A stretch of 64,000 bases of DNA from Anadara kagoshimensis (taxonomy: Eukaryota > Mollusca > Bivalvia > Arcoida > Arcidae): the NCBI GenBank assembly GCA_021292105.1, contig CM037865.1, positions 66,806,630 through 66,870,629 on the forward strand, read 5' to 3'. Shown one piece after another: positions 1 to 64,000 of this stretch (position 1 is the stretch's first letter; each line of letters begins with the position of its first letter). The notes under the pieces were generated by a model, which did no database searches, was not told the DNA's origin, and was given only the letters and a program-made list of their open reading frames with translations. The position numbers and the translations under genes are program-made.

Positions 1-465
1 TTAGAATAATTTATTATAACCTATACTGGTAAAACAATAGATGCTTTGATACAGATGGCTGCAAATTAATTTAGGCATACATATTTAACTTAAAGACCAG
101 CCTCGGACTATAAATAGCAGCCAATGAGGAAAATGTCTTCTATAATCTCTATATATTTTGACAATTTTCGGCGATGGGATGATTTTTTTTTACAAATATC
201 TTCAGTAAGATATTTTTCTGCTATTCAGATTTGTTGTGGAAATAACTCTAGCTACTGGTATACCACATACATATATATACATTTTATTGTTTCTGATTTG
301 CTGTTGTAGTTTCACTGCAGCACATTAAGAACACTAGTACTTACAGAAGTTTGATGAACTTTTCCTTCAGTATAAAATTAATATATATATACCCATTTTA
401 CTTTGATAACAAAATGTACATAAAATATGTTGGTTTATATAAAGATTTCATAATGATAACCCATA

Positions 466-675
466 TTTCAAAGACTATCATTTTCTTTCACATAATAATT
501 CATTGTTCAAAGATGATCTTTTTCTGTAGGTAATAATTCAAATGATCAAAGATGTTACTTTTTTGTCATTTAATAATTCACATTGCTGAAAATGATTCTT
601 TTTTGTCACATAATAATTTAATTGTCAAAGATATTCTTTAATTCAAATGTTCAAAAATGTTATTTTTCCGTCAAG
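466..675. repeat. Degenerate ~55-bp tandem repeat, about 4 copies
   Basis: The phrases ttcaaagatga, tttttctgtca and cataataattca recur in the same order about every 55 bases. Copies differ by substitutions and small indels, so the array is old. No coding potential is seen. Confidence 0.6.
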
Positions 676-3600
676 TTAACTTTTCCACATGAAATTCTTA
701 ACACTGTAACATACTGTATAAAATTGATTCTGTGAATCAAATCAGAGGTTTTTGTGAATTAAATCAGAGGTGACTTTATTATAAACAGTTAATTATACAC
801 TTCTTCAGACGGCTTTTTTTACATCTGGTTTGATTTAGTTAATATTAAGTTTTTGACTGATATACACCAGATTTTAATGTGACTTATAGGTTAAGGGTAT
901 ATTTAGCTCAGTTTTTCTGAATAAGTAATATGAAATTACCAGTCAAATAAGATTAAATCATGAATTTATTGTGTACCAGATGTTTATAAAAAAATAAAGC
1001 CAAGTAAGTGATCAACATGGGAAGGGCAATCTGGGTAAAAGTAAAATAACTTATATTGTTCATGATAGCAATACAATACATACATGTAGATGACTGCAGC
1101 ATGGTGTCATTATAAAGCCAGTAAGGCAACAGAAGTTGTCTGCTACTCTTATGGACATAGATTAAGTTCATCACCTTGTCACATATTTTTGCAATTCATT
1201 TTACTCCCTACTTGCTGCTTACTTTAAGAAATTTGTCTTCTACTTGAAAATTTACTGAAAGGGCAGTGACTGTATAAGAGATATGCTGAATAATGTATTT
1301 ATCAATCTACAGAGAATTTTTATGAATCAAAATAGAATAAACTTCAAATTTGACTTTGATAGTTACTGAATATGAAAGCATGTCAAAAAACCTGTTGAGG
1401 CTGAAAATTAACTTTGGTATTGGAAGATTTAATGTTCTAATTTGACCAAACATAATTTATTCCTAAGTAAACACCTGTATGATGACCATTAAAAAATTCT
1501 GTCACAACTTACTGGGTTAAAAAACATAATTTAATGCAATAGTTAAATTTATTTTGATTAGAGCTAACTTAAGCATTCCTCCTTAACAGATTTATTAAAT
1601 TCAAAATATAGGCAAAGTAGCCTCCCTTTGGTATTGGTGTCAAACACTGCAGTATCCTTTTACCCCAATGTGCTTATTGCTTGATATTTGTGCTCCCTGT
1701 AATACAGGGCCTGTATGGAATTTAATGCAGTTTGTATTTCAAAATTTATTATTCATAATATAGATACTCATTAAACTAGTTCAAATGAATAATATCTTTG
1801 GAAATTCTTCATAAAAACCTTTGGGGTTTGGCATTCCCATTTTATTAAAGCTTTATTCAACATAATGTGCCATGTGATATGGTGACATGTCACATTAATG
1901 AGTAAACATCTTTCATTACCCTCATATGCTTAAAAAGGAGTTTGTTGCCCATAAAGTAAGCTCTGTTTGTATTTCATAACATTGTGCCCTGTGTATTCAT
2001 GTTGTAAAATCATTTAAAAGGGGCACCTGCTTTTTTAGATGCCAGCTACTTTTATAGTGGTTCTTAAAGTACTAACAACTTAGTTTAAGTGCATTACAAG
2101 TCACACTTATAGACACCTTTTTCTTAAATGCTAGTTAGTGCTAGTCGAATGAATGGAGAAAGTCAATGCTCCTTGACCCCCATGTGACCTAGCCACGCCC
2201 TATTGTTGAATGACAGATACATGTACACAGCATATAGTTATGAATCTATGATTGATGATTGTCACAGATGTCATTTAAAATGACATGCAGTTAAAATTAT
2301 ACATTGAAGTATATTGTAGAAAAATCAGTGAACTCTTCAAATCAGCTTATTCAATCTGTCTTAGTCATGTTAGTATCCAAGATAAATAAGTTTAAATCTA
2401 AAAATTTCAATGCTTCCTGTTGATTGGAATATTTAAGTAAATTTGTAAAACATTACATGCCAAGGTCTGGGGCCACTGGATTGGTCGAAATTTGAAACCT
2501 GGCTAGTCTTACAGTCTTTACATCAACTCAATTTTTCAGTCATTAAACTGGATTAAGATCAAATTGGAATTTTAATATTTTTGCACGCTTGAAATCAGAG
2601 GTTTGATATCCTGCCTTGTAAATACAAGATTTGATACACATTCTTGTTAAAAATACAAAATACATTTATGATGCACTGTCTTTTGTATACAAGATTAATT
2701 GATATACCATCTTACACAAGATTCGAAAAGGAGTAGTGGCCTTTCTTTTGCCAAACACAGCATGAAGAAACGAAAGTCAAAAGGAGACTGAAAGATGATG
2801 GTCCTCGGGCTCTAAGGATTCAAATGTGAAAGGATTCAAATGTGACAGAATAAAACTCTTACTGTCATAATTCCTGTACCATTGAGCATCATATTGTTTG
2901 TTGATTCCTTTATGAACCTTACAACTCGGAAGCCAACCAATGTTTATCAGTTATTTTCACATGCTTTATAAAATTGCAATTACTTTATAATATACTGCAA
3001 TATATAGATGATGATGTATGTAAACTCATTAGGTAATTGCCAATAAAATTGTTATGATAAAGCTAGACGTAGGCCAATTGTTAGGAGTGCTAATAATTTT
3101 TGCATTCAGTAATTAATTACTAGTATATTATTTGATTTTATATTATTATATTGTAAGCAGTGTTAGCAATAGACCAGTCCTTGTTTTGTATTTTCAACAT
3201 TATCCATTGTTGTATTTTGGAGACAGTAGTCAGTTCTTCCTAAAAGCTACCACTTTTGTATCATCAGACAGATTGATATGTCCAACTCTGTAATGTCAGT
3301 TTAAGGAACTGAACTGGAATTTAATCTTTGACTTAAGACAACATCTTCAACAAACATGCTCAGCCTCAATAATAGTTAAAGAATTTTGACAGCGGTGTAA
3401 AATTATTGCACTTTACCCTCTTTGATATAGATCTGATGGGCAAGTGAGAGGTATATTGACCCATAAGCCAGTGCTTTAGACCATTTAGTCACCTAGGCTC
3501 CCCAAAAAGTTCATATTATTCCCCATGAAAATCTGCATCCACTGTCAAAGGATGTACCAGGCAAGCAAACTACACGTTGCTTTGAATATCCCGAAAGCAC

Positions 3601-4289
3601 TTAAGCATCTGGAACTGCAGAAGGATTCAATAAAAGCACTGCAGGTATCAATATCATTCAGTTCAGCCTCTCCAAGTTGATCATCATTATCATTCAGCCC
3701 TTATAATTTAACCATCATCATATCCACCAGATATGTTAATAATGAAATAAGCCTACAGACTACCAGTAGTGACCAGCATAATAATGATTGATTCAATGTA
3801 AGAATTACTGATAAGTTTACATAACATTATTGTACTTTATTAAGTTACCTTTGTGTAACAGTTTCGCCTGATGTCTGAAGCTCATATTTATATTGAAGGG
3901 ATTCTCTCAGAGTCTCTTATTGATATCAAATTTATCTTATTAAGTTATGTAAGACAATGAATTCCTTCAGAGCTTGTCTGTGACATCAGGTATTATTTGA
4001 TTAAGTTGACTATACACAAGATACATTTCATTGAGTTAGCTAGCTGGCCCCAGTTTCACAATCAATCTTTCACTTTAGAATTTCCTTAACTAATATTTTG
4101 GATTGGTATGTTTTGACGTCACTTTAACCTGTAACTGAGTTTGACCAGTATAACTTTGAGTCAGACTTGTCACGTTCAGACCTGTCCTGTAATATTTTGT
4201 AAATTCTATTTTTAGATGGATCAGGCTGGCTTTTATTTCAGACACTTGAGTATAGAAGATCTATGATATGGAACAGTATTATAATGCCC

Positions 4290-4580
4290 CTCTTCGAAGA
4301 GCAGGGAGGGTGGTATACCAGTACTGCTTTACCTCTGTCATTCCGTCCACCTGAAACAAAGATGTTTGTAAAAGTTGTTTCAGCAACTACTAAACACAGT
4401 CACTTGAAATTTTGTATGCAAGTTCAGTATGAGGTCCCATACTGCAAGTACCAATTTCTAGTCTAATGGACATCTACTTCCTTTTTCCTGACAAATTTTT
4501 TTTTCAATATTTATAGTCAATGGTTAAAAATTTTCATAACAGTTTTCTCAGCAACTACTAATCAAAGCTACTTGGAATTT
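4290..4580 (+). repeat. Interspersed repeat (family D2), also at 39063-39345
   Basis: Shares cctctgtc, tttctcagca, ctactaaacacagtcacttg and ccaatggtt with 39063-39345 in the same order. A 67-codon open frame here is a by-product of the repeat and has no gene support. Confidence 0.65.
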
Positions 4581-5353
4581 TGTAATAAAAATCCTGCATC
4601 TATAAAACTAATAAAACATTAAATATATTAATTGATGGAATGAATGGGTTTTACGCCCACTCCAAGAATATTTTACTATATCGAGACTTCACCAGCTATA
4701 GGTTAAGTGGCAAAAATGTTTATCTTTGTTACTAGTGCACTCATGGCAATGTGCAGGGAGAGTTCTTTAATGTGCCATGTCTGTTGGTTTTTAAGGTCTC
4801 TTCTTAAGTACCCTGTTACTTTCATTTCTAAATGCTGAGTTCTTGGCAAAAGAGCAGTCACTTCCTATTTTTCAGTCTTGGTCAGACTTTAATATATAGG
4901 CAGGGTAGATTGGTAAGTAACCTCTTGAATCTTCGCCACCTGACATTCTATCCAGCTTGCAACAATGAGTGACTCAAAGGGCACAACCTTTTGAATGCAA
5001 TCTATATACACAGTTTGTCATAGCATCACCTGTGCATTAATTGTACTAACTAATGATAATGAACAAAATGATTATTACTGGTATTGAAAAGTGAAACGTC
5101 AACACATTGGGAGAACAATCAAGGTATACTATAAGCAACTGGATACACATATATCGATAATGATAGAGTGATATTAGATTTTCATTTATATCATTGTTTA
5201 TCACATGTAATGATAACTTGTGTTATAAACATATAAGGTACCTTGGTTAGATACACAGGCTTTATTTAGTTGCTCAGTATATAGAAAGTTTGAGCACATG
5301 CGTTCCTATAGACAGGTAGTCTTTATAAAGAGGTGTACATGTTTTACATGAAC

Positions 5354-5493
5354 TGGCCCCAGTTTCAGAATCATTTCTGTACTAAAGTTTTCCTTAACTT
5401 TAATTTTGGCAATCTCTTTTGGAACTATAAACCACATATTTGTCAAATTTAAGTTAAGGAAAATCTTAGTTAAGAAATGATTGTGAGACAGGG
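5354..5493. repeat. Fold-back MITE, TIR starting tggccccagtttca
   Basis: The left end (tggccccagtttcagaatca) is inverted at the right end (tgattgtgagacaggg), and the interior pairs as well (tttccttaact against agttaaggaaa). It is a short palindromic MITE of about 140 bp without coding sequence. Related but more decayed copies are seen around 4045-4100 and 39833-40063. Confidence 0.65.
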
Positions 5494-5950
5494 ATCTGAC
5501 AGTTATGATCATAGACAGTATCTGGATAAACGTTACACCTACATGCTTAATGTCAGAATAAACTGGCAGGTATTACATGTGAACTGACATACAGGGGCAG
5601 TAATTTGATCAACTTTGTGCTATCAGTATATGTACACTCTATGTATTATTATGTCTTGTTATTCTGTAGTACTGACATTAAGAATTACTTGGCAGGTACT
5701 ATAGCTAGTCCGAGCTACCTGGTATTCCCACCGGTACAATTTGAACACTGGCCTAATTAACCTGATGTAACAATTGCTTCATCAATACAATAGTTTGACG
5801 GTCTTAGCAGCATCACATTATAAATACTTGTATCTTTGTACTTGTACATTGACATAATCTGATTACCATCCTTCCATCATTAGGCCTCATTAAGATAAAA
5901 TCTCTTGTTTTCTCTCTGTCTGTAGCTATCCAGGATTTTTGTTCTTTATG

Positions 5951-6210
5951 CCTGTATGTATTCAGGTTTTAGGTTGATTTGTTAAGCAGATATATAATTA
6001 TTTTGTTTGTCTTAGATTTTACAGGTCTTTAACATTCCTAAAATCATCATCCAATATTCTGTTTTCTCTTGGTCTGTATGTTACAGGGTTTTACTTCTCT
6101 CTGCCTGTATGTATCCAGGTTCTAGGTTGATTTGTTAAGCAGATATATAGTTATAATGTTTGTCTAAGATTTTACAGCTCTTTAACATTCCTCAAATCAT
6201 CATCCAATGC
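5951..6210 (+). repeat. Tandem duplication, 153-bp offset
   Basis: The segment from cctgtatgtattcagg at 5951 recurs from 6104 (cctgtatgtatccagg). The two copies stay alignable through gttgatttgttaagcagat, gattttacag and tttaacattcct. Divergence is moderate, so the duplication is not recent. Confidence 0.75.
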
Positions 6211-6443
6211 ACTAGCATACCATAACATGATGGAGACATACATTTCAGTTTAGGTCAATAACCAGGAGAGAAGTTACTACATGTTGTTTTATGCCTTCGT
6301 TTATTTGTGTCTTTGATGACATTATTAAGTGGCTTGCTGAGTCTGAAGGAAACAATGAGATTTGAGAACTGTTTGACTTAATCTTGAAGAAGTACGTCAT
6401 ATCACTAATAACTACAAGAAACTACTAAATTCTTGCTTATAAT

Positions 6444-6777
6444 ACAATGGCCGGTATCAGTCTTCAAATTTTATTTCTTGTGAAAGAAAAGTGTATTTTG
6501 TCATTGTATGTTTTCACATTTCTCTAACATTATTCTTATCATTTTAGAAAGTTGACGACACAATTGTAAGAATTTCTCATTTCTCACATTTCTTCTGAAA
6601 TGAAATATTCAATTATTTTGTAAGAATTTTGTAATGGAATGTGACAATAAGAAAGGTAACAATGGTGTTGTCAACTTTCTAAAATGGTAAGAATAATGTT
6701 GAAGAAATTTGAACAATAACAATAGAAACCTGACAATGACAAAATGAATCATGAGGGCTGATATCAGCCATGGTATA
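6444..6777. repeat. Fold-back MITE, ~330 bp
   Basis: The left half (tacaatggccggtatcagt, then ttttgtcattgt, acattattctta and ttttagaaagttgacgacac) recurs inverted in the right half (gtgttgtcaactttctaaaa, taagaataatgt, acaatgacaaaa, then gatatcagccatggtata). The halves could pair over more than 100 bp with interruptions. No open frame is present. The ends look TA-flanked, but the exact boundary is uncertain. Confidence 0.65.
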
Positions 6778-7559
6778 CTTATTGTAATACTGAATAAGTT
6801 TTGATTTTATCAATGGTACTGTATTTGATAGTTTGGCTATTTTCATATTTACTTGGGCTGATATAAAACTGGTTACCAGGGTGATTTATTTGTAACATCC
6901 TTAGTACATACAATGTTTAGTTTGCAGGAATCTTGGATACAATGCTAAAATGATAAATGCAGGTCTATGACAAATACAGGTACCTCTTTCAAACTGTGTG
7001 TTGCAGACTGAAGACCTAAGTATTCACTTTAACAGATCATGCAAATGGCATTAAAATTGTTAATTTGGCTATTGTAAAATATCACATGGGAAATCAATGA
7101 AAACATTAACACATTTAGTGCCCTACGTTTAACACATTGTTCATTTAATCTTTAGTCAAATTCATCATATGTCAAACTTTTATTAAGTTGCTAGGCTAAA
7201 CAAAACTTGATCAACACTTTACTATGTTCCATAGAAGTGAGAATTAAAATATATCTGAATTAAATTCTGGATATACTATACTGTAATATTATAAATATTG
7301 ACTGGATACATCACAGTTGCATTCAACTGCCAAAATAAATCAACTGTGAAATAATATCTGACTGATGCAGACTTTCTGCAGTTTCTGATTAAAAACAATA
7401 TGGTAGGCTTTATATTACATCAGTGAAGTCTGCTTCTAAATATCGATGTATAGATAATGAATTGTTTCAAATTCCAATAATTTAATTTGTAAAACCAAAG
7501 TAATATTCCAGCTGTATCTCATTAAGGTAACTGTATCTCAAGTGCCTGTGGATCAGACG

Positions 7560-7640
7560 AGGGGTCAAACCCAGAACCTTCTGCACCACAGTCAAGTACT
7601 GTACTCTTCCAGCTGATCTACCCAGATAGCTACATTACTA
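7560..7640 (-). repeat. tRNA-like SINE head (possible)
   Basis: Read on the - strand there is an A-box-like tagatcagctgg and, about 40 bases on, a B-box-like gggtttgaccc with good symmetry. No clear 3' tail or target duplication was found. A second, weaker tRNA-like block may lie at 7740-7865. This is a SINE remnant rather than a functional tRNA. Confidence 0.35.
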
Positions 7641-8514
7641 ATCTCTTGAGATTTGACCCACAGACTCTAGCATGTGGGTAATTTTGAAGTGGCTCACAAA
7701 TTTTCTCAGAGTATCATTACCCATGGCTGTAGTTTTTAGTCCTCCACTTACAACGGGCACACTCATGACCAATTAACAAATATTCCTGTGTCAGACCAGC
7801 CTGGGCTTGACCTAGGACCAGTATTATAGTCAAGTTTTCTACTTGTTGAGTTATCCAGACTACTAGGGCAGCAGTAAGACATGTAGAATTAAATGTAGTT
7901 CTTTAATTTAAATTGAGAAAGTGAAACTAAATTAAACTAATAAGGTTAAATGATTAATCATATAGATTAAATCTGCATGTGAAATATTTTAAATATTATA
8001 ATAATAATAGTTTAACTTAATACTACTTCATGCATTGTATTTAAAAAGGATTTTTTTTTTGGATTTGGAGTCATAACTGTTTACAATAACATGTACATGT
8101 ACTCCAATATTATTATGGTGTTTAATGCACCTGAAATGTTACCTATATGGTTGGGTAGGACTAGTCATATTTTGCATGAATGATGAAGTCAAAAACATTA
8201 TATACTATAGTTTGTTTCAGTATTTGTCAGAGTTGTTAATATTGAGTCCATTTTTGTAAAAGGGTACTGGGTATGATCAAGAAGTAAAATGTCTCCTAAT
8301 GTTCCCTCTGGATAATTTTGTACCCACCCTATTTACTTTTTATAGTGAGTTAAATTGCAAATAGACATGTGCTAGACAAATAAGTACAAAATTATATACA
8401 TATTTTGTCAATAGAGAAAGGAATAATTGTCTGTGAAGTTTATAAATAGATGCATTGCAAAACAACTGAGGGCACTAATAAACTCTATATGTACAATACA
8501 TATGTATATAATGT

Positions 8515-8782
8515 AACTTCTGCCGCATTTATGGATTAAGTCACTGCCAAAGTCCAAAGTGACCAACTAAGTCACTGAATGAAACTTCTGCCGCACTTAT
8601 GGATTAAGTCACTGCCAAAGTTCAAAGTGACCAACTAAGTCACTGAATGTAACTTCTGCCACACTTATGGATTAAGTCACTGCCAAAGTTCAAAGTGACC
8701 AACTAAGTCACTGAATGTAACTTCTGCCACACTTATGGATTAAGTCACTGCCAAAGTCCAAAGTGACCAACTAAGTCACTGC
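8515..8782 (+). repeat. 68-bp tandem repeat, ~4 copies
   Basis: The word aacttctgcc begins at 8515, 8583, 8651 and 8719, an exact 68-bp period. Each unit contains ggattaagtcactgccaaag and gtgaccaactaagtcactg, an internal near-repeat of aagtcactg. The copies are almost identical, which suggests recent expansion or homogenisation. Confidence 0.9.
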
Positions 8783-9606
8783 CAGAGTCACCTAAATTAA
8801 GTCTCTTCCTTCTCCTTGTATGAGTTGAATAGAGCTGAATATGGAACAACTTAAATCTACACCCAGTTTTGCATTTTAAACTTTGTAAGTTTTACAAATA
8901 TGTTACTAATAGTTAATGGAACGTATACAACCTTCAGTCTTAACGTTCTTTCTAGCATGCTGACTGATATCAAACCGGAATGTATCAGTAATGAGGGGGC
9001 TAGTGGGTAATGAATACAACTCTTCTAATGTGTCTGTATTATTCGACTGATTCAAGCAATTTTTCTTAACAACTGGCTACCTTGACGCATAGTACAACTA
9101 GCTTCGTTGAAGCATAGTACATATTTATAGCATATTATCAAACTAATATTCTTGTAAGTTATACAAATTATAAAATAAAAATACATGGGTTTTTTTTGCA
9201 AAAATATTTTGATATATCAGTATATTTATTAATGAATCACTGGTTGTAAAATATGTGCGATAGTTGTGAGCTCTGCAGTTATAGTACAATAGCCACATTA
9301 CATAATATTTCTGGGTACATTCAAATCCATTGCCTTGCTTTATAATAATTGGTTCTAGAAAAGCCATATGTAGAAAGGGGTTATAAGAACTGGGTGTTTA
9401 CAAACAGATCCAAAACTGTCAAAAACTTATATTTTATCTCATATTGACTGAACTTAACATGCTTTATTTATAATTTGCATCAAGACTGACTTTATTTTTT
9501 ATTTCTATTCAGGTAAAAACACATTTTTATCCATTCAGGTAAAAAAAAAAACCAGTACAGTTATTTACTACTTAACTGATGATATTTATATATTTTTCTA
9601 TCACAG

Positions 9607-9757
9607 GTACAAAAGACCCATTCCGTTCCATTCAGGTTAAGCCGTTACCATTCACAGCACTCCGACCTTCAGTATGGATGCGTAACATTCCAGTTCTGGT
9701 TCAGATAAAAGGTTCAGAAAAGCATGAAGCTCACATAAAGATTTTAAATCCAAACTT
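9607..9757 (+). CDS. PLD1: PLD exon 1 in window: start of PX domain
   Basis: Acceptor tatcacag, donor gtaggt at 9758. The exon enters with 2 bases of a split codon and leaves with 2 bases of a Leu codon. It encodes about 50 residues, including VQIKGSEKHEAHIKILNPN, which lead into the first strands of the PX domain. In vertebrate PLD1 the equivalent stretch ends in an Asn-Leu pair just before the YT(I/L) strand, as here. An in-frame stop lies shortly upstream of the acceptor region, so this is an internal exon and not a start. Confidence 0.85.
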
Positions 9758-9965
9758 GTAGGTATTTTTTTTATATTTATTTTTTACAATTTCACCATAC
9801 ACATAAAGTATATAAGAACAAAAGTCAGATATTTTATCATTTCTAATTGAAAAGTTTAAGAGTTTAAAATTTTTTTTTTGATTTATCAATTTAACATTTA
9901 ATTTTGCAATTTGTTACTAAGTTATAGAGAATCTTTGACAGGTCATGGTTTAATATGGCATTTAT

Positions 9966-10915
9966 CACGGGGGTAATCGTGATACACCGTATTTCATTTA
10001 CGTCGGAGTATTCCGTCGGTTTTAATTTACGTCCGAGTAAAATGATACATTTTTGGTCGTTACGCTTTACGTTAAAGAGAACAGATGACTATTTTTAATA
10101 TAACTTCATAAAAACGAAACTTTAACAGAAAGCAAAAAGTTGGTCACATAATATTTGAGGGTATTTAACTGCCTCATATAAAAACTTGCAAGAAATATTC
10201 ATATTTTTCACGTACCTTTCACATTTCCATTTTTGGCAGGTGCTTTTGTTTAGCAGCTGATTTTAATAAAACGGACTTGGTTTCAAATGATGTTTCTACT
10301 CAAAATCCTTAAGAAATGTCTTTACTTTTATAAACTCGCGAAAACAGAAGCTTTACTCGGCTTTTAAGTGAAATTTTATTTTGTTTAAGCGGAGTAGTGG
10401 TATAAATGTTACGCTTTCCGACCAGCTGTGTTACGCTTTCCGTGAAGACATGTTACGCTTTACGTTTAATATGATTCGCAATTGACAGAACTCAAACTTC
10501 ATTATAACTTTAGATCGGATGTTTTCTCGGTTATATCTTTACAAGTTGTTTCAGAAGTGATTCAGAAAGCATTGCAGGATAGGATTCAATTTTTGGAAGA
10601 GAGCAGAACCATACACAGTTCGTAACTTGAACCAATAAAAAGCAAAAATAACATACATGTATTGTCATACATGCTTATATAGCAATACATCGCTTCCAAA
10701 AGTAAACACTTACGAAAGACTAAACCGACTTATAGATAGTTATACCAGTTGCACAATATAAACTACAGTCAAACTTGCTTATAAAAGCCACTCAAGGGAA
10801 CTAGTAAAAGTGGCCTTTATTGGCAAGTGGTCCTCATAATAGGATGGTCTTTAAGGCAGGTTCGACTGTACGTGTTAAATACCATTTTGAAAAGGATCAA
10901 ATGTAGTTCATATAT
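9966..10915 (+). repeat. Left terminal inverted repeat arm
   Basis: Inverted match to about 13745-14594. It contains four copies of gttacgcttt followed by acg or ccg at 10059, 10408, 10430 and 10452, plus tttacgtcgg and tttacgtccg near the tip. It is interrupted by a TA-flanked MITE (10766-10868) that the right arm lacks. Confidence 0.85.
10766..10868. repeat. MITE H, copy 1 (103 bp)
   Basis: Begins cagtcaaacttgc and ends gcaggttcgactg, flanked by TA on both sides (10764-10765, 10869-10870). It contains the words ccactcaagggaact and aaaagtggcctttat, shared with 24897-25061 and 38599-38758. The TA target and CAGT ends fit a Tc1/mariner-type MITE. It sits in only one arm of the large inverted repeat and so is younger than the arms. 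Confidence 0.8.
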
Positions 10916-10924
10916 AGTTTTTTA

Positions 10925-11970
10925 TGCTCAGTTGAGCTATTGTCATTTATCATCGTCAGTCGTTTGGCGTACGTCGTTCGTAAACTTTACATTTTAATCA
11001 TCTTCTCCAAAACTGCTTAGGCAAATTTGATAAAACTTGGTGATTATCAGGCCTGGGTAACAGGTTTTCAGAATTGTTTTCGGTGTTTGGTCACGCCTAA
11101 CAAGGTTGACTGCTGTTATTAAAATAGCAAAAAAGGCAAAAAATATTTTTCTCTGAAACCACAACGTGCAAAATTTCGATTGGATACCGTATTTCGATTC
11201 AGGATACCCGGGAACATGAGAATTGGACGAAAAATTGGTTACGTGTTTTGTGTAAAATACGTAATTTGTAAAACGAGACATTTATTGTTATAACTCAACA
11301 AAGATTGAAGATATAATGTATTTAGTATTTACTGTTGATCTTGTCTCGCTATTTTCCTCGATTTGATGTAAAGATCAAAGCTCAAGGTCATGTCCCAGTT
11401 AGTTTTTGAACTTTCATAAAGAATGCTAATTTTTCATGTGATAATGGCATGGTATTTTCAGTTTATTGTAGGTATTGACATGGCGATCATTTTGATACAA
11501 AGAACAAGGTCATGGGTTCAAAAGTCAAGGTCATAGATACACAAGGACACCAAAATGGCTAAATATTTGCGAAACTATTAAATACCCATGTATATACGAA
11601 TAGTGTAGGCATTGACATGGTGATCATTTTTATATTCAAAAGTCAAGGTCACAGATGAACAAGTGAACCAAAATGGTTAAATATCTAAAAGAATATTAAC
11701 TTTTTGTATAGACTGTAAGTTAGAATGTTGTAGGTATTGACATAGTGGTCATATAGATCAAGGTCATGAGTTAAGAGTCAAGGTTACAGATATAGAAAAA
11801 ATACTGAAATGTAAACAATTGTTATAACTTGACTATATAAACAGATTATGACATGAGTTTTCACATTTTTATCTCACCAAACCTTAAGCGCACACGTGTT
11901 ATTGTGTTGGGACGACCATTGATTCATTGTTTATACTAAGGTGAGCGTTGAGGCCCATCAACTTTACTTT
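10925..11970 (+). repeat. Long repeat family A, copy 1 (nested in the inverted-repeat element)
   Basis: Begins near gctcagttgagctattg and continues with ccaaaactgcttaggcaaat, ttgataaaacttggtgatta and later gtcaaggtcacag blocks. It ends at gtgagcgttgaggccca. The same order appears at 22412-23975, and the latter part appears at 48480-49454. It is the most diverged of the three copies. No function is recognised. Confidence 0.8.
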
Positions 11971-11984
11971 TTAATCTAAGAATA

Positions 11985-12190
11985 TACTAGTAGTTGAGTG
12001 GGTAATGGCGTTTTACGCCCCAGTCAAATGTAATGTTGTTTACGTCGTAGTCAAGATCCTTCCACATATATCGAGGCGGTCAATACACAGGTGAATGGAA
12101 CCAGTGTACCCAGAGAAGCCGCCGACTTTCGCTAATTGGGACTCGTTCTAAGGCGATGAGAGGCACTTTAATCCATAAGCCTGTCCTTTA
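11985..12190 (+). repeat. Family C repeat segment, interrupted at 12190
   Basis: Contains gagtgggtaatggcgtttta, the block atcgaggcggtcaat and aagcctgtccttta. The sequence appears to resume after the nested element as gaccactcggccac (13168). A related segment lies inverted at 13545-13740 within the same large element. Confidence 0.55.
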
Positions 12191-13162
12191 AGCATGTCTC
12201 ACACAGAACACGGTTGGGCACACGGTTCCAATACGGTACACTCGGTTATACACGGGTTGACTGGTATGAGTATTTAGCTCCAACCGTGCCTTGGGGATGA
12301 GTTGGTACGATTTAGACTCGAATGTAGCACGAGTATGTACGAATAAAGCACGGATATACTCGGTCAAGTAAGGTTTGTCACGGTTTGAACACGATTTGCA
12401 AACGATTTTCATACGATTGTTGTACGGTTCCAAGTACGGTCTAGTACGGTCTGTTACGGCCTAGTACGATTCAACACTACTTTTACCCGATTAACTGGAC
12501 ATTTACAGGGTTTACATACGGTCCCACCGACTTTTGTTCGAGTTATGCTCGAATAATCACACATTCGTGTATGTTTTGATGTTCTTTGCTTCTTTATATT
12601 CAGTTATATTTGCTAGATATCGTGTTTGGAAAGTGTAATAGCACTTTTTGAGGTCAAAGTGGTTTTGATAAGAGTACAGCTTAATTTTTGGACCAAGGGA
12701 CAAAGTAGTTATTTCTTCAAAGGGAAAAATGAATTATAAGATGTACCTTTGTAAGGGAGCAAATGTTATTTCAAAAATATCTAAGAAAAATAACCACTGC
12801 TCGCTTATAAAGGTACATCTTATTTTTTCTATGGGAACCTTTAATTTTATTTTTGCAAAGTGATAATAATAAAATATTTAATAAGCAATGCATTTATGTA
12901 TATATACGGTCTCGTACGGTCTCACACGGTCTTGTACAATCGCTAATACGATCATACACTGTCTCGTACGATCGCTAATACGATCATACACAGACATGGC
13001 ACCCGTGCCAGTTTTTTAAAAGTTTTAAAAATCATACACGGCTTTTACGGATACACACGAATGGCCCGAGTGTAAGTCGGATAGGGCCACGGTTGGTTCG
13101 GTTGTATGTACGGTTTACACGGGTGGCCAACCGTATAAGCCGTGTGTTCTGTGTGAGACAGG
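12191..13162. mobile_element. Nested 972-bp inverted-repeat element with ACGG motif clusters
   Basis: The left end (agcatgtctcacacagaaca) is inverted at the right end (tgttctgtgtgagacagg). It is flanked by cttta on both sides (12186-12190 and 13163-13167), a likely target duplication. Subterminal regions are crowded with tacggt, acggtct and cgatcatac words (12425-12475 and 12905-12985). A 30-bp-arm hairpin lies inside at 12735-12826, with ataagatgtacctt pairing with aaggtacatcttat. No transposase is present. It is a non-autonomous DNA element inserted into a family C repeat. Confidence 0.7.
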
Positions 13163-13544
13163 CTTTAGACCACTCGGCCACAGATGGCCTCTTTTCACTT
13201 ATGAAACCAAATAGTAAAATACAATCATACAGTTATGAATTCATAATGTCTGACACACCAAGGGCCACGAACAGATGTCAATACTCGTCTGAAATAAATA
13301 ATGCCTACTAATGAATCATTGAACATTTATTTAAGGCACATGAAGATATGTGTGTCCTCACGTTAAACGTAGAAACAGGGCGATAAGATTACATAAACAA
13401 ATACGAATCGCTTGTTGCTTATGATCTGAAAAAAAAGAGAAAAGGGGTGGTGATAATGGTGAGATTTTAGCTGTAAGCCATCACAGTCAAAATACGCCAC
13501 ATAACAAGAAGATAATGAAAGCTGAATCTTTGGTATGTCACAAG

Positions 13545-13740
13545 AATGGCCTAATGCAGACAGTGACAGGAAGAGTGATAAACGTACCCGGAGCCATTGT
13601 CAGTTCGCTGCCAAAGGTGGCGGATTCTCTGAGTACACTGATTTCATTCACCATCTATGAATTCACCGCCTCGATATATGTGAATGAATCTTCATAGGTG
13701 CGTGAAACACCATTACCCAACTCAACTACGTTCTTAGAAG
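13545..13740 (-). repeat. Family C repeat segment, inverted relative to 11985-12190
   Basis: Its reverse complement contains gttgagttgggtaatgg, then acatatatcgaggcggt and cagtgtactcagagaa, in the same order as the + strand copy at about 11990-12125. Together the two copies extend the fold-back symmetry of the large element inward. Confidence 0.55.
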
Positions 13741-13744
13741 AATA

Positions 13745-14594
13745 AGGTAAAAAATATGATCTACATTCGAACCTTTTCAAAATGGTATTTCACACGTGTT
13801 TAATTTATTTGCGCAATTGGTATAACTATCTTTAAGTCGGTTTAGTCTTTCGTAAGTGTTTACTTTTGGAAGTAATGTATTGCTATATCAGCATGTATGA
13901 CAGTATGTTTTTTTTGCTTTTTATTGGTTCAAGTTACGAACTGTGTATGGTTCTGCTCTCTTCCAAAAATTGAATCCTATCCTGCAATGCTCTCTGAATC
14001 ACTTCTGAAACAACTTGTGAAAATATAATCGAGAAAAACATCCGATCTAAAGTTATAATGAAGTTTGAGTTCTGTCAATTGCGAATCATATTAAACGTAA
14101 AGCGTAACATGTCTTCACGGAAAGCGTAACACAGCTGGTCGGAAAGCGTAACATTTATACTACTCCGCTTAAACGAAACATAAAATTTCACTTAAAAGCC
14201 GAGTAAAGCTTCTGTTTTCACGAGTTTATAAAAGTAAAGACATTTCTTAAGGATTTTGAGTAGAAACATCATTTGAAACCAAGTCCGTTTTATTAAAATC
14301 AGCTGCTAAACAAAAGCACCTGCCAAAAATGGAAATGTGAAAGGTACGTGAAAAATATGAATATTTCTTGCAAGTTTTTATATGAGGCAGTTAAATACCA
14401 TCAAATATTATGTGACCAACTTTTTGCTTTCTGTTAAAGTTTCGTTTTTATGAAGTTATATTAAAAATAGTCATCTGTTCTCTTTAACGTAAAGCGTAAC
14501 GACCAAAAAATGTATCATTTTACTCCGACGTAAATTAAAACCGATGGAATACTCCGACGTAAATGAAATACGGTGTATCACGATTACCCCCGTG
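13745..14594 (-). repeat. Right terminal inverted repeat arm
   Basis: Mirror of the left arm, with the same gttacgcttt motifs on the - strand, ending cacgattacccccgtg followed by the tttat duplication. It lacks MITE H and so preserves the pre-insertion sequence of the arm. Confidence 0.85.
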
Positions 14595-14693
14595 TTTATT
14601 TTGTAAGTTTAATACATAAATATGCCAAAAGCTTTTTATAAGCTTGAGCATAAGGGCTCTTAGTCACATTCATTAATATAGGACAGATACCTG

Positions 14694-16615
14694 TGCCTGT
14701 CCAAACTCCATAAAAGTAGTACCTGTCCAAATTCTGTAGAACTAGTGTCCACCCTAACTCTATAAACCAATGTCACACCGAACCAAAGTCTATAAAACCA
14801 TTGTCCACCCAAACTCCATAAAACCATTGTCCACCCAAACTCCATAAAACCATTGTCCAGCCAAACTCCATAAAACCATTGTCCACCCAAACTCCATAAA
14901 ACCATTGTCCACCCAAACTCCATTAACTAGTATCCACCCTAACTCTATAAACCAATGTCACACCAAACCAAAGTCTATAAAACCATTGTCCACCCAAACT
15001 CCATAAAACCATTGTCCAGCCAAACTCCATAAAACCATTGTCCACCTAAACTTCATAAAACCATTGTCTACCCAAACTCCATAAAACCATTGTCCAGCCA
15101 AACTCCATAAAACCATTGTCCACCCAAACTCCATAAAACCATTGTCCACCCAAACTCCATTAACTAGTATCCACCCTAACTCTATAAACCAATGTCACAC
15201 CAAACCAAAGTCTATAAAACCATTGTCCACCCAAACTCCATAAAACCATTGTCCAGCCAAACTCCATAAAACCATTGTCCACCCAAACTCCATAAAACCA
15301 TTGTCCAGCCAAACTCCATAAAACCATTGTCCACCCAAACTCCATAAAACCATTGTCCACCCAAACTCCATAAAACCATTGTCCAGCCAAACTCCATAAA
15401 ACCATTGTCCACCCAAACTCCATAAAACCATTGTCCACCCAAACTCCATAAAACCATTGTCCACCCAAACTCCATAAAACCATTGTCCACCCAAACTCCA
15501 TAAAACCATTGTCCACCCAAACTCCATTAACTAGTATCCACCCTAACTCTATAAACCAATGTCACACCAAACCAAAGTCTATAAAACCATTGTCCACCCA
15601 AACTCCATAAAACCATTGTCCAGCCAAACTCCATAAAACCATTGTCCACCCAAACTCCATAAAACCATTGTCCAGCCAAACTCCATAAAACCATTGTCCA
15701 CCCAAACTCCATAAAACCATTGTCCACCCAAACTCCATAAAACCATTGTCCACCCAAACTCCATTAACTAGTATCCACCCTAACTCTATAAACCAATGTC
15801 ACACCAAACCAAAGTCTATAAAACCATTGTCCACCCAAACTCCATAAAACCATTGTCCAGCCAAACTCCATAAAACCATTGTCCACCCAAACTCCATAAA
15901 ACCATTGTCCAGCCAAACTCCATAAAACCATTGTCCACCTAAACTCCATAAAACCATTGTCCACCCAAACTCCATAAAACCATTGTCCACCCAAACTCCA
16001 TAAAACCATTGTCCACCCAAACTCCATAAAACCATTGTCCACCCAAACTCCATTAACTAGTATCCACCCTAACTCTATAAACCAATGTCACACCAAACCA
16101 AAGTCTATAAAACCATTGTCCAGCCAAACTCCATAAAACCATTGTCCACCCAAACTCCATTAACTAGTATCCACCCAAACCCTGTAGAACCAATGTCTCA
16201 CCAAACCAAAGTCCATAAAACCATTGTCCACCCAAACTTCATAAAACCATTGTCCAGCCAAACTCAATAAAACCATTGTCCACCTAAACTTCATAAAACC
16301 ATTGTCTGCCCAATCTTCATAAAACCATTGTCCAACCAAAATCCGTAGAAATGGTATCCACCCAAACTCAATAGAACCAGTGCCCACCTTAATTCCATAA
16401 AACCAGTGTCCACCAAAAGTCCATAGAACCAGTGTCCACCCAAACTCCATAAAACCAGCTTTCACCTAAAGTCCATAAAACCAGTGTCCACCCAAATCCA
16501 TAAAACCAGTATCCACCTGAAGTCTATAAAACCAGTGTCCACACAAACTCTATAGAACCAGTGCCCGACCAAAATCCATAGTACCAGTGTCTACCCAAAC
16601 TCCATAGAACTTGCT
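14694..16615 (-). repeat. 26-bp minisatellite with higher-order structure, ~70 units
   Basis: The unit is ccataaaaccattgtccacc followed by caaact, with a common cagcc variant. A two-unit anchor carrying taactagtatccacc then tgtcacaccaaa recurs at 14924, 15161, 15528, 15765, 16054 and 16161. The last third (after about 16180) is increasingly degenerate. Several 60-118-codon frames on the - strand run through it only because the unit has no stop codon in any - frame. They are not genes. Confidence 0.95.
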
Positions 16616-16639
16616 CTCATATTCCCATCTCATAAAGTT

Positions 16640-16869
16640 TTTAGAGATCACCCTGTCTGTCTATCTGTCTGTTTGTCTGTCTGGCCATCCATCCCAATAC
16701 CATGTGTACTGTCCATGTCTTCCATGTCTATGGATGAAATTTGATGAAACTTGACACAAATGTAAACCAACATGAGACAATGTTTTAACACCAAATTTAG
16801 TGTCTGTCTATCCATCTCGACAATGTTGAGAACAGGGGTATTTGTTTCTCAAGAGACTGCACTAGTAAT
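16640..16869 (+). repeat. Family D repeat ending just before exon 2
   Basis: Begins near ccctgtctgtctatctg, continues through tctatggatgaaatttgatg and cttgacacaaatgta, and ends with caagagactgcactag. The same order and end occur at 49990-50225, and related ends at 25905-26141 and 30765-31108. The copy ends about 25 bases upstream of the exon 2 acceptor. Confidence 0.75.
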
Positions 16870-16894
16870 TTTTTGATATTTGATTTATTTTCAG

Positions 16895-17023
16895 ATACAC
16901 TTTACAGATTACTCATGGAGACTTTCAGTGGACTGTCCGTCGCAGATACAAACATTTTGCAAACTTGCATCAACAGCTATCATTATTTAGAATTACACAT
17001 AAAATTCCAGTGCCAACTAGAAC
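16895..17023 (+). CDS. PLD1: PLD exon 2: PX domain core
   Basis: Acceptor attttcag, donor gtaagt at 17024. Phase 2 in and 2 out, 42 full codons. It encodes YTLQITHGDFQWTVRRRYKH and continues with FANLHQQL and KIPVPTR. The (R/K)RRYKHF motif followed by the Pro-rich PVP turn is the phosphoinositide-binding signature of the PLD PX domain. A different frame here is open for 85 codons but is a shadow. Confidence 0.97.
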
Positions 17024-17828
17024 GTAAGTTTCTGAAATGTTTTCACATCCAGAAGGGTTTTTCTTTTTATATAAATGATTTGTTTAAAAATATTTATTTA
17101 ATAGCTTTTATCCATTTACCTCAAAATTGACTGGAAGTGTTCATTGCACCGCATAATACCCCAAAGTGATCATTAATCTGCAGAATTATTATTTCCAACA
17201 GATAAAGATTGTCATTATCCAATGTTTTTCTGTAAAAATTAGGTAATTTCTGGAAATTGCATCAGAATGTATGACATAATAAATAGGAATATTTAAAATT
17301 AAAATATATTCATTGGAACCCATCCATTTTAAAATAACAAAAATACAGAATTTAAGCTGAAGTTGCTGTAACTAACAAACTAAAAATATAAAAATAGATC
17401 AAAAATCTCTTGATTTAAAATTTAAGTCGGTAAAATTTCAACTAAATATTTTTCCCTTTGGCTATTTTAGTCCTAATTTAAGTATTAAATGTCACAATAC
17501 CTCATCAGATGTTTAATTGTTACTAGTGGCTATACAACCAGTAATTAACATCTTCAACTGCACTGAAATTGTTTTGTGTTGTGTGGTATTCAAATTAATG
17601 TCACTTTGGAAAATTAACTGTAATTTAAATAAATATTTCAGTAAATATAATGTGTTTGAACTTAAATAATTGGATAATAATGCATGTATTTAAACAGAAA
17701 TGAAACATGTTATCTTTTTAACATGGTTTAGTTAGATTTCAAATGTCAAATAAATTTTACACAATGCTTAGAATGATATTAGCTAGAGTATTGGTAAATA
17801 GTAACTTAATTAGGAATGAAGGTTAGCA

Positions 17829-17937
17829 TTTTGAGTTGAGGACCAGCTAAAAGAAAAATTGTAATAGTAATAAATAGCTAAAATTTGTAAAATTTAGTGA
17901 CCAAGACTTATTTTAGGAGCAGTGGGCTACTCACTGG
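17829..17937 (+). repeat. Segment shared with 54230-54335
   Basis: Both have a ccagctaaaa-like start, then gtaataaatagctaaaat, then gtgggctaat/c. The 54230 copy lies inside the Harbinger-like element, so this may be the remnant of a related element. Confidence 0.5.
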
Positions 17938-19478
17938 CCCCAGGTATTCTTAGTCCCTGATTATTATGTTTGATAGATAATCTCCGCGAAATGACTTCAA
18001 TTTGTTAGTTTTGTTAGTACGAGCGTACTTATCATTTAGATACAAATTGGCTAATTTGTTTTTTCAAATCAGTAATGAAATTGAATAGTACCCAATTATC
18101 TGTATTTATTTATTGAGGGATGAAGCCCGAGTACCTGGAGAAAACCGCCATTTTTGGGGGAACTAACACCTTTTCATTGCCCTATGATCTGCCCAAATGG
18201 TATTTGGACCTAGGTGGCGTGAGTGACTATGATGCATAAACTCAAACTTTGTATCACTCGGCCACTAAGGTTCATGATACAGGGTATGACATACAGGACA
18301 TGAAATAATGGGCATATGTGTAACAGCTTGTGTCAAACATTGAAAAAACACTATTCAATAAAGTAGTGAAGTATCACCAGTAGATATCTTGGATTAGTGA
18401 TTGTTAATGAAGGCATTTTTTAGATTTTTTTGTGTGGTATGTCCCATTTCCATTTTTTTTCCTATTGTGGAAAGCACATAGCACTTTCTGGAATTACAAC
18501 ATAAAAAGAATCTAATATTTTGTTTTCATATAATATTGGATTTATTAAACCTGTTGCATAAACATGTATTACCATGAATACGTGTGTAAGATCATCTATT
18601 TATATATATATGTGTGTTTATCCTGTACAACACTTTATGTATAGCTTTATTATAGAGTGATATCTGCATTTAAGTTTTATATAGAACGACAATATCTCTT
18701 CCTGCTTCAGTTTGTAAGAAAAGTTGAATTACAGGATCCATAAACACTTCTTATTTCCTATTATTGTACTCATTGACAATTAGGTACTTGTCTGCGCCTA
18801 TTTTTTTTTTTTCAATAACAACAACGTAACATCACTTATGTTACATGAGTACCCTTAATTGCTGTAAATATATTATGGTTCATTCTTGTATGGATAATAT
18901 TTTTTCCACCTTACAATACATATATACTTATTCTGTAATACATCATCATGGGAACAAGACTCGACTCTGATACAAGCCCCTACATACATATAGGATATCA
19001 ATAAAATGCATATATCTTCTCTGAACAAGTTAGAATGCATGCCATACTCCTAGACCCAATTGATTTACTCTCAAATGCTTTGAGATTCTGAAACTGAAGT
19101 AGATTTTGGCTTATTGTGATTGAGTCACACAAACAGGGCCCCTATATAAACTAATATATGTTGTCTTTTATGAATTTAACAATAAAAACCATTATAGCCC
19201 TTGCAATTAGCACAAAACATAGCCATAAAATTTAAATAAGGCTATAGCTGGTACTATCTTTATTAAACTGACATATGTTTTCCTGTATTTGGTTTGAAAT
19301 TATATAAAGCATCCTCCATGTAACAAAAGTTGTTTTAAAACAAATCTAAATGATAACACCTTTATTATATAACATTTTGTTTTATTTGAATGGTAACGCT
19401 CAGATATATAGATTTTGTAACAGCTGAATCTGTTGTGAGACTAAAGTGTAGATAATGTGTTGTGTGTTATCAGATATA

Positions 19479-19693
19479 CAGTACAGGCCTGTCAAAAGTT
19501 TAACACTAAGCGCACAAATAAGCACCTGCCTTGCAAGTGCCTTCTTTAGCTATATTTCAACAGCTTTTCTGCTGCTGCTATTAATCTTTTGGCAGGTTTA
19601 CTGTCTTTAGCTATCCATATCCTGGCCACTCGACAGCCAAACTTTGACTTCTTTGCGTTAGCTTATTGTTAAACTTTCGACAGGCCTGTACTG
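19479..19693. mobile_element. MITE G, copy 1 (215 bp, TA-flanked)
   Basis: The ends are cagtacaggcctgtcaaaag and its inverse (cttt-cgacaggcctgtactg), extending through gtttaaca/tgttaaac. TA lies on each side (19477-19478, 19694-19695). No coding sequence. A second copy is at 59295-59507 with the same ends but a very different middle. Confidence 0.9.
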
Positions 19694-20637
19694 TAAATAT
19701 GTTGGTTAAGGAAACGACTATTTTAGTGTATGATTCATTGTATATATAAGATAAAACAACTGGTTTATACTTCCTGATAAAAGTATTGATTTTTCAAAAG
19801 TTGAAATGTTTAACAGGTATCACACCTGATGATGCAGGTATACTTGACTTAGATAAATTTGATTATTATTTTCACTTATACAAACAAACATTTCTAAAAT
19901 CAAACCCCTGTTAATGTTATGTGCCACAATAGAAAGACATTAGCCAAATTAAACATAACACATAAAAGACATTCACTAATTAAAAGTTATTGTCATCAGC
20001 GCATTGTGGTAAGTGTTCAGAAGTTTACCCCTCAGATCACAGTGTCTCTAACCCCCTACGTTTGAATTCCGCTTGGATCAGAACCTAGTCTGAGCATGTT
20101 TGCCAGTTTGTTTTCCAACAGCTGTTGGTTTTTTCCTGGCACCCTGGTTTCCTCCACCATCCGTAAACTGACCACCTCAATATAAGTAAAAGATTCTTGA
20201 TTTGGGACCTAGAAATCCATTTCTCCACTTCCCTCCACTCAACAGTCATCAGCTTATTGTAAGTTAAGATTTTAGTTTTGCAGTGTTACTTATAGCTGGT
20301 GGTATTATGATATAAGTGAATTAATAATAAATCCTGACTGGGGTGTAATTCAATTTCACTCACTATTTTGAAATGAAGTTTTTAAAAATTTAAAAGGATC
20401 ATAAATTTGAACTGTTTGGACTGGTCTGCACATTGACCAATGAGCTACATGTAGATGTTAAACTCTGTCAGTCATCAACTGTTTGTACTAAATAAGTTAA
20501 CTCCATCAAGTGATCCATTTGTATTCTAAGTGTTGTTAAGAGTTCTATTGTAGACATTATAGATACTGCATTTGTATTCATCAATAAGTTTTGCCAATCA
20601 AATTTATATATTATCTAACCAATTGGCTAATAATGCA

Positions 20638-21070
20638 GTCTGTTTTGAGAAACCTTGGTTTGCTGCCAGTGAGGATCAAACTCTTAAGCTTTCAGAAATT
20701 TTGGTATGATATTCCATATCTTAAACAGAGTGGAACCAAATCTTGTGCTACAAGGAACCTGAGTTTGATGCCAAACATGTTAACCAAGTTAATTCAAACA
20801 TTTGGTTTTGAGAGGTGAAACCAAATCTTCTGTAGTACCCTCTATGGGATAACCTTGGTTCAGTGTCCAACAAATGTCCAACATCTTTAAACCAGAGGGA
20901 ACCAAATAGTCTGCTTTGAGAAACCTTGGTTTGATTTTTCATATTTTAAACAGAGTGGAACCAAATCTTGTGCTGTAAGGAATCTTGGTTAGGTGTCATA
21001 CATGTTAACCAAGTGGAACAAATCTTAGGTTGTGACAAGCTTTGGTTGTATGTCCAATATCTTAAAGAGT
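20638..21070 (+). repeat. Degenerate tandem repeat, ~80-bp units
   Basis: The phrases aaccttggttt, cagagtggaaccaaatct and tgttaaccaagt recur five to six times at irregular 75-90-bp spacing. Open frames of 64-75 codons here arise from the repeat. Confidence 0.65.
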
Positions 21071-21280
21071 TAGTCATCTGCTAACATTGACATTATGGAG
21101 TTACAATAGCCTTCTAAGTCTGTGTTCTTTTAACATATACTAATACTCTATAGATCTTTTCTCTAACTGGTATGTTCTTGGTGGCTGCAGCTCATGTTGT
21201 CAATTTATATGGTATTCTTCATTAATTGAACACAAATAAATTGTAAAATAAGTTATAGTTTATGATGTTTATACTTGTAG

Positions 21281-21380
21281 TCATAGAGAAAGAAGGCAGA
21301 GTATGCATGGTAGAAGGAACAAAGTACCAAGGTTTCCAAAGAAACCAGATTTCCTTGTTAGAGATATTGAGAAACGAAAG
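21281..21380 (+). CDS. PLD1: PLD exon 3: end of PX domain and basic linker
   Basis: Acceptor acttgtag, donor gtaagt at 21381. It completes a split Thr codon and adds 33 codons, beginning HRERRQSMHGRR and ending RDIEKRK. Vertebrate PLD1 has a similarly Arg-rich stretch directly after the PX Pro-Thr-Arg motif. The many Arg/Lys residues suggest a membrane-facing linker. Confidence 0.93.
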
Positions 21381-22088
21381 GTAAGTGTAGTAGTCAAAAA
21401 TGATAAATTTTGGTTAGGTCAGTAAAATTGTTTTTTTTCTGTGTATATAAAATACAAAATCTTTTAAGGTTTTGTCTATAAGATTTTATTTATATAGTCT
21501 TAATGTCTTATGGAAATGTTCTTAGAAAGCTGAATTTCCATTAATTTATCATTTGTGACCAATATGCCTGTCTGAAGTTGGGAGTTTTATCATTTGTCTC
21601 TTCCCATTCTCAGGAGTGTAAACTTAGAAAATTTAGAGATAGTTTTATTTTGATGTAAGCGATAGTAAGATTAAAGTAAAAAAATAAAACTGTCAACAAA
21701 TTTCAGTTTTGGGTTGTCAGATGTCTAATTTAGCACTAAATTTAAACTTTGGTAATGAAAAGGACATACTTAAATCACTAAAATAAGTTTGGACCAATAT
21801 AAATGTAATGTTACAGTATATTTTTATTATATTTTATATTACACTTCTTATTTTTCACACACAGTTCACTGTTGCATGTTTTATTATTTCTTTGACTATC
21901 AACATATAGATCTTATCTGGATAACATTTTTTTCATATTTTCAGTTTATCAAAACTTCCTATCAGTATTTCAAAAGCATCATACAGTTTCAGTACTTATA
22001 ATATGTCTTCAAATTAACCTTGTTTTTCTTAATATAGAAATCAGTAGTACTTGTATACTATTTTTTTAATTATTTTTTTATGTTACAG
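21381..22088 (+). other. Intron 3
   Basis: 0.7 kb of AT-rich intron. I see no repeat or other feature. Confidence 0.8.
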
Positions 22089-22154
22089 AGACATTTAGAA
22101 GAATATTTACAAAATGTACTTAATATCAGTGTGTACAGGAATCATGCTGAAACT
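22089..22154 (+). CDS. PLD1: PLD exon 4: linker between PX and PH
   Basis: A 66-bp, phase-0 exon. Acceptor tgttacag, donor gtaagt at 22155. Its 22 codons include LEEYLQNVLNISVYRNHAET, matching the conserved L-x-x-YL-x-x-(L/I)L...(V/M)YRN-H motif that precedes the PH domain in animal PLD1/2. Short, but the motif makes it secure. Confidence 0.95.
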
Positions 22155-22411
22155 GTAAGTTAACTTATAAAGATCGACAAACAGGATTTTAGATGATCAA
22201 AATAGTATTACTCAGTAACCCCAAATGTATTAACTATAGCCAAATAAGGTTTATCAGCCCTCAAAGTGGGTTTCAAAACTAAGTGGCCAGCTGGTCACCA
22301 ATTTAAATTTTCAGGTGGCCGTTGGAAATTTCAAGTGGCCAATCAATCTTTTCTTCCAAATGAAGGAAAATTAAGGCATCTTCTAGGTATGGAGAACAAA
22401 AATGCACATTT

Positions 22412-23975
22412 TTAGCTCACCTGAGCCAAAGGCTCAGATGAGCTATTGCAATCTATCACCGTCTGTCGTGCGTCGTGTTTAAACTTTACTTTTTAATCTT
22501 CTCTTCCAAAACTACTGGGCCAAATTTGATAAAACTTGGTGATTATCATGCCTTGGTAACAGCCTTTCAAAATTGTGTTTGGGGTTTGGCCACGCCCAAC
22601 AAGATGGCCACCATTACTAAAAATAGCAAAAAGACAAAAAAAATCTTCTTCTCTGAAACCAAAAGGTGCAGGCAAATTTTGATTGGATATTTAGATTCAG
22701 CATACTGGGAACATTAAAATTTTGTTTTTCATGAAAATTGAATGAAAAATAGGTTACATGTATTTTGCGTAAAATTATGTAATTTTGAAAATGAGACATT
22801 TATTGTTATAACTCAATAACGGCTGAAGATAATTGTATGGAGTTTTCACTGTTGATCTTGTCTTGCCATTTTCTTCCAAAAGATGTCAAGGTCAAAGGTC
22901 AAAGTCATGTCCCTGTTTTTGACCTTTGATAAAAAATGCTATTTTTTAAACATTTTAGATGATAATGGCATGGAATTTTCAGTTAATTGTAGGTATTGAC
23001 ATGACAATCATTTTGATACATAGATCAAGGTCATGAGGTCAAGGATGCACAACTATTACCGTTATAGTTGATTATCTGCCAAACTATTAACTTTTTGTAT
23101 AGGCATACATATTAGAATATTGTAGGTAATGGCACAATGATAATTTTGATATATAGTTAAAGGTTATGGGTTCAAAGGTCAAGGTCACAGATGCAAAAGA
23201 ATACCGAAATGGTTAATTATCTAGAAAACTAATAACTTTTTGTATAAACTTGTATACTAGAATATTGTAGGAATTGATTTAATGATCACTTTGAAATATA
23301 GATTAAGGTCATGGGTTCAAAGGTCAAGGTCACAGATGCAAATCAATACCAAAATGGTTAATTATCTCAAAAACTATTAACTTTTTGTATAGATATGTAT
23401 ATTAGAATATTGTAGGTTTTGATTTAACGATCATTTTGATTTATAGATTAATGCCATGGGTTCAAAGGTCAAGGTCACAGATGCGAAAGAATACCGAAAT
23501 GGTTAATTATCTCGAAAACTATAAACTTTTTGTATAAACATGTATACTAGAATATTGTAGGTTTTGATTTCACAATCATTTTATATATATATTAATGTCA
23601 TGCATTCAAAGGTCAAGGTCACAGATGCGAAAGAATACTGAAATGGTTAATTATCTCAAAAACTATAAAAGTTTTGTATAGACATGTATATTCAAATATT
23701 GTAGGTAATGGCCTAGATGAAGGTCATAGTTTTATACTTTTGTTTTTACTTGTTTAGCTCTTATAAATAATGTATTGTAGCTAGACTATATATATATTAT
23801 ATGTAGCATTCTCGGGACAAGGTATGATTAATTTGCAAAAATCCTTGCATTTAATTCTGCCTTACTGCTGAAAATAAGGAGTTCTCTTTAATAAATGTTA
23901 TTGACAATTGAATCTCTGCATGAGATATGTACTTAGCCTCAGGTGAGTGTTAAGGCCCATGAGCCTCTTGTTTTA
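22412..23975 (+). repeat. Long repeat family A, copy 2, with 145-bp internal period
   Basis: Starts with a near-perfect hairpin (agctcacctgagcc, 3-base loop, ggctcagatgagct) and ends at aggtgagtgttaaggccca followed by tgagcctcttg. From about 23060 it carries tandem units: ggttaattatct falls at 23211, 23356, 23501 and about 23645, a 145-bp period. Each unit includes gttcaaaggtcaaggtcaca and aactttttgtat. No coding frame spans it. The mechanism of spread is unknown. Confidence 0.85.
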
Positions 23976-24896
23976 AAATGATTTACGATCACTTACATAC
24001 ATCAATGTTATTAATAACAATAACGATGATGTAAAATGTCAATTATATTGCCTGAAATGGTAACAGTATTATGAAAATTCTGTAACACAGAAATAATATC
24101 TGTTCTCTAGTCACAAAAGTACAAATTTAAAGTGGACAAGCTGGCCACCATTTACAAATTTTAGGCCGCCAGACACAATTCCAGGTCAATTTGGCTACCA
24201 TTTTAGTATACAAAATTGAGGACTGTTTATAAGTCTTGTTTAAATATTTGATGTTGTTCAAAGATATAAAATGGTTCCTGCATTATGACATCTGAGCTCA
24301 AACATTGGCATTAGTTACGTCAAAATGCGAGTTTTTACTTGATGTAATTTAACAAAGTTTCTAATACATGTAATGCCCACTGTTACACAAAGTAACAAAT
24401 TCTAACTTGACACATGACTAGATTTACAGACCATATTACTGATTACTGGTACATGTATTATGTTATAAGATCATCTTCATCAGCTTTACACAAACCACAC
24501 CCACTCCATCCCATCCCTTGCATAAAGAAATCACGTATAGGTCACCATTATCCATGTTAATGGAAGATAGTGGAATTTCATGCAATGGATCAGAAGCAAT
24601 CCTTGAATCTGACTGATATGTTCAAGCAATCCCAAGGGTTGGAGTTCCATATTCTATATGGATGGACTCATAATTGATTATTTCACTTATATCAAGGTGG
24701 TCAGTTTTGGTGGAGGAAACCAGAGTACCTGGATAAAATCACTAAACCTTAAACAAGCAAACTGACAAACTTTCTTACAATACAATATTGCATTTACAAG
24801 TAAGTTTCCAACCAAGGCAGTGAGAGGCGCTGTGGTCTATTATCAGGTGCTTCAGACCTGTACATGAAAGGAAAACTTTTCTTTAACCATATACTT

Positions 24897-25061
24897 CAGT
24901 CGAACCTGTCTATAAAGGCCACACAAGGGAACTAATAAAAGTGGTCTTTATGGACAGTTGGCCTTTATATACAGGTTCAAAAATTATGGCACTTCAATTC
25001 TACTGGCCTTTATAAGCAGGTGGTCCTTATGTAGAGGTGACCTTTAAGGCAGGTTGGACTG
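24897..25061. repeat. MITE H, copy 2
   Basis: Begins cagtcgaacctgtctataaa and ends aaggcaggttggactg, an imperfect terminal inverted repeat. It contains the same ggccac-caagggaact and aagtggtctttatgg words as the copies at 10766 and 38599. A left TA is not preserved. Confidence 0.75.
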
Positions 25062-25904
25062 TATTTCTATCACAAATGTAAGTTAAGTACAAAACAGCCC
25101 TTATGTAATGAATCAAATATTAATTGTTAATTTTCAAAGCCAGGATTATATTTCTCTTCATGAATCATGTTAATTGGACAACAAATAACAGAACTAATTA
25201 CTTAATTGTACTTTCATGTTGATAGCTCAATGAAATTGTTTTTTAAATTTTTACATGTTTAAAAAAAATAAAAATCAATGTTACATAATTATAGACCTAG
25301 AAATAAAAGAATTGGTAATTGTGGAGATTCTAATGTCTAGTTTACTGTTCCCACTTATAACATCATCATCTATTTACTTAATGCCAGATTTGTGTTGTTG
25401 TCTCAAGGACAGAAATATGGAGCTAAGCTTTAACATTTTGATGTCTAAGTCAATAAAGTAGTGTTTATCCAAGTATCTGGCTTCAAAGTTTTTGTTGTAA
25501 AATTTAAAGCTATTTTCAAATTATAAAAAGCCCCACTCACATGTACTGTTTTCATTATAAATTAAACATGCCATGTACACCCTTTATATCCAACTCTTTG
25601 TATTCAGTTTTGAAAGACAATTCTTTTAAGTTGTCACTAGAAACCATATCCTATTTTATTCTTCTATATGAATGTACATTACCATTGGCAACATCAAATG
25701 TAAACCATCCCTATTTCAGAAAGTAATAATGGAATCAAACATTTGAATTTTACATTTGTTTTTGAAATCTTAGATACAAATACATGATTTAGTGTCAATA
25801 AAAGAGTGAAATAAAACAAAATTCATAAAATCTTTGAATTATAAATCTGTAGCTCAAGTGTTTTGTTACACATATCTGTGTTCTGACTTGAAGCTTAATT
25901 ATAC

Positions 25905-26141
25905 CTCCAGCAAACTAGTTTGAGGGGTTATATAGGAATCACCTTGTCTGTTTGTCTGTCTGTGTAAAATTGTGTCCGGGCCATATCTCATTGCTGCTTC
26001 AGACTTCACATGAATAATCTCCATGGTCCAAAGGTGTGTCTTGACCTTGAACTAAGACAATATTTTAAAAATCAAAGTCAAGGGAAAACATTAAATGTTG
26101 GGGACAGGGGTATATGGCTCTCAAGAGACAGTTCTAATTAT
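25905..26141 (+). repeat. Family D repeat, copy 2
   Basis: Contains cttgtctgtttgtctgtctg, atctccatggtccaaagg, tgaccttgaac and the terminal ggctctcaagagacagttct. The same blocks occur in order at 30765-31108. Confidence 0.75.
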
Positions 26142-26240
26142 TGAACTAAATCCATATCCATGAAGCTGCATTATTATCAAAAGTTAAAAGAATATGGCTC
26201 TAAAATAAAATATTTTACTGAGATCTATTGTTAATTTTAG

Positions 26241-26398
26241 CTGAAATTCCTTGAGGTTAGTCATCTATCATTCCGTAAAAAGCTTGGTAAGAAGAGGAAA
26301 GAAGGGGCTATAATGAAATGTTCAGGTGGAAGGCAGATCAGTATTGGATGCTGTGGATGTCTTGGGAAGTTTCATTTTGCAGGGCGATGGAATAAAAG
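26241..26398 (+). CDS. PLD1: PLD exon 5: start of PH domain
   Basis: Acceptor aattttag, donor gtaaaa at 26399. 52 codons plus 2 bases. It encodes FLEVSHLSF, KEGAIMKCSGG and IGCCGCLGKF, ending in GRWNKR. The motif EFL(E/D)(V/I)S-LSF...EG-IMK-SGG opens the PLD PH domain. The adjacent Cys-Cys pair sits where vertebrate PLD1 carries its palmitoylated cysteines, so membrane anchoring may be conserved (inference). Confidence 0.97.
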
Positions 26399-28231
26399 GT
26401 AAAATACTGTGTAACATAAAATAGCAAGCATTGAGTTGAATTATATAGTGTAACATCAATGACATGGAAGTATAATGAACATGGATTGTGGTGATTGACT
26501 CTGAATTTTCCAAGGTTTGTTTTAAAAAGATGACAAATTAGGAAACACCATTCTGAAAAAATTAGTTTTCAGCATTTAGGTTTGACATGTTCCTTGGTGA
26601 TTCAGTATAGACAGGTTTTGTCTTTATTCAAGGTTTAAGTTTGGTCTGTTTCACTGTTGTGTATTAACAAGGTTTCCATTCTTTCTGTAAAGACTGAACA
26701 TGTATCAATTTAACCACTACAAGTAATTGATACTCTATATCAATAAAACATATCTTCTTCTTTATGTGGTTTATTAAATTCATGTATATGAAGCTACATA
26801 GAAATAATGCTTTATCATACTGATTAAAAAACCTGTTAAGTTAGATCACGATATATACATCATGTACTGTTTTATTTTTTTTTTACAAAACTCAAAACAA
26901 TATTATATAACTATATATATACACGTAGATTAACACAGCTATATATGTAACATAACACTACAAAATACTGATCAAGTTTTATTTCTGTGCATTGACAGTA
27001 TTTATTAGTTTGGTCTTGTACTTTATAAGAAGCAATTGGTGTCATTTTCTGATTTATTGTAAGCTTTAGTAGTTCATATATTGAGACTGATTGTGTAGAA
27101 CACCAAGTCAATCAAGGGATTTATCATATATGTGTTTTATATGCTGGTATGAATGTCCCATTGCTGTAGAATCTCCATTTTATGAGCAAAGTCTGATTAA
27201 AAAGCTGAAAAGTATCTTGATTTTATGTTCAAATGGTATTATAGACGGTTTGCATCATGTTTGATTCATTTTGCTTTTCCATTACCCTAGCTTAGTATTG
27301 AATTTATGTAACAATGGTAAAAATATTCAGTATGGTCATTTTTATCTTCAATAAATGTAGTCTTTCATATGTCTTGTGTTAAAATGGCTCTTGTCAGCCC
27401 GTTTCCTGTTTTGTAATCATGTAGAGCATATAAATTGATCCATCATCATAGATTTGCAAAAAAAAAAAAAGAAAATGTTCTCACCTTTTATGAAAGCTAG
27501 GTGTTTTAATGTAAACTTGTCACAATTTCTATATACTGCAATACCTGGATGTCAAAAAATTACTCAATATCATTGTTTTGTTCTTTTAAGAGAGCAAAAG
27601 AGAAAAAAAAAAATAGAAGCCTAGTTGTTCATCATAGGTTATTTATGTAGTACTATAAACGTTTAAATATTCATTACCATGATTTCCTTCATCATGTAAT
27701 GCAGTGTTATAGACCTTAGCTATCAGACTTAGCTAATGTCATCATTTTGTCAGCTTTTAAGAGAGAAAAAAGATTTGTTGTTAAAACCAGTCTCGACTAT
27801 CAAGTGACTTGTTTTTACATAACCATTACAGTGTTATAAAAACAACATCATGCTCCTCATAAAAGTCTATTAGATTTGGGTATCAGGAAAAACTCAATAT
27901 TCCCATTATCATAATCACTGTTTGTACGAGGGTAAAAAATCAGTTTTATGTACATCGAGGGCATTATAATGAGGTTTTACTGTATTTAATATGGAGTAGC
28001 TTGTTACCAATAATTGTCATCAAAAAGCATGTTTTGTAATTATTAGAATAATTTAATAATGTTATCTTCCTGTTGTAAGAGATAAATAGAGTAAATACTG
28101 TAAATAAAGACCTCACACACAGGTAAAATTTGAAACAAAAGGACCTTGAAACACTGGTTTTAGTAGTTAAATTTAGAATTTTTGTAAACAAGATGTCTAT
28201 AGATAATGGTTCTGTTGAATTAAAATATAAA

Positions 28232-29345
28232 ACAAAAGGACCTTGAAACACTGTTCTTAATAGACATGTTAAATACTTGAATCACTGTTCTTAATAGACA
28301 TGTTAAATACTTGAAACACTGTTCTTAATAGACAGGTTAAAATACTTGAAACACTGTTCTTAATAGACAGGTTAAAATACTTGAAACACTGTTCTTAATA
28401 GACAGGTTAAAATACTTGAAACACTGTTCTTAATAGACATGTTAAATACTTGAAACACTGTTCTTAATAGACATGTTAAATACTTGAATCACTGTTCTTA
28501 ATAGACATGTTAAATACTTGAATCACTGTTCTTAATAGACATGTTAAAATACTTGAACCACTGTTCTTAATAGACATGTTAAAATACTTGAACCACTGTT
28601 CTTAATAGACAGGTTAAAATACTTGAAACACTGTTCTTAATATACAGGTTAAAATACTTGAATCACTGTTCTTAATAAACATGTTAAAATACTTAAAACA
28701 CTTCCTTAATAGACAGGTTAAAATACTTGAAACACTGTTCTTAATAGACAGGTAAAAATACTTGAATCACTGTTCTTAATGAACATGTTAAAATACTTGG
28801 AACACTGTTCTTAATAGGCAGGTTAAAATACTTGGAACACTGTTCTTAATATACAGGTCAAAATACTTTGAACACTGTTCCTAATAGACAGGTTAAAATA
28901 CTTGGAACACTGTTCTTAATATACAGGTCAAAATACTTGGAACACTGTTCTTAATAGACAGGTTAAAATACTTGAATCACTGTTCTTAATGGAAAGGTTA
29001 AAATACTTGAAACACTGTTCTTAATATACAGGTTAAAATACTTGAATCACTGTTCTTAATAAACATGTTAAAATACTTGGAACACTGTTCTTAATAGGCA
29101 GGTTAAAATACTTGGAACACTGTTCTTAATATACAGGTCAAAATACTTTGAACACTGTTTTTAATAGACAGGTTAAAATACTTGGAACACTGTTCTTAAT
29201 GGAAAGGTTAAAATACTTGAGACAATGTTCTTAATGGAAAGGTAAAAATACTTGAAACACTGTTCTTAACAGACAGGTCAAAATACTTTGAACACTGTTC
29301 TTAATAAAATACTTGAAACATTGTTCTTAATAGACGGGTTACATT
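28232..29345 (+). repeat. 35-bp minisatellite, ~31 units
   Basis: The unit is approximately ttaatagacaggttaaaata followed by cttgaaacactgttc, with 34-bp (atgttaaatac) and other variants. The array is framed by longer words (aaaggaccttgaaacactg at 28239; aagggactttgaaacactgg at 29353), probably the pre-array sequence. It is made of variant blocks rather than being homogeneous. Confidence 0.95.
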
Positions 29346-30764
29346 ATTAAACAAAGGGACTTTGAAACACTGGTATTAATAGATGAAACATGTGTTCTGT
29401 TTATTGAAGTGCAGTTTGCTATAGCAGGTTTTGCCGTATATATAAGTAATTTTGCCTTTAGATTAAAATGGTTATTTTGAAGGTAAAGTTTATGATTTGT
29501 TATTATTGCTTTGTCATTCTATAGCACTTGTATTGATTAAGATGTGAGTATCAGAGGTATATATTACTACTTGTTGACATTTAACTGACGAAAATGTCGG
29601 AAGGAAAATTAGGAGTGTTCATAGTATTTCATACTCGTAGTGATATTTCACATTTCAGAGACAAAAAAGCTGAGTCTGGCCTTTCAATCAAAGCGGCTTT
29701 ATAAGCTATATTGTATTTATCATCATGTTTTTGTCCTAAGCCTGTTATGCAATCCATACAGATTTTGGTATCACAATTACTTGGCATCAGTATTTGGATG
29801 GAATTTTAGCAGTCTAGCTAATTTATCAAGAGAATTATATTATAGGCTTTGTCATTTCATTAATCATGACTACAGTCTCATATTTTGCAAGCTTTTATCA
29901 ATCTCATTTCAGAGTTAAGAGGATTCATACATTCCATAAAATTGTATTATCAAAAAAAAACCAAGTCATCAAATCAATGCTGTTATGATACATAACAAAG
30001 CATTTCTTTTTATTGGCATTTGCTTCAACCAGTTTTTTTTCATCATTTTATTGTTAAATAGAGTATTTTGTCCTTTAAATTTTTAGATAAAATTATTCAT
30101 ATTCCGTCTAAGTTGTGTATTTAAGTACCGGTAGTTTGGGGCTCATGGTGAGAAAACTGAATTAATGGGCCAGTTCGTTTTTGTCTTTTTGTTTCATATT
30201 CTATATGTATCTAGGAAATTATTAATCTGAAAGTCTTCTCTGTCTTCTCTAGAATTCTAAAATTCATATACATGTGACAACATATCACCTGTATTACTCA
30301 TTATTTATGTACACATTTATAACAGTTACTGCATCCCTGACTTCAGAAACAAACCCAGTTTTATATCAAGTAGCTTGTTCTATATTGCATATTTTGTACA
30401 CCTTGAACATCTACTGATATATAATTATCTAGCAGGTGAAGATCAAGATCTTCAATAAAAGTCTAATTGGATAGTATGACTTAAATGTTATGGCTTTAGA
30501 GTTCATTATTATTATTTTGATATTTATTAGACCAGACTGCCATTAAGTTTATTAATATACCATATTCATCAAAGATTTTTTTATTGATTTTCAAAAGATT
30601 GGTGTCTAATGACAGTAAGCATGAATTAACCTGTCCAAAATTTTCCTATTTTTGGTTCTATGTAATGATAAATTATCAACTCTAGAATGTTTTCAGGATG
30701 AGTTTATTAGTCAATCAGTCTGAGTAATCATAGATTCTGCATAGACTTATAAAATGTTTTGTCC

Positions 30765-31108
30765 TAAAATTTGGAATATTTATTATATATCTCATGAATC
30801 ATATCTCATAGCAGCTTTAGATGACTGTCAATTAAATAATAATCTTCATGGTCCACAGGTGTGTCATGACCTTGAACCAAGGTTATATCGGAAAGGTCAA
30901 GGTTGTGGGAAAAGTATGTTTGAGAATTGTGTCCCTGCTATATCTCATAGCTGCTTGGGACAACTTCACACAAATAATCTCCATGGTCCAAAGATTTGTC
31001 ATGACCTTGAACCAAGGTCATATAAAAAGATCAAGGTCACAGGGAAACATTTAACTCTTGTAGATGTTGGGTGTTGGGGATATTTGGCTCTCAAGAGACA
31101 TTTCTAAT
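30765..31108 (+). repeat. Family D repeat with internal duplication
   Basis: The block atctcatag-cagct, aataatct-catggtcca, gtcatgaccttgaacc, aaggt-atat occurs twice, at about 30788 and 30938. It then ends with ggctctcaagagacatttct as in the other family D copies. Overlapping open frames of 68 and 117 codons follow the duplication and have no coding support. Confidence 0.75.
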
Positions 31109-31756
31109 TTAATGTTGGAATGAAGAAGTAGCATTTATTTTTAGCCTGGTTTTTCACAGAGTTACATCCTTGATTAAAATTTATTATTCACATAAATATA
31201 TGTGTCCAAATCACCTCTCTCGCATAACTCTGCTGCTTGGTACTTTTTTTTTAAAAAAAAAGGCATTTAATCTTTTTGGCTAGGGGTTTTGCTTTTACTG
31301 AAAATTTTGTTTTATTTTTGCAAATAATAATAAGTGATAAAGATAATTTAATAATCACATAAGCCATATATTTGGAAAAAAATAATCTAAATCATACAAA
31401 TTAAAATATGTACTCCTGATCCTTGTAATAGATAAGGTTTGATAATTGGTAAACAAATCTCAAAATTGGAATTGGAGAATCTTTATTCTTTATTTAGGCG
31501 TTTATTGTATAGTGATAAAATATGCCTAAAGCGACAATTAATTTTCCAAGTGATATTAAGATTGGTATTAAGTTGCTTCTAAATCAGCAGTATATTTATT
31601 GTCAGTGGTATCATTGTTACTCATAGTGTTGTTATGAGAGCATCATAATTATCACAAATAATTAAAGATACACCAGAGTGCATCATTTTGTATGAAAATC
31701 AATTCAAGAAAGACAGTTCTGAAGGGCTTAATATATTTGTCATATAATTAATAGTA

Positions 31757-31763
31757 CTCTCTC

Positions 31764-31794
<31 letters not shown>

Positions 31795-31795
31795 C
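31757..31795 (+). repeat. (CT)n microsatellite
   Basis: About 39 bases of CT with a single interruption (ccct). Confidence 0.98.
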
Positions 31796-31829
31796 ATATA
31801 AAGTAACTTGCCTGAGGTTTTAGAGTGAA

Positions 31830-32050
31830 TTGGAGTGGAGTAAGAGTGTTTTATGCCCCAAACAAGATCATTTCACTTATAGAGGCTTTGAATTCTGGGA
31901 TAGTTTAGGAAACCAGAATGCCCAGATCAAACCACTGACCTTTGGCAAGCTAACTGACAAATTTTCTTACACCAGGAACTTCCTCACTGGGATCTTGTAC
32001 CTATGTGTGAATACATGTCCACCCAAGTCCCTTTTGAACCTTTAGGCTAT
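31830..32050 (+). repeat. Family C repeat
   Basis: Contains gagtgttttatgcccc, agatcatttcacttatag, ggaaaccagaatgcccag and ttggcaagctaactgacaaa. Related, decayed copies are at about 24660-24850, 34551-34705 and 55014-55145 (+), and 20060-20350 and 59975-60145 (-). Confidence 0.6.
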
Positions 32051-32944
32051 ATTCTCTGTTTCGGTATACTCCATAGGCCCATTTACATAGTTTAAAACAA
32101 ATACTTGTGTTCAAAAGACTGGACAAATTGAACGCTTTTCTACTGTAAAGCTTGATTGTATATTCTCATCAATACTGATGTACAATTAAACAGGTTACCA
32201 TAACCTGGCAAATTTAATATTGATACCAACAGCTAGAAAGATCCCTGATGAACAGATGAACTTTGAGTTTCTGTGAATATATCCAGTTAATTGATGTTAA
32301 CTAGCACCTGTAGAGTTCTTATTTATCTAATTATGTAATACCAGTAATTGTAATGAATCTGGTGTATATATTTATACTGTAAATAACAGAGAATTTACAA
32401 ATAGAACTAATTAATAATTTAGAAATAAGAACATAGTATATTAATTGCTTTATTACTTTTTACAGTGTATCATTTGAAGAAATCAAGGCTTGATAAACCA
32501 GTTATCATTCTAAAATGAACTAATGTTTAAAGACAAAATATATCAATCTGTTTAATTGTTAAATTAATCTGTATAAACTTAACAGTTCACATGTGTCTGA
32601 TTAAAAAACATCTGTTTGTGTGCTCTATTAACTAAATTATATCCACTAAATGAACTTACACATATAGTGTTTACTTCATCTCTTCTGCAAACATTTTTTT
32701 CTCAAAAACTATTTCACAGAACTTTATGAAACTTCACAGAAACAGTCTTTGGGTAGAGGAAATGTGCCATTGCATGGTATTTTGATGATGCACATGGTTG
32801 GGGATTTCCTAGTTGGGGTATGTTTTGGGGACATGTAGTAATTGAAATGGCATCAAATTTTAGTGATAACTTGATTAGTGACAGATTTTTACTGGCTATA
32901 TATAATATACCAGTAAGTCTTCACTTTTCAACTGATTTTTCCAC

Positions 32945-33262
32945 AATGGTAGCTCATTTGGTACAGTGTTTGCTCCATATGTGGTGGGGTCAGACCAAGA
33001 CTTGAAAATAGGTAGTGACTGTTCTTTCATCAAGCGCTCGGCATTTAGACATGCAAGTTTCAAGTCCTTCAGAAAAGACCTTAAAAACTGATGCACCGTG
33101 TACAACAGATATGGCATGTTGGAAAACCCTCCTTCCATATTGCCTAGAGCACACTGCAAAGGTAAAAATTTTGTAACTTCACCTATAGCTAGTGACATTT
33201 TGATATAAGTGAAATATTTTGACTGGGACCTAAAACCCTATTCAATCAATCAACCAATTTAG
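32945..33262 (+). repeat. SINE B copy 1 (tRNA-derived)
   Basis: The A-box-like tggtagctcatttggtacag is followed by gaccaagacttgaaaatag, cttcagaaaagacctta, caaaggtaaaaattttgt and gatataagtgaaatattt. It ends at gggacctaaaacccta and an aatc-rich tail. The B-box region is shortened. Target duplication not clear. Confidence 0.75.
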
Positions 33263-36200
33263 TTTTTATTTGAAATATAGAACAGTATTTTAAATACCGG
33301 AAGGGGAATATATTTCTGACTTTTTTCGAAGCAGGATTTTGTTACAACCATCTTCTCTCGTAATTCTGACACTGGTTTGTATCTTAATGTGTAAATCAAT
33401 GTATCATCATTAAGTCAAGATATGGTACGTGGGTTTTTCATGTTTTATTACATATTCTAAATTATACTTTACACTTTCTTGTAATTTAAGCAAAGGAGGT
33501 GATGGGGAAATAAAACTTCAGATTGTCTACAGTTCTGTATAGAGCCATTATTATGTAATATAAGAAATAATAAATACAGCAAGCTCTGGGGAGAATTCTC
33601 AGTAATGGTAATAAATAATTCAGGAAGTCTGTGTTAAAATTATTAGCTTGCAAAATATGATTTATTGTTAAGCTTTTTTCTGAATGATCACTTATATAAT
33701 TGTTGTAGAATTGTCAGGATATGAACTATTATTGTCAGGATGTAAAAAACAGATTATAAATTATAATGTTTAGTCTGTTTTAATGATGTCGTCAAGGGAT
33801 GGACATTTTTGCATGGTTATCATATTGGTATTAATGTTAGCAGCAAATTTCCAAATTGATATTTATCTCCTCATCTTGATAAGCATAGTTTTGTACATCA
33901 AGTGATTGATCTCAATAAACAGATATTATTGTGTGAACATTCCCACATTTGGCTTAATTTTTATTAAGTTGCAAATCACTACACTGTATCTCTATTTCCT
34001 TAAGTGCAACAAAACGATTGGTTAACCATATAAATAGGTCAAAGGTCATGGTACATTCCTTGTATTTCATTTTGAAGCATAAAATTTTTAAATTAATTCT
34101 TTCAAAACAAGTTTGATGTTTGATAAAATACAAAATGCCTTCAACAAATTTTGACTATTCTTAATTTTGACAGTTGATTAAGCTAATTAAGTTTTTTGAA
34201 CAGCTGAGTCCTGGTATTTCTCTGTATGCCTGAAGTACAAGTTGTTGGACATGATATATATTCAATGACCACTAATTGGCCATTATAGATTTGAGGTTCC
34301 TGATTTTGCTTACCATATTAATTTAATAATGGTACCATATTGGCAGAATTATGTGTAATAAATAATACCAGTAATATCTGCAAGATTAAATATAGATTCT
34401 TGGCAAATATACATAGCTATAACTGGAAAAAGATGCATGTAATAATGTTGGAAACACAAAAGTTTAGAAATTGTTTTAAGGTAGATGTATAACCACAATT
34501 TTTTTCCGACAGAATATTCTGGGTTAGATATATACTTGTTGTCACAGAGAGGAATGGATAATGGTTTTTTTTCATCCTAGTCAAGATTCTTTCACTTATA
34601 TTGAGACAGTCAGTACAGAGATGCTGGAGGTAATAGGAGTTACATGTAGATAAAGACAGACTTTGTATTAGTGAACTGACACACATTCTAACACCCAAAT
34701 GGGATTTTAATCTAGGCATGTGGGAAGTACAGTAGAAAAAGAAATCTGGAAAAACGTAAAATGACATCCTTAGCAAAAATCCAAGTCAACAAAATTACCC
34801 ACACAATTATGTAAACACATTATGACATATACACCACACAATATGATAATATTATAAGACAATACATGTCAATATTATAGTAGGAGTCAGTATGGATTTT
34901 ATTTAATTTTCAGTTTAAAAGGTTATAAAGTTGTAAACCAGAGACATGAGAAAAGAATTGATCATCTTCAGTTAATCTACACGTACATCTTTATGTCCTT
35001 GACGTACATCTTTATAACAATTGTCTGACAATTGACGATTGTATATAAATTAAAGGTGTGATTGATTTTGTTCTACACAGCATCTATTAGTCACACCGGT
35101 AATTTTACCACACAGGAAAAGTACTAACTCTGGTTGACAAATTAACTGTCAAATCTGTATTGGTAATTTATCATTGATGTAATATGGAAATATTACTTGA
35201 AACATCTTGGTGAAAATTTACTCTGATTTGTTTTAATTTGTCTGCATAAAGTGCAAAAGACCTATTGTCCTATCTCCGGTTTCTGCTTTAAGGTTTATGG
35301 GCAACCTCTGCATTGCTTCAGTTTAGGCAATATGGTATGTTGCAGTTGCTGCTCTCTGTTTAGTTTTATGCCTCATGTATATCATTTTATAATGTTTATA
35401 TCTATACAGGTCTGCATGACGAATTGCTAATGGCATAATACAGTCTGTGTATGTGTATACATTGTATGTGTGGTGAGCGCTTATTTTCAGGTGATTCCAA
35501 TGATAACAACAAAATTCAAAAATTCAAACACTGTGTACATTCTGTTGTTGCTAGAAGATGAGCCATCTCTGTTCCAATGTTAACCTGATTGTTGAGTGTG
35601 GTATTAGTTTGCTACAAGTGCTGTATGATTTAACATCACAACAAGTAACTTTCAGTTAAATATTAAGAAAAAAATGTTCTGATTTTTGCATGATTAGTTG
35701 CATGCGATATGTTACAATAAAAGTTTAAAATCACTAAATTACACATTTAGTATACAAGAGAAAGAATCAATCACACCTGTTGTGTGTGAAAGTGAAATCT
35801 TACCTGGAAGTTAAGGAATACTGTTTAAGCTAAGGAGATATTAGAATGCTGGAGTGAGTTATTGTTTAATTAAGCGACATCAACATTTCTAGTTATTAGC
35901 TGATAGTTTAGATATTGGATAGTATTATGGTATTACTATTATTTTCTAGATTAATAATGATGATTGTAATAATGATGATCTATATAACAAACTTGTATAT
36001 GCCAGTAATCCAATATTTTATATACCATCATAAACCTCTATGATTATGGAATCATTAAACTTGATATCAATAAATCTTACTGCTTATTAGATCTGAATGT
36101 TGTGATATTTTTTTCTGCATAGCTTATAAATGATTTTACCAGAGTCAAGAAGTAGAAGTACAATGTATTTATAGCTTCCAATATTTACAGATTTAGATTA

Positions 36201-36524
36201 AGACAAGTTAAAGAGATTAATATTGACTTTTGTTCATGTGGTTTGAATTCCAATATGCTTAAGTTGACAATTTGTTTGTTGTATGATTTCTGAAATTGCT
36301 AATTTGTTTGTTCTGTGATTTGAATTCTAATGTTTCCTAAGTTGTTGATATTTGGTTAAAGTGTAATTGAAATACAAATGTTTTAAGTTGACAATTTGTT
36401 TGTTCAGTGTGAAGGTAATTGTTTCTTAAGTTTTGATCATCATCATATCTCTTTATTTGCTTGTAAAGTATATGTAGTGTATTGATTGCACATTATCAGA
36501 CCATGATTGCCCTGTTTTTATGTG

Positions 36525-36904
36525 GGGTGGTGGCCTAATGGATAAGACGTCAGTCTTCAAATCCAGGGTCTCTCACCGCTGTGAGTTCGAGTCCCGCTCG
36601 GACCACATGTGGGAAAGTGAATTTTCCTTACCGTTGGCCTTTACTGATTCACCTGGTATCAGTATAATGGACTGGGGGAGTGGTACGTTTGTCTGCGGCG
36701 TACTGACTCTGTGAGCTAGCACGGTAAAGTCGCCCTGAGTGCGCGCTGGTACAAGGCAGACCATGCAACACACTCGCACTTCACATGCATACACAAAAAT
36801 TGTTCATAGATTAATCCATAGAGATTAATTAAATAGTTCTCGTCGCGAATAGCTGAAAAATTGCTGATGCGACGTTAAGCAACATTCAACCAACAACCAA
36901 CCAA
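36525..36904 (+). repeat. SINE A copy 1, full length with target duplication
   Basis: The tRNA-like head has an A box tggcctaatgg and a B box gagttcgagtcc. It is followed by a body (cgccctgagtgcgcgctgg, gcgacgttaagcaac) and an aaccaacc tail. It is flanked by cctgtttttatgtg (36511-36524) and cctgttttatgtg (36905-36917), a 13-14-bp duplication typical of LINE-mobilised SINEs. The head is not a functional tRNA gene because the anticodon arm and length are wrong. Confidence 0.9.
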
Positions 36905-37616
36905 CCTGTTTTATGTGACCTGCAAATAGGATACAAACAATATATTGTAGATCACTTTTATTTCGCCAGAGATTTATTTTCAAGTAAATTATTGACTCAT
37001 CCCATTCGCTAATTCACATATCACACGAATATTTCCAGAACACAGATATTTCTATGTTGACATACATATGTTGTATTCAATAAGGATTCCAAACACAAAT
37101 TCAAATATTCGCGAATAAGGTCAAAATGGTCTTGACGCGAAATTGTTTATTCACGAAAATTAAGTTATCTACAGTATTGGGCCATCAGTTTAAACAATCA
37201 ATTTCATGCGATAGTTTAGCACAGTGACTTTGTAACAAAACTGCTTTACATTCAGTGGCATCATATAATTTGTCACGTTGCATAAGGTTGAAATTTGAAT
37301 TTTATAAGGTCAGCAATTATCTGGTTTAGGATAAGTGTAATTGTCAATCATAGGTAATATAAATAAAAATATAGGCATTTTTCTGTTTACTTGGCACTCA
37401 ACATAATTGCCCCATCTCAACAGTTTAATGCTTAAATAATTACAACACATAAAAGACAGATGATCATGAAACTATTTGATTGACTAGTTTTATTGAGGAT
37501 TAGTACAAACTAACTTCATCAACTTAGACATTAGATATCAGATTAAGTTCGCCGTTTTTTATTGCCACTTTCTGAAAGGTAAATGTAGTATAGTAGGAGT
37601 GACCTAGATTTTCTAA

Positions 37617-37815
37617 CTGAAATTTCGCCAACCACGCCCACAATGTTCCGACACTAGCCGCCATCACGGTACCAAAGCAGCGTCAAGGCAACTTATGACG
37701 TACTAGTGTCAGTGACGTCATTAAACGACACAATTTTTGCGTCTAATTCAAGCATGTTGGGCCTTTGTCAGAAAATTGTGGGTGTGGCCAGCGATATGTC
37801 AATTAGTGTGAAATT
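37617..37815. repeat. GC-richer fold-back element with a CRE palindrome
   Basis: aaccacgcccacaatgttcc (from 37630) is inverted at 37764-37793 (gaaaattgtgggtgtggcc). The centre contains tgacgtca at 37713-37720 and the near-match tgacgtac at 37695. This is the only clearly GC-richer patch in the intron. It is probably a MITE, and the CRE/ATF site may be incidental. Confidence 0.55.
37713..37720. promoter_or_regulatory. CRE/ATF-like palindrome TGACGTCA (possible)
   Basis: A perfect 8-bp consensus CRE inside the fold-back element. One 8-mer is weak evidence, and no promoter is visible nearby. Confidence 0.2.
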
Positions 37816-38434
37816 ATAAAGCATTTTATTGTGCATGGTATAGTGAAAACTGATCCCTAAGTAAACTGAAAAAAATATTGTAAAGCCGTACTTTGTTCCT
37901 TTAAAAAACAATCAATATTTTTTTGTAAAATTAACCTGTGTGAATCAAAAAGGAGTCTTTAAGTATAGTCAGATTGTCAGTTAATGTAAACCGCAGCATG
38001 ACTTGAGAGAAGTCAAACCTTATAAGTTGTCATTGTGTTGTCAATTCATTTCCTATGACAAGAAACATATTTGCCTCTATTTGGTTTAGGAATAAGGTAT
38101 TTTGTTGGTTTTGCCGGGCATACATCATGTACATTTAACCTTCAGGGTTTATTCAGTTTATTCATGTGACCTAATAGAGGATCACACCAATAAACCAATG
38201 ATTTATCCACGATCTCATATGGGAAATCTCACCCCAATGCTCTCAGATGGACTTTATATGGCACACAGTTGTCAGTCCATTACTTTACAGGTTCACAATT
38301 GGCCACGAAACTAACAGGAAAGGGAAAATGCAGTGTCAGAATGGGGATCTAACACAGAATTTCCCATACTATAGACAGTGCTCTATATTAACCATATATT
38401 CCTGTATAACAGAAATGTTTTCTTTATATTTCAG

Positions 38435-38587
38435 ATGGTTGGTGGTCAAGGATTCCTTTATAGCCTATGTTCGTCCTAGTGATGGTGTTATCTGTGATGT
38501 AATGTTAATGGATGCTGCATTTAATGTTGAAATTGGCCTACAAGCCACCGGTGCTCATCATGGAATACAGATTCAAAATCTTAACAG
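38435..38587 (+). CDS. PLD1: PLD exon 6: PH domain middle
   Basis: Acceptor atttcag, donor gtttgt at 38588. Phase 2 in and 2 out, 50 full codons starting WLVVKDSFIAYVRPSDG. The stretch W-L-(I/V)-VKDSF is the most conserved strand of the PLD PH domain. It continues VMLMDAAFNVEIG to IQNLNR, matching the (L/I)-x-D-x-x-F...G-x-x-I-x-NL-R pattern. The upstream frame continues open past the acceptor, but conservation places the splice at 38435. Confidence 0.97.
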
Positions 38588-38598
38588 GTTTGTACATA

Positions 38599-38758
38599 CA
38601 ATCAAACCTGTCTATAAAGGCCACTCAAGGGAACCAGTAAAAGTGGTTTTTATGGGCAGGTGTCCCTTATATAGAGGTTCAAAAATATGAATAAAGAACA
38701 ATTGGAATAAAATGTTTTTGACCTTTAAAAGAGGTTGTCCTCAAGGCAGGTTCAACTG
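38599..38758. repeat. MITE H, copy 3, 11 bp after a splice donor
   Basis: Begins caatcaaacctgtctataaa and ends ggcaggttcaactg, flanked by TA (38597-38598, 38759-38760). The insertion is almost inside the donor region of exon 6 but leaves gtttgt intact. Confidence 0.8.
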
Positions 38759-39062
38759 TATATGTGATCAGGTTTTCAGTAAAACCAGAGATAATAAAGG
38801 ATTTGATTGATATGTTTTGTTGCATGTTTTAACCTCATTTTATAGAAGCTTTTTGTTCTTTTTCATCTTAACATTGTAATGCATGTCAACTCCCAAAATA
38901 TTTGTGATGTTTGTAGTTAACTAATCCCAAAATAAAAGTAGAATAAAATGAGCTCTGAAGTTAGCTTACAATTGCAAGTCACATACACTTAGACCTTAAC
39001 ACTAAAGTCCTGTGGCAATTGTACAACAACCAAACATCATTTTAATGGTCCTAAAAACATTG

Positions 39063-39345
39063 CATACCCACTTCAAAAAAGATGGGGGTACACTGGTTTA
39101 CCTCTGTCTGTCTGTTCCAAACAAAATTTTTTGTAACAGTTTTCTCAGCATCTACTAAACACAGTCACTTGAAATATTAAATGCATGTTCAATATGAGGT
39201 CTTATGCCACAAGTACAAATTTCAAGTCTGCCAGACATCTACCCCCTGTTTATTGACTTAGTCTATTTTTTGACACTTGCGGCCAATGGTTGAAGTTAAA
39301 AGCAGGGGTATATTGAGTGAGCAGTAGCTCAGAGATTTCTTGTTT
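39063..39345 (+). repeat. Family D2 repeat, copy 2
   Basis: Matches 4290-4580 through tttctcagca, ctactaaacacagtcacttg, atgaggtct-at and ccaatggtt. Confidence 0.65.
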
Positions 39346-39832
39346 CTGCTGAAGATATCTTGACAACATTAAACTCTACTCAATCAGTCTTTAAGATTTT
39401 TCAGCATTCCAATTAATTTATGTAAAAATCTTTTGCAAATTATTTAAAAAAAACTTTAAAAGATGCAAACCAATTTTTAAAACTTTACAGGGTACTCTAA
39501 ATTAAAGCACAACAAAAAATCAGAAATACTTGACAATATTATATCTCGTCCAAACAGGCCATCAGATGTTTCATCATGCTAATTAACTTCTGAAAAGAAG
39601 TCTTTAACAAACTCTTAAAAAATTAAAAAATGGCAAAGCCAATTTTAAAACTTTGATCTAAATTACGATATAAATTAGAAATATTGATTATGATGAAAAC
39701 CTCCATGATTAGATGCTCTTGAACCATTTAATTAAATATCCTCTATGTACTAAAACAAAAGCCATACATTGCATGGTAAATCATTTCTTATATATAACTA
39801 CACAGAATTTAACTAATATACTGAAAAGCCGG

Positions 39833-40063
39833 GTCCATTCCAGATTCATAATCATTCTTTAACTAAGATTTTGCCTTGAATTTACTACAAATAAATTATT
39901 TTGACAAAATTAGAATATACATGTAGATGTAAATGAGCATTGATTGATCTTCAAAATGACACCTTAAATGATTGGATATATTGAAAACTATGAAAATATT
40001 TCAGACCAGATTTGAGTTAAGGAAAATTTGTGTTAAGAAATGTTTTTGAAAATTGGACCATGT
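39833..40063. repeat. Family E fold-back, decayed
   Basis: gggtccattccagattcata and cattctttaactaagatttt at the left, with an inverted counterpart gttaaggaaaatttgtgtta and agaaatg-tttttgaaaattggacc at the right. Related to 5354-5493, but longer and more diverged. Confidence 0.5.
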
Positions 40064-40202
40064 GCTAAAACTGAAAGTACCGTTAGTATAAAGGCCATTG
40101 CTATAAAGTCTTTCAGATATTAAAAATTGTGACTAATGTTTATCATGATAACATGTTCTTTACTGTACATGGCTTAAATTGAGAAATTTAGGTTGGTTGG
40201 TT

Positions 40203-40374
40203 GGTTGGCTGAATGTTGTGTAACATCACATCAGCAATTTTTCAGCTAATCGTGACATGAACTACAAGGAAAATTTACTTTCCTACTTGTGGTCTGAGCG
40301 GAACTCGAACTCACAGTGGTAAGAGACCCTGGATTTAAAGACTAAAGTCTTATCCATTAGGCCACCGTGGCCTC
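40203..40374 (-). repeat. SINE A copy 2, internally shortened, with target duplication
   Basis: On the - strand the head has tggcctaatggataagact (A box) and gagttcgagttcc (B box). At the + strand left side lies the ggttggttgg tail. The middle of the body is missing compared with 36525-36904. It is flanked by tgagaaatttagg at 40190-40202 and 40375-40387. Confidence 0.88.
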
Positions 40375-40982
40375 TGAGAAATTTAGGGATGCTGTCCACT
40401 TCAGCCAATCTACTGTACACAGTCATAGAGGCCAATGTACACTAAGCCTTGTTTCGTATAAGCAGTATAAAACAACTTACAGTCTGACAAGTGACTTTTG
40501 AGTTTTGTGGAATTTCTTATCATGTCAAAATAGTGGATCTATGTAGTTACTAGCATTCATTTTTTTATTATGTACAACTGTAAACTTACAATGAATGCAG
40601 GTCCCAAACAGTTTGATTCCATTACAGGGAAGTTATATGTAAGATTTTTGGTAAAATGACAAAAAAAGCAATTCTGCAACAGTCAATATTCATGAAATTG
40701 AATGATACTGTAATTTAAATTTGTTTACATGTATATTATCACTCTCCTCTGGATAAAACAGTTAATGCTCCCAGTTTATAACATATAGCTTGTCTTCTAG
40801 ATTATAAAAGAGTTGACTGAACTTATTTTATTTCCTTGAATTATTTTAATCATCATTTTCATTATTATATTATTTTTTTAAATCATTAGTTTTAATGATG
40901 TGTTAACTGTTACTTCCTGTAAACATCAGAAATGACATTTAAATCGGAATTTTTTTATTTTCAAAGATAATGAAGGTTTTTT

Positions 40983-41023
40983 ATCTTTTAACTAAGATAA
41001 TGAAGGTATCTTAGTTAAAAGAT
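40983..41023. repeat. Perfect 17-bp-arm hairpin
   Basis: atcttttaactaagata, a 7-base loop, then tatcttagttaaaagat: 17 of 17 bases pair. No terminator role is expected in an intron. It may be a MITE tip or a cruciform-prone site. Confidence 0.9.
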
Positions 41024-41358
41024 CATATACCGGTAATTGATTTCATGTGAAGATGCCGGATAATATTTACATTATTCTGATAATTATGTCAATAAAACAG
41101 TGTTCAATCATTTCTTAGGATAAATGCGTAAATTGAAATAGATTTTTTTTTCAAAAATCGGATCTCTTAACATCAGTTACTTCCTTGTTTTAAGTAAAAA
41201 AATTCCTTTATTTTACTGATAACATAATTATAATAGATTATACAACATTACAATGTAATTTAACTAGTAAAGGTAGATTTATAAAGTTGATTTATATATA
41301 TTGTACTGGTAATATGTTATGGTCAGGGAGACTGGTTTATAGAGTATCCATGCACTCT

Positions 41359-41668
41359 ACCACTGCAGTAGCTCAGTTGGTAGAGTGCTTTTTCTGTATT
41401 TGGGAGGTCCTGGGTTTGAACTTCTGCAGGGTTCTGACCAAGACTTGATAATAGTTAGCATTCAGCATTTGGAAATGAAAATCATAGGGTCTTTTGGAAG
41501 AGACCTTAAAAACCAATGCAATGTCACAGCAGGGGTTGCACCTTGCACGTTGCCTTGCACTTTCCAAAGGTAAAAATTTCTGCCGCTTCACCTATAGTTA
41601 ATGATGTCTTGATATAAGTGAAATATTCCTAACTGGAATGTAAAACACCATTCAATCAATCATATCAA
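41359..41668 (+). repeat. SINE B copy 2, full length with target duplication
   Basis: A box gtagctcagttggtagagtg, B box gggtttgaactt, then the SINE B body (gaccaagacttgataatag, ttttggaagagacctta, tgatataagtgaaatatt) and a caatcaatcat tail. It is flanked by ccatgcactct at 41348-41358 and 41669-41679. Frames of 62 and 72 codons within it are not genes. Confidence 0.9.
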
Positions 41669-42408
41669 CCATGCACTCTTGTTCTGGAATCCTACATTAT
41701 ATTACCGGGGGTATTTGTAATTTTTTTATTAAGTTTATGGAAATAAATACTGTTTAAACTAACAAACTTCACATAATCTCATATCTAAACTGAAAACAAG
41801 TTGGAAATTTTGAATTTGGTTTTACAATCACGTCACTTTTATATCAGTTATATCAATATTTCTCCAGTTTGAGTGAGGGATTTAGATTTTGAAATAAAGC
41901 AATTTAATCTATTTATAAATATCAATTGTGAGCATACATGGTTAGAAAAAATTTAGTTAAATTGACCAAAATAAGATTAGGAAATATATGAAAGAAACCA
42001 ATTTGTAGCTCATTAACAATAAAACTTGACTTTGAATGGGCACTTAATCTACTGACAAAATGGAATTAAAATTATGGTGTGGTGAAAGTAGTGGGGAGTG
42101 TCAAACATCCCAATTATTTTATAATCAGTACACATTAAATGAAATTTTCTGCACATAATAATTCTATATTGAGGTTGATATATTGGGAATTTATTGTTTT
42201 TGGAAGTTATAGCATTCATGATTTAATGAACAGTTTTATAATTTAATAAACATTCTCAACAGTTGATGCTATTATTGTGATTTAAACATGTTAAAATGCA
42301 AACACATGCCAAAACTATTGATTTAGTTAGTAAACTGTCACAACAAAAAGATGTGTATGGTATTGTTTTAAGCAAGTTTGAATTAGAAAACTTTATTTAG
42401 AATCAATT

Positions 42409-42412
<4 letters not shown>

Positions 42413-42453
<41 letters not shown>
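42413..42453 (+). repeat. (CT)n microsatellite
   Basis: About 41 bases of uninterrupted CT, directly abutting a SINE B copy whose tRNA-like A box is missing. Confidence 0.98.
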
Positions 42454-42457
<4 letters not shown>

Positions 42458-42765
42458 GAGTACTTGCTTTTATATGTAGGAAGTTGTAGGTTAAAACCCC
42501 ATCCAGTGTCTAAGCCAAAACTTGAACATAGTGACTTTTTATTTGCCAAACACTTGGCATTTTGAAATAAAAGTCACACGGTCCTTCAGAAAAGACCTTA
42601 AAAGATGTCCCATGTCACAGCAGGTACCTTCCTTTAGCACACTGAAGGGGTAAAAATTTCTACGTCTTCACCTATTGCTTATGATGTCTCGATATAAGTG
42701 AAATAATCTTGACTGGAATGTAAAACCAGTTTCAGTCAACCAATCAATCAATCTATCAATCTGTC
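42454..42765 (+). repeat. SINE B copy 3, head replaced by CT repeat
   Basis: Starts at gagtacttgcttttat with no A box, then gtaggttaaaaccccatcc, cttcagaaaagacctta, aaggggtaaaaatttct and tcgatataagtgaaata, ending in a caatcaatcaat tail. Confidence 0.8.
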
Positions 42766-42811
42766 TCACACACATGACTATATAACTTTAGTGTTTTGTC
42801 TTGTCTTGTAG

Positions 42812-42961
42812 AAATTTACTAGCTAAAGCATGGACACACAGAAAGGCAGAAGAGTGGAAGAAAAGTATACTAGAAGCTGCTGATACTACTGGGAAGGACT
42901 ATACACATACTAACAGATTTGAATCCTTTGCTCCTGTTAGAGACAACTCTTACGCTAGATG
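42812..42961 (+). CDS. PLD1: PLD exon 7: end of PH domain and entry to the catalytic core
   Basis: Acceptor tcttgtag, donor gtaaat at 42962. Phase 2 in and 2 out, 49 codons: NLLAKAWTHRKAEEWKKSI, then NRFESFAPVRDNSYARW across the junction. The last part is the RF-S-AP-R-x-N-x-A-W motif that starts the catalytic region in PLD1/2. Confidence 0.96.
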
Positions 42962-43887
42962 GTAAATAATTTGATATATACATGTCGTTTAACTATATAA
43001 TGCTGTAAAATATTGAACATTTGAAGATAGCCAGACCTCAATTTTTGTAATTCCTAAAAATGAAGAGAGATAAGAGTCTTGCTTTTGAATAGGGCACTGC
43101 TTGTTGTTATTTGAAGCAGTTTTGAAGGGCATGCCTGTATGAAGCCCTGTACTATGTTTGCTTGCACAATTTTTCCATCTAGATGGTTCAAATCAAGTGT
43201 TATTCTGATAAAGAATGAGTTGCTGAATTGTCCAGTGTTGTCCCTTTGCAGTTGATAACTTCTGGAATTTTTCAACATACTTTTGTCTGCAGGATTGTCT
43301 GAAATTAACTCATCAAATGTTTTAGCTGTGATGTTGCATTTTTGTCTAGATGAATATAAGTGAGATATGTATATTTGTATGTTACAAATTTCAAATTGTT
43401 GTGTACACATGTATTTATATAGTTTAAAATAATTGTTTTTAAATTATAATTAAAACATTGTATTTAGTTACTTATTATATACCACTCAAGCAATTGTTTG
43501 ACATTGTACTGCATTACATATGATAAACATGTGTACACATGTGCATTGTTGGTATGTACTTAAGGTATAATTTTGCACTAAAAGTTTGGTTCAGTGACCT
43601 TAGTGCAAAAATGCTATAAAATTTAAACCTGGTACTAAAATAAAATATGCAGCTTTTACATAAATAATAAATGTATGTATTAAATATTTGTGTTACTATT
43701 AGTATTTTGGTCCTTGAAATATGATCATGTGGCATTGGAATTTTTATAAAAAATAAATAAATAAATAAAATATTTGAACTTTTGGGAAAAAATGTTACAT
43801 TGAATTTTGCAGAACCTGTAAAATGACATTATTTTTTTAAATTTACATGAGCAGCGAAAGTATTTATTTATTTGTTTATTTATTTTT

Positions 43888-43935
<48 letters not shown>

Positions 43936-44081
43936 AGAAATTATAAATATGAATTCACCTGAAATTAGAGAATGAAACAATATCCCCAAAAAACATTGCC
44001 AAGTAGTACTTTGTGTAACACCTTGTAAGCAACAAGGTTTCTATAGCCTCTAATTAAATGTTTTATAATAATTTGTTACAG
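42962..44081 (+). other. Intron 7, simple-sequence rich
   Basis: 1.1 kb. It holds an aaat-type microsatellite (43748-43770), its inverse attt type (43858-43890) and a long T tract (43891-43934), which together can fold back. Frames of 73 and 118 codons on the - strand have no recognisable similarity. Confidence 0.75.
43858..43934 (+). repeat. (TTTA)n followed by a poly-T tract
   Basis: A short tttatttatt run grading into about 44 T residues. The exact length is prone to sequencing error. Confidence 0.9.
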
Positions 44082-44165
44082 GTTTGTTGATGGTTCCTCA
44101 TATTTCGCTGCCGTTGCTGAAGCACTAGATAATGCCAAAGAAGAAATCTATATAACAGACTGGTG
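44082..44165 (+). CDS. PLD1: PLD exon 8: catalytic core strand before HKD1
   Basis: Acceptor ttgttacag, donor gtttgt at 44166. Phase 2 in and 2 out, 27 codons: [20 protein letters not shown], then EIYITDW. The (V/D)-G-x-x-YF-x-x-(V/I)A-A-x-A-x-(E/D)-(E/I)-I-(Y/F)-I-TDWW pattern is characteristic of animal PLD. The final Trp codon is completed in exon 9. Confidence 0.97.
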
Positions 44166-44496
44166 GTTTGTATTATATATCTGACTAGTTATTGAATCAA
44201 TTTAGATATAATGTGGAATCAGCAATGAGATATGACCGATGTTTACCAGCATATTACCATTGTAATGTTATATCCTCTGATTTTAAATCACATCATTGCA
44301 GATTGAAAATTAGATTTTTTTTCTAATCCCATTTTCAAATGATTTTGTTTTAGATTCAGTCTATATACTTCAATAATGATGCAATAATACATGTAGCTTA
44401 GCTTTTAGTTACAAATGTTATAAAAAGTTAAAAAAAGGATTACTTTGTCTTTTTCTTAAGAAATAAAAGAGATTAAAAGATGAATTTTATTAATTC

Positions 44497-45541
44497 GTTC
44501 TTGGTATCCCCATAATAGAGAAATGTTCATTGGTTCTTGGCATCCCCATAATAGAGAAATGTTCATTGGTTCTTGGCATCCCCATAATAGAGAAATGTTC
44601 ATTGGTTCTTGGCATCCCCATAATAGAGAAATGTTCATTGGTTCTTGGCATCCCCATAATAGAGAAATGTTCATTGGTTCTTGTCATCCCCATAATAGAG
44701 AAATGTTCATTGGTTCTTGTCATCCCCATAATAGAGAAATGTTCATTGGTTCTTGGCATCCCCATAATAGAGAAATGTCAATTGGTTCTTGTCATCCCCA
44801 TAATAGAGAAATGTTCATTGGTTCTTGGCATCCCCATAATAGAGAAATGTCAATTGGTTCTTGGCATCCCCATAATAGAGAAATGTTCATTGGTTCTTGT
44901 CATCCCTATAATAGAGAAATGTTCATTGGTTCTTGGCATCCCCATAATAGAGAAATGTTCATTGGTTCTTGGTATCCCCATAATAGAGAAATGTTCATTG
45001 GTTCTTGGCATCCCCATAATAGAGAAATGTTCATTGGTTCTTGTCATCCCCATAATAGAGAAATGTTCATTGGTTCTTGGCATCCCCATAATAGAGAAAT
45101 GTTCATTGGTTCTTGTCATCCCCATAATAGAGAAATGTTCATTGGTTCTTGCCATCCCCATAATAGAGAAATGTTCATTGGTTCTTGGCATTCCCATAAT
45201 AGAGAAATGTTCATTGGTTCTTGGCATCCCCATAATAGAGAAATGTTCATTGGTTCTTGCCATCCCCATAATAGAGAAATGTTCATTGGTTCTTGGCATT
45301 CCCATAATAGAGAAATGTTCATTGGTTCTTGGCATCCCCATAATAGAGAAATGTTCATTGGTTCTTGGCATTCCCATAATAGAGAAATGTTCATTGGTTC
45401 TTGGCATCCCCATAATAGAGAAATGTTCATTGGTTCTTGGCATCCCCATAATAGAGAAATGTTCATTGGTTCTTGGTATCCCCATAATAGAGAAATGTTC
45501 ATTGGTTCTTGGCATCCCCATAATAGAGAAATGTTCATTGG
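44497..45541 (+). repeat. 36-bp minisatellite, ~29 units
   Basis: The unit is ttcattggttcttggcatcc followed by ccataatagagaaatg, repeated with very few substitutions (ggcatc/gtcatc/gccatc, ttcatt/tcaatt). Because 36 is a multiple of three and the unit lacks stops in several frames, long artefactual frames arise: 351 and 341 codons on the + strand, 223 on the - strand, each a 12-residue repeat. They lie entirely within a PLD intron, have no unique flanking coding sequence and are not called as genes. Confidence 0.95.
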
Positions 45542-48479
45542 ATTATTCTTCTTAAACATCTTTAATGAGGTTTTGTAATAAGCATTTTGAGTTATTGTCA
45601 TTGTTCATGAAGATTTTAATGCTAGATCTCTGATTGTATTACAGTTACAAGACTTAGTATTATAAAAGTCGAAAATTTATTAAATACTTTTTTCTCAGAA
45701 AGTCAAACAAGATAGGAATTACTAGTCCTGTGGCATCTCAGTTTAGAAATAAATGTATGATTGTTCTTGTTAATTTTGTTACAAGCATTTGGGGTTATTA
45801 TCATGATTGTTTATAATAGGGGTGTAACAAATAATAGTATACAAATATCAAATTTAACAAAAGTGCTTGACGACAAACAATGCTAATGTCTATGACAATG
45901 TTTCATTCAAATATACAAGAAACATTGATTTTGCAATATCAGTACCATATTGTGAAGTGAAATCCAATCTTATTTGGACATTTTACTGTATCAGAACATA
46001 ATATTTAAAACTTGTATCATGGTAATCAATCAGAAGCCCATTCGACCGCTTTTACCGATAAATTGGTATATCATTACACCTTTAGTAAATGAGGTAGATC
46101 AATGCCCATTGCTTCATAATTAAAGCATCTTTCAATTTCCGAAGGATGATTCATTTGGTTAATACATATGTTTCTCTTTACTGTGTGCACTGTTCATGAA
46201 CTAGTTGTTAATCCCAACTTTGCATATAAGAGTGAGATGTTTTGTTAGGGGTAATTTGCTTCTCAAAGGTCTGTGGTTCTTTTACCTTACAAGTTTTTGT
46301 CAATTTGTGAAAGTGAAGGAATCTAACAGATATAAGTCACTCCATTTATGATTGGATAAGAACACCTTGTATTGATCATGACACAACATTAGTTAGAACA
46401 CTTACTGTTTGCTGTCTGCATGAAATGTTTGTTTATTTATAATTTTTAACAAGATAAGATTTCATATTAGAATTTAAATGTTAAATGTGTTGAACTGTTC
46501 ACCAGACATTTATCTAAACCTTTATCTAAATTTTTATCTAAAATTTAATCTATTAACTTCTGTCCAACTGTTTGTGAATTCACTAGAGATCTGATATTCC
46601 TGGTAACATCTGGTTAGATATGTGGGTTTATCAATTTTCACTCAGAAATAATACAGCAGTTTTATGTCCTTTAAAGCTATTTAAATCCTTAAAAAATTTA
46701 TTAATCATACTGTTTTCTTCAACGTCTGTCACATGCAGTTATGTTATATTAATTGATTAGTTTAGTATTGGCCTTGTTATAGGTCCAAAGACGGCTACAG
46801 TGGCCAGAGACATACCAGAAGGCCAATACAACTGATTTAGGACCTAAAATGAGGCTAATACAAAACTAATTAATAATGAATTCATTAATTAACTATATGC
46901 TTTTCAAACTAAATTGATATAAAATACAATACATTAATGTGAAATATTGGGTTGTATATCACAGACATCCATTTGATCAAGTTGACCTTCCAAGGCTGGG
47001 GTTGGGATTTACACCATAAAGTCTGCAAATCTACAGGTTTAAAAAATCCATGAAATATCTCATGGACATTAAACTTATTGTATATTTGTTGCTTCCATTT
47101 AATCATTGTAATATTGCTCAGAGAGTTTCCCGTCTCTAATGTTATCCACAAGAACATCCATCATTTGTTCTAAATTATAAATCTGAGATCTTGGCCAGTA
47201 ATCGAGCTTGTTCAGAAGACATTGTTACCAAGGTGAAGGTCAGCCACACAACATGTTGTTTTAGTTGTTGTGAAACCTTCCCTATTTCTTGAAGCATTGA
47301 CTGGATAAAATGTGAAACAGATATGTGGGCTATTTTTTCAATAAACTTGTATGTTCATAAACAGCATTGTGATATCTTATTAAATAAAGCAAAACAACCA
47401 ACCATGGTCATGTTTTTTTATGGTTTCTAAATTGGCAATGGTTTTTCTGTATTGGCTAGTTTGCAATCTGATATCATATGGGAAGAATGGCCATATTGTG
47501 ACTAATAAGTATATATAGTTAATTAATAATCTCTGATATAAGCATATTGATCAAACTATAAAGGTATAGTACATCAATTTTTACTGCAAAAATGAAATAA
47601 TTCTGAAAAAAGATTTTCATCCTTTTAAGCTACTTTATTCATGAAAAGCTTTCTCTGTTTATATAAAGATTTATATTTTAATCTTTCCATGCCTGTCACT
47701 TAATTAGTAGTATTGATCAATTCATAAAAAATATCATTTAGTTTTGAATTAATTCAATCAATAAACTCATTTTAAGCTAAATAAATCATTAAACCCCTGT
47801 TTAAGATTCATATAAAGATATTTTTAATGCTTCTGTCGTAAACGCCATTAACATTGATCATATTTGAAAGAAGTACTTCTGTATGCATATTATTAAAGGG
47901 GTAGTGTGGCTGTAAGCAAGATGTTGTTTGCAGCTGTATCAGTACTTAGCTATTGCACATGTTTCATTAGTTGTGATGTGATGCTAGAGCTGTTACTGCA
48001 ATGTATATATACTGGTGATTAACATGTTGCATAATGAATTACAGGGTCAAGGGTCATACAGAAATGTCAACTACTATGGATTGATTCTAAATTATGACAG
48101 TATGGTCTTAAGACCTGAAATACCAAAAGGTTTCTGGTTTAAACCTGGCATAAATCTAGTTTATTTTGTTTCCATTACCATTTGTTATACACAACTGGAA
48201 CCTCTCTTCAAGTCTTGACATGTATCTGTACACCTAACAATGGAATAAATAGAACCTAAACAGTACAGAAACCATTCATTTAATGCCACATTACAATCTT
48301 TGAAAATAGATTATTGCATGTTGCTGCTGGTTAAAACATCATTAAAATTAGATCTACCGGTACTACTATAAATCAGTATGTCATTATCATTATTTTAATG
48401 CTGGATTCAACATGCTTCAGGAATTATTGGAAAAAAAGTGAATGTGTTTCAACTATTGTTACGAATGACAACTGTTTAG

Positions 48480-49454
48480 GTTTGACATGTTTGGGCCATT
48501 ATATGAAAGATATTAAAAATGAGGTCATAATGGATTAAATGTTTAATTATCTCGAAAACTATAAACTTTTTGTATAGGCATGTATATTAGAATGTTGTAG
48601 GTATCGATACAACGATCATTTTGATGTATAGAAAAAGGTCATGGGTTCAAAGGCCAAGGTCACAGATGCGAAACAATACCGAAATGGTTAATTATCTCGA
48701 AAACTATAAACATTTTGTATAGGCATGTATATTAGAATGTTGTAGGTATTGATACAACGATCATTTTGATGTAAAGAAAAAGGTCTTGGGTTCAAAGGTC
48801 AAGGTCACAGATGGGAAACAATACCGATATGGTTAATTATCTCGAAAACTATAAACTTTTTGTATAGGCATATATATTAGAATGTTGTAGGTATCGATAC
48901 AACGATCATTTTGATGTATAGAAAAAGGTCATGGGTTAAAAGGTCAAGGTCACAGATGTGAAACAATACTGAAATGGTTAATTATCTCGAAAACTATAAA
49001 CTTTTTGTATAGGCATGTATATTAGAATGTTGTAGGTATCGATACAACGATCATTTTGATGTATAGAAAAAGGACATGGGTTCAAAGGTCAAGGTCACAG
49101 ATGCGAAACAATACCGAAATGGTTGATTATTTCGAAAACTATAAACTTTTTGTATAGGCTTGTATATTAGAATGTTGTAGGTATTGATACAACGATCATT
49201 TTGATGTAAAGAAAAAGGTCATGGGTTCAAAGGTCAAGGTCACAGATGCAAAACAATACCAAAAGGGTTAATTATCTCGAAAACTATAAACTTTTTGTAT
49301 AGGCATGTATATTAGAATGTTGTAGGTATTGATACAATAGTTATCATGATGTAAAGAAAAAAGTCATTGGGGTTTAGTTTTTATGTGTTCTTTAAATCTA
49401 TTAGCTAGCCATTAGTTATCAGGTAAGCGTATCAGGCCCATGGGCCTCTTGTTG
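48480..49454 (+). repeat. Long repeat family A, copy 3, with 145-bp array
   Basis: The word (c/t)tcgaaaactataaac falls at 48551, 48696, 48841, 48986, 49131 and 49276, an exact 145-bp period. The copies are very alike. It ends with caggtaagcgtatcaggccca and tgggcctcttg, the same end as the other family A copies. The 5' hairpin and unique leader seen at 22412 are missing, so the copy is 5'-truncated. Confidence 0.9.
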
Positions 49455-49989
49455 GAGACATGATTCGGAGGAGAAAACTGTCTAAGACATGTCTCTATAC
49501 ATAATATATATTATCTCTGTCAAACCTTTCACAAATGTCTTGGGGAAATTGAAAGTGAAAAAATCAGGAAATATGTCTGATGAGGATAAAAACTTGTTCT
49601 TATCATAATGCTAAAATCTATTTCATCATCAAAATGGTGTGATATTGAACATAAAGAGGTTGTATCAAAATGTGTTTTCTTCACCAGTAGGGATGGTATC
49701 TAAAAAAAATCTAAATCAATTTGTAAATTCATGCTTATAATCAATAAGGTTATTTGATATATATTTTACTGGAGTTTCTGATTTCATGGCCACATGATAT
49801 TTATAAATTACAGCTATAATGATTACTTTATAAAAACATTAATGATTTTGTTTTACATTTATCAGTCGGTTGGTCAGTAAACCATATTTAATCCAGTACA
49901 CTTCTAAATTAGCTCACCTGTATCAAGTACAGGCAAGATAATGTCATATACCTCTTGAATAAGCATCAGTGCTAGCATTGGCAGGACAT

Positions 49990-50225
49990 CCAAAATTAAC
50001 ATTTTGGTTGATATTTGTACCCCCAACATCTGTCAGTCTGTCTTGCCATCAGTCCTAGTACTGTTTATGCTCCATATCTTCGGTGTCTATGGATGGATTT
50101 TGATCAAACTTGACACAAATGTATATTAACATGAGATGATGTGTCTCATACCAAATTTTCTGTCCCAGGATTCCATCTGGCCCTTGAGTAAAGAGGTATT
50201 TGTCTCTCAAGAGACTACCCTAGTT
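49990..50225 (+). repeat. Family D repeat, copy 4
   Basis: Matches 16640-16869: gtgtctatggatg-attttgat, aacttgacacaaatgtat, aacatgaga-gatg and the end tctcaagagactaccctag. Confidence 0.75.
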
Positions 50226-50712
50226 TTATCACCGACTGCTTTAAATTGATAGTTTCAAGATGACTAGATGGATAGGTGAAATGAGGGTATTTCAGCTCTT
50301 GCATTGTGATTTAACAGCTGGAAGCTAAAAGACTGACTTAAAGACATGTTAAAGGTACACACACATTTCAGGTCAGATATTGATATGTTTATTCAAAGTT
50401 TTCTGTAATATATGTCCATACAGATGAAGTATTTGCAGGTACACAGCCAATTTTTGCTCTCGTTAATTGAAATTTTTCATGCGAGTTTGACGTATTAATT
50501 TCAAGTAAAAATTTTCATGTGAAATTCAGGTTAATTTCACATGAACAAAAATGGCTGTATACATTGGATTTAACTTGCGAAAAACTTTCAGAGTTTTGCT
50601 CTATCTGCCTAAAAGCTTAAAAAACAAGTTCTAATATTATTGTTGCTATTGTTGATGACATTCCAATAGTTTTGTTATACAGAGTATTTTAAGTGTTTAT
50701 GGTTTTTTTCAG

Positions 50713-50794
50713 GCTCAGTCCGGAAATATATCTAAAACGGCCTATAACAGAAGGTAACCGTTGGCGACTTGATGTAATCTTGGAGAGAAAAGCT
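50713..50794 (+). CDS. PLD1: PLD exon 9: catalytic core
   Basis: Acceptor tttttttcag, donor gtaagt at 50795. It completes the Trp codon and adds 27 codons: [20 protein letters not shown], then VILERKA. WWLSPE(I/L)(Y/F)LKRP...G-x-x-WRLD is invariant in PLD1/2. Confidence 0.98.
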
Positions 50795-51200
50795 GTAAGT
50801 ACTGAGTTTGTAATTTGTCAGTTAAAGTAGTCTTCACAGTTGTTAGTCTGTTCACTTCGATAATTCTTTAAAATAAATGAATAATGCAGAAGCATTGTTG
50901 TGTGTTTACATAAGTTCATTGTATAAATTTATAAAATATATATTATTTCAACTTTGAATGGGCACTGGTGTTCAGGACTAGACATTAACATTAGCCATAT
51001 TATCCTTGACAACTAAAAATGCTGTCAAACAAGCCAACTGCACAGTGATTTTGTCAGATGAAGCAAGTAACATTTCTTCTGTCCTTCAATAGCATTGATT
51101 ACATTTCAAAAATGAAAATTCAAGCAACAATTATCTACTCAAACTTGAATGTCAAACACTTTTTTCCTGATACCTAATAGTATTTGTTATTGTTTTACAG
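50795..51200 (+). other. Intron 9
   Basis: 0.4 kb of AT-rich intron with no feature seen. Confidence 0.85.
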
Positions 51201-51314
51201 AAACAGGGAGTAAAGGTTTACATACTGTTGTATAAAGAGATGTCTATAGCCTTAAATATACAGAGTATATATAGTAAACATGTCCTAGTGGAAAAATGTC
51301 CAGAAAATATCAAG
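51201..51314 (+). CDS. PLD1: PLD exon 10: catalytic core
   Basis: A phase-0, 38-codon exon. Acceptor tgttttacag, donor gtaagt at 51315. KQGVKVYILLYKEMSIAL and then NIQSIYSKHVL match the (Q/K)GV-(V/I)-(V/I)-x-(L/V)YKE-x-x-x-AL-I-S strand-helix unit ahead of HKD1. Confidence 0.97.
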
Positions 51315-51392
51315 GTAAGTAACTTATAAAACCTTTATATAACAACTACCGTATTCAATGAATGCCACTATTTGTATTGTTTAAATTTAGTT

Positions 51393-51690
51393 GTTATTCC
51401 CCGCCTTTCGAAGAAAGAGGGGGATATTAAATTTGAGTTTCTGTCTGTCCTTCCTTTCTTTCTTTTTCCTGCCTTTCCAAGAAAGAGGGGGATATTAAAT
51501 TCAAATTTCCGTCCGTCCTTCCTTTCATTCCTCTGAACTTGTGTGCACAAATTTTCCAAAACTATGAAGCACTATTCACGAAACTTGGTACAAAACATTA
51601 ACATTAATAAGAGATGTGTGTATTGTTAACCCAAGTTTGTTTGCTCATTTTCCTCGAAGTTATTGCCCTTTGAATATAAGTGCAGATCAC
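51393..51690 (+). repeat. Interspersed repeat with short tandem duplication
   Basis: cctttc(g/c)aagaaagaggggg followed by gatattaaatt and a gtctgtccttcctttc run occurs twice, then gaacttgtgtgcacaaattt and attgccctttgaata. The layout resembles family D, but the end is different. Confidence 0.55.
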
Positions 51691-52503
51691 AAAAAAGACC
51701 CTGCTGGCAGGGGATCCTAATTCACTGATTTGCTTAGTATGAAGGCAACAAGCAAAAGTTGGGACTGGTGAGATTTAGACTTGTTTAGCTGTTGCTATGG
51801 TTAACCACCATTATGTGGGATGCCTGTACTTCAAGTATCTTAGTTCTCTCTTCCTGAACTACTGGACCAAATTTGGTGCTATTTGACAGTAGTCAATTCT
51901 AGGTGAATGGCTTTCAGGTTACACAAATGAAGGAATTATGTCCCTTTGGATTCCTTTAAGGAGTGGAAATCAAGAGTACTATGGATATGTTTATTGTCCT
52001 TGCTGCAAGGTCAAGATCATTCAACTTCTATATTCTGAAGCAATGTAATGGTTTGATGATAAAGCTATATTTTATGTTTACTGGCTTTTTTTTTGCAAAA
52101 ATGCTTATCTCTCAGCTTTCAATTCTTTGACACACAAAATGTAATATAACCACATGATTTTGAACTGAGGGGGTGGGAGGAAATATTAGTGGAATAATGA
52201 TTATTTCTCTAATATTACCTGAGTTGATTAAAGACCTCCATTAGTAACAGTACATGTATACATAGATATTATATATACCGGTACATATAGGTAATATATT
52301 CAATACTAGACTCTGTGTTTCACTCTTCATATTACATATTGTATTGTCTACATATTTGTCTTACTGTTTGTAAAATATGAATAAGGTAATAATCATAACC
52401 CAGCCATTATTATAACCAACTTCATCAATTATCAACCAGCAGGTGCTTTTATTTATTAAACATCTATATATGATTTTATTGTCTATATTTTATAATTGTT
52501 GTT

Positions 52504-52950
52504 TTCCATTTCTGATGCTACTATAAGGAGCCTATAGAAATGTTATATGAGGCCTTACAATTATTATTTTGTGTTTCTGATGCTACTATGAGGGACTTTC
52601 AGACATGTCATATGAGGCCTTGTGATAATTATTTTGTGTTTTTGCTGTTACTATGAGGGACATTCAGACATGTCATATGAGGCCTTGTAATACCAGTAAT
52701 TATTTTGTGTTTCTGGTGCTACTATGAGGGACTTTCAGACATGTCATATGAGGCCTTATAATAATTATTTTGTGTTTCTGGTGCTTCTATGAGGGACTTT
52801 CAGACATGTCATATGAGGCCTTGTAAGAATTATTTTGTGTTTCTGGCGCTACTATGAGGGACTTTCAGACATGTCATATGAGGCCTTGTAAGAATTATTT
52901 TGTGTTTCTGGTGCTATGAGAAGCCTGCAGAAATGTCATATGAGGCCTTA
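52504..52950 (+). repeat. 65-bp tandem repeat, ~7 copies
   Basis: catatgaggcctt recurs at about 52544, 52609, 52674, 52745, 52810, 52875 and 52938. Units also share ttattttgtgtttctg, gctactatgagggac and ttcagacatgt. Degenerate units continue to about 53040. Confidence 0.88.
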
Positions 52951-53200
52951 TATTTATTAATTTCTGTTTTTGGTGCTTGTGTGATGGCTCTTTAAAAGAG
53001 GCTTCATATTTATTATTTTTTGTTTCTGATGCTACCCGTACTATTAGGGCCCATTAGATAAGGCTTATTCCACATTATGTTATCCTGTTTTTGGCACCTC
53101 TCCCTTTTAACAACTAAAATTGTTATTACAGTTTTTTCTATTAATTTTAGAGATGGTATGAATTTCTATATACACAAGATAAATACTGTTTTTATTTCAG

Positions 53201-53340
53201 ATTATGCGACATCCTGACCATGGTGCAGGTGGAGTTTTACTTTGGGCTCACCATGAAAAAATTGTTGCTATAGACCAAAAAATAGCATTTCTTGGTGGAT
53301 TTGATCTTTGTTATGGGAGATGGGATGATGATAAACACAG
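53201..53340 (+). CDS. PLD1: PLD exon 11: HKD catalytic motif 1
   Basis: Acceptor tttatttcag, donor gtatgt at 53341. 46 codons plus 2 bases: [20 protein letters not shown], then IVAIDQ and [17 protein letters not shown]. The HxKxxxxD motif is at 53252-53275 (His 53252, Lys 53258, Asp 53273). In the family the two HKD motifs form one active site, with His as the nucleophile that forms the phosphatidyl-enzyme. GG-DL-YGRWD follows as expected. All catalytic residues of this half are intact. Confidence 0.99.
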
Positions 53341-53348
53341 GTATGTTA

Positions 53349-54900
53349 AGCCCCATTTATACGGCGAGAATTGCATACCTAAGTATTTTTTACTCATATG
53401 TAAATTTACTCACATGCAAATTGTGTCGTATGAACAACTTTGCATATACGCAAATTTTACTCATGTAAGTAAATTTGCACTTAGTAGGGACCAAGTGCAA
53501 ATTTGCTATAGTATGTGAGTATTTTATACTTAGGTATGCAAATTTTGCTAGAGTGTCGTATGAACGCACAATAATATTTACTTACATAATTTTAAACACA
53601 TGGACTTATGCCAGGTTATTTATCTATGGGTTAATGTTTGGTGCAGGAGTGAATATGGGTGTTTGTGATCTGCCTTGTACCAAAAAAAATGGTTTAATAG
53701 TGTTGTTCACTGATATACAATGTCACAGATTAACATTACATACATCCCATTGTATTGACATCAAGCTAACCAACAGGTGCCAATTGTAAGGGAAACCCAC
53801 TCACCACTTATGGTGTTACAATCGGGGATAGTGGTTAAAGAAGCCAACCACTATTAACCACGACGACCCTCATTGATTTGTAATAATTATCCAATAAAGA
53901 TTAAAAGTTGTAATTGAAATAGATTTATTTGACAAAAGCACAAAAACTAGTGACAAGCTGTCACCAAAATTTGATGTTTTACTAGTTTTCAAAGAGAAAG
54001 TGCTTGAGCAACAAAGGCCAAGCACAGAATGTAAAGAAAATTTACTTTTACAAATTTGACAATGAATTGTCGATGAAAGGAGATGTCATGTTGTTACTTA
54101 GTGTTTTGGGAGAACAAATATTATAAGCATCATCATCTTCAACATCACTGAAATAATGTTCACCATCAAGTTAAACAAAAACATTTGACCAATCGATGAA
54201 GCTAAACTAATTTTAGTTAGGGGTCCAGCTCAGTTAAAAAAGAAGTTTTAATGTAATAAATAGCTAAAATGTGTAAACATTTTGGGGCCCAGACTGGGTT
54301 TTAGGAGACATGGGCTAATCTAAATATCTGATATTTGTTATGAAGAACAACACAAGCTCCTTTTACAGAACAAGCAAACACGACATGGACATCAATTCTT
54401 TTTTGCAATCATCACAATGGTCATTTCAAGCAACCCAAAGAAATCCGAGATCCAGTGTCATTCTACCCTAACTAGACGGTATATAAATGTGCTCTGCTCT
54501 TGTGTAAGATTTTGTTTGTTTGTATACTTTTTAGGCTTGAGAAAACAAGTCTTTAAAGGATATGTCATATAACATTTTTTAATGTATTTTATGATTATTC
54601 AATAAATTTAAATTCAAAAACTGGAATATGACAGATATGCTGGATCACCAAGTAGAACTGCTCCTTTGTCATAATAATACCCCAGTATCAAATCAGTGCT
54701 TAAATAGTAAGGAGACGTTCTTATCTGATAATCAAGTCTTCAGAATGAAAATTTTCCAAAATTGGTTGAAAACTTCAAATTTACTTATGGTACATAAATT
54801 ACGTATGAATGCAAAGCAAAATATGCTTTTGCTTACATGAGTAAATTTACATATGAGTAAAAATACTTAGGTATGCAATTCTCGCCGTATAAATGGGACT
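53349..54900. mobile_element. 1.55-kb Harbinger-like non-autonomous element at a splice donor
   Basis: The ends are agccccatttatacggcgag and its inverse at the right (ctcgccgtataaatgggact). The inverted match runs about 65 bases through gcatacctaagta and ctcatatgtaaatttactca. TTA lies on both sides (53346-53348, 54901-54903), fitting the TWA duplications of PIF/Harbinger elements. No transposase or Myb-like frame is seen. The interior has further inverted words (gtaaatttgcac) and a segment shared with 17829-17937. The left end is eight bases into the intron. Confidence 0.85.
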
Positions 54901-55771
54901 TTATATACCACAGAAGCAGTTAACTGGAATATGTAGCTCACCTGTATAGAGTACAAAAGAGATTGATGTCTTACTGCTGCTGTAAGGCTGATGTGTCAGG
55001 AAGAGCATAAGTAGAGTAGAGTGGAATAATACTTTTTACATATACACTCCCATCAAGATTTTTTACATGCATGAAGATGTTCAGTTCTGGGATCGTGGAA
55101 GAAACTATATGTCCTTAGAAAGTCATAAGCCCTCAACAAATGTGAGCTTTATCATACATTGTTAAAGTTTTTGATGGGCAAATGGTGAAAGGTTTTGATG
55201 AAAGCTGTTTTGTGAATAAGATATGAAGATAGCCTATGCTGTTTTTCTGACAACATCAATTGTCCATTGTCCATTATCCATCATTTATAAACTTTTTTCA
55301 ACTTTTTGTCCAGAAAGAGTAAACACAAAGCAAGAAAACTTTGCAAGAAATAAATGTTATGCCTGATCTCTTTCCAGATTGCAAATTGGTTGTCCTTGAC
55401 ACTTATTCAATGGCACAGTAACCTTAAGTAGTAACATTAAAATATCTTATTGTCATTAACTAAAAAGCCTAGGAACATGAAACTTCGTGTAAAGTATTGG
55501 TACATAAAGGTTTTCGATGCTGTGCAACCATGATTCCCATTCAAGACCACACTGACTTGAAGAAGCTAAACCTTTAAGCATCTAGCCATGAACAGAAATG
55601 TCTAGAAACTTGTAATTTTGTATATAATAGCATAAGGCTCTACCAATTTTATGAAGCTGATTAATCATGTTCCAATAATACATATAGGATAGTATAATTC
55701 TGATTCTTTGATTTCTTCATTTAAGCAGTTTAAGTCCCATTAATTAATTGATTAATCAGTTTGCAAACAAT

Positions 55772-55807
55772 TTATTTATTTATTTATTTACTTATTTATT
55801 TACTTAG
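55772..55807 (+). repeat. (TTTA)n microsatellite forming the exon 12 polypyrimidine tract
   Basis: About 36 bases of tttatttatttactta ending in the acceptor ag itself. There is no other pyrimidine tract, so this repeat serves as the 3' splice-site context. Confidence 0.85.
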
Positions 55808-55865
55808 GTTGACAGATCTAGGCTGTATAGTTTATGACACAACAGGAATGGGTGAAGAGACAGAG
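55808..55865 (+). CDS. PLD1: PLD exon 12: start of the loop
   Basis: Acceptor acttag, donor gtaaat at 55866. It completes an Arg codon and adds 19 codons, LTDLGCIVYDTTGMGEETE. The R-LTD-G pattern directly after GRWDD-HR is conserved in PLD1/2. After it the sequence enters the variable loop. Confidence 0.93.
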
Positions 55866-55986
55866 GTAAATACTGAAAGACATAATTATTTTTTGAAAGT
55901 AAATGTGTATATTAATTTTAGTTCATTAGTCTGTCTGACCTTCTGTCCATCACAACTATGTCCACTCTACATTTCTCTGAACAAGT

Positions 55987-56339
55987 ATTTCTACAGTAGC
56001 TCAGTTGGTAGAGTGCTCACCTCATATGTGGGAGGTCATTGGTTTGAACCCCAGCTGGTTCTGACCAAGATTTGTAAAAAAGTTAGTGACTGTTCTTTTG
56101 CCAAGCACTCTGCATTTCCAAATGACAGTCATGAGGTTGTTTGAAAGAGACCTAAAAAATACTGCCCGTTGTTATGGCAGGAGTGGCAAGTAAAGACCCC
56201 CCCCCCCCCCCCTGCACATTGCCCTGAGCGCACTACAAAGGTAAAAAAAATTCTGCCACCTGACCTATAGCTGTTGGAGTCTCAATATGAGTGAAGTATT
56301 CATATATATTGACTGGGACCTAAAACACCAATCTCAGTG
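55987..56339 (+). repeat. SINE B copy 4, full length with target duplication
   Basis: A box gtagctcagttggtagagtg, B box tggtttgaacccc, then the SINE B body. It has an internal C tract (56195-56212) and ends gggacctaaaacacc. It is flanked by tgaacaagt at 55978-55986 and 56340-56348. Confidence 0.88.
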
Positions 56340-56547
56340 TGAACAAGTTTACACCAAAGTGAGGTGATGATTATTTAGGTATGTAGGTCAAAGGTGAAGG
56401 TCACTAGGTCAAGTCTTAGAATTTTTGTGTTGTATGTTGTGCCTGCTTCATAACTGCTATTTTTATAAATAGATATATGTCTGTGTTACTGATTGTCTTA
56501 TAGATATGGTAAAATATAAAAAAAAAACTTTTTAAAGTATTTTCTTT

Positions 56548-56791
56548 ATCCAAAAACACAGAAAACTCAACACTTCACAGACTGCTATGGTATTTATTAT
56601 GGTATTATCATTCAACATGTTTCGCCATGCTAGAATGGCGTCATCAGGAATAATAGCAGTCTGTGAAGTGTTGAGTTTTCTGTGTTTTTGGATATAGTTT
56701 AATACTTCAGAACTCTATTGAATCCATTAGGATCCACCAACAGACTCCTCCGCCACCCGCATCTAAGGGTGTTGATTCTCTTTTTTATTAG
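56548..56791 (-). mobile_element. 244-bp hammerhead-bearing retroelement with 14-bp target duplication
   Basis: The unit is bounded by the direct repeat aaagtattttcttt at 56534-56547 and 56792-56805. Inside, 56548-56588 and 56653-56693 are a perfect 41/41-base inverted repeat, separated by 64 bases that fold as a hammerhead on the - strand. A 98-base GC-richer segment (cctccgccacccgcatctaa) completes it. It has no protein-coding frame. A duplication of this length points to target-primed reverse transcription. Known relatives with minimal hammerheads are Penelope-like elements and animal retrozymes. Assignment to one of these is inference. Confidence 0.75.
56606..56655 (-). ncRNA. Hammerhead ribozyme (type I, minimal helix III)
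   Basis: Read on the - strand: helix I 5' strand uauuauuc, then CUGAUGA, an unpaired C, helix II gccau/auggc with a 6-base loop, then GAAA. A minimal helix III (ac-au-gu) follows, then U as cleavage base (GUU), then helix I 3' strand gaaugaua. Helix I has 8 pairs including one U-G. Predicted cleavage falls between the bases paired to 56614 and 56613. Every conserved core position (C3-A9, G12-A14, H17) is present. The odd point is the extra C between A9 and helix II. Confidence 0.72.
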
Positions 56792-57223
56792 AAAGTATTT
56801 TCTTTGTAATTATAACAGACATTTTGTGTGTATTTGTCAATGCTCATTGACAGCTCTTGTCATAAAAAAGATATAGTGCAATCTTGTACAACAGTAAAAG
56901 TTAAAAAAAAAATTAAAATATTCTTTTATTACTTTATTTGTACTAAATAAAACCATATTGTGATAGAGAAGTAAAATTCTCAAATAGAATTGGAAATGAT
57001 TGAATTGATTTAAAACTATTGAAGTTTTTGTAATTAGTTGTTCAAAACATTGCCTTAAATCTAGCAAGCTTAAAATTATGAATTTTGAAGTTTTTATCAA
57101 ACAAGCCAGCAAATTTAAGTAATGAATTTCAAGTGTTTTACCATTTTGATCACCTGTGTCTTATAACCAGTTTTTTTTAGACATAGACCCAAGGTAAATC
57201 TTTTATTTATATGTATTTTACAG

Positions 57224-58441
57224 GTTGACAATGATGAGTTGAATGAGTCTGTGGATTTACGTGGTATATCCATAGCTATAAGACCACCTAGTCCTGTATC
57301 TGCTGAGGTTCAAAAGGCAATAGACGAGTCTGTTGTATTAGAAAGGGAACGGCAAATGATACGAGTAGACTCATCTGCTCAAAATTTAGAGGATTTAAAT
57401 AGAAATGTAGAAAGTAATTTTACTGAGACTCCTGACAACGATTTAAATAATGAATGTGTCTGTTCTCGTAGTCGTGCTGAAAGCAAACATAGTTACTCTA
57501 ATAGTTCCTTAGAAGATGATGAATATTCTGCCATGTTAAAACATGACTCAAAAGACATTGTAGATGAGAGATTGGCATCAGACCATAACAAAGTTGTGTC
57601 TGTGACTGTACATCATGAATGTGATGATACTTCAAGAGGATTTCCAAAGGATATATCAGGGAGATCATTAAATCATATAGAAAAAGACATTAATCTCCCT
57701 AAAAATAACATGTTAGTTAATAGTATAGGTTTAGTAAATAAAGGTGAGAAGGAAAATAAAGTAACATTTTTTGATGTTGTAGAAGAAATGAGAGGAGTAA
57801 AGAAAAATGAAGATGAACAAAATTTATCAAAAACTGATGCAAAATTAGGTTCCGAGTCTAAATCTTCTCATGTTGATAAAGGTCCATTTCATTCTTCTAA
57901 GGATACTATTTCATCATCAGATATCATTCCACATATTGACCCCAGTATTGACGCCGTAGATAGTACTGATAGTAGTGTCTTATTGTTAAGTTATACCAAA
58001 CTTGACGGTGCTAGTGATGTTAGACCCGAAGGTGAACATAATGCTCAAAATGTGAACAAATTAAACTCATCAACAGAAAGAGAGTCTCCCAAGGAAATTC
58101 AGCCTTCCGTTGATGAACCTGCTCCGCAAGGTAGTAAGTCTTATGGTGCAACAGACAACGCAACAGACAAATCATTAAATCACTCGGGGAATAGAGAAAG
58201 CTGGGCGCGACGGAAATTACGACAAAGTTTTAGCAGATCTAAAGAACAGAATAATAATGAGGGTAGCAGTAATACTGATGAACTTGATTCCTCTGGTGAA
58301 CAGGCAAGACATAGATGGAAACTAGTACTTAATGTCCAGAAATTCCAGTCAGCAGTCCGCCAACCCCAGGCCAAAACACCGCTACCAGAGTCCGAAAAGG
58401 AAAAACCAGTAGTTACTCCTACAAAAATTAGTATGAGATGG
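57224..58441 (+). CDS. PLD1: PLD exon 13: giant loop exon (406 codons)
   Basis: Acceptor atttttacag, donor gtaagt at 58442, phase 0 in and out with no stop over 1218 bases. It encodes an acidic, Ser/Asp/Lys/Asn-rich, probably disordered insertion after HKD1, starting VDNDELNESVDLRG. Near its end are a basic patch (RRKLRQSFSRSK) and a predicted amphipathic segment (RHRWKLVLNVQKF, 58301-58365). Vertebrate PLD1 has a loop here of about 116 residues that restrains activity, and Drosophila Pld also has a long insertion. No known domain is visible. Apparent stand-alone start codons in it are irrelevant because the upstream splice joins in frame. Confidence 0.93.
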
Positions 58442-58875
58442 GTAAGTTTTCAGATGTATAATTCAGATAACAAAAACAACATGACAAACACTCAGAAGAC
58501 TCAGATGGGTATAGTGAACTGTTGTTTTTGAGATTATGATTGTAGCATGGGTGGTATGTTTGTGTTTGATTTATAAAACAGAGAACCAAAAAGACATGTC
58601 AAACTCTCATTGAATCTCTTGAGTCCCCTTGAGTTATTGTAATCAATTAAGAGTTATATCATAATCCATAAATTATCACCAAACCTCTACACTTTAAATT
58701 CTGCAGTTTGCTTAAGGGAGTTTTTACCATATCTATACAAGTATTTTAATACATGATATGATACCACGTTATGTGTCCCTAGTGACACAGATGCCAGAAA
58801 AGAATGTTTATTTCTCTTTTTGCTGCAGCAGCATGTAAATTATAGAAGCAAAAGAAATCTTATTTGATTTCTGTC

Positions 58876-58899
58876 AATTTTTGTTTTTGTTTTTGTTTT

Positions 58900-58939
<40 letters not shown>
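58876..58939 (+). repeat. (TTTTTG)n and poly-T tract
   Basis: Four gttttt units followed by about 38 T residues. The matching - strand frame (63 codons, poly-Lys) is an artefact. Confidence 0.95.
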
Positions 58940-58940
<1 letters not shown>

Positions 58941-59294
58941 ATATATAAAACAACACCACATCATCAAGATACTGGTAACTTACAATGGTATAAGAAAATG
59001 TCACCACAAGGCCAATATATCTGTTTGTCATTTTAACCTTTTGACATTTAACTAAGTGATAATTTCATGACCATTTATCTTCCCTAGTTGTAAATCTTCA
59101 TGGTGGGAGGTGTTAAATTTTCACCATATTATGTCTGTGAGGTACAAAACACAAGTACATAGTTGTCACACTGGAAATAATCCTCTTTACAGTCTAAAAC
59201 CATTACCATAATCATTTGACACGTATTGCTTGGAAAAGTACAACACCATGATACATGTATATATAAGTTCTATAAATACTTGTACCAGTATGTA

Positions 59295-59507
59295 CAGTAC
59301 AGTCCTGTCGAAAGTTTAACACTGAGCTGATGAATAAGTACCGAGTCAATGGCTTATCTTTGTCTCGAGTTGCGTACAATTTGAGAGCTGTTATCTATCT
59401 CTCCCTTGGTACCTTTTCGGCAACTAGTTATCTACCGGTATATCTCGGGCACTGAGCTTCAGCTTCATTTTGTTTGCTAATGTTAAACTTTCAACAGGTC
59501 TGTACTG
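59295..59507. mobile_element. MITE G, copy 2 (213 bp, TA-flanked)
   Basis: The ends are cagtacagtcctgtcgaaag and the inverse ctttcaacaggtctgtactg, with gtttaaca just inside. TA lies at 59293-59294 and 59508-59509. Only the ends resemble copy 1 at 19479. Confidence 0.9.
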
Positions 59508-59771
59508 TAGATTGCAGAATGGATCAGAATGCAATCTCTTTAGAGATCATTTTATTTGACCAACTGCTTTTGTCAATACTATTTATCTGTTATACCATAT
59601 ATCATATTGTAATACTTCTGAGATTAGCATCAAAATGTAAATCTGACATTAGGAATGTTAAACTTGACAAGAAAATTGTTCCAATATCTAAATAAATTGT
59701 CTCAACACAGGAGAGATGTCTTTTAAACTTGTCTGAGTAATCCATCACTCTTTTTTTTATTTTTTTTCTAG

Positions 59772-59854
59772 AGACAAAATTTACATGACCGCCTCAGTCA
59801 GAGAAGGGATAGTATTGAAGACTTTAAGTCAAAGAAAAAGAAGGACAAGGAATT
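59772..59854 (+). CDS. PLD1: PLD exon 14: end of loop
   Basis: Acceptor tttttctag, donor gtgagt at 59855. 27 codons plus 2 bases: RQNLHDRLSQRRDSIEDFKS, then KKKKDKE. Strongly basic at the end, predicted helical. The matching phase with exons 13 and 15 supports it, although sequence conservation here is low. Confidence 0.85.
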
Positions 59855-60381
59855 GTGAGTTAATTCATTAAACTGAGCAATGACCCATTACTTATAGAAT
59901 ATGGAAGTCTTGTCATTTGATCAGAGTGAATTTGTGGTTGATAACACAAACACTAGAAATTTAAAAAATCAGCTTTTAGATCACAGTGTCTCTCGGCGCC
60001 TCCTTGGAAGCCTCTCTAACAGATTTTAGTATTAATGTTTTAGTAAAAAAAAATTCTCTGGACACTCCAGTTTCCTCAAAGAAATCAGAACTGACCACCT
60101 TAATACAAGTGAAAGAATCTTGACTAGGGCATTAAACACTATTATTCTATTTTTTGTTCAGTTCAGATATCTTTAAAATGAAGAAATTAAAAGTATGAGT
60201 TTTTGTGTGGAAATTAGGCCAATTAAAGTCAAGTATATAAAAAAAAAACCTTTGTTGTCACCTTGTCTGCCAGTTTTTGACAAAATTAAAGAGTATGCAA
60301 ATTATTCTCAAGTGAGCATCTATGGTCTTTATTGCTTCTTGATTCACAAAATAAAATGGGTTTATTTTTCAACATTTTCAG
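59855..60381 (+). other. Intron 14
   Basis: 0.5 kb. A decayed family C copy on the - strand (about 59975-60145), with gtttcctcaaagaaa, accaccttaatacaagtgaa and agaatcttgact. Nothing else seen. Confidence 0.7.
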
Positions 60382-60527
60382 ACTAGACATCCCAGCTTTA
60401 CAGAGAACTAGGAGTGAGATAGCTATAGATGAACTTGGCCTGTCAGGCTCCTCAAAGTATTGGATAGGAAAAGATTATGTTAACTTTATCCAAAAAGATT
60501 TTGAAAATTTACATTCCCCATTTGAAG
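60382..60527 (+). CDS. PLD1: PLD exon 15: conserved core after the loop
   Basis: Acceptor acattttcag, donor gtaaga at 60528. It enters by completing a Leu codon, contains 48 full codons and leaves with 1 base. After LDIPALQRTRS the sequence becomes conserved again: YWIGKDYVNFIQKDF and LHSPFE match the (F/Y)W-GKDY-NF-x-KD-x-x-x-L-PF motif of PLD1/2. Confidence 0.97.
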
Positions 60528-60586
60528 GTAAGATTAAACATTAATATTTGTACTTTCTTTGATTGTTTATTTTATTCTGATAAATA

Positions 60587-61922
60587 CAGTCATTGGTCAT
60601 AAGTATTGGCAAAAACGACATTATCGTCATTACGGGTTGAGCGTATGTCAATTTTGTTTTAGCGATAACTTTGTAAGTATATAAGAGTTATCTCTCTTAT
60701 TTCACACATTGATAGTTATGACGTACTGGTGCTTCGGGCAACTTGATTTTATGTCATCTGTTGCCTGTTTCCGGTGTATATCCAATGTAAACAACATGCG
60801 TCAAAAAGGCTCTGAGCTGTCAGATGTTGAGAAAAATACGATTGTATCTCTGTACGAGATTGGAGTTATGAAATCTTAAGATTGTCAGGATGTGCAGACG
60901 ACCTGGACGGACAGTATATAATTTTATTCGGCGCTATGAAGAAACTTAATCCACAGAAAATAAACCACGAAGTGGATGCCCCCCTTCCATGAGTGTGCAG
61001 GACGAATGGCGATTTTTAAGAATGGTAAAGATGAATCGTTGGGGCAATTTGACTGAAGTTACTAATATGTTTAATGACTTGTGGACTGTACAAATTTCTG
61101 AGAGTACTGCAAAGAGGCGTCTGTATAAGGAAGGCTATAGGAGACGGGTGGTTAAGAAGACAATCAGAATCAGAGAGGTCAACAAACGGAAATGTGTATT
61201 GTGGTGTAGACATGAAAGATAGAAGACTGTAGATGGATACAGGAAAACAGTGATATTTAGTGATGAATGTAAGGTGGAAATTGGAGGTGATCACAAAGTT
61301 TGCGTTTGGAGAAAGGTCGGAAAAGAGTGAGACCCCGCATGCATAAACCCCCCGTTTAAAGCCAAGTTCAGTTTAATGATTTGGGGATGTATTACTTTTC
61401 AAGGTGTTGGAACTATTTCTTTGGTAAATGGTAACATAAATGGCCAAAAGTACATAGAAATCGTTGATAATAATTTATGGGCTGTTATAGCACGCCATTT
61501 CCCCGATAATAGGTACATATACCAGGATGACAATGCCCCTGCCCATCGAGCCAGGGTTGTGAAACAGTTTATGGAGGAAAACCAGATAAACTGCATGGAA
61601 TGGCCTGCCCAGAGTCCTGATATCAATATTATTGAAAATGTCTGGAAAAAACTCAAACATCTCCTGCAATTGCAAGTTCATAACATAACTAGTGTGGCTC
61701 TGCTTGAAACTGCAATCAGGAATTCATGGGCAAATATTCACCTTGATTTCATACAAGATCTTTATCAGACCATTCCAAGAAGATTAACTGCAGTAATCAG
61801 GGCCAAAGGATGCATAGATTTTTACTTGTATTTCATTTTAAAACGCTGATTGAAAAACTGAGATGAAAAATGAAAATAGTGTCGGACATTTTGATTTTGC
61901 CAATACTTTTGACCAATGACTG
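60587..61922 (+). mobile_element. Tc1-family transposon (1336 bp), same strand as PLD
   Basis: The terminal inverted repeats cagtcattggtcataagt (left) and acttttgaccaatgactg (right) match inverted over about 30 bases through tattggcaaaa with one mismatch. TA lies at both ends (60585-60586, 61923-61924). The two ends are nearly identical, so the insertion is fairly recent, although the transposase within is broken. Confidence 0.95.
60796..61849 (+). pseudogene. Tc1 transposase pseudogene (DD34E)
   Basis: A start at 60796 (MRQKGSELSDVEKNTIVSLY) soon hits a stop. The DNA-binding part continues in other frames (about 60989-61220: STAKRRLYKEGYRRR). A further stop at about 61220 and another at about 61328 precede the catalytic part. 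Catalytic acidic residues are readable: the first Asp in FSDECKVEIG (near 61260), the second in YQDDNAPAHRA (near 61530) and Glu in SPDINIIENVWKKLK. There are 34 residues between the last two, the DD34E spacing of Tc1. Several stops and frameshifts make it non-functional. Confidence 0.92.
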
Positions 61923-62150
61923 TATATGGTTAAACATGTGTTACGTTTGAAAAATTTGAAACCAGGTCAATAGTGATTTGTGTAGTTTGTATTGCTTAGT
62001 GCATGTCTGAATGGATTTTGCATGGTTTATTTTTTATCCCTGAAACCTATATGTCTCTGTAATGTGAGAAATATATTACAGTACTTCAGATGGTTCTTTA
62101 TTATTATTACTTTTTATGTTTTGAATATAAGATTTATACTTATGTTTTAG

Positions 62151-62269
62151 ATTTTATTGACCGATATACTACTCCCAGAATGCCTTGGCATGATATTGGT
62201 GCTGTGGTTTATGGGAAGGCAGCTAGAGATGCAGCAAGACATTTCATTGGTCGATGGAATTTTACAAAA
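62151..62269 (+). CDS. PLD1: PLD exon 16: conserved core (RMPWHD block)
   Basis: Acceptor atgttttag, donor gtaagt at 62270. It completes an Asp codon and adds 39 codons: [36 protein letters not shown], ending FTK. This DR-x-(T/S)-PRMPWHD...G-AARD-ARHFI-RWN block is the signature of eukaryotic HKD PLDs between the two catalytic motifs. Confidence 0.99.
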
Positions 62270-62653
62270 GTAAGTTTTCTGTATACTTTATGTTGGTCTT
62301 ATGTCACATCCCAAGCACGAGTGAAGATTTGTTGAATAATGTTAAAGAAATAGAGTGAAGAAATGGTGCTTTATGTCTTTCTCTAACATAGCTAATTAAT
62401 GCAGGAATGGTGGAGAAAACTGGAGCACCTGCAGAAAACCACCAACTTTTGGTGAGTTAATTGGTCAATTTCCTCACACTGGCATATCTGCCCCAGTGGG
62501 ATTCATTTCTAGGTAATAAATGTTAAGCGGTGCTGTGATCCATTAGTCAACACTTTAGAAGTTACCTTTTTCAATGTATTAAATTAAAGGTATAAGCATG
62601 GCTATTTAAACACTTAGGGGTTCTTTATATTTTCTTTGTTCATTTCATTTCAG
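62270..62653 (+). other. Intron 16
   Basis: 0.4 kb. It has a short family C-like fragment (62405-62475: gtggagaaaactggagcacc, ccaccaacttttggtgagtt). Nothing else. Confidence 0.7.
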
Positions 62654-62767
62654 ATAGAAAAATTAAAATATAACAAAGATTATCCATTACTATTGCCAAG
62701 AAACTATTCTCCAAATCACAAAGTGCCAGAGGCAATCAAAGAACTCTGTGATGAAGTTAAAACACAG
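62654..62767 (+). CDS. PLD1: PLD exon 17: last exon in window
   Basis: A phase-0, 38-codon exon. Acceptor tttcatttcag, donor gtaagc at 62768. IEKLKYNKDYPLLLPRNY and the following PEAIKELCDEVKTQ continue RWNFTK with the K-x-K-Y...YP-LLP-S pattern of PLD1/2. The next exon, leading to the SIH(A/E)AY helix and then HKD2, is outside the window. Confidence 0.95.
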
Positions 62768-64000
62768 GTAAGCAATGTCAACTACCGTAATACTCTGTTA
62801 TGAATTACGGTACTTTGCAGTTCATTAACAATATTTATTAGACTTATTAAAGAATATGTTTGCAAGCTTGACCAAAAAAAAATACTGTTCCATGATTATG
62901 AAGCTCTACACTTGCTCAGTCCTGAAGATATGAAGCTGTATCTGCCTAGATCAATAAAATATTTAACATTTTTTACACAATGTTGATAATGTAACCATAC
63001 ATTTTTTATAAGTGACTTTGTGTTCTGTTGGCAGGTCCATATTTTATGTGATGCCAATTGTAGTTGCTACCAGTTGCATTGTGGGATTTGTTTGCTGTTA
63101 TTGTACCAGGGCCCCACAAACGCCGATAAGGTCATTCGGCGGTAAAAATCACCGCTAAAAAAAAAAAAACCTCATTCATACCCCCCCCCCCCCCCCCCTT
63201 CTTCATTGGTTTATAGAGCTTTTTGATGGAGCTTACATTTCGTCTGGAATGTTACACAGCAAAAATCTACTTTCAGATGCTTCCTTTCTTTCTTCATTTT
63301 ATTCATGAAAAACTTTATTCATCCAAACAGTCACCACAAAGTCGGGAAAGACTACAGCCATGTGCTTTGTTTACTTTCTGTCACTATCATGATTATGTCC
63401 CTTTAATACATGTTTATTCAAAGCAGAGTGGGTAACGACTATTTGTCGGGTTAAAGTAAAAAAAAATATGGCTGTCACATGTTTTACTGCTTACATGGTC
63501 TTAATCATTAAAATCTGGGTTTATTTAGAAGAATATTAAAGAGATCATGATTTTATTATCGTCATACAGCATTTCTATGAATAAGGAATATATAATAAGG
63601 TAAGTTTGTTCATCTGCCTTGTGCAATACACATCGTTTGCCTACAGTAGATCTGTTCCAGAACAGATGGAGATTTTCTTTTTGTGTCGAATATTCAAGTA
63701 GGATTCGAATAACAGCCAACTAATATTCAAATGCTTAATTTGGTATTCTTTTTAGCTCTTTTGTTTCACCTCGCTGTTTAAAGCATCTCCTTAAAACATG
63801 AAACAAGGCATAAATAAAACTGAGGCCTCGTAAGGTATTTTGTTTACACGGTTTGTTGAACACACGTCGTCTCGGTAATTAAGTGATTAGAGGATTAACT
63901 CTGGTGTTGATTATACACAGTCAATGATTAATTAATTATCACACCGATTGTACACCTGTGGGACACGTGGCTTCATCTTAAAGTCTTGTGTGATTTCTCG
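62768..64000 (+). other. Intron 17 (incomplete)
   Basis: No further PLD exon is recognisable. It has an A tract (63159-63170) and a C tract (63181-63198). Otherwise AT-rich. The C tract is a likely assembly-error site. Confidence 0.75.

Follow-up and report, generated by a model that had tools for sequence, protein, structure and literature searches.

We found that a hammerhead motif on the minus strand of the window (the whole 64-kb stretch of Anadara DNA analysed here) very probably derives from a Penelope-like element (PLE): it would be the PLE hammerhead carried by a recent, 5′-truncated insertion of 244 bp, which lies antisense in an intron of a PLD gene and would have formed by the mechanism proposed below. 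Judged against open-licence papers, the finding is an additional case of the known PLE-type hammerhead, and the window copy by itself is ordinary. The copies in this one genome, however, show unusually clearly how PLEs copy themselves into DNA: more than 100 of them bear the motif, a very young subfamily included, their insertion junctions can be read as records, and whether cut RNA ever serves as template becomes a question that can be answered by counting.

A hammerhead motif on the minus strand

Read directly from 56655 to 56606 on the minus strand, the sequence is UAUUAUUC-CUGAUGA-C-GCCAU-UCUAGC-AUGGC-GAAA-CAUG-U-U|GAAUGAUA, in which the bar marks the predicted cut. Its parts are as follows, with the basis of each in brackets.

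56614-56655, minus strand: hammerhead up to the cleavage point (sequence, descriptor, subfamily-B covariance model at 41 bits)
56655-56648, minus strand: 5′ strand of helix I (sequence)
56647-56641, minus strand: CUGAUGA box (sequence)
56640, minus strand: extra C (sequence)
56639-56624, minus strand: helix II (sequence)
56623-56620, minus strand: GAAA box (sequence)
56616-56614, minus strand: GUU triplet (sequence)
56589-56613, minus strand: 3′ side of the predicted cut, comprising the 3′ strand of helix I (56613-56606) and the rest of a 25-nt spacer (sequence, homologous copies)

A first-pass annotation made from the letters alone had described CUGAUGA and GAAA boxes at the right spacing in 56606-56655, a helix I of eight pairs, a helix II of five pairs, an extra C ahead of helix II and a GUU triplet with a predicted cut at 56614/56613. 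All of these are present on the minus strand, one of the helix I pairs being G·U. By contrast, its two-pair helix III around a 2-base loop had to be re-read, because a hairpin loop of two bases is not feasible; the stem is better described as a single A-U pair on which the self-complementary CAUG forms the cap, and this near-absent stem is all that the window copy has of helix III. The segment AACAUGUU (ACAUGU) is self-complementary as a whole and, by analogy, would suit a dimer form. By eye, helix I could extend to 11 pairs with the full upstream sequence; because many copies start 0-8 nt before CUGAUGA, however, the element's own 5′ end may contribute only about four of the eight pairs.

The claim that such a core is rare by chance was borne out, in that none of 200 dinucleotide shuffles gave a helix I of at least 8 pairs with a helix II of at least 5. 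The boxed pattern was absent from 100 shuffles of the sequence, and the hammerhead descriptor matched once in the 64-kb window; with looser limits (helix I at least 5, helix II at least 3) a match appeared in 5 of 200 dinucleotide shuffles. The Rfam hammerhead covariance search that the annotation had called for scored nothing: no hammerhead family reached its gathering threshold over the whole window, and none gave a match up to E 10 over 1 kb or 61 nt around the motif. Matches to MIR4208 and other microRNA-type Rfam families all fell under the gathering scores, reflect the long hairpin described below and were rejected. On sequence grounds, the window motif is a real PLE-type hammerhead motif.

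The motif lies in a two-armed insertion in a PLD intron

The motif occupies the loop between the arms of a perfect 41-bp inverted repeat, which belongs to an insertion of 244 bp (56548-56791). A 14-bp target duplication, AAAGTATTTTCTTT, flanks the insertion with 14 of 14 positions identical and occurs nowhere else in the window; the expectation for a 14-mer repeat in shuffles was 0.01. The insertion and its surroundings are laid out as follows.

53204-53374, plus strand: PLD exon upstream of the insertion (Pfam PLDc, E 1.4e-8; PLD1 6u8z residues 119-165, E 5.2e-19)
56534-56547, no strand: left target site duplication, 14 bp (14-mer found twice in the window)
56548-56655, minus strand: first arm, with ribozyme, spacer and short tail T, outer end T-type (BLAST to a longer copy, reference 163 to ~274)
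56548-56588, minus strand: tail T, the short reverse-transcription start end, in the first inverted-repeat arm (inverted-repeat arms)
56653-56791, plus strand: second arm, with tail T (56653-56693) and extension E (56694-56791), ending ...TTTTTTATTAG (BLAST, reference 230-371)
56792-56805, no strand: right target site duplication, 14 bp (14-mer found twice in the window)
62150-62335, plus strand: PLD exon downstream of the insertion (PLD1 6u8z residues 195-236, E 2e-19)

The inverted-repeat arms (56544-56588 and 56653-56697) are 98% complementary and perfect over 41 bp. BLAST against a longer copy shows the long hairpin to be the overlap of two arms, each of which extends where the other does not. 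Read from these alignments, the hairpin is where two separate cDNAs overlap, and copying from the other arm alone could account for neither. A candidate piece of PLE open reading frame within the 244 bp was dropped, as the translated frames soon stop.

The earlier placement of the motif in a PLD intron holds, with PLD1-like exons on both sides. As these exons are on the plus strand, the ribozyme runs antisense to the gene, and its complement is what PLD pre-mRNA would contain. A second copy of the insertion, which shares the target duplication and has similar flanks, lies ~4.3 Mb away in inverse orientation (L002, G000:C9:71178535-71178695); judging from the sequence of this copy, the PLD-intron stretch seems to have been duplicated.

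Motif-bearing copies belong to a Penelope-like element

We searched the assembly from which the window comes (1.115 Gb, 36 contigs). The insertion as query gave 73 matching pieces genome-wide (window and both palindrome arms counted, only the best candidates scored), the E segment gave 32 matches (all 32 scored candidates), and a pattern derived from the motif gave 111 matches, against none for the reversed pattern. This pattern took from the window motif its fixed boxes, one extra base, two helix-II pairs and U16.1, and left free the identity of the extra base, pair 10.2-11.2, the loop, H17 and helix I; copies without the extra base are invisible to it. In the ribozyme sense, the element runs from an upstream pseudo-LTR through the ribozyme, the 25-nt spacer and T (41-45 nt) to E (~98 nt). 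Two subfamilies, A and B, were distinguished: B, the majority among the pattern matches listed and found with the window-derived pattern, has a helix II of GGCAGC/GCUGCC or GGCAGC/GCUGUC, as against GCCAU/AUGGC. Patterns for PLE hammerheads matched nothing in the viral contigs or genome contigs searched, and BLAST against phages gave weak, short matches only. At one locus (L087, G000:C4:38414164-38414735), two ribozyme cores form a direct tandem at a spacing of ~40 nt, which would fit a backward jump of the reverse transcriptase on its template.

Longer copies carry protein-coding sequence. The L007/L031 copy runs upstream of the ribozyme into a GIY-YIG endonuclease frame (PF01541, 27.8 bits against a cut-off of 22.6, E 3.3e-6) and includes a C2H2-finger frame. 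The latter, a 245-aa open reading frame with C2H2 fingers (L031:1568-2305, minus strand), lies between the endonuclease and the pseudo-LTR, and its end (CLDELPP..RE.Y) was found again in subfamily B (L073). L073 also holds a reverse transcriptase fragment (QIQGTSMGTKCAPN...YIDD) that matches RVT_1 with E 8.1e-5 and 22.9 bits, under the Pfam cut-off of 29.6, and has 66 relatives at E ≤ 1e-5 among 67 candidates. Because GIY-YIG, reverse transcriptase, pseudo-LTR and hammerhead occur together in this set, we assign the motif-bearing copies on sequence to Penelope-like elements, GIY-YIG and reverse transcriptase having been seen in different subfamilies. The class proposed by the annotation, a minimal hammerhead resembling type I, of the kind found in Penelope-like elements, is thus upheld by the copies, some covariation, the NUH rule and the element proteins. 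Its link to animal retrozymes is not: the window copy is solitary, and array units in subfamily B measure ~1.9-2.0 kb, against the ~170-400 bp expected. As no tandem repeats of ~170-400 bp bearing the ribozyme were found, a retrozyme was rejected.

Conservation supports the hammerhead in part

The base before the cut (H17) is C in 33, T in 15, A in 10 and G in none of 58 distinct contexts in the fetched copies. The NUH rule therefore holds at the predicted cleavage site in 58 of 58 contexts, which are kin copies standing for few independent events and were found by a search that required intact boxes and one extra base. Across 16 variants, which were picked by hand from the fetched copies and in which two helix-II pairs were fixed by the pattern, 89.8% of 128 cells in helices I and II are paired, compared with at most 34.5% in controls slid by 1-3 columns. 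Both sides have changed in three of the eight stem pairs, in about three events, one of them in a single copy, and the outermost helix-I pair is missing in 10 of the 16 variants. Two of five covariation measures were ordinary against shuffles, both-side changes being as high in 59 of 500 and pair types in 271 of 500.

Covariation among genomic copies, which the annotation had put forward as a check on the helices, was thus found in part: three pairs are compensated and most cells are paired, whereas two measures do not rise above shuffles and 6 of the 17 family-A ribozyme sites listed, which were found by similarity, have a damaged core or helix (the plus copy in L005, L006, L007, L013, L016 and L017). 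We would read the family-A damage as decay of single copies. A covariance model built from 12 subfamily-B sequences gave 41.0 bits (E 7.3e-10) for the window motif and 11.5 bits for the next match; the former score is partly by construction, as the window-derived pattern chose the model's sequences.

Two-armed insertions mostly have one T-type and one E-type outer end

In family A, 13 of 19 independent insertions are two-armed (independence and arm class assigned by hand), and all of these but L007, which has T and a shorter E end, combine a T-type with an E-type outer end (12 of 13). Six family-A insertions look single-armed (L003, L004, L012, L014, L022 and L037). In family B, all 13 two-armed copies have one T-type and one E-type end, a count in which L100 is ambiguous, L076 and L077 were cut by the fetch and L093 and L109 were dropped as duplicates. 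Target duplications (score at least 9) flank 17 of 22 two-armed copies, compared with 7 of 462 mismatched flank pairs, in a test that left out L007, L078, L096, L100 and L116; the flanks of the L007/L031 copy hold no clear target duplication. Subfamily B is very young, 63 of its 65 tail matches being identical to the pattern, without mismatch. Grouped by hand, these 65 matches fall at 29 sites, where tails point outward on both sides at 23, in one orientation at 6 and inward at none. This two-armed architecture is not new and matches published PLE structure, because inverted pseudo-LTRs with a tail are described in PMC3846280 and priming from both strands in PMC11167929.

We propose that the PLE reverse transcriptase would be primed from both nicked target strands and would start at two internal positions on the element RNA, at the T end for one strand and at the E end for the other. 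The two short cDNAs would then be joined tail-outward, probably through microhomology, which would account for the target duplication and for an inverted repeat whose loop holds the ribozyme. In the window, one cDNA would extend as far as the point, 0-8 nt upstream of CUGAUGA, at which the element RNA probably starts; the ribozyme would then come first in the RNA. In a living element, it would act on read-through or tandem transcripts and cleave them, probably as an ACAUGU dimer or aided by protein.

Two other origins of the inverted repeat were weighed. The second arm might instead arise by self-priming, through snap-back of the cDNA or on an antisense template as in Adineta vaga PLEs, a route that is proposed for those elements in PMC3846280 and would suit the palindromic copies with a shared inner end (L015, L020 and L036). 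We consider this unlikely, given that in the window, L006, L009, L010 and L011 each arm holds sequence absent from the other, and that in vitro work on the protein of a lizard PLE showed cutting and extension of both target strands (PMC11167929). Far less probable is a MITE or foldback DNA transposon with inverted repeats that happens to hold the motif, of which the 41-bp perfect inverted repeat and the target duplication would be typical marks; arm extent and inner end vary between copies, the outer ends are unlike (one T-type, one E-type) with no fixed terminal inverted repeats shared, duplications range from 12 to ~20 bp, and longer copies hold GIY-YIG or reverse transcriptase. We therefore retain priming from both target strands as the preferred reading.

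Inner ends near the probable RNA 5′ end and, in a few arms, near the predicted cut

Among the 58 ribozyme contexts, 26 extend at least 24 nt upstream and 29 stop 0-8 nt 5′ of CUGAUGA; the upstream extent of L079, L100 and L112 was scored as 10-19 nt, apparently from indels. The 29 are not all independent: they include the duplicate pairs L001/L002, L092/L093 and L108/L109, two arms each from L074 and L075, the internal tandem of L087, and L085/L086, which may share upstream sequence and had no reference. Since context copies were chosen for an intact motif, this set samples ends further upstream and not those downstream. The sequence at the upstream stop is TCAGTCC in B and TTATTCC in A, both of which we take to fit the initiator motif. 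On this basis, transcription would start some four bases ahead of CUGAUGA, which would make the ribozyme the 5′ end of the RNA.

A few arms without a ribozyme end near the predicted cut. In family A, the inner end lies within 2 nt of it in L007, L015, L020 and L026/L029, with those of L007, L020 and L029 at +2 rather than 0; in family B, L101 is the sole arm to end exactly at the cut. The palindromes L015 and L020 could be snap-backs. In a hand tally of 28 family-A inner ends, 7 fall in a 10-nt window at the 5′ side of the ribozyme and 4 in a 5-nt window at the cut (binomial 5e-4, a guide only, as the uniform null was picked after the data had been seen). The tally counts palindromes once, merges copies with like flanks (L002, L013, L017, L023-L025, L034 and L035), enters L026/L029 once at the cut although further ends lie at +5 and ~+34, and leaves out the decayed L038-L042 and L064-L072; the ends of L005 and L007 lie beyond the reference.

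On C1-C18, a hand comparison found the motif still next to 55 of the 58 subfamily-B tails, and uncut RNA is therefore the main template. Of the remaining three tails, that of L118 misses the pattern solely because its core is mutated, and C6:53217045 (in L094) begins one base within the core. The idea that most templates are ribozyme-cleaved was rejected, given these 55 tails and the single family-B arm that ends at the site. Cleaved templates are nevertheless possible among the PLE insertions, to judge from the inner ends. A fuller scheme, in which priming at the T site and the E site is coordinated on opposite strands, the ribozyme forms the RNA 5′ end and some templates, a minority, are 3′ cleavage products, is one that we put forward tentatively, considering it rather less probable than its negation. 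Were it true, this genome would be a fossil record of in vivo hammerhead cutting during PLE transposition.

The window copy is predicted to misfold

In silico, the hammerhead fold costs 12.3 kcal/mol in its 161-nt hairpin context (-71.1 against -83.4 kcal/mol for the best fold). For the bare 50-mer, the hammerhead without helix III is predicted at -8.9 and the best fold at -14.8 kcal/mol, a gap of 5.9. This best fold is the hairpin CGCCAU/AUGGCG with the extra base paired to G12, and the extra pyrimidine can pair with G12 in 16 of 16 aligned variants (C-G in 11, U·G in 5), which is an inactive register. On these predictions, the window copy is probably an inactive relic.

A working ribozyme that is transcribed at this locus and cuts antisense PLD transcripts is accordingly a very improbable alternative. 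In its favour, the core letters form a complete set and helix I has eight pairs; against this, the strand is antisense to PLD, the fold predicted in context is not a hammerhead, and the duplicate with like flanks, L002, has T at the extra base. We give appreciably more weight to the possibility, still an unlikely one, that what is conserved is a hairpin, in DNA or RNA, for protein binding, priming or initiation, the likeness to a hammerhead being incidental or the trace of a lost function. The CGCCAU/AUGGCG hairpin with its C or U paired to G12 is the lowest-energy fold of the 50-mer, and the extra base, at a position that the pattern left free, is C in 44, T in 14 and A or G in none of the 58 contexts, and so can pair with G12. 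However, helix I is specific to the hammerhead fold and has two compensated pairs (one in a single copy), and H17 is G in none of the 58 contexts; the invariance of the boxes across copies is no evidence against a hairpin, as the search pattern demanded them. We thus continue to favour a PLE hammerhead, inactive in the window copy.

Comparison with known hammerheads and PLEs

PLE hammerheads are reportedly of the minimal type I (Cervera and de la Pena 2014) and are said to be active as dimers (Lunse et al. 2017). An extra core nucleotide is also reported for a viroid hammerhead (de la Pena and Flores 2001), an A that would sit after A9 and ahead of position 10.1; the extra core nucleotide is common to both cases, whereas it is A in the viroid and C or U here, and the carriers are unrelated. 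According to a review, PLE hammerheads act as dimers, have a near-absent helix III and serve a role that is called unknown there. The Anadara copies share with PLE hammerheads, as described there, the CUGAUGA and GAAA boxes, the near-absent helix III, the position in the pseudo-LTR, the GIY-YIG element and the many dispersed copies, and may differ from them in the one extra pyrimidine between A9 and the helix-II G-C pair, where the search pattern required an extra base. Animal non-LTR retrozymes have type I hammerheads in tandem repeats of ~300 bp, according to PMC7229834; the type I hammerhead is shared, whereas that of Anadara lies in a PLE with GIY-YIG and tails.

Inverted pseudo-LTRs, a target duplication, a tail on one copy and palindromic junctions are common to the Anadara PLE and the A. 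vaga PLEs of PMC3846280, whereas the Anadara ends are T (41-45 nt) or E (~98 nt more), several Anadara insertions consist of arms only, and duplications are mostly 12-15 bp, compared with 8-10 bp in the A. vaga cases seen. For Poseidon PAc of Anolis carolinensis, two internal reverse transcription start sites and the cutting and extension of both target strands have been found in vitro, where ribozyme cleavage was dispensable for insertion (PMC11167929). Two internal starts would be common to PAc and the Anadara PLE. In PAc, the hammerhead lies beside the 5′ end of the open reading frame and no RNA ends were found at the ribozyme site (PMC11167929), whereas a few Anadara cDNA ends lie near or at it. 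PLE hammerheads have also been reported to act with the element protein (PMC11167929, and the review).

Other features of the window

Several further repeats were seen in the window. A Tc1/mariner-like transposon at 60584-61925 has 49-nt inverted ends (82%) and a DDE_3 transposase open reading frame at 61331-61849. A long inverted repeat at 9966-14594, whose arms fall into several blocks of 59-333 nt at 81-99% and are separated by ~3 kb, resembles a young element that has long inverted repeats at its termini. Minisatellite arrays of 26-, 35- and 36-bp units occupy 14598-16500, 28184-29439 and 44346-45689, and in the 36-bp array several frames are open over hundreds of codons. A 145-bp tandem repeat family forms two arrays 25 kb apart (23057-23646 and 48532-49411) and has relatives at 11432-11758.
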